From Lachnospiraceae bacterium (GTDB lineage: Bacteria; Bacillota; Clostridia; Lachnospirales; Lachnospiraceae), in assembly GCA_017626325.1 (NCBI GenBank), contig JAGAIZ010000071.1:1-51697 (forward strand): 51,697 nucleotides of DNA, read 5' to 3'. Made by a program: the position numbers and the translations under genes. The notes under the pieces are model-generated. The model searched no databases. It saw only the letters and a list, made by a program, of their open reading frames with translations, and was not told where the DNA came from. Below, piece by piece: positions 1 to 51,697 of this stretch (within the stretch, counting starts at the first letter, position 1; every line of letters starts with the position of its first letter).

Positions 1-100
1 ATTGTATATTAAAAGTTACAGAGGCGCAAGAAATTTTACATATAAATCTCCGTGTTATAAAGACACACATCTGTTTTTCAAATTTTCATATTAATCCTCA

Positions 101-228
101 TTTCTGAGCGACTTGTCGCGAAGAGGCGACGCAAATATCAGATTTGCGTCTGCCATCAGGGCTATTTGTTTTCGCTCAGAAACAAATAGCCGTGTGAAAA
201 ATCAACACATCAGTGTGATTTTTCACAC
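101..228. repeat. Cluster of perfect hairpins (REP-like or structured RNA)
   Basis: Three perfect stem-loops stand almost end to end. The first has a 9-bp stem (128-136 with 142-150), the second a 12-bp stem (160-171 with 180-191) and the third a 13-bp stem (192-204 with 216-228). In addition TTTCTGAGCG at 101-110 is the exact reverse complement of 173-182, so the second hairpin has a competing long-range fold. A GCGAC/GTCGC pair lies at 108-130. The cluster lies just downstream of the minus-strand deacetylase gene, so it could end transcription, but the density is more than a terminator needs. The rest of 1-244 is A+T-rich with no credible gene. Confidence 0.6.
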
Positions 229-244
229 TACCTCATGTTATTCA

Positions 245-1249
245 CTAACTGCCAATCTGCCGTCCTTCATGATCCAGATGGTAATTATCCTTATAAATTA
301 ACTGTGAGATCGGCACCAGCTCGTATCCCTGCCCCTGCAGGGTTGTGATCAGCGTTTCCAACGCGTCTGCTGTGTATTTTGCACCGTTATGGCATAAAAT
401 AATGCTGCCGTTCCCCAGATGTTTATGCTGGGTCACGGTCTGAATGATAGAGTCTACGCCGTAGTCCTTCCAGTCGAGAGAATCCACGTCCCACTGAATC
501 GGATAATACCCGCAGGCTTTCGCCACTTTTATGACATCATTGTCATAATCTCCATAGGGCGGTCTGAACAAGAACATTTCATATCCGGTCAGTTCCTGTA
601 CCTTTCTATGTACCGACATCAGCTCTTCCTCACATTCTTCATCGGAAAGCTGTGACATATTCTTATGGTTCTCACTGTGGTTGCCCAGATCGTGGCCATC
701 CGCCAGAATCGCTTTCACATCGTCCGGATAGCTTTCCACCCATCCCCCAGTCATAAAGAAAGTCACCTTCACATTATATTTACGCAGTATCTCCAGAATA
801 GTCGCCGTATCCTCATTGCCCCAGGCCGCGTCGAACGAGAGCGCCACCTGCTTCTTATCCGTCTCTACACAATAGATCGGCAGCTCCCTGCCGCCTACGG
901 TATTGCTGACCGTAATGGAATCAGGAAGCACTCTTGCCACGCCCTGCAGCAGCGCCACCGTCGCCAGTGCGAAAGCCGCTGACTTCACCGCCTGTATCAT
1001 CACATTGCGGCGGAAGCTTTCCCTCTTTCTCTCTTCCTTCGTCTGCATTTTCTGCCCTTCACAGGCTGTACCGCAATACTGTCCATATCCGCGCTGCCGC
1101 TCTCTTTCTGCCGTCCATTCTTCTACCTGCTCGCGCTTAGGCCATTCCTCATCCCTGGCTTTTCTGTGCTTATCCGAGAATATCTGTCTTTCCAATTCAC
1201 CAAGCGCCAATTCGACTTTTTCGCCCCAGGACTTCTGTTTCCCAGCCAT
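245..1249 (-). CDS. Membrane-anchored polysaccharide deacetylase (NodB domain)
   Basis: This 334-residue protein has a charged cytoplasmic N-terminus, one membrane segment around residues 85-105 and an extracellular NodB-type carbohydrate esterase 4 domain. Visible motifs are SFDAAWG (motif 1), HSENH (the metal-binding H-x3-H) and RPPYG. CE4 enzymes remove N- or O-acetyl groups from peptidoglycan or other surface glycans. Motif 1 has Ala where most family members have the second, metal-binding Asp, as in PdaB-like sporulation proteins, so catalysis may be altered. The ATG at 1249 is chosen because GGAGGAAGAGT lies directly before it; a longer frame to 1309 lacks such a site. It is separated from the upstream gene by a terminator. 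Confidence 0.85.
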   Translation of the reverse strand: MAGKQKSWGEKVELALGELERQIFSDKHRKARDEEWPKREQVEEWTAERERQRGYGQYCGTACEGQKMQTKEERKRESFRRNVMIQAVKSAAFALATVALLQGVARVLPDSITVSNTVGGRELPIYCVETDKKQVALSFDAAWGNEDTATILEILRKYNVKVTFFMTGGWVESYPDDVKAILADGHDLGNHSENHKNMSQLSDEECEEELMSVHRKVQELTGYEMFLFRPPYGDYDNDVIKVAKACGYYPIQWDVDSLDWKDYGVDSIIQTVTQHKHLGNGSIILCHNGAKYTADALETLITTLQGQGYELVPISQLIYKDNYHLDHEGRQIGS

Positions 1250-1314
1250 ACTCTTCCTCCATGGCAGAGCATCCTGATACCGGCCGGACCAGCCCGGTCC
1301 GACACGCAAAAATA

Positions 1315-1349
1315 CCCTGCACCTTTTAATTAATAAAGTATATGCAGGG
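1315..1349 (-). terminator. Rho-independent terminator
   Basis: CCCTGCA at 1315-1321 pairs with TGCAGGG at 1343-1349. Read on the minus strand the hairpin is followed by TATTTTTGC, a T-rich tail. It would end transcription of the small membrane protein gene before the deacetylase gene. Confidence 0.55.
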
Positions 1350-1427
1350 CATTTTATATTTTGTTACAAATTTCAGACCAAATCTGTATATGCCGCTCTG
1401 ATACGTCCGGCCGCCTCTTCGGGCTGT

Positions 1428-1910
1428 TTACTGTTCCTTCCTGATGCGCTCCAGCTCTTCCTCAATAGCGCGCACTTTCCTGTCGGTTTCATCGAGCCGC
1501 TGCTCCTGTATGCTCCTCTCCCGCTTCTCCTCTCCCCCGGAGGCAAAGAGCACTCTGGCAAGCAGGCCAGCCCCGCCGAAGATTAATACGAGAATCACAA
1601 CCCACTCATACAGAGTCATATGTACCAGCGAAATATTCGTAGTCATGATAATCGCCACCACTATGAGGAATACCCCTGCCGCCGTGAATATCTTGGACGG
1701 AAAGCTTCCTTCCGTGGCAAACATCCATACGATACCTATAATAAAGGGTACCATGACCAGCCCATTGCCCATATGAAATCCGCCGATTCTCCATCCGTAA
1801 CCAAAGAAACCGGAATATACCATGACCTTCTGTGATAAAATAAACAGTCCGGCCACAAGCATTGCAAGCCCCGCCAGAAACTGCAGCAGTTCGTTTTTTG
1901 CTTTCCTCAT
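1428..1910 (-). CDS. Small four-helix membrane protein with C-terminal coiled coil
   Basis: The family is not recognised. The 160-residue protein has four hydrophobic segments (about residues 9-27, 47-65, 72-90 and 101-118). A charged tail rich in Glu, Arg and Lys (about 125-160) follows and has coiled-coil heptad character. The layout suggests an inner-membrane scaffold or sensor with a cytoplasmic helix, but no function can be assigned. An AAGGAGAG site precedes the ATG at 1910. It is flanked by a terminator downstream and a divergent permease gene upstream, so it is probably transcribed alone. Confidence 0.7.
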   Translation of the reverse strand: MRKAKNELLQFLAGLAMLVAGLFILSQKVMVYSGFFGYGWRIGGFHMGNGLVMVPFIIGIVWMFATEGSFPSKIFTAAGVFLIVVAIIMTTNISLVHMTLYEWVVILVLIFGGAGLLARVLFASGGEEKRERSIQEQRLDETDRKVRAIEEELERIRKEQ

Positions 1911-2011
1911 ATAACATTTCTCTCCTTATCAGCACGTATTTTTCATGCTTTATCTCTTTGCTAAATCTTATCACGTTTTGATTGATAATAAAAGCTTCAT
2001 AACAAAAGCTT

Positions 2012-2041
2012 CGTAAAATAAAAGTCCGTAAAATAAAAGTC
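2012..2041. repeat. 15-bp perfect tandem duplication
   Basis: CGTAAAATAAAAGTC occurs twice head to tail, directly upstream of the -35 box of the downstream permease gene. A looser copy (AAAGCTTC spaced by a few bases) precedes it. It could be an A-rich UP-type element or simple slippage. Confidence 0.6.
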
Positions 2042-2052
2042 CCGCATCCCTC

Positions 2053-2080
2053 TTGACATTCCCGTTAAAACCGTTAGAAT
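2053..2080 (+). promoter_or_regulatory. Sigma-A-type promoter of the PTS_EIIC_2 gene
   Basis: TTGACA at 2053-2058 and TAGAAT at 2075-2080 are separated by 16 bp. The permease ATG lies about 60 bases further on. Confidence 0.65.
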
Positions 2081-2142
2081 ATGATGTAATGTCATTGACA
2101 AGACAGTGGTCTTTACAGTTGTGAGAAAGGATGTACATAATC

Positions 2143-3192
2143 ATGAAAGAATTTCTGAAACGCAAAAACATTATCTTTTCCTTCAAAAGATATGGTGTTG
2201 AATGCTTAAGCGCTATGGCACAGGGCCTGTTCTGTTCCCTGTTGATCGGCACTATTATCAAGACGCTGGGCCAGCAGCTTGGCATCGAATTCCTCGTTAC
2301 CATCGGCACTTACGCCTCCTCCATGGCAGGTCCTGCCATGGCCATTTCCATCGGTTTCGCCTTACAGGCGCCTCCGCTCGTACTCTTCTCCCTCGCCGCA
2401 GTAGGCGGGGCCGCCAATGAACTGGGCGGTGCAGGCGGTCCTCTGGCAGTTCTGATCATTGCGATTGCTGCCGCCGAATGCGGTAAGATCGTTTCCAAAG
2501 AAACAAAGATCGATATTCTCGTTACGCCCTTCGTAACGATCTTCGTGGGCATCGCTTTATCCGCTCTGCTCGCACCCGGCATCGGCGCCGCGGCAAGCTC
2601 TGTCGGACAGGTTATTATGTGGGCTACTGATTTACAGCCGTTCCTGATGGGTATTATCGTCTCCGTACTGGTGGGCATCGCGCTGACGCTCCCGATTTCC
2701 TCCGCAGCCATCTGTGCCGCGCTTTCCTTAACCGGACTTGCGGGCGGCGCTGCCGTTGCGGGCTGCTGCGCCAACATGGTAGGCTTCGCGGTCATGAGCT
2801 TCAAGGAGAACAAATGGGGCGGTCTGGTATCCCAGGGCATTGGTACTTCTATGCTTCAGATGGGCAATATTATGAAAAATCCGAAGATCTGGATTCCGCC
2901 TATCGTCGCTTCCGCCATCACAGGTCCTATCGCTACCTGCGTCTTCCGGTTAGAAATGAACGGCACGCCCGTTTCCTCCGGCATGGGCACCTGCGGCCTG
3001 GTAGGCCAGATCGGCGTCTATACCGGCTGGATAAACGACATTGCCGCCGGAACCAGAACGGCCATTACCGCTTTCGACTGGGTCGGACTGATTCTGATCA
3101 GCTTCATCCTGCCCGCAGTCATCTCTTTACTGCTGGGCAACCTGCTGCGTAAGATTGGCTGGATCAAAGAGAATGATTTGAAGCTGGACTAA
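2143..3192 (+). CDS. PTS_EIIC_2-family membrane transporter
   Basis: This 349-residue protein is made almost entirely of Gly/Ala-rich hydrophobic helices. It has long conserved-looking stretches such as GAANELGGAGGPLAV, and MNGTPVSSGMGTCGLVGQIG near residue 275. These match the PTS_EIIC_2 family (YhjN-type), which resembles PTS sugar permease IIC subunits but is normally found without IIA/IIB partners. None is encoded nearby, so the substrate and energy coupling are unknown. The ATG at 2143 is preferred over 2131 because the AAAGG site ends at 2130, immediately against the earlier ATG. It has its own promoter. Confidence 0.8.
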   Translation: MKEFLKRKNIIFSFKRYGVECLSAMAQGLFCSLLIGTIIKTLGQQLGIEFLVTIGTYASSMAGPAMAISIGFALQAPPLVLFSLAAVGGAANELGGAGGPLAVLIIAIAAAECGKIVSKETKIDILVTPFVTIFVGIALSALLAPGIGAAASSVGQVIMWATDLQPFLMGIIVSVLVGIALTLPISSAAICAALSLTGLAGGAAVAGCCANMVGFAVMSFKENKWGGLVSQGIGTSMLQMGNIMKNPKIWIPPIVASAITGPIATCVFRLEMNGTPVSSGMGTCGLVGQIGVYTGWINDIAAGTRTAITAFDWVGLILISFILPAVISLLLGNLLRKIGWIKENDLKLD

Positions 3193-3342
3193 GATATAAG
3201 GCCCGCTCCAATATTTTGGCCGATATTTTTCAGAAAAAACACATTTTGCCCTTTACAAATCCATGTATTTACCGAGATAATATATATAAGATAGTTCTGA
3301 CAAAAGACACGGATGTCGATCAAATAACATGGAGGGATGATT

Positions 3343-4056
3343 ATGGGAATCAGTTTAAACGGATTAAATTCAGGTCTGGCAGACACCTATTCCAGTCTGC
3401 TTGGAGGCGGCAGTTCTTCTTCTGACTCCGGTGTATCCTCAATCCTTGCGGATTACGCTTCTATCAAAAACGGCAGCTACGGTAAGCTGATGAAATCTTA
3501 TTACGCAAAGGCCAAGGCAGAAGCAGAGGATGATGAGAGCGGTTCTTCCGCAGCCAGTTCCAGCAAAGAAAAGGATACGCTGACGGCCTCTTCCGCCAGC
3601 AGCGCATACAAGGCTGCTGAGAAATTACTGACGACAGATTTCAGCGAAGAGAATCTGGATGAAGCATATGACGCTGTATCCGATTTCGTCAAACAGTACA
3701 ACAGCTTAATAAAGAACGGCACATCCAGCAGCAATTCTTCTGTCCGGAAACAGGCGCAATATCTGTACGATACCATGTACAGCAATTACAAGCTTTTTGC
3801 CAAGATAGGAATCACCCTGAACACGGACAGAACCTTATCATTAGACGAAGATACGTTCAAAGATAAAGGAAATTATTCCACGATGAAGACCCTGTTCAAC
3901 GGCTCCAATTCTTTTGCGGATAAGGTATCCTACAAGGCAAGCCAAATGTACCGTTACGCAAACGAAGGCAAATCCATCACCGCTAAGACTTACACCAGCA
4001 GCGGTACTTACAGCGCTACGAATACGTCTGATTCGACGATTGACAGCGCGATGTAA
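3343..4056 (+). CDS. Ser-rich helical protein, weakly FliD-like
   Basis: No family is firmly recognised. The 237-residue product has no signal peptide or membrane segment. It starts MGISLNGLNSGLADTYSSLL, has poly-Ser/Gly and acidic low-complexity stretches (about 20-30 and 60-85), a helical central part (VSDFVKQYNSLIKN) and the motif IGITLNTDRTLSLDE. The last two resemble the C-terminal part of flagellar cap protein FliD, but no flagellar gene is nearby and the length is about half of FliD. GGAGGG at 3331-3336 sets the start at 3343, six bases away. A strong bidirectional terminator follows. Confidence 0.7.
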   Translation: MGISLNGLNSGLADTYSSLLGGGSSSSDSGVSSILADYASIKNGSYGKLMKSYYAKAKAEAEDDESGSSAASSSKEKDTLTASSASSAYKAAEKLLTTDFSEENLDEAYDAVSDFVKQYNSLIKNGTSSSNSSVRKQAQYLYDTMYSNYKLFAKIGITLNTDRTLSLDEDTFKDKGNYSTMKTLFNGSNSFADKVSYKASQMYRYANEGKSITAKTYTSSGTYSATNTSDSTIDSAM

Positions 4057-4116
4057 TGCGATGTTCGTTGGGACTTTCGTCAGACAAGAATAAGAAATAA
4101 GATATAGGTTAAAGTC

Positions 4117-4151
4117 ATCCCCGCTTCGGACCAATCGTGCGAAGCGGGGAT
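4117..4151. terminator. Bidirectional terminator
   Basis: A perfect 12-bp stem (ATCCCCGCTTCG at 4117-4128 with CGAAGCGGGGAT at 4140-4151) is enclosed by T/A-rich flanks. It separates the convergent Ser-rich gene and the MBOAT gene. Confidence 0.8.
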
Positions 4152-4165
4152 TCTTTCATCCATAT

Positions 4166-5737
4166 CTAGAAATTCTGATATGCAAATCCTTCTGTACTGT
4201 ACGCGCTCCCGTACACGCCGTATACCAGCACGACGAGCATTCCGGCAAGATACAGCATCCACCTGAAAGGCAGGTTCTGCCTGGCAATCATGCCGCGCAC
4301 CTCCCCCTTAACCTGCAATAATTCCACGCCAGCCAGCAGACATATTCCGATGATGAGAATCTGCCAGTTCAAGCCGTTTAACCCATATCCCATCATCTCC
4401 CCTGTAAACAAAGGAAGCACGTGGGTATTGGTTATGATCTGTCGAATAATCCGCAGCGTACTTGAGAACGACCCGCCCTTCGTCAGCAGCCGCCCACCTG
4501 CAAAAATGCACCCTGTCCGCAGCATCTGGAACAGCCGGTAGCTAAAGCAGTCTGCCCGAATGCCGATTCTTCCCGGCAGTGAAGACAGAACATCCGACCA
4601 GACGACAGACGCCGTAATCAGCGTGCCGTAATATATACCCCACGCTACATAGCCGACGCCATTCCCATGCCATATGCCTGTCAGAAGCCATGTCGTCATA
4701 ATAGGAATCCCTGCCGCAAGCAGCTTCGCCATGCGGGGTGAAAGACACTGTTTCGACCACTTGCTGATGCGTTTGTGCCATCCTGATATGGTAATCGGAT
4801 AATACACATAATCTTTGAACCAGCCTCCCAGAGTCATATGCCATCTGCGCCAGAATTCCGAAACGCTTCTTGCCCGGAACGGATGATCGAAATTGCGCTC
4901 CAGCTCCACGCCAAACAGTTCGGATACTCCCCGCATGATATCCATATAGCCCGAGAAATCCGCATAAATCTGCACCACATCCAGAGCCAGCGCAATCAGG
5001 TACACCATGCCCTCTCCGTCCGTTACCGCGAATGCCTCACTGACAAATACCATAGCGCGGTCTGCTATTACAAGCTTCTTACAGACTCCCCAAAGAACGA
5101 GCTGCAGCCCCTGCGTTACTCTGGTATAATCCAGCGTCAGCTCCTTTTTCAGTTCCTGTCCCAGCAGGTTGTATCTGGATATCGGCCCCTGCGTAATATG
5201 GGGAAAATAAGCCGCATATAACGCGAAGCGGAACACATTGCGCTCGTAATCATACCGTTTCCAGTATACATCCAGCAGATAACCAACTGCGGAAAAGCTG
5301 TAATAAGATATACCAAGCGGTACTATAACGCGCGCCGCAGCGCTCAGATCATTTGCACGCGCCGCCCGGTACAGCAGCGCTTTCTCCAGAATCAGGTATC
5401 CGATATTGATGCAGACAGCCAGTATCACGATCGCCTTCGCCTTCCTCTGATCCTTCTGTCTTCTGCACTTTTTCTCTGCCGGACTGTATGTATTCTGATC
5501 AAAATCAGCCCTCTGTCTCTCCCATATCCTTCCAATTGCTGCCGAACTCAGCCATATGCTTATGATTGTCGCTACAAGAAAAGGCACAAACTCCAGCCCC
5601 GCAATCATATAAAAAAGCATGCTGCCTGCCAACAGCACTATCCATCTGCTTTTCCTCGGGCATATCGCAAACACTGCAAACACAACCATGACAAAGGCTG
5701 CAAACTCCAATGATGTAATCGTCATATGCTCCCTCAT
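4166..5737 (-). CDS. MBOAT-family O-acyltransferase (DltB/AlgI-like)
   Basis: A polytopic membrane protein of 523 residues (519 if started at the ATG at 5725). It carries the MBOAT hallmarks FWRRWHMTLGGWF and LLTGIWHGNG, where the His of WHG is the presumed catalytic residue. Family members such as DltB and AlgI move an acyl group from a cytoplasmic donor across the membrane onto a cell-surface polymer. It is the last gene of a cassette with an adenylation enzyme, an acyl carrier protein and an SGNH protein, so the donor is probably the acyl-loaded carrier protein encoded 33 bases upstream. Which start is used is unclear, since AGGGAG lies between the two ATGs. Confidence 0.85.
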   Translation of the reverse strand: MREHMTITSLEFAAFVMVVFAVFAICPRKSRWIVLLAGSMLFYMIAGLEFVPFLVATIISIWLSSAAIGRIWERQRADFDQNTYSPAEKKCRRQKDQRKAKAIVILAVCINIGYLILEKALLYRAARANDLSAAARVIVPLGISYYSFSAVGYLLDVYWKRYDYERNVFRFALYAAYFPHITQGPISRYNLLGQELKKELTLDYTRVTQGLQLVLWGVCKKLVIADRAMVFVSEAFAVTDGEGMVYLIALALDVVQIYADFSGYMDIMRGVSELFGVELERNFDHPFRARSVSEFWRRWHMTLGGWFKDYVYYPITISGWHKRISKWSKQCLSPRMAKLLAAGIPIMTTWLLTGIWHGNGVGYVAWGIYYGTLITASVVWSDVLSSLPGRIGIRADCFSYRLFQMLRTGCIFAGGRLLTKGGSFSSTLRIIRQIITNTHVLPLFTGEMMGYGLNGLNWQILIIGICLLAGVELLQVKGEVRGMIARQNLPFRWMLYLAGMLVVLVYGVYGSAYSTEGFAYQNF

Positions 5738-5770
5738 TTCCAGCGCTCAAAAACGTATTCTTCATGCCGC

Positions 5771-5995
5771 TTACCGCAGTTCTTCTATCATTTCCATCAT
5801 ACTGTCCACGCTGTCAAAATGTTTTCCGTCCATATATTCCATGCCAATACTGATGTCAAAGGTCTCTTCCAGCAGTGTAATCAGTTCCATCATCGTAATG
5901 GAGTCGATGATCTTATCCGTCACAAGCCCTTTTTGTGTCTCAAAGCTGACACCAGGCTTCAAGCCCTCTAATATTTCCAGTATTTGTTCTTTCAT
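5771..5995 (-). CDS. Acyl carrier protein (DltC-like)
   Basis: A 74-residue acidic helical protein of normal carrier-protein length. Ser32 in the motif DSITMMEL is the expected 4'-phosphopantetheine attachment site. Its position between the adenylation enzyme and the MBOAT gene indicates that it carries the activated acyl or aminoacyl group from one to the other, as DltC does for D-alanine. An AGGAGG site lies eight bases before the ATG. It is not the fatty-acid synthesis ACP by context. Confidence 0.88.
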   Translation of the reverse strand: MKEQILEILEGLKPGVSFETQKGLVTDKIIDSITMMELITLLEETFDISIGMEYMDGKHFDSVDSMMEMIEELR

Positions 5996-6019
5996 GTTCT
6001 TATCCTCCTCTGCCGTATC

Positions 6020-7450
6020 TCATAATTCCTTTCTCTCCAGCGTTCCATAAAGGATTTTGCCGGAAGCGTTCCTTGGAAGCTCTGCCAGATAGTCCACCTG
6101 TACCGCCAGGGCGTTAATACGGGTCTTGTCCACCACGAATTCTTTTACCTTCTCTATGGCGTCCTTGTCTGTGATATAAAGGCGCATGCGTTCATCCGTC
6201 CCCACCGCCGCACAATCAGCATGAGGAAACGTCTGATTCACTAGCTGCTCTATCTCGTCCAGATTCACACGGCTGCCATACAGCTTCAGAAACCGTTTCC
6301 TGCGCCCTGTGATATAATAATATCCATCCGCATCCTTTCTTGCTATATCGCCCGTATATAAAACGCCGCCCCAGTCATCGCCCCGGCTCAGATCCTCTGC
6401 CGACTCCGCATAGCCCAAGGCAACATTTTCTCCCCGATAGACCAGTTCTCCATCCGTCTGCGACTGGCAAATCTCATCCCCTTCTTCGTCCACCAGCGCA
6501 AATGTACCTCCGGGAATGGGAATTCCTATACTGCCGCACTTATCCAGGCAATGCTCCGCCGGCAGATATGACATTCTCGCCGTGGCCTCCGTCTGCCCAT
6601 ACATGACGATAAATTTCCTGCCTTCCTTCCCGGCCCATTCCCCGAACTCTCTCTGTAGAGCGACAGGCAGTCTGCCGCCCGCCTGGGTCAATACTTTAAG
6701 ATCAGGCAGGTCCATCTGCATACATTTGACCTTCCTCAACACCCCATAGGTATAAGGGACGCCTGCCAGAGACGTGGCTTTCCGCTCTTTCATAAACTCC
6801 CAGAATTCTCTGCGCACCACCGGATATGACGTAAGAAGCACCGTTGCTCCCATCCTCAGATGACTGTGCAGCACCGACAAGCCGTAGGTATAATGCATAG
6901 GCAGGGTCGTAACAGGGCGCTCCTTCTCATCACTCGCAAGATACTCGCAGATAGACGCGGCATTGGCTTCCATATTTCGATAGCTTTGCCTTACGAACTT
7001 GGGGCTGCCGGTAGAGCCGGAAGTCGTCAGCAGAACGCCCAGGCCATCGCACAAAGGATAAGGCGGTCCGGGTGAAAGCAGCAAAAGATCATATCCCTGA
7101 TAGGAATAGAGCGCCTCATAACTCTGCAGGGACTCCCTCTGCCGTCTTTCCTCCTGCGGCAGCCACATATACCTGGGTCTGTACAGCCGCATCAGTTTAT
7201 TCAGCAACATTTCATCCAGCGCGCTGTCCAGCAATAACGGAACAACCCGGTTGCGCAAAAGCCCCACATACCCCGCCACACTGGCAATCGTATTGCTGCA
7301 AAGCTGCAGGCACACCGACCTTGGCATCAGCATGGTGGACAGAATGCGGCTAAGCTCTGTCATTTCTTCATAAGTACATTCCCTGCCGTCATCCTGCACC
7401 AACGCCTTTCCTGCGCCATACTGTTCCAGCTTATCCCAAAAGTACTGCAT
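6020..7450 (-). CDS. AMP-forming adenylation enzyme (DltA-like)
   Basis: A 476-residue ANL-superfamily enzyme that would activate a carboxylate with ATP and load it onto the neighbouring carrier protein. The core motifs are visible in order: TTSGSTGSPK (P-loop), MYGQTEATARM, YTGDIARKDADGYYYITGR and the C-terminal LPRNASGKI with its catalytic Lys. D-alanine is the substrate in true DltA, but specificity cannot be read here, and a fatty or other amino acid is possible. The frame is open to 7576, but the ATG at 7450 has GGAGGAAAAGAGGATA before it and begins like typical family members. The upstream gene ends at 7503. Confidence 0.85.
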   Translation of the reverse strand: MQYFWDKLEQYGAGKALVQDDGRECTYEEMTELSRILSTMLMPRSVCLQLCSNTIASVAGYVGLLRNRVVPLLLDSALDEMLLNKLMRLYRPRYMWLPQEERRQRESLQSYEALYSYQGYDLLLLSPGPPYPLCDGLGVLLTTSGSTGSPKFVRQSYRNMEANAASICEYLASDEKERPVTTLPMHYTYGLSVLHSHLRMGATVLLTSYPVVRREFWEFMKERKATSLAGVPYTYGVLRKVKCMQMDLPDLKVLTQAGGRLPVALQREFGEWAGKEGRKFIVMYGQTEATARMSYLPAEHCLDKCGSIGIPIPGGTFALVDEEGDEICQSQTDGELVYRGENVALGYAESAEDLSRGDDWGGVLYTGDIARKDADGYYYITGRRKRFLKLYGSRVNLDEIEQLVNQTFPHADCAAVGTDERMRLYITDKDAIEKVKEFVVDKTRINALAVQVDYLAELPRNASGKILYGTLERKEL

Positions 7451-7502
7451 TATCCTCTTTTCCTCCGTTGCTTTCTCAAGATTACCTGTTCGATTCTGCA
7501 TT

Positions 7503-8849
7503 TTACAGCCAGATATAAACAGTGCATAAGCTCTGTTTCTCCTGCCATACTGTAATGCGGAGTCTTTTGCCGTCATATTCCGCTCCTAATACCAGATATT
7601 TCTGCCCGAAGGGTATATATGTGCCAAGAGGCGCGACTACCATATCGCTGTCGTCCTCCACAATGTCTATTTGATATTGCCAGTCCTGCACACCGCTGTA
7701 TACCGGCGTCAGAGTAAGCGACGTACCTGTTTCTTCCCGCCGGCCTTTCTCATAGACAAATCCATGAAAGCCCTGCTCCTGCCCGATTCTTTCCGCTGCG
7801 CTTCCATACCACAGGACGTCGTCTTCCCCGGACAAGTATTTTGCCAGAAAAGCGTTGAACTGTGCATTCCCCTGCTCATTCAGATGATCTCCATCACCAA
7901 AACAACTCTCATCCGACAATATGGTTTCCCTGGACACACAATTAAAATCCACAAAATATGCCTGCCGGTCTTCACAGAACTGCCGCAGATACACCATGCA
8001 GTCATCCCATTTGTACGGATTTGCCGCCACATACATATCCGAATAGGGCATAACCATACAAGTCAGCGCAATGCCTTTGCCCTGACAAAGCTCTATGATC
8101 TTCTCAAGCCAGTATAATTGGCCTTCGTCAAACCGTTCCGGCGTGACATACATATCGCTGCCTGCACTGTAAGCCAATGTACGTTGTCCCGAAAAATCCC
8201 TGGTTATTTTCCAACTGCCGCGTCCGGCATAATAGTGCCAGGATTCGGTCATTGCCTCTTCATACTGCATCTGCCTGTATGCGTCAGATGCTTCCTTCTG
8301 CCGCCACACCGTAATCCGCTCGGACAGTTTCAGTCCCTCAAGAGGATTAAGCGACCGGCATAAGGGGATGTATTTATTTGTCGCGTGAGGTTCTTGGCTG
8401 ACCGTCTCCAAATACCGCACTTTGTTCAGACTTGGCTTCATATAATCCGCTATCAGGTAATGTGCGGTCTCGCTGTTCTGATTTCTGATCAGATTCGCAA
8501 GAGACGCTTCCACATATACTCTTTCCGGCTGATGCTGCTTCAATATTTCCAGCAAAAGGAAATACGCGCTCCCTAAATCCTGCGACGACGTTCCCATATT
8601 AAAACAGCTTTTGCCCAGCTTCTCCGTCAGGTACACCGCATCTATTCCGTCTCTTACATGAGAAGACCCAATAAAAACAAGATCTATATTTTCCTCTGTC
8701 TCATAGAATTCATGGAAAGAAATTCGCGTCTCGGAATGATAGTCGTCTACAAACAAATTCTGCAGTTCTTCATACAGGATAAACACCGCCAGCAGAAAAG
8801 CTAACACTTTAATACCATTTCTTATTCTTCTCTTTGCCATTTCTTCCAT
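7503..8849 (-). CDS. SGNH-fold, DltD-like membrane-anchored protein
   Basis: A 448-residue protein with an N-terminal membrane anchor (about residues 13-30) and an extracellular SGNH-hydrolase-like domain. The catalytic Ser lies in FIGSSHVRDG, and the Asp/His pair in DGDHLNEQG near residue 318. DltD and AlgX/AlgJ-type proteins have this layout and complete surface O-acylation together with an MBOAT protein. It is the first gene of the cassette. A TTG at 8861 is in frame, but the ATG at 8849 follows GGAAG at a normal distance. Substrate unknown. Confidence 0.8.
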   Translation of the reverse strand: MEEMAKRRIRNGIKVLAFLLAVFILYEELQNLFVDDYHSETRISFHEFYETEENIDLVFIGSSHVRDGIDAVYLTEKLGKSCFNMGTSSQDLGSAYFLLLEILKQHQPERVYVEASLANLIRNQNSETAHYLIADYMKPSLNKVRYLETVSQEPHATNKYIPLCRSLNPLEGLKLSERITVWRQKEASDAYRQMQYEEAMTESWHYYAGRGSWKITRDFSGQRTLAYSAGSDMYVTPERFDEGQLYWLEKIIELCQGKGIALTCMVMPYSDMYVAANPYKWDDCMVYLRQFCEDRQAYFVDFNCVSRETILSDESCFGDGDHLNEQGNAQFNAFLAKYLSGEDDVLWYGSAAERIGQEQGFHGFVYEKGRREETGTSLTLTPVYSGVQDWQYQIDIVEDDSDMVVAPLGTYIPFGQKYLVLGAEYDGKRLRITVWQEKQSLCTVYIWL

Positions 8850-8897
8850 AACTACTTCCAACTTTGTCTGTATGCATACTTTTAATTTATACAGATG

Positions 8898-8926
8898 ATT
8901 TTAATGCAAATTTATAAATTTTACAA
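8898..8926 (-). promoter_or_regulatory. Promoter of the dlt-like cassette
   Basis: On the minus strand TTGTAA (8921-8926) and TAAAAT (8898-8903) are spaced by 17 bp. The box at 8886-8895 would cover the start point. Confidence 0.5.
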
Positions 8927-8949
8927 TACTTTTATGAATAAAATATATT
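8920..8949 (+). promoter_or_regulatory. Promoter of the XRE regulator gene
   Basis: TTTACA (8920-8925) and TATATT (8944-8949) are spaced by 18 bp, and the box at 8948-8957 overlaps the start point. The -35 region overlaps that of the divergent promoter. Confidence 0.45.
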
Positions 8950-8979
8950 TATACAGACAAAGAAAGAAGAGGTATCCGC

Positions 8980-9300
8980 TTGACACCAACTATTGATTAT
9001 GCAAAATTGGGACTTCGAATCAAGGAGACTCGTATTCAGAGGAAATTAACCCAGGACAATCTGGCGCAAGCGGTAGACTGCAATGTCTCCCATATCAGCA
9101 ATATTGAGAACAATCATACCAAGGTGTCGCTTATCACCCTGCTGGCGATTGCGAACGCCTTAAACACCACTGTAGACTATCTCCTGGCAGACCAGTACCG
9201 CTCGCCTACGTCGGCGCTGGACAATGAAATTCTGAAAGCATTGGAACACTGTGATCTGCAGAAAAAAGAAAGGATATTAAAAATGATAGAATTATTATAG
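8980..9300 (+). CDS. XRE-family HTH transcriptional regulator
   Basis: A 106-residue protein whose first 65 residues form a Cro/CI-type helix-turn-helix (LTQDNLAQAVDCNVSHISNIE), followed by a short helical tail. It starts at a TTG with AAGAGG seven bases upstream. It is divergent from the dlt-like cassette, and repeated boxes lie over both promoters, which suggests autoregulation and control of the cassette. The tail is too short for a ligand-binding domain, so the signal is unknown. Confidence 0.85.
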   Translation: MTPTIDYAKLGLRIKETRIQRKLTQDNLAQAVDCNVSHISNIENNHTKVSLITLLAIANALNTTVDYLLADQYRSPTSALDNEILKALEHCDLQKKERILKMIELL

Positions 9301-9336
9301 CTTTTATTTTATAGCTTTTATTCCATAAAGCAAGAC

Positions 9337-9368
9337 AAAATGCCCCGCACTTACGTACAGGGCATTTT
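9337..9368. terminator. Bidirectional terminator
   Basis: AAAATGCCC at 9337-9345 pairs perfectly with GGGCATTTT at 9360-9368. The A-tract and T-tract allow function in both directions between the convergent regulator and isomerase genes. Confidence 0.8.
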
Positions 9369-9393
9369 CTGTTGACCTGATTTGCTCTATGCT

Positions 9394-10878
9394 TTATGCA
9401 AACGGATTCTCCGTCGGATAAGGCAGGCTCTTAGGCTGGTTATAACCGATTTCGCTTACATCTACGCCGATGTATTTGAATACCTCGTATAATGCTTTGC
9501 CGTGATGTCCGAACGCTACCGCGCCGTGATGAGGATAATTCTTCTCAATCAGCACGTGACGATAGAATCTGCCCATCTCAGGAATCGCGAATACACCGAT
9601 ACCGCCGAAGGACTTGGTCGCTACCGGAAGCACCTCGCCCTCTGCCACATAAGCGCGTAAGATATTGTCAGCCGTGCTCTGCAGACGGTAGAAGGTAATA
9701 TCGCCAGGTACGATGTCTCCTTCCAGCGTACCCTGTGTTACTTCCTCAGGAAGACTTCTCGCCATAATCATCTGATATTCCATGCTGCACTTGGACAGCT
9801 TCTTGGAACATGTATTTCCGCAGTGGAAGCCCATGAAGGTATCTGTGAACTTGTAGTCGAATTTGCCTTCGATAGACTCCTTGTACATATCCTTCGGTAC
9901 AGAGTTATTGATATCGAGCAGTGTTACGATATCATCGCTGACTGCTTCGCCGATAAACTCGCTTAAGCATCCGTAGATATCTACCTCACAGGATACCGGA
10001 ATGCCTCTTCCTGTCAGACGGCTGTTGACATAGCAGGGTACGAAACCGAACTGTGTCTGGAATGCAGGCCAGCATTTGCCGGCGATTGCCACATACTCAC
10101 GATAACCCTTATGCCCTTCGATCCAGTCAAGAAGTGTCAGCTCATACTGTGCTAATTTCGGTAAAATTTCCGGTTTGTTATTGCCGGTGCCCAGCTCTGC
10201 CTCCATATCCTTTACAACATCCGGGATACGGGGATCATCTGCATGTTTGTTGTATGCTTCGAATAAGTCAAGCTCAGAGTTCTCCTCAATTTCTACGCCT
10301 AAGTTGTAAAGCTGCTTAATAGGAGCGTTGCAGGCAAGGAAATTAAGCGGTCTGGGACCAAAGGAAATGATCTTTAAGCTGGATAATGCTGCGATTGCAC
10401 GGGCAATCGGCACGAACTCATGAATCATATCCGCGCAGTCCTCCGCATCTCCTACCGGATATTCAGGAATATATGCCTTTACATTGCGCAGCTTTAAGTT
10501 GTAGCTGGCATTCAGCATACCGCAGTATGCGTCGCCGCGTCCCTGAATCAGATCATTCTGAGATTCCTCTGCTGCCGCTACGAACATCTTAGGTCCCTCG
10601 AAATGCTTAGCAAGAAGTGTCTCGGAGATCTCCGGTCCGAAGTTGCCAAGGTATACGCACAGTGCGTTACAACCGTTATCCTTGATATCCTTCAGAGCGT
10701 TCACCATATCGATTTCGCTCTCGATGATACATACGGGACACTCATAGATATCCTCTGCATCATACTTTGCCTTGTAAGCCTCTACAAGCGCTTTTCTTCT
10801 GTTTACCGCCAAGGATGCAGGGAAACAGTCACGGCTTACTGCCACAATACCAATTTTAATTTTAGGTAAATTGTTCAT
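9394..10878 (-). CDS. L-fucose/L-arabinose isomerase-family sugar isomerase
   Basis: A 494-residue protein of the fucose-isomerase fold, with recognisable segments such as CEVDIYGCLSEFIGE, FHCGNT and GGIGVFAIPE. These enzymes use a divalent metal to convert an aldose to a ketose. It is the last gene of an operon with DUF4867 and xylulokinase genes, so its product is probably a pentulose that the kinase phosphorylates, for example D-xylulose from D-xylose or D-lyxose. The true substrate cannot be deduced from sequence. It has an AAAGGAGG ribosome site and a downstream terminator. Confidence 0.8.
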   Translation of the reverse strand: MNNLPKIKIGIVAVSRDCFPASLAVNRRKALVEAYKAKYDAEDIYECPVCIIESEIDMVNALKDIKDNGCNALCVYLGNFGPEISETLLAKHFEGPKMFVAAAEESQNDLIQGRGDAYCGMLNASYNLKLRNVKAYIPEYPVGDAEDCADMIHEFVPIARAIAALSSLKIISFGPRPLNFLACNAPIKQLYNLGVEIEENSELDLFEAYNKHADDPRIPDVVKDMEAELGTGNNKPEILPKLAQYELTLLDWIEGHKGYREYVAIAGKCWPAFQTQFGFVPCYVNSRLTGRGIPVSCEVDIYGCLSEFIGEAVSDDIVTLLDINNSVPKDMYKESIEGKFDYKFTDTFMGFHCGNTCSKKLSKCSMEYQMIMARSLPEEVTQGTLEGDIVPGDITFYRLQSTADNILRAYVAEGEVLPVATKSFGGIGVFAIPEMGRFYRHVLIEKNYPHHGAVAFGHHGKALYEVFKYIGVDVSEIGYNQPKSLPYPTENPFA

Positions 10879-10959
10879 GTTACTTATCCTCCTTTACCGG
10901 GTTGACCGGTTCTTTTCTATATTGCTATTGGCTCCCTCCTGCCAATATTGACACAGTTA

Positions 10960-11583
10960 TTACTCTCTGATATCCAGATTCTTACCAATCAGACCGATAT
11001 GTGCTCCGGCGTCCAGTCCGCCCTCTGCGTGTCCGATCAGCCACTTGTTCTGCGCGGTGATGAGAGAATCCTCCCAGCCGTCATGGGCCTCGTTCAGCGG
11101 ATAATTCGTTCCCTTCGGCAGCACGATTCCTACCTGGAAACCGCTCTCGTCCGCGCTGCAGGGCGCGTAATGCAGCGTAGTCGCATAGATTTCCACCGCT
11201 GTTCCGGCAGGCACCAGAAACGCTTCCATCTTAGCTGTATCGTAGGTAAAATCATCGGTAATATCCTGCTGCATGCCAAGAATCAATACCGCGTCCGTAG
11301 CCGCCACATTGATCTCGGAGCTTCTGTGATACTCCACAGCGTTCAGTTTATAATTATGACCGTTGCAGTAGCCTACCTCGATCGGCAGCTCGCCGTAGGT
11401 TTTCTTCTGCAGTTCCCTGGCGCTTTCCGTGGCCTCCAGCGCCTCAACGGACGGTTCATAAGCGACGCCCTCCGGAATCGGTGTCTCACGCTTAATCGCC
11501 TCCACCAGTTCAGAGAAATCAATCCCCTGTACCACTCTGCCGTATTTGCGGAATGCGGCATCCGTAATCTTCTTAATTTCCAT
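10960..11583 (-). CDS. DUF4867 family protein
   Basis: A 207-residue soluble protein that I recognise as DUF4867. The central and C-terminal parts (EVGYCNGHNYKLNAVEYHRSSEINV, FLVPAGTAVEIYATTLHYAPC) look like a cupin-type beta barrel with conserved His and Glu residues that could bind a metal. It sits between xylulokinase and the isomerase gene, so a sugar epimerase, mutarotase or lyase role in the same pathway is plausible but unproven. A good AAGGGAGAGG site precedes the ATG. Confidence 0.75.
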   Translation of the reverse strand: MEIKKITDAAFRKYGRVVQGIDFSELVEAIKRETPIPEGVAYEPSVEALEATESARELQKKTYGELPIEVGYCNGHNYKLNAVEYHRSSEINVAATDAVLILGMQQDITDDFTYDTAKMEAFLVPAGTAVEIYATTLHYAPCSADESGFQVGIVLPKGTNYPLNEAHDGWEDSLITAQNKWLIGHAEGGLDAGAHIGLIGKNLDIRE

Positions 11584-11615
11584 CGGTATCCTCTCCCTTC
11601 TATTCGTTCCCTTAC

Positions 11616-13091
11616 TTATATAATCTCGTCAAACAGAGCCTTGCAGGCAGGATAGATCTTCTTAAACTGCTGATATCTGGCCTCGTACTTCTCTACAAGC
11701 GCCGCCTCCGGCTCCACCGTATCCACTACCTTCACAATCTTCGCCGCGGCTTCCTCTACGTCCGCATACTCGCCGCAGGCAACCGCCGCTAACATGGCGC
11801 CGCCCATTGCAGGGCCTTCCTCGCTCTCAATCACGTCCACCTTGAGATTCATGATGTTGGCAATCATTCTCTTCCACAGCGGGCTCTTCGCACCGCCGCC
11901 GCAGATCTTCGTCCGCTCAATGTGAATGCCCAGTTCCTTTGCGACCTCTAAGGAATCACGCAGCGCAAAAGCCACACCCTCTAATACCGCCTGGGTCATG
12001 TCGGCTCTCGTGGTATCCATCGTCATACCAATAAAGGTGCCTCTCGCATTGGGGTTATTGTGCGGGGAACGCTCGCCCATCAGATAAGGCAGGAAGTACA
12101 CATGATTCTCGCCCAGCTTATCGTCTGTGATCGCTTTCTGCTCTGCACCGTAATCCTTGGTGCCGATAATTTCATCCATCCACCACTTATTGCAGGAAGC
12201 CGCGCTTAACATACAACCCATCAGATGATAGTGTCCGTCCGCGTGGGCAAAAGCGTGCAGCGCGTTGAACTTATCCACGCCGAATTTATTGGAGGAGATG
12301 AATATCGTACCGCTCGTTCCGAGAGAGATATTGCACATGCCGTCTCCCACCGTACCGGTTCCCACAGCCGCCGCCGCATTGTCGCCACCGCCTGCCGCCA
12401 CCTTGACATTCTCAGAAATTCCAAGCTCAGCGGCAATCTCGGGCAGTACTGTTCCCACCGTTTCGTAGCTTTCGAAGATCTGCGCAAGCTGCTCCTCCTT
12501 CACACCGCAGATCTCACACATTTCCTTAGACCAGCAGCGGTTCTTCACATCGAACAGCAGCATGCCGGACGCATCCGACACGTCCGTACAGTGCACGCCC
12601 GTCAGCTTGTACGCGATATAATCCTTGGGCAGCATGATCTTCTTAATTCTTGCAAAATTCTCGGGCTCCTTGTTCTTTACCCATAATATCTTAGGAGCGG
12701 TAAATCCGGTAAAGGAAATGTTTGCCGTATACTCGGACAACTTATCCTTACCGATCACATTGTTCAAATAATCACATTCCTCTGTGGTTCTGCCGTCATT
12801 CCAGAGAATCGCCGGACGGATCACTTCGTCGTTCTCATCTAAGATAACCAGTCCGTGCATCTGTCCGCCGAAGCTGATCCCCGCTACCTGGCTCTTATCT
12901 ACTCCGGCAATCAGTTCCTTGATACCCGCCATACTCTGCTCGTACCAGTCCTCCGGCTTCTGCTCCGACCAGCCCGGATGGGGAAAATAAAGCGGATACT
13001 CCTTCGACACGATATTGACAATCTTACCGTTTCCTTCCATCAGAAGAAGCTTTACTGCGGACGTACCCAAATCCACACCAATATAATACAT
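11616..13091 (-). CDS. xylB: Xylulokinase (FGGY family)
   Basis: A 491-residue FGGY-family carbohydrate kinase. It has the N-terminal phosphate motif DLGTSAVK, the xylulokinase signature GGQMHG, ILWNDGRT, GGGDNAAAAVGTG and a C-terminal ATP-site motif CGGGAKSPLW. These features match D-xylulose kinase, which makes D-xylulose 5-phosphate for the pentose phosphate pathway. It is the first gene of the operon, about 100 bases downstream of a perfect 14-bp palindrome and preceded by GAGGG. A related pentulose substrate cannot be excluded. Confidence 0.9.
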   Translation of the reverse strand: MYYIGVDLGTSAVKLLLMEGNGKIVNIVSKEYPLYFPHPGWSEQKPEDWYEQSMAGIKELIAGVDKSQVAGISFGGQMHGLVILDENDEVIRPAILWNDGRTTEECDYLNNVIGKDKLSEYTANISFTGFTAPKILWVKNKEPENFARIKKIMLPKDYIAYKLTGVHCTDVSDASGMLLFDVKNRCWSKEMCEICGVKEEQLAQIFESYETVGTVLPEIAAELGISENVKVAAGGGDNAAAAVGTGTVGDGMCNISLGTSGTIFISSNKFGVDKFNALHAFAHADGHYHLMGCMLSAASCNKWWMDEIIGTKDYGAEQKAITDDKLGENHVYFLPYLMGERSPHNNPNARGTFIGMTMDTTRADMTQAVLEGVAFALRDSLEVAKELGIHIERTKICGGGAKSPLWKRMIANIMNLKVDVIESEEGPAMGGAMLAAVACGEYADVEEAAAKIVKVVDTVEPEAALVEKYEARYQQFKKIYPACKALFDEII

Positions 13092-13187
13092 GCTTACCCT
13101 CGTTTCTGCGCCGCCTGTCGTTCCATGCAGTACCTGCGCTGACGGCGCTGTGGCAGGCCTGCCGTTTTTACCCTGTTAGCTCATTTC

Positions 13188-13201
13188 CGTGCACGTGCAC
13201 G
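13188..13201. promoter_or_regulatory. Palindromic operator candidate
   Basis: CGTGCACGTGCACG is a perfect 14-bp palindrome with a central CG, the layout typical of LacI-family operators. It lies about 16 bases downstream of the predicted -10 box of the xylB operon, where a repressor would block transcription. The LacI-type gene at 13737 is the likely source of the repressor. Confidence 0.55.
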
Positions 13202-13217
13202 TACATTTGTTAATTTC

Positions 13218-13246
13218 ATGATAATCTGTGTCAATTAGAAAATCAA
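13218..13246 (-). promoter_or_regulatory. Promoter of the xylB operon
   Basis: On the minus strand TTGATT (13241-13246) and TATCAT (13218-13223) are spaced by 17 bp. Confidence 0.45.
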
Positions 13247-13486
13247 GACCTTAGTTTTTTTTCGTAAATATGTACAAAATATACGGATTAAAATTGTGAA
13301 TTTCCACTTTTCTATCCATATTTTACATATTAAATGTGTTTTCCTGTCTTCCGCACTCATATGATTGTGCTAATTGACTAAGACATCTCATTATGCTAAT
13401 CTTTATACAGCACCACCGATTCAGCGTCGCAAAGTGCACCGGCACGCAGTCTGGTAGCTGAACACCCCCGAAACCCATATACACAT

Positions 13487-13705
13487 AGGTAATTGCGAAA
13501 CTCTTCACAACATAACTTTAATTGTGCAAATTGTATAACCATAAGCAAGCCCCTTGGAAGACGCCGGTACTTGGCGAGGTTTTTTCGAGCCGGTTTGGTC
13601 ACAAACCTGTATCCCTGCTGCGTCTGGAACGGAGCGAAAGCGCGGCTGTGTTGGTTATACAATTTGTGCAATTTCAATAATAATGAAGGAGTTTCGCAAA
13701 TACCT
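13487..13705. other. 219-bp element bounded by long inverted repeats
   Basis: The arms 13487-13541 and 13652-13705 are imperfect inverted repeats of about 55 bases. The innermost 15 bp (TTGTATAACCA side) are perfect, and the outer TTGCGAAACTC is also conserved. The interior holds three small hairpins: CGCC/GGCG at 13562-13576, GGTTTG/CAAACC at 13592-13607 and GCG-AAA-GC near 13634. It ends 16 bases before the ribosome site of the LacI-type gene. A MITE-like element and a structured RNA with a long closing helix are both possible. No gene is credible in 13092-13736. Confidence 0.55.
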
Positions 13706-13736
13706 ACTATACACAAGCTGGAAGGAGAACTCCCTC

Positions 13737-14753
13737 ATGGCAACCATCAAGGAAATTGCCGCTCTCGCAGGCGTATCGCGCGGAACCGTAGACCGCGTAC
13801 TCAACCACCGGGGCGCCGTGAACCCGCAGACAGAACAGAAAATCCTGGAGATCGTACAGGCTCTCGACTACAAGCCGAACAAGGCCGGTATCGTCCTTGC
13901 CGCCCAGAAGAAGAATCTGAAGCTGGGCGTCGTCCTGCTGGGTCTCTCCACGCCATTCTACGACGATGTGTTAGAGGGCGTCCGCAGCAAAGCCGCCGAA
14001 CTGGAAGGCTATAACTGCACTGTTGTCATCCGGCAGACCGAATACTGCTTACAGCAGCAGCTTGACGCCATCGAAGCATTGTTGGCAGAAGGCATCAACG
14101 GCCTTGCCATCTCTCCTTACAACGACAGCTCCATCCGCGATAAGATCAACGAGCTCTGCGGGCAGGGTATTCCTGTCGTCACCCTGAATACCGATATTGA
14201 AAATTCCAACCGCCTTGCCTATGTGGGAAGCAATTATTACCGTTCCGGCCAGACGGCCGGCGGTCTTATGCATCTTATGACCAGAGGAGATATCCGCGTA
14301 GGCATCATCTCCGGCTCCCGCAACGTCCTGTGCCACACGGAACGCATCGCAGGCTTTTGCCATGTCATAAGCGCTTATTCCAATATCCGGATCGTGGATA
14401 CCGTAACCAACAACGATGACGAGGTGGAAAGCTACGAGCGGACGACAGGTCTGCTTGCCCGCCACCCGGAAATCAACGCGCTCTACTTCTCTGCCGGAGG
14501 CGTTTACGGCGGATGCCGCGCTGTGATTGCCGCCGGGCGGGATGCCGATATGACCATCATCACCAATGACATGGTAGCTACCACCCGTGATCTGATGGAA
14601 AAAGGACTGATTGCAGCTACGATCTGCCAACAGCCCTTTCTGCAGGGATATAATCCCCTGAGCATTCTCTTTACTTATCTGACCACAGGAGAACTTCCTC
14701 CTGCCGAAAACAACTATGTAGACGTGGAAATCCGCATCAGAGAGAATCTGTAG
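13737..14753 (+). CDS. LacI-family sugar-responsive regulator
   Basis: A 338-residue protein with a LacI-type helix-turn-helix at the N-terminus (TIKEIAALAGVSRGTVDRVLNHRG). A periplasmic-binding-protein-like sensor domain follows (LGVVLLGLSTPFYDDVLEGV, NTDIENSNRLAYVGSNYYRSG). It is divergent from the xylB operon and is the likely regulator acting on the palindrome at 13188-13201, released or engaged by the pathway sugar. The frame stays open upstream to 13554, but the ATG at 13737 follows AAGGAG by nine bases and begins exactly at the DNA-binding domain. Its 3' end overlaps the convergent EAL gene by 17 bases. Confidence 0.88.
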   Translation: MATIKEIAALAGVSRGTVDRVLNHRGAVNPQTEQKILEIVQALDYKPNKAGIVLAAQKKNLKLGVVLLGLSTPFYDDVLEGVRSKAAELEGYNCTVVIRQTEYCLQQQLDAIEALLAEGINGLAISPYNDSSIRDKINELCGQGIPVVTLNTDIENSNRLAYVGSNYYRSGQTAGGLMHLMTRGDIRVGIISGSRNVLCHTERIAGFCHVISAYSNIRIVDTVTNNDDEVESYERTTGLLARHPEINALYFSAGGVYGGCRAVIAAGRDADMTIITNDMVATTRDLMEKGLIAATICQQPFLQGYNPLSILFTYLTTGELPPAENNYVDVEIRIRENL

Positions 14754-16449
14754 CAGAGTCCTTCGGCAATACCTTAAACTTTAAGAACTGCTCTTCAAAT
14801 TTCTCAGCCGGAGCCGGCTTGCCGAAATAATACCCCTGTATCATGTCCGGGTGTGTCTTCATCATCTTAGTAAGCTCCTCCTGCTGCTCGATTCCTTCCA
14901 TACAGACGGAAGAGCCGAGACTGTGCGCCATATCGATGAGATGGCTGATGATATTGTAATCATGCTCGTTCTGCAATGCCTGCACCACGAAGCTTCTGTC
15001 GATCTTAATCGTCTCCGCCTCTATCTCCTTCAAGTAACGCATATTGGAATATCCGGTGCCGAAATCGTCCAGCGCCAAATCGATGTTCTTGTTCTTCAAA
15101 TCCCTGAAAAGTTCTTTAATCCGGCTGTCCGTCTCGATATAACCGCTCTCTGTCAGTTCCAGTACCAGGCTGTCCGGGGAAATCCCAACCTCCTGCATAC
15201 AGATTTCCAGATCCTTAAGCAGATCGCTCTTATGTACCTGTACATAGGAAAGATTCACATGAATACGGAAATCCGGCACTACCTCTCTCCACTTCCTGCA
15301 GGTTCTGGCCGCTTCCCACATAACGAATCTTCCCACAGGGATAATCAGACCGCTCTCCTCCAGAATCGGTATGAACACTGCGGGCGACACGTTGCCGAAA
15401 GCTTCGTTGTTCCAACGCAGAAGCGCTTCCGCTCCCACCAGCTCATAGTTGGGCGTAGATACGATAGGCTGGTAGAATACCTCAAACCCGCTGAAACCGC
15501 TGTTTACATCGCGCCGCATAGCCTTGCGCATATTCAGCCGGCGAAGATATTCGTCATAATGCTTCTGCTCAAACACTGCCATCTGGTTCCTGCCGTTACG
15601 CTTGGCCTCGTTTAACGCAAATTCTGTCAGCCTGAGAATTTCCGCCGCCGTCTTATCCTCAAAGCCGCTCTCCAGCACGCCTGCGGAAATTGTATAAAAA
15701 CGGCTGTATTCTTCTTCCCTGATCGTCTCCGCCACTTTCTTCTTGATCCGGTCATAAATCGTCCCCGCATCTTCGCCGGTAACCGCACTGGCGTCCATAA
15801 TCATAAACTCATCCGCCAGCATACGATATACATCGACACTCTCGTCCACCGTTGCCAGAATACATTCGGACAACTGCTGCAGTACTTCGTCTCCGGCCTC
15901 TATGCCTTCTTTTTCATTGATCTCCTTAAAATTATCTATGCCAATCCGCATCATATAGCGCACTGACTGCGGATTATCCCTCAGAACAGACTCGGCGTCC
16001 AGACAGAATCTCGCCTCCTTGCGAAGTCCCGTCACATTATCCGCTTTGGCTTTCTTGCCGATTTCACTGACTCTTCCGATCAACAGCCTGTGCCCCTCCG
16101 GTCCTGTGACGACCGTTCCCCTGCAGTTAATCCAGACGACTTTACCTTTCCGGTCAAACCAGCGGTACTCCAGTGCGTGGGACTCCTGCTCTCCTGAAGC
16201 GCATTTGCCGATATCCTCCTCTACCATGGGATAATCGGAGGGATACACTACTTTCTTCAATACCTCCGTACAGTTCTCAATCACTGTATCATCAAACGGA
16301 AATCTCTTCGTCGCCTTCTCAGATATCCTGTATATATCTTCATTCAAATCCATAATAAACAAATAAGAATCCGACGCCCTCTGAATCACCTCTATCACAG
16401 AACTGATCTGTTCCAGAGACATTCCCTGCACTATGTCCAGATAATCCAT
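14737..16449 (-). CDS. PAS-GGDEF(degenerate)-EAL cyclic-di-GMP phosphodiesterase
   Basis: A 570-residue cytoplasmic protein with three domains. A PAS-like sensor spans about 20-135, a GGDEF domain about 140-300 in which the signature is replaced by LADEF, and an EAL domain about 310-560. The EAL domain keeps EALLRW, the DDFGTGYS loop and EGIEQQEE. It is therefore expected to degrade cyclic di-GMP, with the GGDEF part acting as a regulatory or GTP-sensing domain rather than a synthase. GGAGGTAGGAGC precedes the ATG. It is convergent with the LacI-type gene with no terminator between them. Confidence 0.88.
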   Translation of the reverse strand: MDYLDIVQGMSLEQISSVIEVIQRASDSYLFIMDLNEDIYRISEKATKRFPFDDTVIENCTEVLKKVVYPSDYPMVEEDIGKCASGEQESHALEYRWFDRKGKVVWINCRGTVVTGPEGHRLLIGRVSEIGKKAKADNVTGLRKEARFCLDAESVLRDNPQSVRYMMRIGIDNFKEINEKEGIEAGDEVLQQLSECILATVDESVDVYRMLADEFMIMDASAVTGEDAGTIYDRIKKKVAETIREEEYSRFYTISAGVLESGFEDKTAAEILRLTEFALNEAKRNGRNQMAVFEQKHYDEYLRRLNMRKAMRRDVNSGFSGFEVFYQPIVSTPNYELVGAEALLRWNNEAFGNVSPAVFIPILEESGLIIPVGRFVMWEAARTCRKWREVVPDFRIHVNLSYVQVHKSDLLKDLEICMQEVGISPDSLVLELTESGYIETDSRIKELFRDLKNKNIDLALDDFGTGYSNMRYLKEIEAETIKIDRSFVVQALQNEHDYNIISHLIDMAHSLGSSVCMEGIEQQEELTKMMKTHPDMIQGYYFGKPAPAEKFEEQFLKFKVLPKDSATDSL

Positions 16450-16563
16450 GCTCCTACCTCCACGCGCAAACAGCCCACATATATATCCGCTTCAACCTGT
16501 TCCTACTTCGTCATATGAACATCCTATATAAATTTTATTATACTAACATTTATTCATACCGTC

Positions 16564-16614
16564 AAACATTTCGGTGCAAACGCACTATATTTTAACGCTT
16601 GCACGGAAATGTTT
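16564..16614. promoter_or_regulatory. Inverted repeat in a divergent promoter region
   Basis: Arms 16564-16582 and 16596-16614 (19 bases each, two mismatches) surround a 13-base A+T-rich centre; the core reads CGGTGCAAACG against CGCTTGCACGG. It lies between the start of the EAL gene and the carbamate kinase gene, both transcribed away from it, so a dyad operator is more likely than a terminator. Nothing else is seen in 16450-16793. Confidence 0.5.
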
Positions 16615-16793
16615 TCATAGAAATTTACAATGAATTTACATAACATTACTTTTCCAAAATAAGCCGCATCAGGCAAAAGAAATTCTATACAAAACCTGTT
16701 GTTTTTGATATACTAAATCTATATTCAGGAAAGCAGATTAGCGTAAAACAATTATTGATTTTATGTAATTTCAGAGAAAGGCATGGTAATGAT

Positions 16794-17729
16794 ATGAGTA
16801 AAAAGAAAGCAGTTGTCTCGCTTGGCCACGAGGCGCTCGGTTATACAACATTGGAGCAATGGGACGCCGTCAGAGTAACGGCGAAAACGCTGGCTGACCT
16901 GGTGGAAGCCGACTATCAACTGACCATCACGCACAGCAACGGTCCCCAGGTAAGCATGATCCACAAAGCGATGACCGAGCTTCGCCGCGTCTATATTGAC
17001 TATACCCCCGCCCCCATGTGCGTATGCTCCGCCATGAGCCAGGGCTATGTAGGGTACGATATCCAGAACGCGCTTCGCGCAGAGCTTCTTAGCCGCGGCA
17101 TCTCCAAGACAGTCAGCACCATTCTGACCCAGGTAACCGTAGACCCGTATGACGAGGCCTTCTATGAACCCACTAAGGTAATCGGAAGATACATGTCCAG
17201 GGAGGACGCCGAAGTCGAGATCAAAAAGGGCAACTATGTCGTGGAAGAGCCCGGCAAGGGTTTCCGCCGCGTCGTTGCCGCCCCCAAGCCTATTGATATC
17301 GTGGAAATTGACGCCATCCGCACGCTCGCCGAGGCGGATCAGGTCGTAATTGCCTGCGGCGGCGGCGGTATTCCCGTCATCGAGCAGAACCACGCCTTAA
17401 AAGGAGCGTCTGCCGTAATCGAGAAGGATTCCATAGCCGGCAGGCTGGCAGGCGACCTGAACGTGGATGAACTGATTATCATTACAAGCGTGCCTGCCGT
17501 ATACAGGCATTTCGGCAGGGATGACCAGGAGCCTATCGCCAGCATGAGCACAGCCGAGGCGAAAGCTCTGATCGAGCAGGGCGAATTCGGAGAAGGCACG
17601 ATGCTTCCCAAGATTGAGGCTTCTATCGCATTCCTGGAGAAGAATCCCAGGGGACGCGTCCTGATTACTTCTCTGGCGACAGCGGCGGATGCTGTGAAGG
17701 GCAGAAACGGAACAGTTATTACCGCGTAA
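16794..17729 (+). CDS. Carbamate kinase family protein (ArcC-like)
   Basis: A 311-residue amino-acid-kinase-fold protein. THSNGPQVSMI, KPIDIVEIDAIRTL and VVIACGGGGIPVI match carbamate kinase, which transfers phosphate between carbamoyl phosphate and ADP. The N-terminal nucleotide-loop motif, normally GGNAL, reads GHEALG here, so activity or substrate may differ. No arginine deiminase or carbamoyltransferase gene is nearby. The ATG at 16794 is chosen because the protein then begins like the family; the upstream 13 codons lack a ribosome site. Confidence 0.82.
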   Translation: MSKKKAVVSLGHEALGYTTLEQWDAVRVTAKTLADLVEADYQLTITHSNGPQVSMIHKAMTELRRVYIDYTPAPMCVCSAMSQGYVGYDIQNALRAELLSRGISKTVSTILTQVTVDPYDEAFYEPTKVIGRYMSREDAEVEIKKGNYVVEEPGKGFRRVVAAPKPIDIVEIDAIRTLAEADQVVIACGGGGIPVIEQNHALKGASAVIEKDSIAGRLAGDLNVDELIIITSVPAVYRHFGRDDQEPIASMSTAEAKALIEQGEFGEGTMLPKIEASIAFLEKNPRGRVLITSLATAADAVKGRNGTVITA

Positions 17730-17756
17730 TCATACAACTTTTCATCAGACGAAAAG

Positions 17757-17797
17757 GCCGTTCGGACTGACAGGTTTCATTCCTTCGTCCGAACGGC
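17757..17797 (+). terminator. Rho-independent terminator
   Basis: GCCGTTCGGAC (17757-17767) pairs perfectly with GTCCGAACGGC (17787-17797), followed by TTATATTTTT. It ends the carbamate kinase transcript. Confidence 0.8.
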
Positions 17798-17946
17798 TTA
17801 TATTTTTGCTTTCTGCTTTCTGTCTGTTCCGCGCCCTGCCGCGTCTTCCATACATACTTCCATTTTTCAACGCTTCTCTTCCGGTATTTCATTTCCCAGC
17901 GCTTCTTTCCGGCATTTCGCTTTCCGGCGCTACACTTTGCAATGCT

Positions 17947-18399
17947 TCACATTCCGGCGCTTCCGAGCACCATGCACAGCGCCCCAATCATAATGCAGAA
18001 ATCGGAGATATTGAATACAATCCGCCGGATCGCCGGATTTTTGACCGGAAAGCTCACATAATCCACCACATAATGTCTGCGCAGTCTGTCATAGGTATTG
18101 CTGTAAGCTCCTCCAAGCAGCATGGCAAGACCGGTCTTGAGCAGCTTGCCGCCCCTGATGCTAAATGTCAGCAGAAACACTACTGTCATCGCAAGTGTCA
18201 GCGCCAGCGAAAACAGAGCCACCAGTCCGCTTCGCTTCTCTCCCACATCCAACGCCGCACCCCGGTTATGGTACTTGCGTATCAGCAGCCTTCCGTTAAA
18301 CACTTCTTCCGTCTCGCCCTCTGTCTTATTCTCTTCAATCCGGTTCTTAATCCCCAGATCCAAAAGGAATATCAGAACCGATAAAACCGCGTATCTCAT
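17947..18399 (-). CDS. lspA: Lipoprotein signal peptidase (signal peptidase II)
   Basis: A 150-residue four-helix membrane protein with the LspA signatures: NRGAALDV, NTYDRLRRHYVVDYVSF and FNISDFCIMIG. The Asp residues in YDR and ISD are the catalytic pair that cleave prolipoprotein signal peptides. The frame extends upstream to 18570 but would overlap the S8 protease gene. The ATG at 18399 gives the usual length and a membrane segment at the start. It lies 64 bases after the protease gene and is probably cotranscribed. Confidence 0.85.
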   Translation of the reverse strand: MRYAVLSVLIFLLDLGIKNRIEENKTEGETEEVFNGRLLIRKYHNRGAALDVGEKRSGLVALFSLALTLAMTVVFLLTFSIRGGKLLKTGLAMLLGGAYSNTYDRLRRHYVVDYVSFPVKNPAIRRIVFNISDFCIMIGALCMVLGSAGM

Positions 18400-18463
18400 C
18401 TCTATATCATACCTTTCCTGCGGATTGTGCGCCTGGCATTCCAGACCAGACACCCGCGACCGC

Positions 18464-20149
18464 TTAAAGCCTTGCCAGCGTTTCAAATGTACCGGTAATA
18501 TTAAGCTTTCCATAACCCCAGCGGTTATCCGGATACATAATGCCTTCCTCCCGGACCGCGCCCCGGACAAAATAGCTTTTCAGCGTCCTGCTTTCCACCA
18601 GGAAAGCATTCCCTTCCACGATCGCCCATTCCATAAACTGCGCGACACATCCTGCCGTCAGCGCTGCCGCCATGCTGGATCCGGTTCTCTCACCCAGCGC
18701 CGTGGAAACCTGTACGCCCGGAGCCGCAAATTCAGGCTTGATTCTGCCATCCCTGGCAAAGCCCCTTCCCGATTCAGGAAACCAATTTCCATTCATGCCG
18801 TTATAAGTAGAAACTGTGATGACCTTCTCCGCATTAGACGGTTCTGTCAGCGTCACATCAGGATTGGGTTCCAGAAATTCCACCTCGCCGTCCACGAATT
18901 CCGTCACAGGCAGCCACATATGAAAAAGCCCCGATGTGCTGATCCTTGTATTTTCCCTGTCCGACACAATAATCCGCCATATCCCCGGCGTAGGATTCTG
19001 GAAGCGGAAGAACACCAGCTCCTCACCGGATTCTCTTTCTACCAGAATCGCGCTGACATAGATCACCGTCCGGTCGAAAATAAAAGAAAACGGTCTGTCA
19101 AAGCCGCTCCAAAAATCAATCTCAGCAGTACGCTCACCGCCCGGTGTCTGTACCGTCAGGCTGTAACTGTTCAGGCTGCTGCTCCAAAGCTCCATACAGA
19201 AACCTGAAACGCCTTCTCCCACGCGTACCTCCACCTGCTGCGGAACCGTATTCATAAAATGATGCCTCTTATCGCCTTCATTGCCGCCGCATACTACTAC
19301 CGCACGGCTTCTTTTGGAGGCAACCGTATTCAGATAGGAACCAAGCGGCGACCCGCCGGCGTGATTCCCAAGATTCGTCCCTATGCCAAGCACAATAACG
19401 ACCGGGCGTTCGAACACCACCGCCATCTGCTCCAGATATTTGACCCCCTCCATGATGTCATTTTCCTGATAGGCATCAGCGTCCCCTGCAACCAGGTAAT
19501 AATCCCGCAGGTACTGCTTCGCTCCTTTAAGCTTCACTACTGCGATATCCGCCCGGGGCGCCGCCCCCCGAAACGCCGCGCCCATATCAAGCACGCTGCC
19601 GGCAGCCGCAGATGCCATCGCCGTTCCATGTCCGTTCTCATCAACAGACGGCACCACATCAAGCGGATTCCCGGCCCGCAGCGCCCTGTTAATATCCTCG
19701 CGCGTATATTCCGTCCCATAATCAAAGCCTGACGGCGGCGGTCCGTCCTGAATCGTCTGATCCCATATGGATACGATTCTGCTGTTCCCCTCTTCATCCA
19801 GAAAGGCATCCAACTGATACCGGATTCCCGTATCGATAAAGCCGATGACAACGCCTCTTCCCTGCAGGGAAAGCGGCGGCGCCTGAATCCTCAGGTTGCC
19901 CATCGCAGTCAGATTTTCCGTGTGAAAGGTCTGCATCAGACCGTACAGCTTCGGGATCGCCGCATAGCCATAATTGCCGATAGAAAGCGGCGGCGCTTCG
20001 CTCCTGTTTATATGGGCGATTCCATATTCTTCATTCAATGCCCGAAAACAGAACGGCTGGCGAACCTGCTCCAAAAGTCTCTCCGGCAGATAATAATCCG
20101 CAATGATATCCGCGTAATCATTCGATAAAATTTCCTCTTTACAAGGCAT
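18464..20149 (-). CDS. Subtilisin-family S8 protease, Csp-like
   Basis: A 561-residue S8 peptidase without a signal peptide. The catalytic triad is complete: Asp106 in FIDTGIR, His174 in NGHGTAMAS and Ser492 in GSSMAAA. A long insertion between His and Ser forms a beta-sandwich-like region (about 290-430). This layout matches the clostridial Csp family, members of which process cortex hydrolases during spore germination, although many Lachnospiraceae carry several paralogues of unknown role. The ATG is preceded by GGAAGGA. It is followed by lspA. Confidence 0.85.
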   Translation of the reverse strand: MPCKEEILSNDYADIIADYYLPERLLEQVRQPFCFRALNEEYGIAHINRSEAPPLSIGNYGYAAIPKLYGLMQTFHTENLTAMGNLRIQAPPLSLQGRGVVIGFIDTGIRYQLDAFLDEEGNSRIVSIWDQTIQDGPPPSGFDYGTEYTREDINRALRAGNPLDVVPSVDENGHGTAMASAAAGSVLDMGAAFRGAAPRADIAVVKLKGAKQYLRDYYLVAGDADAYQENDIMEGVKYLEQMAVVFERPVVIVLGIGTNLGNHAGGSPLGSYLNTVASKRSRAVVVCGGNEGDKRHHFMNTVPQQVEVRVGEGVSGFCMELWSSSLNSYSLTVQTPGGERTAEIDFWSGFDRPFSFIFDRTVIYVSAILVERESGEELVFFRFQNPTPGIWRIIVSDRENTRISTSGLFHMWLPVTEFVDGEVEFLEPNPDVTLTEPSNAEKVITVSTYNGMNGNWFPESGRGFARDGRIKPEFAAPGVQVSTALGERTGSSMAAALTAGCVAQFMEWAIVEGNAFLVESRTLKSYFVRGAVREEGIMYPDNRWGYGKLNITGTFETLARL

Positions 20150-20207
20150 CGCATATCGTTCCTTCCATAAAAGGCTTACTCTATGATATGCGTTCCCACG
20201 CGCCGCG

Positions 20208-21857
20208 CTAGCGGGCGCTTGCCTCGATACAATTTAAAGAATCCGGGTTCTGTGCCAGACTGCTCCTGATATCGATGACCGGTCCTCCGGTACCCTCGAT
20301 ATACTCCCGCGTAATGATGATTCTGCCGATATTATCGTCCTTCGGAATCTCATACATAATATCCAGCATAAATTCTTCGATAATGGCACGCAGCGCCCTC
20401 GCTCCTGTGTCCTTTCCAAGCGCTTTCTCGGCAATCGCCTCCAGCGCGCCCTCATCGAATTCCAGTTTGACCTCGTCCAGTTCCAGAAGCTTCTGATATT
20501 GCTTCAGAATCGCGTTGCGGGGCTCGCTCAGTATTTTGACCATCATTTCCTTACTTAAGCCCTCTAACGTGAAAATGATCGGCAGACGGCCGATAAACTC
20601 AGGAATCATGCCAAACTTCTTAATATCCTCCACCGTGACGCGGCTTAAAATATTCTTCTCTTTATCGTATTTATCCTTCAGCTCCGCATTATAACCAATG
20701 GAGGTCTTCTTATTCAGTCTCTGCTTGATAATATCCTCCAGATCCGGGAAAGCGCCGCCGCATATAAAGAGGATATTCCGGGTATTGACCGTAGCAAGCG
20801 GCACCATGGCGTTCTTGGAATTAGCGCCTACCGGCACTTCCACCTCCGCACCCTCCAGAAGCTTGAGCATTCCCTGCTGCACGGATTCTCCGCTGACATC
20901 CCTGGAATTCGTATTCTTCTTCTTGGCGATCTTATCAATCTCATCGATAAAGATAATGCCTTTCTCCGCCCGTTCCACATCATTGTCCGCAGCCGCCAGA
21001 AGCTTGGAAACCACACTCTCGATATCGTCGCCGATATAACCCGCTTCGGTTAAGGAAGTAGCGTCCGTAATCGCAAGCGGCACATCCAGAAGCCGCGCCA
21101 GCGTCTTCACAAGATAGGTCTTGCCGCAGCCGGTAGGTCCGATCATCAGCATGTTGGATTTCTCGATCTCAATCTCGTCCATGGTGCCTGTGGCTACTCT
21201 TTTGTAATGATTATAGACCGCTACGGACATTACCTTCTTGGCGTGTTCCTGTCCCACCACATATTCATCCAGCTTCGCCTTGATCTTGTGGGGCGGCATA
21301 ATATTCTTAATATCAATGACAGGCTGCTCTTCCTGTGCTTTTTTCTTCTTCTTCAGCTTCTGCTTATTGGGGATCCCGCCGTCTCCCTGCAGATCCGCAA
21401 GGTTTACAAAGCTGATATTCGGAAATCCCCTGCCGTTGTTATAATCGTTCGTTCCCGGCTGGTTTAACATGCCCTGATAGTCGAACTGGCTGACGGTATC
21501 CATCGTCTTATGCATACAATCGTCGCAGACACAGATATGATTGGGCAGCCGGAACATCTTCCCTGTCTTACTCTCCGGTCTGCGGCAGATAAAGCAGACA
21601 TCCTCATAGTCGCTGTCGTTCCCGTCGCTTTCATCTGCGTCCTTCGGATTCTCTGTGCCGCTCTCCGGAAGCTGCTTCTCTTCATCCTGAGCTTCCCCGT
21701 CCTTCGTTGTCATTTCTCCGCCGTTCTCTGACGCTTCCCTTTTCTGACGCCGCAGAGCCTCCCTTTGCTCTGCTCCATCCTCCAGCTCGCGGAAATCCCA
21801 TGTCTTTGTATCTTTGTTATCTTCTGCATTTGTTTTGTCATATTTATCATCAAACAT
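20208..21857 (-). CDS. ClpX-like AAA+ unfoldase with extended N-terminus
   Basis: A 549-residue ClpX-type ATPase, about 120 residues longer than usual. An acidic extension of ~85 residues precedes a Cys-rich zinc-binding motif (Cys88, Cys91, Cys111, Cys114). A linker ending in a Lys-rich tract (about 166-173) follows, and then the AAA+ domain. Walker A GPTGCGKT lies at 240-247, the pore loop GYIG at 273-276 and Walker B IIFIDEID near 301. The ClpP-docking loop reads SIGYN where ClpX normally has IGF, so partnership with ClpP is uncertain. No clpP is adjacent, and a housekeeping clpX is expected elsewhere. It would unfold specific proteins using ATP. Confidence 0.85.
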   Translation of the reverse strand: MFDDKYDKTNAEDNKDTKTWDFRELEDGAEQREALRRQKREASENGGEMTTKDGEAQDEEKQLPESGTENPKDADESDGNDSDYEDVCFICRRPESKTGKMFRLPNHICVCDDCMHKTMDTVSQFDYQGMLNQPGTNDYNNGRGFPNISFVNLADLQGDGGIPNKQKLKKKKKAQEEQPVIDIKNIMPPHKIKAKLDEYVVGQEHAKKVMSVAVYNHYKRVATGTMDEIEIEKSNMLMIGPTGCGKTYLVKTLARLLDVPLAITDATSLTEAGYIGDDIESVVSKLLAAADNDVERAEKGIIFIDEIDKIAKKKNTNSRDVSGESVQQGMLKLLEGAEVEVPVGANSKNAMVPLATVNTRNILFICGGAFPDLEDIIKQRLNKKTSIGYNAELKDKYDKEKNILSRVTVEDIKKFGMIPEFIGRLPIIFTLEGLSKEMMVKILSEPRNAILKQYQKLLELDEVKLEFDEGALEAIAEKALGKDTGARALRAIIEEFMLDIMYEIPKDDNIGRIIITREYIEGTGGPVIDIRSSLAQNPDSLNCIEASAR

Positions 21858-22064
21858 AATCCCGACTCTCTATCCTTTCTGACACATATGTCATAATTCA
21901 TCAAAATTACATTGTCTGCCGCCTTACTTCATTCCTTATCATATTATAAAACCCTCGTCCCCACAAGTAAACATTTTCTAAACTGGGCGGAAGCTAAGGA
22001 CGCTAAACTGGGCGAAACCGCTAAACCGGATAAACCGCCCAACCCGGTTTGCACTGATAAGGAG

Positions 22065-22088
22065 AAAGGCGGCCTTTCGACCGCCTTT
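22065..22088 (-). terminator. Rho-independent terminator
   Basis: AAAGGCGG (22065-22072) pairs with CCGCCTTT (22081-22088), and the minus strand continues TTTCTCCTT. It ends the HtrA-like gene. Confidence 0.75.
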
Positions 22089-22115
22089 ACCTATCTATAT
22101 GACATAAACCACACT

Positions 22116-23582
22116 TTACTGTACCTTATTTCCCAATGTAAGCTGTACTGTTTTCTCCTGATATCCTCCCTGTCCTACCGTCATGACAGTAACCTCTACC
22201 GTCTGACCCTTGGCATAGAACTGCAGCTCTTCCTGAAGCGTATCCATAGAAGTAATCTTGTCGCCGTCGAAGGCCGTGATAATATCGCCCTTCTGTAATC
22301 CGGCCGCTTCTGCCGCCGTGCCTTCATATACCTGTGCAATATAGACGCCTTCCGGCATGCCGTATGCCTGGGATACATCCGCTGTTACGCTGATACCGGA
22401 AATTCCAAGATAACCTCTCTCTTCCTCGGTCACCTTATTCTTCGTCTCCTTGAGCATAAGATCGGCGATAATCGGCTCTGCCGCGGAGATCGGGATCGCA
22501 TATCCCATTCCTTCGATCGCGCTTCCGCCAATCTTATTGGAATTGATACCGATAACCTCACCCTTCACATTCAGCAAAGCGCCGCCGGAGTTACCTGGAT
22601 TAATAGCGGCATCTGTCTGGATAAAGGTTCCGCTGCTGCCGTCAGACAGATCAATCGTCCTGTTTAACGCGCTGATAACGCCGATTGTTACGGACTGTCC
22701 ATATCCGAGGGAATTGCCGATGGCAATAGCAGGTTCCCCTACTACCAGTGCATCGGAATCTCCAAGCGTCGCTACCGCGATCTGATTCAGTGTATCTGCG
22801 CCGATCTGATCTAACGGTACCGCGATCACCGCCAGATCCATATCCGCATCCGTACCTTTTACGGAAGCTTCCGCTTCGCTGTCCTCCACAAACTTAACTG
22901 TCAGATTATCCGCGCCTTCAATCACGTGATAATTGGTCACTATGAGAAGCTCCGTATCGTTCTCTCCCACGATGATGCCGGAACCGCTGGATTCCGCGTC
23001 ACTGGAAAGCGTCTGTCCGTAAAATGACATTTTCTCGGTATAATGATTGTTAATCGCTACGATAGAAGGCATTACCTTGCTTGCCACATCGGACACATCG
23101 GACGCAACCGTTGTAACACTCTCTGTCTTCTGGATGCCGGAAAGCGTCTGCTCCGTGTCCTGTAACCCGCTCTCTGTCAGCGCTGCCTGCGCCATCACAT
23201 CCTCTGTCTGAGAATCCGTGCCGCCCGCTGATACTTCCGTATCCGCCCCATTCATCATTCCGGTAGCAGATTCCACAATATACAAACCAAGTCCCGCGAA
23301 CAGCCCGAAGAACAGTCCCAGTGAAACAGCGAGCACCGCTTTGCGGAAATATCCGCCGCCCTTACGCGGTCTCTTCTCCTTAGGTTTCTTCTGGTTCATC
23401 TGCGTGTAATCATTTGGATAGGTATTTCCATACTGGTAATTCCCCGTGTTGTTCTGGTAGCCAGTATAACCTGTATATGGATTCTGCGCATTGTTCTGAT
23501 ATGTCTGCGTGCTGCTGTCACCCGATGTCTGCACGCCTGTATTATTATGGTAATCATTTGGATAATTATTATGATCGTACAT
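22116..23582 (-). CDS. HtrA/DegP-like membrane-anchored serine protease
   Basis: A 488-residue protein. An Asn/Tyr/Gln-rich cytoplasmic N-terminus (1-60), a basic stretch and one membrane segment (about 80-103) lead to an extracellular trypsin-like domain and a C-terminal PDZ domain (about 385-480). The triad is His219 (TNYHVIEG), Asp249 (DMDLAV) and Ser332 (GNSGGALL). HtrA proteases degrade misfolded proteins at the cell surface. The N-terminal repeats of the type YxNNTG are of unknown use. AAAGGGG precedes the ATG, and the gene is transcribed singly between two terminators. Confidence 0.9.
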   Translation of the reverse strand: MYDHNNYPNDYHNNTGVQTSGDSSTQTYQNNAQNPYTGYTGYQNNTGNYQYGNTYPNDYTQMNQKKPKEKRPRKGGGYFRKAVLAVSLGLFFGLFAGLGLYIVESATGMMNGADTEVSAGGTDSQTEDVMAQAALTESGLQDTEQTLSGIQKTESVTTVASDVSDVASKVMPSIVAINNHYTEKMSFYGQTLSSDAESSGSGIIVGENDTELLIVTNYHVIEGADNLTVKFVEDSEAEASVKGTDADMDLAVIAVPLDQIGADTLNQIAVATLGDSDALVVGEPAIAIGNSLGYGQSVTIGVISALNRTIDLSDGSSGTFIQTDAAINPGNSGGALLNVKGEVIGINSNKIGGSAIEGMGYAIPISAAEPIIADLMLKETKNKVTEEERGYLGISGISVTADVSQAYGMPEGVYIAQVYEGTAAEAAGLQKGDIITAFDGDKITSMDTLQEELQFYAKGQTVEVTVMTVGQGGYQEKTVQLTLGNKVQ

Positions 23583-23682
23583 AAGCTCTACCCCTTTCCT
23601 TTTTGATGATGAGATCAGTATAGTCGTTAATTGTGTCCAATCTGTGACAGCTTTTTATCAATTTTGTGTTTTTATTTTCAAA

Positions 23683-23729
23683 CAGAGGGCATTCCGCAAG
23701 TCATAAGATGACTTACAGGACACCCTCTG
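23683..23729 (-). terminator. Rho-independent terminator of glmS
   Basis: An outer stem CAGAGGG/CCCTCTG (23683-23689 with 23723-23729) encloses an inner stem AAGTCAT/ATGACTT (23698-23704 with 23708-23714). The minus strand continues TTTGAAAATAAAAAC. Confidence 0.7.
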
Positions 23730-23769
23730 CTGTCATAACTGCTATAACCGCTGCAGCATGCCGTATTTC

Positions 23770-25596
23770 TTATTCTACCGTAACAGACTTCGCAAGATTT
23801 CTCGGTTTATCCACATCGCATCCTTTTCCTACGGACACATAGTAACCGAATAACTGGAGCGGAATAATCGCCAGCGAATTGGCAAAATAAGGATTGGTCT
23901 CCGGAATATAGATCACATAATCCGCCGCTTTCTCTATTTCCTTATTCTCCTCGCATGTCACTGCCAGAACGAAAGCGCCTCTCGCCTTAACCTCTACCAT
24001 ATTGCTGATTGTCTTGGCATATAAATCAGGCTGCGTGGATACCGCCGCCACAAGCGTTCCTTCTTCGATCAGGGAAATCGTACCATGCTTTAATTCTCCC
24101 GCCGCATACGCTTCCGAATGAATATAGGAAATCTCCTTCAATTTCAGGGAGCCTTCCAGTGAAATCGCATAATCAATGCCTCTTCCGATAAAGAATACAT
24201 CCTTGGCGCCGATATAGCGGTTGGCAAATTTCTGTATCTTGTTCTTATTGTTCAGCAGCAGTTCGATCTGATCCGGCAGACATTTCAAATCGCCCAACAG
24301 CGATTGGAAGGTATCCCCATCGATCTGTCCTCGGACTCTGCCAAGCTTCATAGCGAGCAGGTACAGCGCAATCAGCTGCGCGCTGTAGGCCTTGGTGGTG
24401 GCAACCGCTATCTCCGGTCCCGCCCAGGTATACATCACATTGTCTGCCTCTCTGGCAATAGAACTTCCAACTACATTGACAATACCCAATACTTTAAAGC
24501 CGCGCGCCTTAGACTCCCGCAGCGCCGCCAGAGTATCCGCCGTCTCTCCGGACTGGCTGATCACCACGACCATTGCGCCTTCCTCCAGAATCGGATTGCG
24601 GTAACGGAATTCGGATGCCAGATCCACCTCCACGGGCACCCGGGCCAGGCCTTCAATCACATACTTGCCCGTCATGCCGGCATGATAAGCGGAACCGCAC
24701 GCGACGATATGAATCTTCCTGATCGCTCTTAGTTCTTCATCCGTCATATTCAACTCTTCTATGACAATATCGTTATCCTTGATACGGGGCATCAGCGTAT
24801 CATTCACCGTCTTAGGCTGTTCGTACATCTCCTTTAACATGAAATGCTCATAACCGGCCTTCTCAGCCGCATTGGCATCCCATTCGATGATTACCGGCGT
24901 CTTGCTGATCTCTTCCTCGTCTACCGTATAGAAATGCATGTGGTCGGCACGCAGGCGCACGACCTCCTGATTATCCACATAATAAACCTTCCGCGTATAT
25001 TTTAAGATCGCCGGTACATCAGAGGCGATAAAACAGCCGTCTTCATTCTGCCCTACAATCAACGGAGAGTCCTTCCTTGCCGCAAAGATCTGATCCGGAC
25101 AATCAGCGAATAGAATTCCCAGCGCATAGGAACCTTCCACACGGTGAAGCACCTTCGTCACCGCCTCTAACGGATTGCCTTTATAATAATAATCCAGTAA
25201 ATGCGCCAGCACCTCCGTATCTGTCTCCGACACGAATTGATAGCCTTTATCGATAAGCATCCTGCGAAGCTGCAGATAATTCTCGATGATACCATTATGT
25301 ACCACCGCAATGGTTTCCGCCGCGTTGAAATGAGGATGTGCATTCGTATTATTCGGTACGCCGTGGGTAGCCCACCTGGTATGGCCGATACCGCACAATC
25401 CCGGCATCGACTCTCCGCCATGGGTCAGATTCTCCAGTACCTTTAATCTTCCCACTGATTTGGTAATATTAATCTTACTGCCGTCATAGATCGCCATGCC
25501 GGCCGAATCGTATCCGCGATATTCCAGCTTGGATAATCCGTCTAATATAATGGGGGCTGCCTGTTTGGTTCCTATATAACCTACGATTCCACACAT
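23770..25596 (-). CDS. glmS: Glutamine-fructose-6-phosphate aminotransferase
   Basis: A 608-residue full-length GlmS. The N-terminal glutaminase begins MCGIVGYIG with the nucleophilic Cys2 and has the loop EYRGYDSAG. Two SIS sugar-isomerase domains follow (SQSGETADTL in the first), ending in the conserved KPRNLAKSVTVE. It makes glucosamine 6-phosphate, the entry point to UDP-GlcNAc for peptidoglycan and surface glycans. AGGAGG lies nine bases before the ATG. The upstream glycosyltransferase stops four bases before, so the two are in one operon and there is no room for a glmS ribozyme. Confidence 0.97.
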   Translation of the reverse strand: MCGIVGYIGTKQAAPIILDGLSKLEYRGYDSAGMAIYDGSKINITKSVGRLKVLENLTHGGESMPGLCGIGHTRWATHGVPNNTNAHPHFNAAETIAVVHNGIIENYLQLRRMLIDKGYQFVSETDTEVLAHLLDYYYKGNPLEAVTKVLHRVEGSYALGILFADCPDQIFAARKDSPLIVGQNEDGCFIASDVPAILKYTRKVYYVDNQEVVRLRADHMHFYTVDEEEISKTPVIIEWDANAAEKAGYEHFMLKEMYEQPKTVNDTLMPRIKDNDIVIEELNMTDEELRAIRKIHIVACGSAYHAGMTGKYVIEGLARVPVEVDLASEFRYRNPILEEGAMVVVISQSGETADTLAALRESKARGFKVLGIVNVVGSSIAREADNVMYTWAGPEIAVATTKAYSAQLIALYLLAMKLGRVRGQIDGDTFQSLLGDLKCLPDQIELLLNNKNKIQKFANRYIGAKDVFFIGRGIDYAISLEGSLKLKEISYIHSEAYAAGELKHGTISLIEEGTLVAAVSTQPDLYAKTISNMVEVKARGAFVLAVTCEENKEIEKAADYVIYIPETNPYFANSLAIIPLQLFGYYVSVGKGCDVDKPRNLAKSVTVE

Positions 25597-25600
25597 GTGA

Positions 25601-26647
25601 TTAGTCCTCCTGTTTTCTATATGCCTTACTTCTGCCTGCAGTCCTGTCAGCTATCTCCTGCTCAGAGCGTCCGTATCCTTTCGTTGCGTCGATTCGGCTG
25701 CCCGCTTTGATCAGATTATCCTGTCCCCAGTAATCCTTATTCGACGACAGGGCAACCACCAGCTTCCTGGGAATTCTGCGGTAATTCTTCCCCAGAAGAT
25801 ATCCCATATACTTAAATCCGCTCTGACAAATCACGTGCGGAATCTTCCTCTTAAGCTTCTGCTCTTTCAGATAAGCAATCATCTGCCGCACCAGCCGGAT
25901 TCCCTCCGACTCCGATGGATATTTCGCAAACACCTCAGGATGATCCGCCTGAGATACACCCAAATCAAAGTTCCTGTGCAACTGTTCTCTGTTCGTATAA
26001 TTATGGGAATGAAAGACCCTGGCATCCGCAGTATAGGCAATACCGTATCCGGCTTCCACCGCTTTCGCCGCATAAATCATATCTTCATTAAATATCGTAT
26101 GTTTAACAAATCCGCCTAATTCATCAAATATCCGCCTGTTATACGCAGCGCAGACATTGGAACAGAAGAATGTCTTAATACCGAGGATTTCCAGATCATC
26201 TTTAGTTTTCAGGCAGGAACGCCCGGGATAATTATAACTCCTGGCAAATCTCTCCGCAGGTTCGCTTTGCTCATCCGCCATCTGCCTTGCGTACGCCACT
26301 GCCGCTTTCCCGTCCCGCACCGGTTCTAACAGCTTCTCTATCATATATTCGTCAGCCGGCACCGCATCCTGCGTCATCATAATAAAATAATCCGCATTCG
26401 AATATTTGACTCCCTGATTCCTCGTTTTGCCGTGATCAAATTCCTTCTTCCATATGTGCTTCACTATAATGTTATGATAATCCTTTAGAAAAGAAGTACC
26501 ATAAACCAACCGATCAAAGTATTTCTGCTCTGTATTCATAACAATAATCTGATGAACCGGCACACTCTGCCGTTCTAATCTCTGAATCAATGTTATGAAC
26601 TTACGGTCAGGCTTATAGGCGGGGATGATAACATCTACTGTATCCAC
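25601..26647 (-). CDS. Family 2 glycosyltransferase (rhamnosyltransferase-like)
   Basis: A 348-residue single-domain GT-A glycosyltransferase. It has the nucleotide-sugar site VDVIIPAYKPDRKF, the region MMTQDAVPADEY at the DxD position and the acceptor-region motif FNEDMIYAAKAVEAGY. It resembles rhamnosyltransferases that use dTDP-rhamnose in cell-wall polysaccharide assembly, fitting the rml genes in this window. The start is GTG at 26647 with GGAGG eight bases upstream; no ATG fits as well. It is directly followed by glmS. Confidence 0.82.
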   Translation of the reverse strand: MDTVDVIIPAYKPDRKFITLIQRLERQSVPVHQIIVMNTEQKYFDRLVYGTSFLKDYHNIIVKHIWKKEFDHGKTRNQGVKYSNADYFIMMTQDAVPADEYMIEKLLEPVRDGKAAVAYARQMADEQSEPAERFARSYNYPGRSCLKTKDDLEILGIKTFFCSNVCAAYNRRIFDELGGFVKHTIFNEDMIYAAKAVEAGYGIAYTADARVFHSHNYTNREQLHRNFDLGVSQADHPEVFAKYPSESEGIRLVRQMIAYLKEQKLKRKIPHVICQSGFKYMGYLLGKNYRRIPRKLVVALSSNKDYWGQDNLIKAGSRIDATKGYGRSEQEIADRTAGRSKAYRKQED

Positions 26648-26694
26648 GCGTTTTTCCTCCGTTTATCCTTGCTGCGGGCACTTTCTTATTGCAT

Positions 26695-26721
26695 AAAAGG
26701 GGCCTGCAGAACAAGCCCCTT
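26695..26721 (-). terminator. Rho-independent terminator of the LCP gene
   Basis: AAGGGGC (26697-26703) pairs with GCCCCTT (26715-26721). The minus strand continues TTTATGC. Confidence 0.65.
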
Positions 26722-26727
26722 CGCTTT

Positions 26728-27945
26728 CTATTTCTTCAAAAAACTATTTGTATCCTGATAAATCTGCTCGCTGCATTTCTTAACCGTCTCTGACGGCTCA
26801 TAATCGTTATCATCAAACAGGAACTGATGCAGCCACTTGACATTCTCTTCCAGATTAGTCGGAATGACGCAAGAGCCCTTCGAACCGATGGTTCCTGTCG
26901 CACGCATATCTTCTGCCGGAAATCCGCCTGTCTCAGAAATATAATACGTGTTCACGTTGCCAAGCATCTCCACAATCTCTGATAAGTCAAGAGATGTATA
27001 CACTTCACTGAATACGGCATTGGCTGTCTCCGTAAGCTGCGGCAGAGACGCTTTCTTGGCCTGATCCGCTACGGCCGTAAGCACTTCCCGCTGTCTCTCG
27101 GCACGCTTAAAATCATCTCCGGCTGTATATCGGATACGGCAGTAACCTGTCGCCTGTAAGCCGTCCAGAAGCTGATAGCCTGTGGATGTAACCGGCGTAT
27201 AGGATCTCTTCAGATCTTCCGCGATACACAACTGATAATTATTCAGATGGCTGATCTCCGAATCATCTACATCCACATATACGCCGCCCAATGCGTCTAT
27301 CGTATCCGTCAGACCTGCGAAACCAACTGTAACGAAATCCGTAATGTTGAGATCCAGATTCATATTCAGCATGCTGATCGCCTGCTCCGGTCCGCCTTTG
27401 GCATAAGCCGAATTACACTTATTATAAGAATCATTGCTCAGGTTCAGATAGGTGTCACGGTATACGGAAACCAGCTTACATTCTCCGGTATCCTGATTAA
27501 TGGATGCGATCATAATCGTATCGCTTCGCGTATTCTTCGTCAGTGCGCCCGTCGTGGAATCCACACCAAAAAGCGCAATGTTGCGATAGCCCTTCATGGT
27601 CGTCTCCTGCGCTTCCTTAACGGTATCATTGATGATGATATCGCTTTCCTTTAAGTCCACCTTGCCGCTCTTCGTGCCGGACATAACGCCGTACAGGAAG
27701 AAAACCGCTATAATCAAAACGATAATCTCTATCACAAAAATAATGATTCTTCTTCGCTGTTTCTTCGCCTGAGCCTTCTTGCTCATCTTTTTGCCGGACG
27801 GCTTCCTGCCGGAATGACTGCCACCGGATGATTTCTTCCCCGTGGATTTCGAGCCGCCGCTTTTGGAAGAAGATTTTGGGGATAAGGATTTCTTCTTCGG
27901 TCTTACTTCGCCGTCAATATATTCATCGTCATAGTTTCTCGCCAT
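26728..27945 (-). CDS. LytR-CpsA-Psr (LCP) family glycopolymer ligase
   Basis: A 405-residue protein. A Ser/Lys/Gly-rich basic cytoplasmic N-terminus (about 15-65) and one membrane segment (about 70-90) precede an extracellular LCP domain with NTRSDTIMIASIN, SVYRDTYLNL and RAERQREVL. LCP proteins transfer lipid-linked polysaccharide or teichoic acid to peptidoglycan. Its place beside the sugar transferase and glycosyltransferases suggests it attaches the polymer made by this cluster. The ATG at 27945 follows AAGGGAG by eight bases. Confidence 0.9.
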   Translation of the reverse strand: MARNYDDEYIDGEVRPKKKSLSPKSSSKSGGSKSTGKKSSGGSHSGRKPSGKKMSKKAQAKKQRRRIIIFVIEIIVLIIAVFFLYGVMSGTKSGKVDLKESDIIINDTVKEAQETTMKGYRNIALFGVDSTTGALTKNTRSDTIMIASINQDTGECKLVSVYRDTYLNLSNDSYNKCNSAYAKGGPEQAISMLNMNLDLNITDFVTVGFAGLTDTIDALGGVYVDVDDSEISHLNNYQLCIAEDLKRSYTPVTSTGYQLLDGLQATGYCRIRYTAGDDFKRAERQREVLTAVADQAKKASLPQLTETANAVFSEVYTSLDLSEIVEMLGNVNTYYISETGGFPAEDMRATGTIGSKGSCVIPTNLEENVKWLHQFLFDDNDYEPSETVKKCSEQIYQDTNSFLKK

Positions 27946-28038
27946 TCTTAATACTCCCTTAATTCTCAACAAAATTTAAAATCAAACTCTGTTTCCTATT
28001 TTCTCACATCTTGTCCTAAAAGGCAAGTTTTAGTAGAC

Positions 28039-28076
28039 ATCTTATAAGATTATACTACATCTTGATATAATTGCAA
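28039..28076 (-). promoter_or_regulatory. LCP gene promoter with overlapping palindrome
   Basis: On the minus strand TTGCAA (28071-28076) and TATAAT (28049-28054) are spaced by 16 bp. ATCTTATAAGAT at 28039-28050 is a perfect 12-bp palindrome touching the -10 box and start point. Confidence 0.5.
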
Positions 28077-28123
28077 CCTGCTTCCACATTCTTCAAAAAG
28101 TCTTAATAAATGTTAGTATTTCA

Positions 28124-29533
28124 CTAATATGCGTTTTTATTGATAAATCCCTTGAAAATCGTCAGGAACATGATCTTGATGTCAAATGACATCGTCCAGT
28201 TTTCAATATAGAAAATATCATATTCAATCCGGCGTTTAATAGAGGTGTCTCCCCTGTATCCATTGATCTGCGCCCACCCGGTAAGCCCCGGCCTGACCTG
28301 GTGCTTGACCATATAGCGCGGAATCTCTTCTTTGAATTTCTCCACGAACTGCGGACGCTCCGGCCTGGGACCCACCACGCTCATATCGCCTTTCAGGATA
28401 TTGAACAATTGAGGCAGTTCATCAATGCTTGTCCTGCGCAGGAATTTGCCAACCTTCGTAACGCGGGGATCGTCCTTCGTCGTCCATCCCTTCTCTTCTA
28501 CAGACGGTTTCTGTACCTCCATGGTACGGAATTTATACATTTTAAAAGGCTTATTATGAAGCCCGATGCGTTCCTGTTTGAAAATAACCGGCCCTCTGGA
28601 AGTGCATTTGACCGCAGCGGCCGCGATCACCATGACAGGCGACGCCACGATCAGACCAATCAGCGACACGATAATATCCACGATGCGCTTGCCCACCCAG
28701 TTGAGCGTATTCGTCAACGGCACATACCGGATATTTACCACCGGAAGCCCCATCAGGTCCTCCGTATACGGCCTGCTCGGAAACAGGCTGTTATAGTCGG
28801 GAATAAACTTCGTATGAACGCCCGACTTCTCACACAAATCCACGATATGCTCCAGATGATCGTAATCCTTCAGCGAAAGGGTAATCGCAATTTCATCCAG
28901 CTTGTTCTCCGGCAGAATATACAGCAGGTTCTCAATTCTGCCTACCACCTTGACGCCCTTATAAAGAGTCCCGCTGGGGACGGTGTCATCCAGAATCCCG
29001 CGCACCACGTATCCCCACTGGGGATTGGAGTTGATACGGTTAATGTATTCCTCTGCCGCACGGGAATACCCAACCAGCAGAATATATTTCAGGTTATACC
29101 CCTTCTCGCGGAAATATTGGAGAAGCATACGAATCAGAGAGCGTCCCATCGTCGTGAGGCAGATGTTGATAATATAGAACATACCCATCATGGAACGCGA
29201 GAAATGAATCTGTGAAATCAAATACCAGCCCGCCATCAGCAGAACCATTCCTACCGTGTTGGCCTGGAAGACATTCAGTATTTCATATTTATGCACCGTA
29301 GCGCGTTTGGGCGTATACAGGTTGAAGGAATAATAGAGAATCAGATAACCGGGTACAATCACATACAGCATCTGGAAATAGGTACGCATGGAAAGAACAC
29401 CGACTGATTGGTCGATGTCAGAAAACGGACTGGCAAACTTCAAATACCAGGCTAACATATAGGACGCCGCTATAATAATCGCGTCCAGCACAACATGCAG
29501 TCTGTTAAAATATTTCTGGTTATCTTTAATCAT
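28124..29533 (-). CDS. Polyprenyl-phosphate sugar-1-phosphate transferase (WcaJ/CpsE-like)
   Basis: A 469-residue membrane enzyme. Four or five membrane helices in the first 130 residues are followed by a Rossmann-like region (about 140-250), another helix near 280 and the C-terminal catalytic domain. That domain has the signatures FKQERIGLHNKPFKMYKFRTM (split over its start), DELPQLFNILKGDMSVVGPRPE and RPGLTGWAQINGYRG. It starts polysaccharide synthesis by moving a sugar 1-phosphate from a nucleotide sugar to undecaprenyl phosphate. The substrate sugar cannot be read from sequence. Confidence 0.9.
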   Translation of the reverse strand: MIKDNQKYFNRLHVVLDAIIIAASYMLAWYLKFASPFSDIDQSVGVLSMRTYFQMLYVIVPGYLILYYSFNLYTPKRATVHKYEILNVFQANTVGMVLLMAGWYLISQIHFSRSMMGMFYIINICLTTMGRSLIRMLLQYFREKGYNLKYILLVGYSRAAEEYINRINSNPQWGYVVRGILDDTVPSGTLYKGVKVVGRIENLLYILPENKLDEIAITLSLKDYDHLEHIVDLCEKSGVHTKFIPDYNSLFPSRPYTEDLMGLPVVNIRYVPLTNTLNWVGKRIVDIIVSLIGLIVASPVMVIAAAAVKCTSRGPVIFKQERIGLHNKPFKMYKFRTMEVQKPSVEEKGWTTKDDPRVTKVGKFLRRTSIDELPQLFNILKGDMSVVGPRPERPQFVEKFKEEIPRYMVKHQVRPGLTGWAQINGYRGDTSIKRRIEYDIFYIENWTMSFDIKIMFLTIFKGFINKNAY

Positions 29534-29716
29534 TCTTAAGCCTCTGGCAGTTTATTCCTGATTGGCAATTTTCTTCTAAAAGTCAGCAATGAATATCCGC
29601 TTATGCCAAAATCTCCAAATAATTATTATATATCTTACAATATTTCAGCAAAAAGTACAACCTTTCCATTGAAAAGTGTCTCAGCCCGAATGTCTCAGCC
29701 TGAAAAACGCCTGCGC

Positions 29717-30685
29717 CTAGCCTGCAAACCTATACCATATATTACGCCACAACGCAAGCTGTATCTTCACATAATTCGGCATATGCGCCGCACGAAAACG
29801 CACCCTGCGCGTCCTTCCCTCTTCTGAAGCGCACAGCATAATCCCTTTCCACAAGCCTTTCACATACGTTCCGCCATAGCCCTTCTTCATAAAGAAAAGC
29901 GTCTTGATCCCAAATCCCGCAATCAGAAACGGTAAATTCAAAAGGATCTGCAAAAACGGCATATTCTTATACACCAGGTAAACGCTGTTTCTGGAAGTTA
30001 AATCCACTTTAAATTCGTTATATCTGGATCCCGAAGACCCGCTGCCCGCATGATATACCACCGCCTGCGGGATATATAGATTATAGTAGCCGCAGATCCC
30101 GGCACGATACCCCAGGTCAATATCTTCCAGATACGCGAAATGGTTCTCGTCCAGCATCCCCATAGCTTCGAACAGTTCTCTGCGGTAAATGGCAGCGCCG
30201 CCGCAGGCGGCGAAAATGCTGCGCGCCCTCTGATAATTCTGTCTGGGTTTATCCTTTCCCAGGGCAAACGCCCAGCCCAAAGCGCAATAATAGTCTCCCG
30301 CGTCATCTATCAGTTCCGGGTGGTGAAGGTTCAGCATCTGGGCGGAACCCGAAAAAATACGCGCATCCTGCCTAAGCGGCTCCTCCAGCGCCCTGACCAG
30401 CCCCGGCTCTGCCTCCGTATCATTGTTTAATAAAATAACATACGTTGTCTTGATTTGTTCCACACCTCTGTTGACCGCCCCGCAAAATCCATAGTTACGG
30501 TCCAGTCTCAGCAGCTTAACCCGAGGGTATTTCTCCGCGACAAACTCCGGGCTTCCGTCCCCGGAACCGTTATCGACCACAAGGATATCCGCAGGCTCTC
30601 CTTCCAGGCTTGCAAGGCATTTCCCGATGTACTTCATCCCGTTATAATTGGGAATAATAATGGTGGAACAAATTTCCGTATTCAT
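29717..30685 (-). CDS. Family 2 glycosyltransferase
   Basis: A 322-residue GT2 enzyme with IIIPNYNGMKYIGKCLASL, VVDNGSGDGS, the metal-binding LLNNDTE and LEDIDLGYRAG. A C-terminal hydrophobic pair (about 245-270) suggests membrane association. It resembles rhamnosyltransferases of the WbbL type. It lies 37 bases after the preceding glycosyltransferase gene and is likely cotranscribed, adding one residue to the growing lipid-linked glycan. Confidence 0.85.
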   Translation of the reverse strand: MNTEICSTIIIPNYNGMKYIGKCLASLEGEPADILVVDNGSGDGSPEFVAEKYPRVKLLRLDRNYGFCGAVNRGVEQIKTTYVILLNNDTEAEPGLVRALEEPLRQDARIFSGSAQMLNLHHPELIDDAGDYYCALGWAFALGKDKPRQNYQRARSIFAACGGAAIYRRELFEAMGMLDENHFAYLEDIDLGYRAGICGYYNLYIPQAVVYHAGSGSSGSRYNEFKVDLTSRNSVYLVYKNMPFLQILLNLPFLIAGFGIKTLFFMKKGYGGTYVKGLWKGIMLCASEEGRTRRVRFRAAHMPNYVKIQLALWRNIWYRFAG

Positions 30686-30722
30686 GCTTCTTCCGGTTCT
30701 CCTATCTTCGTTCGCAGGCTTC

Positions 30723-32162
30723 CTAAGTCAACTGCAGCGTCATCTCAGGATTCCATAACACCAGATATCCCATATTTGCCGCCGCCCGGCCTAATTCCAG
30801 ACTTATTTTGCGATACCCCGCTTCATCACAATTAAGTCCTGAAACGTCCGCAATCCGCATTTCATGTATTCCACGTCCCGTCTTGGCATGAACCGTTCTC
30901 TCCTGATAAGGAAGTCCCGTAATCTGCGTAAAAACAGACTGCAGCGGCGCCTGAAGCCGCATACATCTGATATCCACCGCGGCGCAGTCCTGTTTCAGCA
31001 CCGCTCTGTGGGTAGAACCGCCGCTGTACTGCCCGTGAAGCCCTTCGAAGAGACATCTTCCCTGCCAGTCATAAGCACCGGCGCAGATCCGGCGGCGTCC
31101 ATCCAATATTCTGCCTCCCACGATTCCCACATCCTGTCTGACCGTCAGAATATCCGGCCTGTATGAAATATCATAGAATCCCAGATGCAGGCTGTGCTCC
31201 ACGCTCACATCCCAGCCCTGCTTCCTGCAGAAATCCTCCAAGGCGGCTTTGCCCGCCTCATACGCGTACGCTTTGCTGGCCGTATTCTCCGAGGTGGACG
31301 TCTCATGACAGCGCCAGTGATAGAGCACCCGCGGAATATGGACGATAAGCTTCTGCCATCGCGCCGGATTACCGCTCTCTGCCGCAGCGTCCTGTCTGTA
31401 GAACCGGTCCGCCACCCGAAGCACCAGATCATAGTCCTGCGCCCCGTCATATGTCCCGCGCAGTCTGAGCTGTTTCATCATTCCCGCTTCTACCGCCATA
31501 AAGTGGCATATATAGTTATTTGACAACATTAAATCCAGATTAAACTCTTGTTTTTCGTGTACCGACACATAATTCTGTAATTTCTGATCATATTTATCTT
31601 CGTCAGAATAAAGCAGCACCGGCATGATATGATACTTTGCGCACTCCTGAATTCTACGCGCCATACAATATAACGCATCAGGTGTTATGAAATCATCATG
31701 ATCCAGCAGAGCGATATAATCTCCTGCCGCTAAATCTATCCCGGCGTTGGTATTGCCGGAAATACCTTTATTCTCTGTCAAACGCCTGTATTTTACACGG
31801 GCGTCGCCCGTTTCTTTCATCAATTCCCGCACGACCCGCTCAACCGTATCGCTGCTGCCGGCGTCTACAATGATCAATTCCCATTTCCGGTAGCTCTGCC
31901 CCCGCACAGAATCGATCATTTCACGTAAATATTCTTCCTTCGTCTCATAGGCAGGCACTACGATACTGAACAGATACGGATAATCCGCAGTCTCCTTCCA
32001 TTGGGCCCTAAGCGTATCTTCTGTTGGTTTCCGGTAGACATAGATGTCCTTTCTCTCTTCCTCCACGCGCTCCCTGGCAGCGTACCAGGCATGACTGATT
32101 CCGTTCTTTTTCACATAATTCACTGTTTTTCTGACATTGCTGAGTCTTAGGATTTTCCCCAT
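30723..32162 (-). CDS. Family 2 glycosyltransferase with C-terminal extension
   Basis: A 479-residue protein. One GT2 catalytic domain (about 45-300) has FSIVVPAYETKEEYLREMI, ISGNTNAGIDLAAGDYIALLDHDDF and YHWRCHETSTSEN. About 150 residues follow that look like a partial, probably inactive second GT domain. The first domain is closely similar in layout to the first domain of the 679-residue enzyme upstream. The ATG at 32162 is chosen because AAAGGAGG ends one base before the alternative ATG at 32168. The leader contains purine-rich 20-bp repeats. Confidence 0.82.
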   Translation of the reverse strand: MGKILRLSNVRKTVNYVKKNGISHAWYAARERVEEERKDIYVYRKPTEDTLRAQWKETADYPYLFSIVVPAYETKEEYLREMIDSVRGQSYRKWELIIVDAGSSDTVERVVRELMKETGDARVKYRRLTENKGISGNTNAGIDLAAGDYIALLDHDDFITPDALYCMARRIQECAKYHIMPVLLYSDEDKYDQKLQNYVSVHEKQEFNLDLMLSNNYICHFMAVEAGMMKQLRLRGTYDGAQDYDLVLRVADRFYRQDAAAESGNPARWQKLIVHIPRVLYHWRCHETSTSENTASKAYAYEAGKAALEDFCRKQGWDVSVEHSLHLGFYDISYRPDILTVRQDVGIVGGRILDGRRRICAGAYDWQGRCLFEGLHGQYSGGSTHRAVLKQDCAAVDIRCMRLQAPLQSVFTQITGLPYQERTVHAKTGRGIHEMRIADVSGLNCDEAGYRKISLELGRAAANMGYLVLWNPEMTLQLT

Positions 32163-32217
32163 TGTCATGCCTCCTTTAGTCTTATTCCGGCTTCGCCTTT
32201 GTCTTGTGCTTTCCGTC

Positions 32218-32293
32218 TTTATTCTCTGTCTTCCGCCTTTATTTTCTGCTTTCTGCCTTTATTCTCTGTCTTCGCCTTTATTTTCTGTCTTTC
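32218..32293. repeat. 20-bp imperfect pyrimidine-rich tandem repeat
   Basis: About four units of the form TTTATTYTCTGYYTTCYGCC run head to tail. They lie in the gap between the phosphoglucomutase and glycosyltransferase genes, so the minus-strand mRNA there is purine-rich. Confidence 0.6.
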
Positions 32294-32320
32294 TTATTAT
32301 ATGGAAATTTATATGGAAAT

Positions 32321-32341
32321 CGCCCTGCTCATCGCAGGGCG
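32321..32341 (-). terminator. Hairpin after the phosphoglucomutase gene
   Basis: CGCCCTGC (32321-32328) pairs with GCAGGGCG (32334-32341). The minus strand continues ATTTCC, a weak tail, so it may only attenuate. Confidence 0.45.
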
Positions 32342-32411
32342 ACTGTTTCATCTCATCACATATCAGCTCATTATATAGTATTCGCTATATATGGCGAATC
32401 AACAAAGAATT

Positions 32412-34133
32412 CTATAAACATGCTTTCAGGTCTTCCGTCAGCTTACCAAGCTTCGCCTCAGCATCCTCAAGGCTTGTGCCTTTAACGCCCATGTAGAATT
32501 TAATCTTAGGCTCTGTACCGGAAGGACGCGCACAGCACCAGGAATCGTTGGTTAAGTCGAAGTAGAGAACATTAGACTGCGGAAGTCCTGTCTCTCCTTC
32601 CGCTCCTGTCTCGAGATTCAGCGTCTTGCCTGTAGTGTAATCTCTGAATTCTTTCACCTTCAAATCTCCGAAGTTCTTCGGCGGATCGTTTCTTAATTTG
32701 TTCATGATCTCTTCGATCTGCTTCGCACCGTCGATACCCTTCATGGTAATCGCATACTGGCTTTCCTTGAAGTAGCCGTACTTCTCATAGAGCGTAATCA
32801 TCTGATCCCATACGGTCTTGCCGTTCTTCTTGCACCATGCCGCCATCTCGCACAGACACATAACCGCTACAACAGCATCCTTATCTCTCGCATGGGTACC
32901 CGCCAGACAGCCGTAGCTTTCTTCCAGACCGAATACATAGTTGTTGGAACCGCTCTGCTCAAACAGCTTGATCTGCTCGCCGATGAACTTGAATCCTGTC
33001 AGCACCTCGATGAATTTTACTTTATAATCCTCCGCAATCACGCGAGCCATATTGGTCGTTACGATGGTAGTAACCAGCGCAGGATTCTCAGGCATAGTGC
33101 CTGTCGCCGTTCTCTCTCTTAAAATATATTCCGCGATCAGCATTCCGGACATGTTGCCTGTAAACGGCACATACTCTCCTGTCCTAGTATCCAGCGCGTA
33201 GATACCCAGTCTGTCCGCATCCGGGTCTGTTGCCAGCACAATATCCGCTTTCTTCTCCTTAGCCAGCTTCAGCGCCAGAGTGAATGCTTTCGGATCTTCG
33301 GGATTCGGATACTCCAACGTGGTGAAATTCGGATCCGGCATCTCCTGCTCGGGTACCACATAGACATTTTTAAACCCAAGCTCTGCAAGAATTCTTCTGA
33401 CCGGAACATTACCCGTACCGTTAAACGGAGAGTATACGATCTTCATATCTTCCGCCATCTCTTTGATGACTTCCGGATGGATGATCTGTTTCTTTAATTC
33501 CTCCATGTACTTGTCGTCAATTTCCTTGCCGATCACTTCGTACAGGCCCGCCTTCATGGCTTCGTCCTTATCCATGGTCTTCACAGTGTGATAATCTGTT
33601 ACGTTATTTACCTCTGTAATGATCTCTTTATCCTTAGGAGCGGTAACCTGCGCGCCGTCCTCCCAGTAGCACTTGTAACCATTGTATTCCGGCGGGTTAT
33701 GGCTTGCCGTAATCACAATACCGGAGATACAGCCCAGCGTACGCAGCGCGAAAGATAATTCCGGAGTAGGTCTTAACGCGTCGAACACATAAGCCTTGAT
33801 TCCGTTCGCAGCCAGACACAGCGCTGCTTCATCGGCAAATTCGGGTGACATTCTTCTGGAATCATAGGCGATTGCCACACCCTTCTTCTCGCCGCCCTGT
33901 TTCTTTATATAATTAGCCAGCCCCTGTGTCGCCTTGCGGACCGTATAGATGTTCATACGATTCGTACCGGCGCCGATCACACCGCGAAGCCCGCCTGTAC
34001 CGAAAGCCAGATCCTTGTAGAAACGATCTTCGATTTCCTTCTCATCATTCCGGATTGCCAGAAGTTCCTGCTTCGTCGCGTCATCGAAATAGGAATCTTC
34101 CAGCCAAAACTCAAACTGTTCCTTATACCCCAT
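32412..34133 (-). CDS. Phosphoglucomutase / phosphomannomutase
   Basis: A 573-residue alpha-D-phosphohexomutase of the large PgcA type. Its motifs are the phosphoserine loop TASHNPPEYNG, the metal-binding loop DPDADRLG, the sugar-binding EESYG and the phosphate-binding RPSGTEPKIKFY. It interconverts glucose 6-phosphate and glucose 1-phosphate, the latter being the substrate of RmlA, so its location in this cluster links central metabolism to dTDP-rhamnose. AGGAGG precedes the ATG. Confidence 0.95.
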   Translation of the reverse strand: MGYKEQFEFWLEDSYFDDATKQELLAIRNDEKEIEDRFYKDLAFGTGGLRGVIGAGTNRMNIYTVRKATQGLANYIKKQGGEKKGVAIAYDSRRMSPEFADEAALCLAANGIKAYVFDALRPTPELSFALRTLGCISGIVITASHNPPEYNGYKCYWEDGAQVTAPKDKEIITEVNNVTDYHTVKTMDKDEAMKAGLYEVIGKEIDDKYMEELKKQIIHPEVIKEMAEDMKIVYSPFNGTGNVPVRRILAELGFKNVYVVPEQEMPDPNFTTLEYPNPEDPKAFTLALKLAKEKKADIVLATDPDADRLGIYALDTRTGEYVPFTGNMSGMLIAEYILRERTATGTMPENPALVTTIVTTNMARVIAEDYKVKFIEVLTGFKFIGEQIKLFEQSGSNNYVFGLEESYGCLAGTHARDKDAVVAVMCLCEMAAWCKKNGKTVWDQMITLYEKYGYFKESQYAITMKGIDGAKQIEEIMNKLRNDPPKNFGDLKVKEFRDYTTGKTLNLETGAEGETGLPQSNVLYFDLTNDSWCCARPSGTEPKIKFYMGVKGTSLEDAEAKLGKLTEDLKACL

Positions 34134-34257
34134 TGTACTACTGCCTCCTTGTTATTTTTTGTTGGTTATTCCATATTTTCACTAAGCATAAACATGGAAT
34201 AGAATACAAGTTAATCAATTAGTACTATTCTACCATAGAAGAAGGGATATCGCAAAT

Positions 34258-36297
34258 CTATTTTCCGTCATACCGAAGCGCGAAATCGCTACGGTCCAGC
34301 GAGAAATTCGGATTGTAATACGGATCCCCCTGCGCCAGCAAGTCCTTCCATTTATTCCTGAATGCCTCGGCTTCCCTGTTATAGCGCTGCGCCTTCTCTC
34401 CCTGATCGTCCAGTCCTCTGGATACAGATTCATAATGATAAAGTTCCGCAAAAGGCGTAAATACATTCACATACCCGGCTTTCCATGCACGGACGCAGAG
34501 ATCCACGTCATTGAGCGACACGGCGAAACTCTCGTCTAATCCGCCAAGCTCTTCATAGAGCGATTTGCGCATCATCAGGCAGGCTCCCGTAACCGCCATC
34601 ACATTCTGGGCATAGCAAAGCCTGCCCATATAGCCAAGATTGTTATAGCTGACGCGGTAATGGCTGTGTCCCGCCGTCCTGTGCGCACCCAGGCCGAGCA
34701 CCACGCCCGCGTGCTGGATCGTATTGTCCTCATAGTACAGCTTCGCGCCCACCGCGCCTACGTCCTTGCGCTGAGCATACATCAACAGCTCTTCGATCCA
34801 GTCAAAGGTGATCACCTGCGTATCGTTATTCAGAAGAATCACATACTGCCCGGCAGCCTGCTTCACGCCCAGGTTATTGATCGCGGAATAATTGAAGGCA
34901 CCGTCGTAAGTAACCACCCTGATACCGGGCTGCTCTTTCAATTTATCATAATAGTCAAATATTTCCTTCGTGACAGAATTATTCTCCACCACCACTATCT
35001 CATAATTGTCATAGGTGCTCTTGTCCTGAATAGACGTAATGCACCGCTCCAGATCTTCCACATGGTCCTTATTCGGAATCACGACAGACACCTTCGGATT
35101 CCCGATAATCTCATATTTAATCCTGAAAATCGTCTCAAATGCCTTCGTGGACGTGATCTCGAAATTCCGAAAGCCCTTCTCTGTCAGATGAGCCGCCACT
35201 GCCCCTTTGGCCGCCTCGATGGCATAGCTTTTGGCATTGATGTCAGAGGCGACGCTTCCCTCATGAGAACGCCAGTAATAGAGGATCTTCGGCACATGCA
35301 CCACGCACTTGGCCTGGGCGGTCAGCCGCAGAATCATGTCGTGATCCTGACTGCCGTCGAACCGGGAGCGGAACAGCTCCGTACCCTCCATAAGCTTCCG
35401 GTCAAAGGCGCTGAAATGACAGATATAATTGTTCGCACGCAGATTATCCGGTGCAAAATCCGGCTTGAAATGCAGCGTAATCATATCGTCGATGGTCTTA
35501 TCTCCCTTAAAGGTAGTCTCGTCGCAGTAAATATAGTCCGCGCCCTTCTCACAGATGACCTTCATATATTCATACAGCACGCTGGGGTGCAGCACGTCGT
35601 CATGATCAAACAGGGCGATATAGCTGCCTGTGGACATGGCGTAACAGGCGTTGGTATTGCCGGAAATGCCTTCATTCTTAAGCAGCTTCTTATACACGAT
35701 ACGGCTGTAAAGATTCATGTGGCTCTGCTTTAGATATTTTTTATCCTGCTCTATATACTCTCTGCAGATCCGCTCCACATCGCCATGTTCCCCGTCAGAT
35801 CCGTCCGCCAGACATAATTCCCAGTTCTCGTAGGTCTGCGCGATCACGGATTCGATTGCCTGACGCAAGAACTTCTCAGGCGTATTATAGAGCGGCACCA
35901 GAATACTGAATTTGATATCCCTGTCAAACTTCGTCTCCCGCTGTCTCTTCGCTTCCTGGGCATCCGGAAAGCTTGCCGTACCATGCTGGATACACGCCTT
36001 TTTCTCGATCATCTTGGCATGAAATTTTCTGGCAATGCCTCTGATATTGCCGTAACGCCCCAGCCGTTCCTTCATGCGGTGCGTCCAGTGCACCATACTG
36101 CGCAGAGGCTTGGCAAGCCGCCAGAAAACGCTTCCCTTAATGCTTTTCAGCCTTTCTTCCAGATCAGCGCTCTGATTATTCGTATCCACAATCTTGCCCG
36201 CTAAAACCCTGCCTTTCTTTATTTCCCGCTCGTAAGCATCCTTATAGAAGCGCAGGGCTTCTTCCTGTGTCATTTGACTTAGGTCTTTCTGTTCCAT
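34258..36297 (-). CDS. Two-domain family 2 glycosyltransferase
   Basis: A 679-residue protein. An N-terminal helical module (about 10-75) ends in SVFWRLAKPLRSM, a motif seen in clostridial polysaccharide transferases. Two GT2 domains follow. The first (about 127-380) has FSILVPLYNTP, ALFDHDDVLHP and YYWRSHEGS; the second (about 400-640) has VSVVIPNKDH, LLNNDTQV and LNDVDLCVRAWKAGY. Both DxD-like motifs are present, so both domains may be active, possibly forming an alternating disaccharide as in bifunctional rhamnan synthases. It follows the 802-residue enzyme by 18 bases. Confidence 0.87.
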   Translation of the reverse strand: MEQKDLSQMTQEEALRFYKDAYEREIKKGRVLAGKIVDTNNQSADLEERLKSIKGSVFWRLAKPLRSMVHWTHRMKERLGRYGNIRGIARKFHAKMIEKKACIQHGTASFPDAQEAKRQRETKFDRDIKFSILVPLYNTPEKFLRQAIESVIAQTYENWELCLADGSDGEHGDVERICREYIEQDKKYLKQSHMNLYSRIVYKKLLKNEGISGNTNACYAMSTGSYIALFDHDDVLHPSVLYEYMKVICEKGADYIYCDETTFKGDKTIDDMITLHFKPDFAPDNLRANNYICHFSAFDRKLMEGTELFRSRFDGSQDHDMILRLTAQAKCVVHVPKILYYWRSHEGSVASDINAKSYAIEAAKGAVAAHLTEKGFRNFEITSTKAFETIFRIKYEIIGNPKVSVVIPNKDHVEDLERCITSIQDKSTYDNYEIVVVENNSVTKEIFDYYDKLKEQPGIRVVTYDGAFNYSAINNLGVKQAAGQYVILLNNDTQVITFDWIEELLMYAQRKDVGAVGAKLYYEDNTIQHAGVVLGLGAHRTAGHSHYRVSYNNLGYMGRLCYAQNVMAVTGACLMMRKSLYEELGGLDESFAVSLNDVDLCVRAWKAGYVNVFTPFAELYHYESVSRGLDDQGEKAQRYNREAEAFRNKWKDLLAQGDPYYNPNFSLDRSDFALRYDGK

Positions 36298-36315
36298 ATC
36301 GATGATATACCTTTC

Positions 36316-38724
36316 TTATGAAATCACGACAGTCTTATCTGACCATGCAATCAGCTTCTGTCCTCTGCCGCCCTCCACAGCGTTTGTACACAGCATACCT
36401 ATCCGGTATTCGCCCGGTTCCAGATCCTTCCGGTACACGCGCAGCGCAAAGCCCGACAGTCCGATATTATGTTCTCTCTGCAGAACCGCATCCACGTCCT
36501 TCCTGTGCCAGTCGGCCACAACTGCGCAGTACCCTGTTCCGTCCTCTCTCTGCAGCAGAAGGGACCTGTCATATAACGCATTGTCCTCGCCCGGCACATA
36601 ACTCCAACCCATAATCCACACTATGTCCGGCTCATCCCTGCAAATCTTATGTTGCAGCTCCGCCCGGTCCACAATCAACTGCAGTTTATCCGTTTCCGCC
36701 TTTTTCAGATAAGACCTGCCAAATACTTCCACCGGCATCGTCAAAAGATGTTCTTCATATGCAAATTTATAATTACAGCTATAGTCAGATGCATTATCCA
36801 CCAGATCTGTATGATAGAAGGGATCCTGTCCGTCCATAACGGGGTGCTTCGCATAGAGCCGTTCCTTTTCCGTAAGCAGTCTCTCCCACTTTCCTTCATC
36901 CTGTTCATCCAGACCGCGGCTTAATGACTCGTGATGATACAGCACCGCGTCATTGCGCTGTACATTATAGTATCCGGCCTCCATCAGCCTGAAGCAGAAA
37001 TCCACATCATTATAAGCCACCGCCATAGCTTCGTCCAGGCCGCCTGCCTGCTCATACTTCTCTCGCGCCACCATCAGGCACGCTCCTGTGACGCCTGCCA
37101 TATCGTATACCAGACGGTTATGTCCATAATAATAGTCTCTGTCATCCTGAAACGTAATCAGCTTATGGGACGGACCGATTCTGAGATTCGTAATGCCCGT
37201 ATGCTGTATCTGCTCAGTGCCCGCATACCACAGCTTGGCGCCTACCGCTCCCACATAAGGCTGCAGCGCCTGCCCTGCCATACGTCCAAGCCAGCTTTCC
37301 TCAATGATCTCTATATCGTCATTGAGCAGCAGAATCAGATCGCCCCGCGCATGCTTCACGCCAAGATTGCACATTCTGGAGAAATTAAACGGCATCGGCT
37401 CATACAGATACTGAAAGCCGTACTTCTTCTGAAGAAGTTCCATCTTCGCCTTATTCTCTTCATTGCTGCCGTTGTCTACCACAATCCATTCATAATACCG
37501 GTACTGCGTCCTCTGGCGGAACGTCTTAAGACAATTTTCCAGCACTTCGGGATGATCCTTTGAAGGAATCACTACGGATACGACCCGGTGCGGCGCGACC
37601 GCTTCCTCGGCGCTCTTAGCCCTGACGCAGCGTTCCCTGCCGGAGACAGACGTGTCGTATACAATATGATACAAATCCGGATCCTGTCCGCACAGGAAGC
37701 TTGCGCGAATGCCTCTTCTGATCAGCGCTTTCTGCTTCATCTGCAGGAATTCTGCGCCTGCCCCTGTCAGAAACCGCCCCGAATCCATATCCTCTTCTAT
37801 AGCATTGCCCATATACTTCTGATGATAAAGCACACCGTCCAGATGGCAGATCATATTCCGCGCCCTGCCATAATCCAGAACACAGCGCTTGAGCACCGCT
37901 TCCTCCAGCCGCAGACACAGATCATAGAAATCAACTGCCCTGTCTACGTCCTGCAGTCCTCCTCCGCTCTGTCGTCCCGCCGTGCCGGACATTCCTGCTC
38001 CGCTCCGCCGTCCTGTCGTACCGGATGGGCCTGCTTCTCTCTGCCATCTTGTCCGTGTCTCCGCATACCAGCCGCCCAGTTCCGCCAGAAGTTCCCTGCG
38101 GACCGCAATCATATGTCCCCAGTAATTAAAAGCAAGCAGCGTATCCGGTGAATAGCACGGCTTAAACCAGGGTTCCTTTCTCCGGGAAAGCTGCGGCAGA
38201 TAGAAATCCTCGTCGGCATACAGGAGCATACAGTCTTTATTCTCATTAAAACATGATTTAACTTTCTCCAATCCGCTCAGTTCCACCCAGCCGGATTCAT
38301 ATGTGATGATTATGACGTCCGTGTCAGGAATCTCCGTCTCCGTCCATCCATGCACCTCAACCGACTCTTCCTGCATAGAGCCGGAATTTTCATAACCATT
38401 GTTATTCAGCCATTCCTGATAACGGTTGTTCTGTTTCTCCAACGATTCCTCATAACGCAGAAGACAGGCGCTCTTCTCTAAGCTCCTGCCCTTATCCTTA
38501 TCCGCGCGCAGCCGCGCGGTTATCCCCTGGTACATACTGCGCGCAGGCGCAGTCATTTTCCAGAACAGGTTTGAACAGATACGGTTCAGATTATCCCGGT
38601 AATCCGCCTGCCGCCTCTGCGCGTCCGCAAGATCTCCTGCCAGCACAGTATTCTGTTTGCGCTCTTTCTCATAAGCGGCCGCGTAATAAGCCGCCCAGTC
38701 ATAACTGTTATTCTGTCTGCCCAT
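36316..38724 (-). CDS. Multi-domain family 2 glycosyltransferase with Gly/Ser-rich insert
   Basis: An 802-residue protein. The N-terminal helical module (about 10-75, ending SNLFWKMTAPARSM) is homologous to that of the 679-residue enzyme. The first GT-like domain (about 130-330) is divergent, with LLYADEDF. The second (about 380-640) is canonical, with VVSVVIPSKDH, LLLNDDIEI and YNDVDFCFRLMEAGY. A C-terminal beta-rich region follows (about 680-802). A low-complexity insert at about 234-257 consists of two 12-residue copies (SGTTGRRSGAGM and SGTAGRQSGGGL). The ATG overlaps the upstream TGA by one base (TGATG), indicating translational coupling. Confidence 0.85.
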   Translation of the reverse strand: MGRQNNSYDWAAYYAAAYEKERKQNTVLAGDLADAQRRQADYRDNLNRICSNLFWKMTAPARSMYQGITARLRADKDKGRSLEKSACLLRYEESLEKQNNRYQEWLNNNGYENSGSMQEESVEVHGWTETEIPDTDVIIITYESGWVELSGLEKVKSCFNENKDCMLLYADEDFYLPQLSRRKEPWFKPCYSPDTLLAFNYWGHMIAVRRELLAELGGWYAETRTRWQREAGPSGTTGRRSGAGMSGTAGRQSGGGLQDVDRAVDFYDLCLRLEEAVLKRCVLDYGRARNMICHLDGVLYHQKYMGNAIEEDMDSGRFLTGAGAEFLQMKQKALIRRGIRASFLCGQDPDLYHIVYDTSVSGRERCVRAKSAEEAVAPHRVVSVVIPSKDHPEVLENCLKTFRQRTQYRYYEWIVVDNGSNEENKAKMELLQKKYGFQYLYEPMPFNFSRMCNLGVKHARGDLILLLNDDIEIIEESWLGRMAGQALQPYVGAVGAKLWYAGTEQIQHTGITNLRIGPSHKLITFQDDRDYYYGHNRLVYDMAGVTGACLMVAREKYEQAGGLDEAMAVAYNDVDFCFRLMEAGYYNVQRNDAVLYHHESLSRGLDEQDEGKWERLLTEKERLYAKHPVMDGQDPFYHTDLVDNASDYSCNYKFAYEEHLLTMPVEVFGRSYLKKAETDKLQLIVDRAELQHKICRDEPDIVWIMGWSYVPGEDNALYDRSLLLQREDGTGYCAVVADWHRKDVDAVLQREHNIGLSGFALRVYRKDLEPGEYRIGMLCTNAVEGGRGQKLIAWSDKTVVIS

Positions 38725-40997
38725 CAGCTAAAGAGTCCCCTTTTCTGCATATGCCGGATTGTCTCCTGCGGCGCCCTGGTCACTTCCATAGACACCTGCA
38801 GAAGATTCTTTTCTTCGTTGCTCATCCCCAATACAGACACGATAATATTAGGATCATCGGTGGCAAACGCGTAAGTATTCTCCCCCACCCTGAATCCGTT
38901 GGTCTGTATCTGCTTTCCCTTTAACGGAATCTGTCCGCCATTCCACACCACCTGTTTCAGATAAACCAGACAGTACGCATTGCACGGGTCAATCCGCAGC
39001 GCGCTTCTTCCTCTCCGGACCGGTATCTGCAGTTCCATCGTACCGTCCGCCAGCGTTCTGACCTGCTCCCTGTCTTCCTCCAGGAAGAAAGACTGCTCCT
39101 CACAAAATCCCCTGCCTGTATCTTCATAGATCTGTACTCTGTCTTTGCAGGCATCCGCAGCCTGCCCCGCGCAGAATGCCTCTACCGTATAGATCGGATG
39201 ACCGATGGCATCCCGAAGCTCCGCCATAGACATATACCTGCCCGTCACGTACTTCTGGAATTCCATCTCCTGTCTGCGGTACTGCTCCGCATCTGACTGC
39301 GTGATCTGCAGCTTATCCATGATTAAATCCAGATTTAATCCATTTCTTTTCTCGTTTTCAAGGAGATAACAATAGACTGCGCGAAAAGCTGTTTCCTTCG
39401 TCTCAACGGTTCTGTCGAAAGTCCATTCATAATCAATTAAATTCCATACGTTATTATTCAGATCCGCATTTTCGCAGGTTATTTTCGCTCCATCGCCTCT
39501 CCCGGCTTCCCCGCATGTTATCAGGATATTCGCAAAGATCAGGTCATAATCCGCAACCGGCTTCTCTTCTCCATAAGACACTCTTCTCAGATAATCGTCG
39601 AAAAGTCTCTGAAAGCCTTCCGTATCCTTCTTCTCCAGACATTCATCCAATAGTTCTTCCAGACTTCTGCCCTCCAGATATTGAAAGGATACATAGGGAG
39701 TGCCGTCATCGCTTCTGTGCATTTCGCACCGGTTGACGGATAATCCGCCGCCTTCATATCGTCCTTTCAATTTCTCATACGCGTGGAAGGTATCTTCTAT
39801 ATGTTTCCACGCGGCTTTCGATAACGGATGCTTTTCTATTGTTCTTTTTGAAATAACACGTGCTTCTTTGACTGTTCCCTGTGCTGTTGCTTCGCTGCCG
39901 GCCGTCCGCACCGACTTCTGCACCGTTTTGATGCAGAAATCTTCTTTTCTGTCGTTGGAATACCTGACATATTCCTCCTCCAGTTCAGGTCCTAAAATCA
40001 ACATATAGGAATTAGAGAACAACGGGAACTGATTTTCCTTTATAATCGTGTCAAATACTTTCTTTTCGTCAAACAGCTCCAGTCTTTCCCGGTCGAAGTT
40101 ACGCCGATTAGAAGACAGTTCTCCAAACCTCGGCAGCCTTTTGTCCGAATACAATGTGGTCATAAACTTATAATCCGGATAGGGGTAATACATCTGCGCC
40201 TGTTCCTGCGTAAAGCCGCAGCGTTCAGCGATCTGCAGCAGTCCGTCCTTCGTAAAGGTTCTGACCGCACCGCCGTCAGGATAATCCTCCAGGCCGCTGA
40301 AATATGTGCCCAAATGATCCTCCTTACAGCCCGCCCAGTATTTCAGGCCGAATTTATTCTCAATGGCAATGGCGATATGTCCTTCCGGCTTCACATGTCG
40401 CCTGATAATATTCAGGAAATCTTCATAGGGCGTCTGGGAGCGGATATACGCCTGTCCGTACTCAAACACACCGATCAGGCAGATATAATCGTAATCGCAG
40501 GGAAGCTCAGGCTCAACGTCCTGAAAATTTCCCACGTGTATGGTTACGTTCTCCCTGTCCGTATGACGGTAAGCATTGATCATGCTTCGTTTCCGGGAAA
40601 GATCGATGCAGGTCACTTCCCCGGCCTTCCGCGCCAGGGCTCCTGTAATCGCGCCGCAGCCTGCCCCCACTTCCAGCACCTTCATATCCTTCGTAATGGG
40701 CAGCCATTCTACGATATTCTCCCGCAGAGGGGACAGATGATACAGTACCTCCCAGCTCCTGCTCTCTTCTATAATGCGCCGGTACTCTACCTCCGCATAA
40801 TCTCTCGTGATCCCCAGAAGCGTATCCTCGATATCTCCGTCGCAGTACAAATCCTCACCGGGATAATGTTTCAGATCCAGACGAATCCTGCCGATCGTAG
40901 TGATCGTTTCCTTTTCTTTCACAGGTTTGCCGCCTTCTGCCTGCCTTCTCTCATCCGCTTCCTTCTTTTCACTGTTTATTCTGCTATCCGGCATCAT
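38724..40997 (-). CDS. Methyltransferase / kinase-like fusion, WbdD-like candidate
   Basis: A ~757-residue protein. An N-terminal class I SAM-dependent methyltransferase carries motif I VLEVGAGCGAI near residue 108. A central domain resembles small-molecule kinases of the aminoglycoside-phosphotransferase type, with DYDLIFANILI where the family has HxDxxxxN and LIDYEW at the DFG-like metal site (about 483-525). A C-terminal beta-sandwich-like domain (about 630-757) completes it. Methyltransferase plus kinase in one chain is the architecture of WbdD, which caps O9a polysaccharide and fixes its length. It lies 35 bases after the Wzt-like gene. ATGs at 40997 and 40994 are both possible after GGAG. 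Confidence 0.75.
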   Translation of the reverse strand: MMPDSRINSEKKEADERRQAEGGKPVKEKETITTIGRIRLDLKHYPGEDLYCDGDIEDTLLGITRDYAEVEYRRIIEESRSWEVLYHLSPLRENIVEWLPITKDMKVLEVGAGCGAITGALARKAGEVTCIDLSRKRSMINAYRHTDRENVTIHVGNFQDVEPELPCDYDYICLIGVFEYGQAYIRSQTPYEDFLNIIRRHVKPEGHIAIAIENKFGLKYWAGCKEDHLGTYFSGLEDYPDGGAVRTFTKDGLLQIAERCGFTQEQAQMYYPYPDYKFMTTLYSDKRLPRFGELSSNRRNFDRERLELFDEKKVFDTIIKENQFPLFSNSYMLILGPELEEEYVRYSNDRKEDFCIKTVQKSVRTAGSEATAQGTVKEARVISKRTIEKHPLSKAAWKHIEDTFHAYEKLKGRYEGGGLSVNRCEMHRSDDGTPYVSFQYLEGRSLEELLDECLEKKDTEGFQRLFDDYLRRVSYGEEKPVADYDLIFANILITCGEAGRGDGAKITCENADLNNNVWNLIDYEWTFDRTVETKETAFRAVYCYLLENEKRNGLNLDLIMDKLQITQSDAEQYRRQEMEFQKYVTGRYMSMAELRDAIGHPIYTVEAFCAGQAADACKDRVQIYEDTGRGFCEEQSFFLEEDREQVRTLADGTMELQIPVRRGRSALRIDPCNAYCLVYLKQVVWNGGQIPLKGKQIQTNGFRVGENTYAFATDDPNIIVSVLGMSNEEKNLLQVSMEVTRAPQETIRHMQKRGLFS

Positions 40998-41032
40998 AAT
41001 TCTCCAAACTTTCCCCAAACATTCTATTTCTC

Positions 41033-42412
41033 TTATCTGACCTCTATCACAGAATTCATGTCATAGAAGCCCACCGTATTCTTATCCGAAACAACCGTAA
41101 CATTCAAAACGTCATATAATCTGTGATACACGGTAAAATCGTCATCCTCGTATCCTGTTACCCCCAGAGACAGCAGATAATCGCCTCCCTGCAGGTTCAT
41201 TTCCTGCGTAAAGGTTATTTCCTTGGTTTCTCCCGCTTCCACGGGTTCCAGAAATGCCTTCTCGAACATCGTATTCGTTCCGGTTATCTCCGTTCCGCGC
41301 ACATTCTTAATGGTAAAAGCAAAAATAGGCGCCTGCAGATGTTCCTTCATCTCTACCTTCATATAGATGGTAAACCTGCTGCCCTTTAAAATAGCGCTCG
41401 TCCTGATCCCCTTATCGTCTGTAATATAATACTCTGTTATCACAGCCTTTTTAGAACCATATTCGAGAAGTTCCGGATTCTCTCCGATTCCTCCGTTTGC
41501 AGACGCCGATTCTCCGGCCGCGCCGTCTTCCGCGCCGCCGCCCGAAGCCGTCTTTCCGGCCCTGTCTTCAGGACTGACACTCCGTTTGCTTCCATCGATT
41601 CCCTTCGCCGCCATCTCACGAAGCTGCTCGTCGTCTAAGAGGCTTTTTTCTCCCGGCTCCGCCGGCGGCACATACTGCCCCACAAGCACCTGCTTGTAGG
41701 TATCGATCATTTTCTTCGGCTCTCCCTCTCCCAGCTTGACGCCCTGATTGAGCAGGACAACCCTGTCGCAATACTTGCTGACGCTGCTTAAGTCATGGCT
41801 GACAAACACTATGGTTTTGCCCATTTCCTTAAACTCTTCGAACTTATGATAGCACTTCGCCTGAAAGAAAACATCTCCCACAGACAGCGCCTCGTCTACA
41901 ACCAGGATCTCCGGCTCTATATTGATTGCCACCGCAAAGGCCAGACGCACAAACATACCGCTGGAATAGGTCTTCACCGGCTGATATACATATTCTCCGA
42001 TGTCCGCAAATTCCAGTATCGCATCCAGCTTCTCATTAATTTCCTTTTCACTGAAACCGATCATTGTGCCGTTGAGATAGATGTTCTCAATGCCGTTATA
42101 TTCCATATTGAAGCCGGCTCCCAGCTCTAACAGCGCAGAAATGCGTCCGTTCACCGTCACGCTGCCGCTGGTGGGATTTAAAACGCCGGTAATGATCTTG
42201 AGGATCGTGGACTTACCCGAACCGTTCGTACCGATAATACCCACGCATTCTCCCTGTCTGATCGTCATATTAATCCCCTTGAGGGCATGATGCTTCGTAT
42301 GATGGCATTTCCCGCCCAAGCCAAACGCATCCTTCAACCGGTCCGAAGGCTTATCATACAGCTTATATACTTTCTCAACATCCGTAACCTGAATCGCAAT
42401 CTTCTGATCCAT
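41033..42412 (-). CDS. Polysaccharide ABC transporter ATPase with Wzt-like C-terminal domain
   Basis: A 459-residue protein. Residues 1-245 are an ABC ATPase with Walker A GTNGSGKST, signature YSSGMFVRL and Walker B ILVVDEALSVGD. A Ser/Gly/Ala-rich linker (about 255-320) leads to a beta-sandwich (about 325-459) with ITEYYITDDKG, VEMKEHLQAPIFAFTIKN and EMNLQGGDYLLSLGV. This matches the carbohydrate-binding C-terminal domain of Wzt, which in O9a recognises the capped end of the glycan before export. The ATG at 42412 follows AAAGGGA. The frame open to 42529 is only the repeat region. Confidence 0.88.
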   Translation of the reverse strand: MDQKIAIQVTDVEKVYKLYDKPSDRLKDAFGLGGKCHHTKHHALKGINMTIRQGECVGIIGTNGSGKSTILKIITGVLNPTSGSVTVNGRISALLELGAGFNMEYNGIENIYLNGTMIGFSEKEINEKLDAILEFADIGEYVYQPVKTYSSGMFVRLAFAVAINIEPEILVVDEALSVGDVFFQAKCYHKFEEFKEMGKTIVFVSHDLSSVSKYCDRVVLLNQGVKLGEGEPKKMIDTYKQVLVGQYVPPAEPGEKSLLDDEQLREMAAKGIDGSKRSVSPEDRAGKTASGGGAEDGAAGESASANGGIGENPELLEYGSKKAVITEYYITDDKGIRTSAILKGSRFTIYMKVEMKEHLQAPIFAFTIKNVRGTEITGTNTMFEKAFLEPVEAGETKEITFTQEMNLQGGDYLLSLGVTGYEDDDFTVYHRLYDVLNVTVVSDKNTVGFYDMNSVIEVR

Positions 42413-42458
42413 GTTCTTCCCTTTCTGTTCCAGACATTCCCCGGCCACATTCCCTATG

Positions 42459-42650
42459 CAGCCTGCAAAAGCGCCTTTCTTCCGGCACACTCCACTGCAG
42501 CCTGCCGAAGCGCCTTTCTCTTCCAACACACTCCACTACAGCCTGCCGAAGCGCCTTTCTCTTCCAACACACTCCACTACAGCCTGCCGAAGCGCCTTTC
42601 TCTTCCAACACACTCCACTGCAGCCTGCCGAAGCGCCTCTCCCGGCACAA
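42459..42650. repeat. 41-bp tandem repeat array between transporter genes
   Basis: Five copies of a unit beginning CAGCCTGCCGAAGCGCCTT start near 42459, 42498, 42539, 42580 and 42621. The middle copies are almost identical, while the first and last are divergent or partial. The array fills nearly the whole gap between the permease stop (42655) and the ATPase start (42412). The minus-strand unit contains GGAAGAGAAAGG, which looks like a ribosome-binding sequence. Because 41 is not a multiple of three, several frames stay open across it, but none resembles a known protein. Confidence 0.85.
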
Positions 42651-42654
42651 CGCC

Positions 42655-43689
42655 CTAGAGGACGTCCGCGAAATGCACTCTCATTTTTCTGAAAATCAGC
42701 GTACCAATACAAAACAGGCTGATCGTGAAAATCCAAAAATACGTAGAAGAATAGAAATGCTCCCAGAACCACACTTCTTCATAGATAGCGCTCCGGTAGC
42801 CGTTCACGATATATACCAGAGGATTCAGCTTAAAAAGCGTCTTCATGTTATCTGTCAGCATTTCAATACTCCACAGAATCGGAGTCGCCCACATGCCAAG
42901 CTGCAGGGCAATATTGATAATCTGCTGCAGATCCCTGAAAAACACGACCAGCGCACAGGTCAGATAACTCATGCCGAGCACCAGCAGGAACAGACAGAAG
43001 CTGTAATAAACCAACTGCAGCGTATAAAGAGTCGGATAATAGCCATACGCGATGGACACGATCAGCAGCACCGCCACAAAAAATACATGGATAAAGGTCG
43101 CCGCGATCACTTTGATAATCGGAAGGATACTGATATTAAACACTACCTTTTTCACCAGGTAACTGTACTCTAAGAGCGCCATCGTCCCCTGCGTAATCGC
43201 CTCTGTGAAATAAAACCACGGCACCAGTCCCGCTGTCAGATAGAGCACATAGGGAACCTCTACGCCGCTCGCCACAAGCTGACTCCTCGTATCAAACACC
43301 TTATCAAATACGATCCAGTACATCACCACAGTCACCACAGGCTGTGCCATCGCCCAGACAATGCCCAGATAGGAGCCTGCATACCTGGTCTTGAAGTCGT
43401 TCTTGGCAAGCTTCCAGATCAGCTTCCTGCTCTGCCAGAGTTCTACGGGAATCGTCATGATTCTATCGTAATATATCGCAAAAATAATGCACGTAAAGGT
43501 GATCAGCACACAGCCGCTGAACTTCTTCATCTGCTCTGTCACCTGGTCCGCCAGCGGATTATGATGATTCACGAGCACAAGGGCCAGCACCAGACCAAGC
43601 CCCCAGAATATTGCTATCGCTGCGGGCTTAGGTAAAGTTCTTATATTTCTGTTGGCAGTATCGTTTTTTATCGTGTTGTTTCTGTTCAT
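42655..43689 (-). CDS. Polysaccharide ABC-2 type permease (Wzm/TagG-like)
   Basis: A 344-residue membrane protein. An unusual N-terminal extension has two extra hydrophobic segments (about 20-40 and 60-80). The ABC-2 permease core begins KNDFKTRYAGSYLGIVWAMAQP, followed by six membrane segments. Such permeases pair with Wzt/TagH ATPases to flip complete lipid-linked glycans. It follows rmlC by two to fifteen bases depending on the start: a GTG at 43701 and an ATG at 43689 are both in frame, and neither has a clearly better ribosome site. Confidence 0.9.
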   Translation of the reverse strand: MNRNNTIKNDTANRNIRTLPKPAAIAIFWGLGLVLALVLVNHHNPLADQVTEQMKKFSGCVLITFTCIIFAIYYDRIMTIPVELWQSRKLIWKLAKNDFKTRYAGSYLGIVWAMAQPVVTVVMYWIVFDKVFDTRSQLVASGVEVPYVLYLTAGLVPWFYFTEAITQGTMALLEYSYLVKKVVFNISILPIIKVIAATFIHVFFVAVLLIVSIAYGYYPTLYTLQLVYYSFCLFLLVLGMSYLTCALVVFFRDLQQIINIALQLGMWATPILWSIEMLTDNMKTLFKLNPLVYIVNGYRSAIYEEVWFWEHFYSSTYFWIFTISLFCIGTLIFRKMRVHFADVL

Positions 43690-43703
43690 TTGTCCGACCA
43701 CAC

Positions 43704-44273
43704 CTAACGATTGTTTCTATATTGCTCCGTAAAGGCCCTGATACCATCCCATTTCAGATCCTTCTCAGACAGGACAAGCTCCGTTCCCTCCGGAATAGGC
43801 CACTCTATGCCGATATCCGGGTCATTCCAGATCATACCGCCCTCGTCATTGGGATGATAGAAATCCGTACATTTATAGGCAAATTCCGCGTAATCGGAGA
43901 GCACGAAGAAACCATGGGCGAAGTTCTTCGGAATGAAGAACTGCTTCTTATTCTCCGCTGACAAAGTCACGCCGAACCACTTCCCATAGGTGGGGGATCC
44001 CTGTCTGATATCCACCGCAACGTCAAACACTTCGCCGCTTAATACGCGCACCAGCTTATCCTGCGGATGATTGATCTGGAAATGCAGTCCCCGCAGCACG
44101 CCTTTCACGGAAGAGGACTGGTTATCCTGCACGAATACCTGATCAATCCCCGCTTCCTTATAATCGTTGTAATTGTAGGTCTCCATGAAATACCCTCTTG
44201 CGTCTCCGAACACAGTCGGCGTAATCACCTTCAATCCTTCAATTTCACACGTTTCCACTGTTATTTTACCCAT
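43704..44273 (-). CDS. rmlC: dTDP-4-dehydrorhamnose 3,5-epimerase
   Basis: A 189-residue cupin enzyme of normal length, with the RmlC signatures VLRGLHFQINHPQDKLVRVLSGEVFDVAVD (split over its core) and IPKNFAHGFFVLSD. The catalytic His lies in LHFQ. It performs the third step of dTDP-L-rhamnose synthesis in the cytoplasm. It lies between a GH25 gene and the transporter permease gene, in the same orientation as rmlA and rmlB. The final enzyme RmlD is not encoded in the window. Confidence 0.95.
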   Translation of the reverse strand: MGKITVETCEIEGLKVITPTVFGDARGYFMETYNYNDYKEAGIDQVFVQDNQSSSVKGVLRGLHFQINHPQDKLVRVLSGEVFDVAVDIRQGSPTYGKWFGVTLSAENKKQFFIPKNFAHGFFVLSDYAEFAYKCTDFYHPNDEGGMIWNDPDIGIEWPIPEGTELVLSEKDLKWDGIRAFTEQYRNNR

Positions 44274-44300
44274 TTTACCTGAATCCCTTTCTCTTATGCT

Positions 44301-45656
44301 TTATTCTCTGTCGTCTCCCGTAGGCACATTGCCGCTGTCACCGCTGACCACGCCGGAATATCCCGCCGCGCTCTTTGCATGGTTGACAGACGTGTCAATA
44401 TTCATATAACAGAGATTTAAATCCACACGGGTGTCAATACCGTCCACTGTTCCCTTAGAGGTATACTGCCACATATGATAGTATTCATCATAAGTCGGCA
44501 CTTCGGCATATTCCGCCAGCCACGTTCTATATTCTGACAGTTCAGTCATATCGAGTTCATCCTCCAGCCAGTTCCTGGAAGCATAGATTCCCGTCTCATA
44601 TCCTGCTGCCGAAATCGTCTCCAGAAACGCCTTATGGATCTTTGTTCTCTCCTCAGCATCCAGTCCATCCGCGCGGCCTCTTCCGCCTGCGCCTTCACTA
44701 TCCAGGAATACCGGATAATCCACATCGTAGTCTTCTATCAGACGAATTACCATACTGGCTTCTTCCACAGCCTCCACTTCATTAAGCGCCTGCGTGAAGA
44801 AATACACACCCACAGGAATGCCCGCATCGATCGCGCCCTCAATATTCTCCCTGTACATGGGATCTATTACCAGCGCACCGGAAGAAGCGCCTCTGTAACC
44901 GCACCGGATAATGGCATACTCTATGCCTGCCTCTTTGACAGTCTCCCAGTCGATCTCTTCATTCCATTTTGATACGTCGATTCCCAGTCTGGCGCTGCCT
45001 TTTCCAATCTGCAATTCCGTATTTTCAGTGCCATCCGCCGCTTCTTCCGCGCCGTTTACCGCTTTATCTTCTTTGCTCGGATCGATATCATCCTCGGTGA
45101 GCATCAGGTATTCGATTTCATCCAGAACACGGTATTCAATCTCCTGACGTACCTGTATCGTCGTAATCGTATTGGGAACAATATATCCCTCTATCTCCTC
45201 CAGCGATACGCTGTATTCCCCGGCACGCAGTCCGTCTACATAGATAATTCCATCTTCATCCGTATCTGTATATTCCCCCGCCCCGTTAATTTTAACCGTA
45301 AAGGGAGCGCCGGTTACCAGCTTGCCTACGCTGTCCACCACCATAACGCGCAGGTCCTTCGCCACAGAACTCATCACGAGAAACACATTCCTGCCGGAAT
45401 ATGTCTGAATACTCTTGAATTTGACTTCCGGATCAAAAAAAGTCTCATCTTGCAGAAAAGCAGACAGATCATTGCCTATCTGCCCACCGCCCGTATCCGC
45501 TTCTTCTATTGCAGCCGTCTCCTGTACCTGCTCCTGCACAGCAAGACCAAGCTTCTGCTTCACCATGTCCAGGTTGGTGACCGCAATCACGGCCACCAGC
45601 ACAACAAACATCGCTATCATGGCAGACAGCATTCTTCTCATCCTCTTAGAGTCCAT
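44301..45656 (-). CDS. Membrane-anchored GH25 lysozyme-like protein
   Basis: A 451-residue protein. A short basic N-terminus and a membrane segment (about 9-28) lead to an extracellular part. This has a small beta-sandwich of SpaA/Cna-B character (about 85-160, [23 protein letters not shown]) and a C-terminal GH25 domain (about 235-435). GH25 motifs are [14 protein letters not shown] and [10 protein letters not shown], with the catalytic Asp/Glu. It would cut peptidoglycan while tethered to the membrane. The ATG at 45656 has AGAGG six bases upstream and overlaps the end of rmlA by 11 bases. It shares its architecture with the protein at 47799. Confidence 0.87.
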
Positions 45657-46515
45657 TCGCAACCTCTACCATGTACTGGCCATAAGCTGTCTTCATCAGC
45701 GGCTGCGCCAATGTAAGCAGTTGTTCCTTCGTAATAAAGCCTCTCTTATAAGCGATCTCCTCGATGCAGGAAATATACAGTCCCTGTCTCTTCTGAAAGG
45801 CCGCCACGAAATCCGCCGCGTCTAAGAGCGAGTCATGATTGCCCGTGTCAAGCCAGGCAAAGCCTCGTCCCAGCGTTTCCACACGCAGCGTACCCCGTCT
45901 TAAATATTCGTTGTTAATACTTGTAATCTCTATCTCGCCTCTGGCGGAGGGCTTAACATTCTTTGCGATCTCCACCACGTCATTGTCATAGAAATACAGT
46001 CCCGGCACCGCATAATTGCTCTTAGGGTTCTCCGGCTTCTCTTCAATGGAGATTGCCATACCGTCCGCGTCGAATTCGACAACGCCGTATTCTCTGGGAT
46101 CTCTCACATAGTAACCGAAGATAGTCGCCCCCGTCTTCCTGGACGCGACCTCGCGCAGCACCTTGGAAAAGCTCTGTCCGTAGAAAATATTGTCGCCCAG
46201 GACGAGCGCCACTCCGTCGTCTCCGATAAAGTCCGCGCCGATAATAAAGGCGTCCGCAAGTCCTCTCGGATACTCCTGCACCGCATATTCCATCCGAAGC
46301 CCCAACTGTTCTCCTGTCCCGAACAATTCCTGAAACACCGGCAGGTCTCTCGGTGTGGAAATAATCAGTATATCTCTGATGCCTGCCAGCATCAGCGTAG
46401 AAAGCGGATAATAGATCATCGGTTTGTCGTACACCGGCATAATCTGTTTGGATATCGCCTTCGTCAGGGGGTACAGTCTTGTGCCTGAACCGCCCGCAAG
46501 TATAATGCCCTTCAT
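45646..46515 (-). CDS. rmlA: Glucose-1-phosphate thymidylyltransferase
   Basis: A 289-residue nucleotidyltransferase beginning [18 protein letters not shown], the nucleotide-binding signature, followed by [19 protein letters not shown] and VLGDNIFYG. It joins glucose 1-phosphate with dTTP to give dTDP-glucose, the first step to dTDP-rhamnose, and is normally inhibited by dTDP-rhamnose. The ATG at 46515 follows GGAGGAGACA. A few codons upstream are also open. It lies between rmlB and the GH25 gene, which overlaps its 3' end. Confidence 0.96.
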
Positions 46516-46570
46516 TGTCTCCTCCATTTCGAAGCATGACAGCCGGCCCGGTATCCCGGTTCTGCCGTCT

Positions 46571-47653
46571 CTATCTGCCCTGATACATATCCTGGTAGTA
46601 TTTCTGATAATCGCCGCTCGTCACATTCTTCATCCAGTCCTCGTGCTCAAAAAACCACTGGATCGTGCGGCGGATGCCTTCCTTAAACATGGTCTCCGGC
46701 TCCCAGCCGATCTCGTCTCTGATCTTGTCAGGCGCGATAGCATATCTTCTGTCGTGACCCTTGCGATCCTCCACATAGGTAATCAGCTCTTCACTGACGA
46801 GCGCCTTTCGCGGGTCTTCCTCCGGCAGCATCTCCTGAAGCGTATCAAGAATTATCTTAATAATCTCAATATTCTGTTTCTCATTATGGCCGCCCACGTT
46901 GTAGGTTTCAAACAGCCTTCCCTGCTCCTGTACCATATCGATCGCCTTCGCATGGTCTTCCACATACAGCCAGTCGCGCACATTCCTGCCGTCGCCGTAT
47001 ACAGGAAGCTTCCTGCCATGAAGCGCATTGTTGATAATCAGCGGGATCAGCTTCTCCGGGAACTGGTATGGTCCATAATTGTTAGAGCAGTTCGTGATAT
47101 TGGCAGGGAATTTATAGGTGTCCATATACGCTTTCACAAGCATGTCCGATCCCGCCTTGCTCGCCGAATACGGGCTGTGCGGCGCATACGGGGTTGTCTC
47201 ATAGAAATAACCGCCGTCCTCTTCTAAGGAACCGTACACCTCGTCTGTGGACACGTGAAGGAATTTCTTATCCTCCTTATAGGCGCCGTCCGGAAGCTCC
47301 CATGCCTCCTTAGCGCAGTTCAGCATGACTGCCGTACCCAGTACATTGGTCTGTACGAATATTTCCGGGTTCTTAATGCTTCTGTCCACGTGGCTCTCCG
47401 CCGCAAAATGCACTACTCTGTCGATATCGTTCTCGGCGAAAATCCGGGCAATCGCCTCTTTATCACAGATGTCCGCTTTGACAAAGGTGTAATTGTCCCT
47501 CTTCTCTACATCTTTCAGATTCTCCAGATTACCCGCATAGGTCAGCGCATCCACATTGATGATTCTGATCTCATTATCATATTTGCGAAACATATAGTGG
47601 ATATAGTTGGAACCGATAAAGCCGGCTCCTCCGGTCACAAGGTATGTTCTCAT
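46571..47653 (-). CDS. rmlB: dTDP-glucose 4,6-dehydratase
   Basis: A 360-residue short-chain dehydrogenase family enzyme. It has the NAD-binding motif [13 protein letters not shown] at the N-terminus, the catalytic YSASK and [11 protein letters not shown] near the C-terminus. It converts dTDP-glucose to the 4-keto-6-deoxy intermediate. The ATG at 47653 follows GGAGAC and places the glycine motif at residue 8. An open frame to 47719 would include a leader hairpin instead of protein. It is the first gene of the polysaccharide operon, with a promoter at 47768-47796. Confidence 0.96.
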
Positions 47654-47666
47654 ATTGTCTCCATAT

Positions 47667-47703
47667 GCACACGCCCTCGCGCATCTTATGCGCAATCGTG
47701 TGC
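47667..47703 (-). promoter_or_regulatory. Leader stem-loop upstream of rmlB
   Basis: An outer stem GCACACG/CGTGTGC (47667-47673 with 47697-47703) encloses an inner stem GCGCAT/ATGCGC (47679-47684 with 47688-47693). It lies between the predicted transcription start and the ribosome site of rmlB, so it could affect translation or mRNA stability. Confidence 0.5.
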
Positions 47704-47767
47704 CTGCCTCCATTCTCAATCATTTTATCGTCTGCCCGCATGATACGGGCGAAACACTTCTGGTTCT

Positions 47768-47796
47768 ATTATAGTAGAAATGGCATAGAATTCCAA
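47768..47796 (-). promoter_or_regulatory. Sigma-A-type promoter of the rml operon
   Basis: On the minus strand TTGGAA (47791-47796) and a perfect TATAAT (47768-47773) are spaced by 17 bp, giving a leader of about 108 bases before rmlB. Confidence 0.7.
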
Positions 47797-47798
47797 GT

Positions 47799-50618
47799 CT
47801 AATAATTCAGATAACTGATATTCATATCCACGCTGCCGCTTATACCGCTGACTTTGCCTTTGGAAGAGTACTGCCATATATCATATCTGGTCGTAGAATA
47901 CGTAGGCGCATCGGCATACTGCGCCAGCCAGATCTTGTACGAAGTCAGGCTGCCCGTATTGATCTTCTCGGTAAGCCATGTTTTGTTCGCGTAGATACCG
48001 GCGGAATAACCGGAATTCTGTACCGTAGCGCAGAAAGCCTTGCATACGGCGGTTCTCGTCTCCCTGCTGACAGAATCTCCCCGTCCGCCGCTGGCTTCCA
48101 CATCCAGGAATACGGGATAATCCAGGCCATAACCGCTGACCAGATTCACCGCCATGGACGCTTCCTCGACCGCTTCCACTTCATTGACCGCCTGACTGAA
48201 GAAGTAAGCGCCAACCTTAAGGCCCGCCGCCTTGGCGCCCTTGATATTGCTCTTAAACTTCGGATCCTCCACCAGAACGCCCGTCGAGGATCCTCTGTAT
48301 CCGCACCGGATGATTACATAGGATACGCCGGAATTCTTCACCGCGTTCCAGTCGATCGAGCCGTTCCATTTGGATACGTCGATTCCCATGGTGCCCGAGT
48401 TGGACGAGAGCTTACCGTCGCTGCCGAAGTTATATTTCGCGCCCTGAATGACCTGTTCGCCGGTCACCATATTTCCGTCCTTATCATAGAAATAAACATG
48501 ACCGTCAATCGTCTGCCATCCGGTATATTTATACTTGGATACTTTGGTCGTCTTCTTATAGAACTTATCCCGTTTATTATAATCGTCATACGTCGCTTCT
48601 TTATACTCTCCTGATGAACTCAGATAATACATCTGGTTGCCGTCCTGGTCCTTAAGCTTCGTACTGCCGTCTATCGTTACTTCCTTTTTGACTGTGATTT
48701 CGATCGAATCGGAAACGTCGTCCGTATCTTTATTTTTGCAGACCGCCCTGATCTTAACCGTTCCTTCCGCCACGCCGGTGACAACGCCATTTTCATCCAC
48801 CTTCGCTATCTTCTCGTCTCCGCTGGACCAGGTAATCTTACCGTCTTTGGGTTCCGTAACCGCTTTCAGTGTGATTGTCTTGCCGACTGCCACTTCCTTT
48901 GTTCCGCTTACAGATACCTTGGTATAGACTGTTTCTTTATCCTCCTTATTATCCTCGTCTTCGTTGTCGTCCTTTTCCTCGTCCTTCTCGTCGTCATCCT
49001 GGTCGTCCTCCCCGGATGCCTCGATCACAGTGACAGAGCAGGTATAGTCATCCACCAGACTTCCTACCGCCACTCTTGCGGTAATCGTGGTGCTGCCGAC
49101 GCCGACGCCTGTGACGCTGCCGTCGCTCACCGAAGCGATAGAAGAATCCGCGCTGCTCCACTCCACCGCGTAACGCTCGTCGCTGTTCACCACCACTTTG
49201 ACAGAATCGCTTTCTCCCTTCTCCAAGGTAAGACTGTCCTTACTTAAGGAAACTTTCGCATTCTCCGTCTGTTCTTCCGTCTCTTCTTCGTTCTCTTCCT
49301 CTGTGCCTTCTTCCACCATTTTCCTGAAGATGCTGCTTACCGCAAAGGGATCCGGGATCTTGCTCTTGGACACTTCCTCATAGCTGTCCTCTCCCTCTCC
49401 GATCGGCGTCTTAGTAGATTCTACCCACTCTACCGTATCTGTCAGGGCAGACTCCACAACCGTATTCTGCTGTGCGGTATCCTCAGCCGCCACATTGACC
49501 TCTGCCTCAGTCTTGACCTCATCCGCCACATCTACCTTTTTATAAGCAATCTGGTCCGTAACCTCCACAGTGCTTGCCTTAGACGGCAGCTTATATTCCT
49601 GATAATCACTTCCCCCAAAGGGCTTAACCGTCACCTGGTAACTGCCCGATTCTATTCCCGTCTGATAGATGATGCCGTCCTTATCTTCGTCCTTCAGATT
49701 ATAAGTCTTCTTGCCGTTCGAAGCTTCCACCTCAAAGGGCACGCTTCCGATCAGCTTACCGGTCTCGTTGTTCACAAATTTAATTTTCAGGTCAGATTGG
49801 ATGGACGTCAGGCGCAGAACCACCTCGATCGTATCCTTCTGCTCGTCCTTCTCTTCTGCCTCTGTCTCTTCTTCCTCCGGCTCTATCATATCGGCCAGTC
49901 TTGCGGACTGCGCCACGGCAACCAGGCCGCCTTCCCCGATTACGGATATTCCTTCGACCTCTTCTCCGACAGACGCAAAGGCCTCCACCTGCCTGTTCAC
50001 GGTTCTTGCATTGGCATAAAGAGTTCCTGTTACAAGCAGGCCCGCCAGCACTACGATGCCAAGCATCGCCACCACCATATCAAGGGTGCTCATATTCGCC
50101 AGGAAATTCTTAAACCGTACGATTACGCCGTCATCGCCATAGGCATCGTATTCGTATTCATCGTCTTCCTCCTCATACTCGTCGTCTTCGTACTCGTCAT
50201 CTTCCTCCTCGTACTCATCGTCTACGTACTCGCCGTCTTCCTCCTCGTACTCATCGTCTTCGTACTCGCCGTCTTCCTCCTCGTACTCGTCGTCTTCGTA
50301 TTCGCCGTCTTCCTCCTCATACCCGTCGTCTTCGTATTCGCCGTCTTCCTCCTCATACCCGTCGTCTTCGTACTCGTCATCTTCCTCCTCGTACTCATCG
50401 TCAGCGTATGTCCCGGCAGCCGCCATGGTCTTTGATACGCTGCGGCTCCTGTTATACGCTTCGATCATATCGTCATCCAGGCTCAGAAATTCCAGCGTAT
50501 CTTCCGTAACGGTGTCTGCGTCTTCTTCATCAAAAGCGTCGTCCACGTCCGCAAGCAGTTCTTCAAACGCCAGTTCCCGCACCGTTTCCTTTTTTCTGTT
50601 CCGTTTTTTATTCTGCAT
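47799..50618 (-). CDS. GH25 lysozyme-like protein with acidic repeats and Big2 domains
   Basis: A 939-residue protein. An acidic cytoplasmic N-terminus carries seven 12-residue repeats of the form DDEYEEEDGEYE (73-156), followed by one membrane segment (about 178-200). The extracellular part has a SpaA/Cna-B-like domain (about 275-345) and two Big2-type bacterial Ig domains separated by a Glu/Asp/Lys-rich linker. A cell-wall-binding-repeat-like segment (GWQTIDGHVYFYDKDGNMVTGEQ) precedes the C-terminal GH25 domain ([26 protein letters not shown]). It is predicted to hydrolyse peptidoglycan from a membrane tether. GAGAGG lies nine bases before the ATG, and the gene has its own promoter. Confidence 0.9.
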   Translation of the reverse strand: MQNKKRNRKKETVRELAFEELLADVDDAFDEEDADTVTEDTLEFLSLDDDMIEAYNRSRSVSKTMAAAGTYADDEYEEEDDEYEDDGYEEEDGEYEDDGYEEEDGEYEDDEYEEEDGEYEDDEYEEEDGEYVDDEYEEEDDEYEDDEYEEEDDEYEYDAYGDDGVIVRFKNFLANMSTLDMVVAMLGIVVLAGLLVTGTLYANARTVNRQVEAFASVGEEVEGISVIGEGGLVAVAQSARLADMIEPEEEETEAEEKDEQKDTIEVVLRLTSIQSDLKIKFVNNETGKLIGSVPFEVEASNGKKTYNLKDEDKDGIIYQTGIESGSYQVTVKPFGGSDYQEYKLPSKASTVEVTDQIAYKKVDVADEVKTEAEVNVAAEDTAQQNTVVESALTDTVEWVESTKTPIGEGEDSYEEVSKSKIPDPFAVSSIFRKMVEEGTEEENEEETEEQTENAKVSLSKDSLTLEKGESDSVKVVVNSDERYAVEWSSADSSIASVSDGSVTGVGVGSTTITARVAVGSLVDDYTCSVTVIEASGEDDQDDDEKDEEKDDNEDEDNKEDKETVYTKVSVSGTKEVAVGKTITLKAVTEPKDGKITWSSGDEKIAKVDENGVVTGVAEGTVKIRAVCKNKDTDDVSDSIEITVKKEVTIDGSTKLKDQDGNQMYYLSSSGEYKEATYDDYNKRDKFYKKTTKVSKYKYTGWQTIDGHVYFYDKDGNMVTGEQVIQGAKYNFGSDGKLSSNSGTMGIDVSKWNGSIDWNAVKNSGVSYVIIRCGYRGSSTGVLVEDPKFKSNIKGAKAAGLKVGAYFFSQAVNEVEAVEEASMAVNLVSGYGLDYPVFLDVEASGGRGDSVSRETRTAVCKAFCATVQNSGYSAGIYANKTWLTEKINTGSLTSYKIWLAQYADAPTYSTTRYDIWQYSSKGKVSGISGSVDMNISYLNY
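50151..50402. repeat. 36-bp in-frame tandem repeat, seven copies
   Basis: Seven consecutive 36-bp units within the GH25 gene encode 12 residues each, consisting only of Asp, Glu, Tyr, Gly and one Val. The high identity between copies suggests that copy number varies between strains. Confidence 0.9.
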
Positions 50619-50653
50619 TTATGTAAACCTCTCATTTGTAACAATTTTGTAAA

Positions 50654-50682
50654 ATTATAGCATAAAAGTATATTACTATCAA
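50654..50682 (-). promoter_or_regulatory. Sigma-A-type promoter of the large GH25 gene
   Basis: On the minus strand TTGATA (50677-50682) and a perfect TATAAT (50654-50659) are spaced by 17 bp, about 35 bases before the ATG at 50618. Confidence 0.75.
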
Positions 50683-50865
50683 GGAAATTTGCCATTTTTC
50701 AATTTTTGGTAAGATTTACATAATGTATTCCTTTATGCGCGATATTTAACATCGCCGAATATACCATTTTTTGTTAAAATACGCTTGACTTTATCTCCTA
50801 TAACTGACACAATGTAAGAGCAACATTACAATTTCAACATTTTAATGGGAAAAGGGGAATTTTTC

Positions 50866-51147
50866 ATGATGTACATGCACTATTGTAAGCGTTGCCATCG
50901 GGTTTATATGTTAAACGGGCACAAACAGACCTGTCCGAAATGCCGTGATGCCATCACGGAGCTGAAGCTTTCCTACATGGACTATGTCACCATGAACCGG
51001 GAGGCAAGAATACAGTTCACCAACTGCTGTTCCGACGAAGAACAGCTTCAGAAGCTGAGCACAACCTACCGTATGTATAAGTACAGCAAATGGTACAAGG
51101 ATCTCCAGAGCCAGCAGCAGCTTCCGCAGCCGGCAATCATTGCCTGA
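50866..51147 (+). CDS. Small zinc-ribbon protein
   Basis: The family is not recognised. The 93-residue product begins with a CxxC pair (YCKRCHRVY) and a second pair (TCPKC) 15 residues later, a typical zinc-ribbon knuckle. A helical, basic and Gln-rich tail follows. It may bind nucleic acid or a protein partner. The ATG at 50866 lies eight bases after AAAGGGG; an earlier in-frame ATG at 50845 precedes that site and is unlikely. A clear terminator follows at 51219. Confidence 0.7.
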   Translation: MMYMHYCKRCHRVYMLNGHKQTCPKCRDAITELKLSYMDYVTMNREARIQFTNCCSDEEQLQKLSTTYRMYKYSKWYKDLQSQQQLPQPAIIA

Positions 51148-51218
51148 TATTACAAACCCGACAACCACGATGGCAGCAGTATCAACTGATTCATCATTTA
51201 CAGATGAGACCAGTCCGG

Positions 51219-51254
51219 GGTGCATCCAGAAATCGAAGATTTTTTGGATGCGCC
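51219..51254 (+). terminator. Rho-independent terminator
   Basis: GGTGCATCC (51219-51227) pairs with GGATGCGCC (51246-51254) including one G-T pair, followed by TCTTTTATTT. Confidence 0.75.
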
Positions 51255-51332
51255 TCTTTTATTTCATAAAACCATGGATTTTTATAAAATTTCATAGTAG
51301 AATATATCATACTGAATGAAATGGAGGGAATT

Positions 51333-51498
51333 ATGAAACCAAATCAAGAAACCGATAACATAAACAAAAATAACGAAAAGAAAGAAAAAAGCTTTCACAT
51401 CAATATTCATATCATTCTTTTGTGTGCCATTGTACTGATTGCCGGATTCTCAACCTATAGACTATACAAATGGAACAAGGGTGTACCGTCTGATTATG
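51333..51498 (+). CDS. Single-pass membrane protein, truncated at the contig junction
   Basis: The family is not recognised. The product starts at ATG 51333 after GGAGGG, with an Asn/Glu/Lys-rich cytoplasmic stretch of about 23 residues and one membrane helix ([17 protein letters not shown]). It ends in [12 protein letters not shown] at the point where rpoB-like sequence begins on the other strand. The frame continues to a stop at 51527, but those last codons are antisense to rpoB, so the natural C-terminus is probably missing. Confidence 0.5.
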
Positions 51499-51697
51499 AG
51501 AAAGCTCGTTGGAATTTTCGCGGGTAAAGACCTTGACATCGACGACGGTACCGTACTCGCCGTGGGGAACCTTCAGAGAGGTATCACGGACTTCGCGGGA
51601 CTTTTCGCCGAAGATGGCGCGCAGAAGACGTTCCTCCGCGGTCTGTTCCGCGTCACCCTTGGGGGAAACGCGACCGACGAGGATGTCGCCGGAATGA
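51499..51697 (-). CDS. rpoB: Internal fragment of RNA polymerase beta subunit, foreign to the rest
   Basis: Read from 51697 to about 51499 on the minus strand, the DNA encodes about 60 residues including [34 protein letters not shown] and [19 protein letters not shown]. This is a conserved internal segment of RpoB. Both ends are missing, and the coding sequence stops mid-domain where unrelated A+T-richer DNA begins. Codons are strongly C/G-ending (GGC, ATC, GTC, CGC), unlike the neighbouring genes and more like an Oscillospiraceae/Ruminococcaceae genome. A chimeric assembly end is the simplest explanation. Confidence 0.88.

Follow-up and report, generated by a model that had tools for sequence, protein, structure and literature searches.

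The gene cluster described here raises the question of whether a Gram-positive bacterium could end the growth of a wall polysaccharide with a chemical cap that its own exporter then recognizes. To our knowledge, little is known about length control of ABC-exported wall polysaccharides in Gram-positive gut bacteria beyond the S-layer cases, and the titles of the open-licence papers listed include no report on such capping in Lachnospiraceae. The window, i.e. the entire stretch of DNA analysed (51,697 nt; forward-strand positions 1-51,697 of contig JAGAIZ010000071.1, assembly GCA_017626325.1, Lachnospiraceae bacterium), carries the features collected in the Table. The initial annotation had described an ABC-2 permease (wzm), a Wzt-type ATPase (wzt) and a methyltransferase-kinase (MTK) as consecutive, and this is confirmed by the Pfam matches and by gaps of 125 bases between the wzm and wzt ORFs and 14 bases between wzt and MTK; the end coordinate given there, 43689, falls 12 bases before the end of the permease ORF at 43701. 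MTK overlaps the next gene, GTb, by one base. The true start of Wzt lies probably at about codon 40, just before MDQKIAIQV. The N-terminus of GTa shows a heptad-like segment (seen by eye), and the best match to rmlD is located outside the cluster (G000:C40:3460-4290).

Table. Features of the capping and export locus in the window
Feature	Position	Strand	Evidence
rmlB	46571-47719	-	named by eye from translation
rmlA	45646-46527	-	named by eye from translation
GH25 muramidase-like protein, flanked by rmlA and rmlC	44301..45662	-	Pfam GH25 6.1e-34
rmlC	43704..44273	-	Pfam dTDP_sugar_isom 3.2e-73
wzm, ABC-2 permease (348 aa)	42655..43701	-	Pfam ABC2_membrane 3.5e-16
wzt, ATPase (498-aa ORF) carrying a cap-reading domain at the C-terminus	41033..42529	-	ABC_tran 2.2e-22, Wzt_C
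Arg470 codon in wzt	41120..41122	-	alignment with A. aeolicus Wzt Trp362
MTK, methyltransferase, kinase and C-terminal beta domain	38724..41018	-	Pfam, AlphaFold model, homologues
MTK kinase domain (K396, D492, N497, D529)	39219..39986	-	column counts, fold matches
GTb, GT2 glycosyltransferase (802 aa)	36316..38724	-	Glycos_transf_2 5.7e-17; usual next gene
GTa, two GT2 modules	34258..36297	-	Pfam
Phosphomannomutase/phosphoglucomutase	32412..34133	-	Pfam PGM_PMM_I 7.7e-44
Two GT2 glycosyltransferases	30723-32168 and 29717-30685	-	Pfam
Initiating sugar-phosphate transferase	28124..29533	-	Pfam Bac_transf 1.9e-74
LytR-CpsA-Psr (LCP) protein, probable wall ligase	26728..27972	-	Pfam 5.8e-34

MTK comprises a methyltransferase domain (residues ~42-341), a kinase domain (~345-600) and a C-terminal beta domain (~601-764). 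Several Methyltransf families of Pfam match the protein (best: 5.5e-10, residues 115-215), and the fold matches listed for the full-length AlphaFold model (pLDDT 90.3) are all of the methyltransferase type, at about residues 1-368. No kinase family is among the Pfam and NCBIfam matches listed for the window MTK, and a single one of 43 homologous kinase domains matched ABC1 (Pfam, 0.0027). The kinase-like character that had been proposed for the middle domain was recovered by structure prediction and fold search, which identified a bilobal protein-kinase-like fold with Lys, Asp, Asn and Asp. The description of its active site as "DYD in place of HxD" holds for the His, which is replaced by D490 (D in 56/67 and N in 8/67 homologues in the alignment column), whereas the catalytic Asp D492 (65/67, with E in 2/67) and the invariant Asn N497 (67/67) are in register; K396, D529 and E531 are each kept in 67/67. 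Fold and motifs together support the assignment of a kinase domain in MTK. The loss of the HxD His, together with weak profile matches to JAK1 and JAK2, could also point to a pseudokinase or to a regulatory protein kinase acting on the transporter or on the glycosyltransferases, which we regard as very improbable: between 65 and 67 of the 67 homologues retain the Lys, the catalytic Asp, the Asn and the metal Asp, and the top fold matches include APH and WaaP, i.e. small-molecule/sugar kinases. Residues 629-748 are beta-rich in the model, whose C-terminus forms one 12-residue helix, and the C-terminal amphipathic motif defined by a search pattern of our own is missing from all 80 window-type MTKs. 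An apparent Wzt-MTK fusion in locus L035 was discarded as an artefact of ambiguous bases that mask the stop.

WbdD from Escherichia coli O9a, on which the end-capping reading had been modelled, does not serve as the template for MTK. Orthology to WbdD was rejected on sequence: over the kinase domain no relationship is detectable (hhalign probability 2; i-E 0.98 by HMM, for a file of six proteins) and over the methyltransferase it is weak (hhalign probability 67). WbdD is not among the 50 fold matches listed for the MTK kinase domain, which excludes nothing. Residues D351, N356 and D369 of WbdD correspond to MTK kinase residues (N356 and D369 come from the available part of PMC3482155; D351 is our count from N356). 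The two systems share the order wzm-wzt-methyltransferase/kinase-polymerase (as in the E. coli HS locus) and an Arg in the Wzt pocket, whereas O9/O9a differs in the coiled-coil ruler of WbdD, in the polymannose LPS and in a kinase without detectable homology to that of MTK (PMC3482155, partial text). What stands of the earlier claim is end-capping coupled to a cap-reading exporter, for which homology, synteny and the covariation of the pocket all speak.

The homologous characterised enzyme appears to be the O7-type terminator. ORF6-N of Klebsiella pneumoniae O7 is a characterised chain terminator that methylates the phosphate, and its orthologues have been named from alpha- and gammaproteobacteria and cyanobacteria (PMC11231755, partial text). 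The link to it runs via proxies, namely a P. asturiensis protein presumed to be its orthologue and the residues whose numbers have been published for ORF6-O7. Two plasmid homologues were found (P. asturiensis and C. braakii), both directly after wzm-wzt. With E-values for a file of six proteins, the Lachnospiraceae methyltransferase HMM matched them at 2.7e-58 and 2.3e-58 and the kinase HMM at 6.6e-10 and 1.4e-6, respectively, and the beta-domain HMM matched P. asturiensis weakly (1.2e-3) and C. braakii not at all. Y28, Y66, G91, G93, E112 and Y158 of the P. asturiensis protein have numbering identical to that of the published ORF6-O7 residues, and MTK D492 aligns with its D443 (ORF6-O7 counterpart: D441). 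Residues 28-535 of this protein align with MTK and 787-1454 with GTa (35% over 692 positions for GTa vs. the C-terminal half, 5e-121 in the six-protein file). When these Gram-negative homologues are aligned with MTK, the place of K396 is taken by Arg in Citrobacter and by His in Pseudomonas, and that of D529 by Glu in Citrobacter, so that either the N-lobe is misaligned or these proteins have a different site. As far as the available text on O7 goes, its terminator and MTK have in common a methyltransferase and a cryptic kinase in this order, followed by a beta domain that is CBM-like in O7 and may be so in MTK, and both systems place the terminator beside Wzm/Wzt and involve a rhamnose-containing glycan. 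In the window, however, GTa encodes the polymerase half on its own and GTb lies between it and MTK, an LCP gene is present in the cluster and the host is Gram-positive; since MTK also lacks the C-terminal coiled-coil ruler by our pattern, we count it as a split variant of the O7 type and not as a plain member.

The C-terminal domain of the ATPase is of the Wzt type, as had been supposed (PF14524, 5.2e-43, residues 356-491). The window Wzt shares 34% identity with its E. coli O9 counterpart across 454 aligned positions, C-terminal domain included, and matches A. aeolicus Wzt by sequence. In the latter, a reader of 3-O-methyl caps, Trp362 is the lid of the methyl-cap pocket (PMC9445017, partial text), and the window protein, with the same kind of Wzt_C cap reader, has Arg470 there. 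Arg occupies the lid in 79/79 rows of the named set, in 42/42 sampled kinase-linked rows (38 distinct; these include genome G041, with the kinase on another contig, and repeats of the same genome) and in the Citrobacter, Pseudomonas and E. coli O9 Wzts, vs. 0/17 other Wzt rows. In E. coli O8 the lid is Trp, according to pairwise BLAST against A. aeolicus, L167 and L169 and to full realignment; the keep-length alignment had placed a gap at this position. The position of Ala348 (among the 42 kinase-linked rows, 37 have Gly and 5 have Ser) was dropped from the pocket idea because Gly also occurs in 4/10 Trp rows. Exceptions to the lid rule are the kinase-less loci L163 and L173, with a methyltransferase and no Trp, and the Trp loci L147 and L175, with no methyltransferase in the neighbourhood scanned (by Pfam, 16 neighbouring proteins for all kinase-less loci together); the ten Trp loci are not independent, as L169 and L171 are from one genus and L162, L164 and L168 from one family. 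On the Wzt_C profile the kinase-linked Wzts score at least 181 and the others at most 38 in both genome sets, and Gram-negative cap domains (44-51 bits) are far below the Lachnospiraceae class, with profiles made from window-type sequences and hence biased toward these; the ATPase profile scores nearly touch (410 kinase-linked vs. 393 others, one truncated copy being lower). We are somewhat inclined to see in the pocket a code for cap chemistry, with Trp for methyl, Arg (plus Tyr two positions on) for methylphosphate and other residues for e.g. Kdo, which would be the same in Gram-negative LPS and in Lachnospiraceae wall polymers and would make phosphate-bearing caps the norm of the family.

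The kinase module occurs in 20/22 sampled genomes of Lachnospiraceae, mostly adjoining a Wzt with the cap domain. In the order sample Wzt_C is present in 27/30 kinase-positive genomes (E < 1e-15, leaving out 15 weaker of 45 kinase matches; for MTK, 45 weak matches of 71 were left out) vs. 14/166 other genomes, and in 26 of the 27 genomes having both the two lie within 7 kb (different contigs in G041); the sequences are related and the counts are not independent events. GTb is the usual next gene after MTK in homologous loci, and homologues of rmlA, rmlB and the GH25 protein are found in 73, 64 and 72 of the 80 named loci, respectively. An initiator followed by LCP was seen in 10/12 close relatives examined, and 20 more divergent loci gave one initiator match and zero LCP matches. 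Wzt_C is absent from the examined stretches of the methyltransferase-kinase loci L137, L153, L154 and L155, and G058 and G095 combine the pair with a Wzt without this domain. Such stretches (L137, L153, L154) suggest that the module can serve outside export as well, as expected if MTK decorated the chain or its side chains with phosphate and methyl and Wzt_C read something else; we consider this unlikely in view of the 7-kb linkage, of a Wzt pocket that varies with the terminator type and of the terminator function of the characterised relative (PMC11231755). A different cap, with phosphate unmethylated or cyclic and the methyltransferase acting separately on a sugar hydroxyl, seems quite unlikely: most loci examined have the methyltransferase either fused to the kinase or next to it, and in the O7 relative it is the phosphate that becomes methylated (PMC11231755), even though the two are separate genes in several relatives, L148 has a kinase and no recognised methyltransferase, and the glycan of Clostridium difficile Ox247, for which an ABC transporter is predicted, carries 2,3-cyclophospho-rhamnose at its end (PMC6254364, partial text).

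We favour, with a probability of roughly 0.7, the reading that the locus serves to terminate and export a wall polysaccharide made by an ABC-transporter-dependent pathway, in which MTK makes a methylphosphate cap that Wzt reads; our confidence is slightly lowered because the Lys and Glu are unmatched in the Gram-negative homologues and LCP is missing in divergent loci. The initiating enzyme would prime the lipid carrier, on which a rhamnose-containing chain would be assembled in the cytoplasm by GT2 enzymes, GTa and GTb among them. The Bud32/APH-like kinase domain of MTK would phosphorylate the non-reducing terminal sugar (by O7 analogy, O-3 of rhamnose), and the N-terminal domain would methylate that phosphate, ending growth. 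The Wzt C-terminal domain may then read the cap, with Arg470 in place of the Trp lid of methyl-only transporters, so that the capped chain is exported by Wzm/Wzt and presumably joined to peptidoglycan by the LCP protein. The analysis documents the gene order and its conservation, the domain identities, a kinase fold that retains its catalytic residues, a homology to O7-type proteins by way of proxies and a pocket that covaries with the terminator type. From these we infer the cap chemistry and the acceptor in the window system, and likewise that MTK terminates the chain rather than decorating it, that the cap gates export, that the polymer is attached to the wall and that its length is controlled.

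Capping had been regarded as best described in Gram-negatives, which needs to be qualified by two Gram-positive precedents. Geobacillus WsaE makes a 2-O-methyl cap and, like the window, combines a Gram-positive host, a rhamnan and a cap with Wzm/Wzt; it differs in the methyl-only cap, with no kinase mentioned in the available part of the source, and in the transfer of the glycan to an S-layer protein (PMC2943079). C. difficile Ox247 resembles the window in being Gram-positive, in predicted ABC export and in a phosphate-bearing terminal rhamnose, and differs in the cyclic phosphate and in a glycan carried on S-layer protein (PMC6254364).

If our reading is true, chain-length control of the Gram-negative type would extend to a broad group of Gram-positive bacteria. 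A switch between Trp and Arg in the pocket would allow the prediction of cap chemistry from sequence and, if the lid code is true, from wzt alone. The kinase module is widespread in the family, thus one enzyme assay would be informative for a large group. The data suggest that many Lachnospiraceae carry glycans with a phosphate at the end, which would matter for phages, for immunity and for the analysis of glycans.

Judged by sequence, MTK, the methyltransferase (MT)-kinase protein of the window, is not WbdD, the E. coli O9a model used in the initial annotation (kinase hhalign probability: 2; HMM i-E: 0.98). A translated search of plasmids reported two MTK homologs, both encoded immediately after wzm-wzt: a 649-aa protein from Citrobacter braakii, with rml genes nearby, and a 1457-aa protein from Pseudomonas asturiensis. 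Residues 28-535 of the latter align to MTK (25% identity), and residues 787-1454 of the same chain align to the GT2 glycosyltransferase GTa (35% identity; E 5e-121, for a file of six proteins). This layout corresponds to that described, in the accessible part of the source, for ORF6 of the K. pneumoniae O7 system, comprising MT, cryptic kinase, CBM, coiled coil and two GT2 modules (PMC11231755). The P. asturiensis protein has all six SAM-site residues given there for ORF6-O7 (Y28, Y66, G91, G93, E112, Y158) under identical numbers, and its catalytic Asp is residue 443 versus 441 in ORF6-O7; the window equivalents, transferred via the P. asturiensis alignment, are Y58, Y93, G118, G120, D139, Y187 and D492. 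According to the same part of that paper, a terminal rhamnose mimic receives methylphosphate on its O-3 from ORF6-O7, whose D441A variant accumulated unexported polymer (PMC11231755).

A single scan of named genomes gave at least 594 pattern matches, of which 420 were confirmed as relatives and 80 of these kept; by record title two belong to Clostridium sp. and one to Candidatus Gastranaerophilales, most being Lachnospiraceae by title or by genus names that we take, for part of the loci, to belong to this family. Wzt with its cap domain is present in 79/80 kept loci (the remaining one, L093, begins at a contig edge) and is the nearest scored neighbor of MTK in 77/80; in L054 and L109 glycosyltransferase genes separate the two. 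The kinase profile matches 45 of the 196 sampled genomes of the order (30 with E <1e-15) and 20/22 of those from the family of the window, and Wzt_C matches 41/196; 27 genomes are common to the strong-kinase and Wzt_C sets, with the pair within 7 kb in 26 of them. The phylum-wide sample yielded kinase matches in 16/299 genomes, 6 of them strong. The initiator and the LCP protein (LytR-CpsA-Psr, a probable wall ligase) follow downstream in the window order in 10 of 12 close relatives taken; in the other two (L184, L188) the contig ends before either, L188 offering 10.3 kb in which GTb alone was recognized. In twenty more divergent loci (~19 kb each) a single initiator and no LCP match turned up. 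Of the 80 named loci, with flanks mostly too short to reach LCP, 4 showed LCP and 39 the initiator.

The initial assignment of a Wzt-type C-terminus to the ATPase is borne out: the window protein possesses a genuine Wzt_C domain (Pfam, 5.2e-43), can be aligned to A. aeolicus Wzt across the ATPase and cap domains, and shows 34% identity to E. coli O9 Wzt over 454 positions. Among the Lachnospirales and phylum genomes, the kinase-linked C-terminal domains form a class of their own, scoring at least 181 bits versus no more than 38 when no kinase lies near the Wzt gene, while the ATPase domains of the same proteins nearly overlap (410 versus 393, one truncated copy being lower). Gram-negative cap domains fall between the classes (Citrobacter: 51, Pseudomonas: 50, E. 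coli O9: 44 bits), over every kinase-less one and well under the kinase-linked class.

E. coli O9 serogroup glycans carry a methylphosphate cap, and the O9 capping kinase has no detectable homology to that of MTK. In A. aeolicus Wzt, as far as the accessible text describes it, the pocket for a 3-O-methyl cap includes Leu300, Thr346, Ala348 and Trp362, the last of which stacks against the methyl group (PMC9445017); the place of Trp362 is taken by Arg470 in the window Wzt. Arg occupies this lid position in 79/79 named Wzts, in 42/42 kinase-linked sampled rows (38 distinct) and in the Citrobacter, Pseudomonas and E. coli O9 proteins, versus 0/17 Wzts without a nearby kinase (14 kinase-less genomes and three second copies). 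Trp occurs in 10 of these 17, and a kinase-less methyltransferase lies near 8 of the 10. Tyr472 is likewise found in 42/42 kinase-linked rows and the three Gram-negative kinase-linked Wzts, and in 2/17 others. We infer that the lid Arg binds phosphate. Four systems checked after the rule was formed all agree with it. Three were taken from 25 rows listed: Shinella (methyltransferase only) and E. coli plasmid pCE33-3 (methyltransferase-GT, kinase match absent) have Trp, and E. coli plasmid p503-IncFIB (GT99, a Kdo transferase family) has Gln. In E. coli O8 the lid is Trp, and its WbdD is described as a simple methyltransferase (PMC3482155). Exceptions are L163 and L173 (methyltransferase present, lid not Trp) and L147 and L175 (lid Trp, no methyltransferase seen). 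A diverged Wzt_C adjoins CDP-glycerol glycerophosphotransferase genes in L166 and L170, a teichoic-acid-like setting.

MT and kinase are fused in the window type. Relatives have the two as neighboring but distinct genes, or carry a kinase-glycosyltransferase fusion; the MT-kinase partnership persists in most loci. In L139 the MT match is weak, and in L148 no MT was recognized beside the kinase, so that a phosphate-only cap is possible there; in both, the kinase domain is N-terminal in a ~1180-aa protein adjoining wzt. The link to export has counter-cases: L143 and L144 pair MT-kinase with a Wzt lacking Wzt_C, and no Wzt_C was found near the MT-kinase pairs of L137, L153, L154 and L155 in the stretches taken. 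In L143 and L144 the MT and kinase genes adjoin this Wzt, with an epimerase-like gene between. L153 contains two closely spaced MT-kinase genes beside a cytidylyltransferase-like ORF (by eye), with no transporter recognized in the stretch taken.

In the window wzm, wzt and MTK belong to a cluster with rml genes; the best rmlD match lies elsewhere in the genome (1.2e-92), so dTDP-L-rhamnose can probably be made. The GH25 muramidase-like gene between rmlA and rmlC has a homolog in 72/80 named loci; its conservation inside a rhamnose-polymer cluster suggests wall cutting tied to polymer insertion. A tandem repeat (41-base unit, 4.5 copies) in the wzm-wzt gap continues into the 5'-terminal part of the wzt ORF and may affect spacing or translation coupling of both transporter genes.

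Features of the window cluster, in transcription order, and of other loci mentioned
Feature	Position	Strand	Identification
rmlB		-	by eye from translation
rmlA		-	by eye from translation
GH25 muramidase-like	44301-45662	-	Pfam
rmlC		-	Pfam
wzm	42655-43701	-	Pfam
wzt	41033-42529	-	Pfam
MTK	38724-41018	-	Pfam
GTb	36316-38724	-	Pfam
GTa	34258-36297	-	Pfam
phosphohexomutase		-	Pfam
GT2 (two genes)		-	Pfam
initiating sugar-phosphate transferase		-	Pfam
LCP		-	Pfam
GT2 (one more)		-	Pfam
tandem repeat	42457-42638		
rmlD best match	G000:C40:3460-4290		
two MT-kinase genes, L153	7890-12097		

Characterized terminators possess a coiled-coil ruler. None of the 80 window-type MTKs matched our own amphipathic pattern, and by this measure they seem to be devoid of such a ruler. 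At the N-termini of GTa and GTb, inspection by eye shows a short segment of heptad-like character; there is also an SxFWRxxxPxR-like stretch, the strict form of which is found in 29/79 and 12/79 cases, respectively; the GTa segment aligns to the P. asturiensis protein starting at residue 787. These segments might conceivably act as a ruler in trans.

Capping in Gram-positives per se is already known, since the accessible parts of two reports describe a 2-O-methyl cap, the predicted Wzt ligand, for Geobacillus WsaE (PMC2943079) and a cyclophospho-rhamnose end for C. difficile Ox247 (PMC6254364). Within the literature searched, what appears to be new is a family-wide, LCP-linked phospho-methyl terminator of the O7 type in Lachnospiraceae, split between genes, with no ruler in cis and with covariation of the Wzt pocket.
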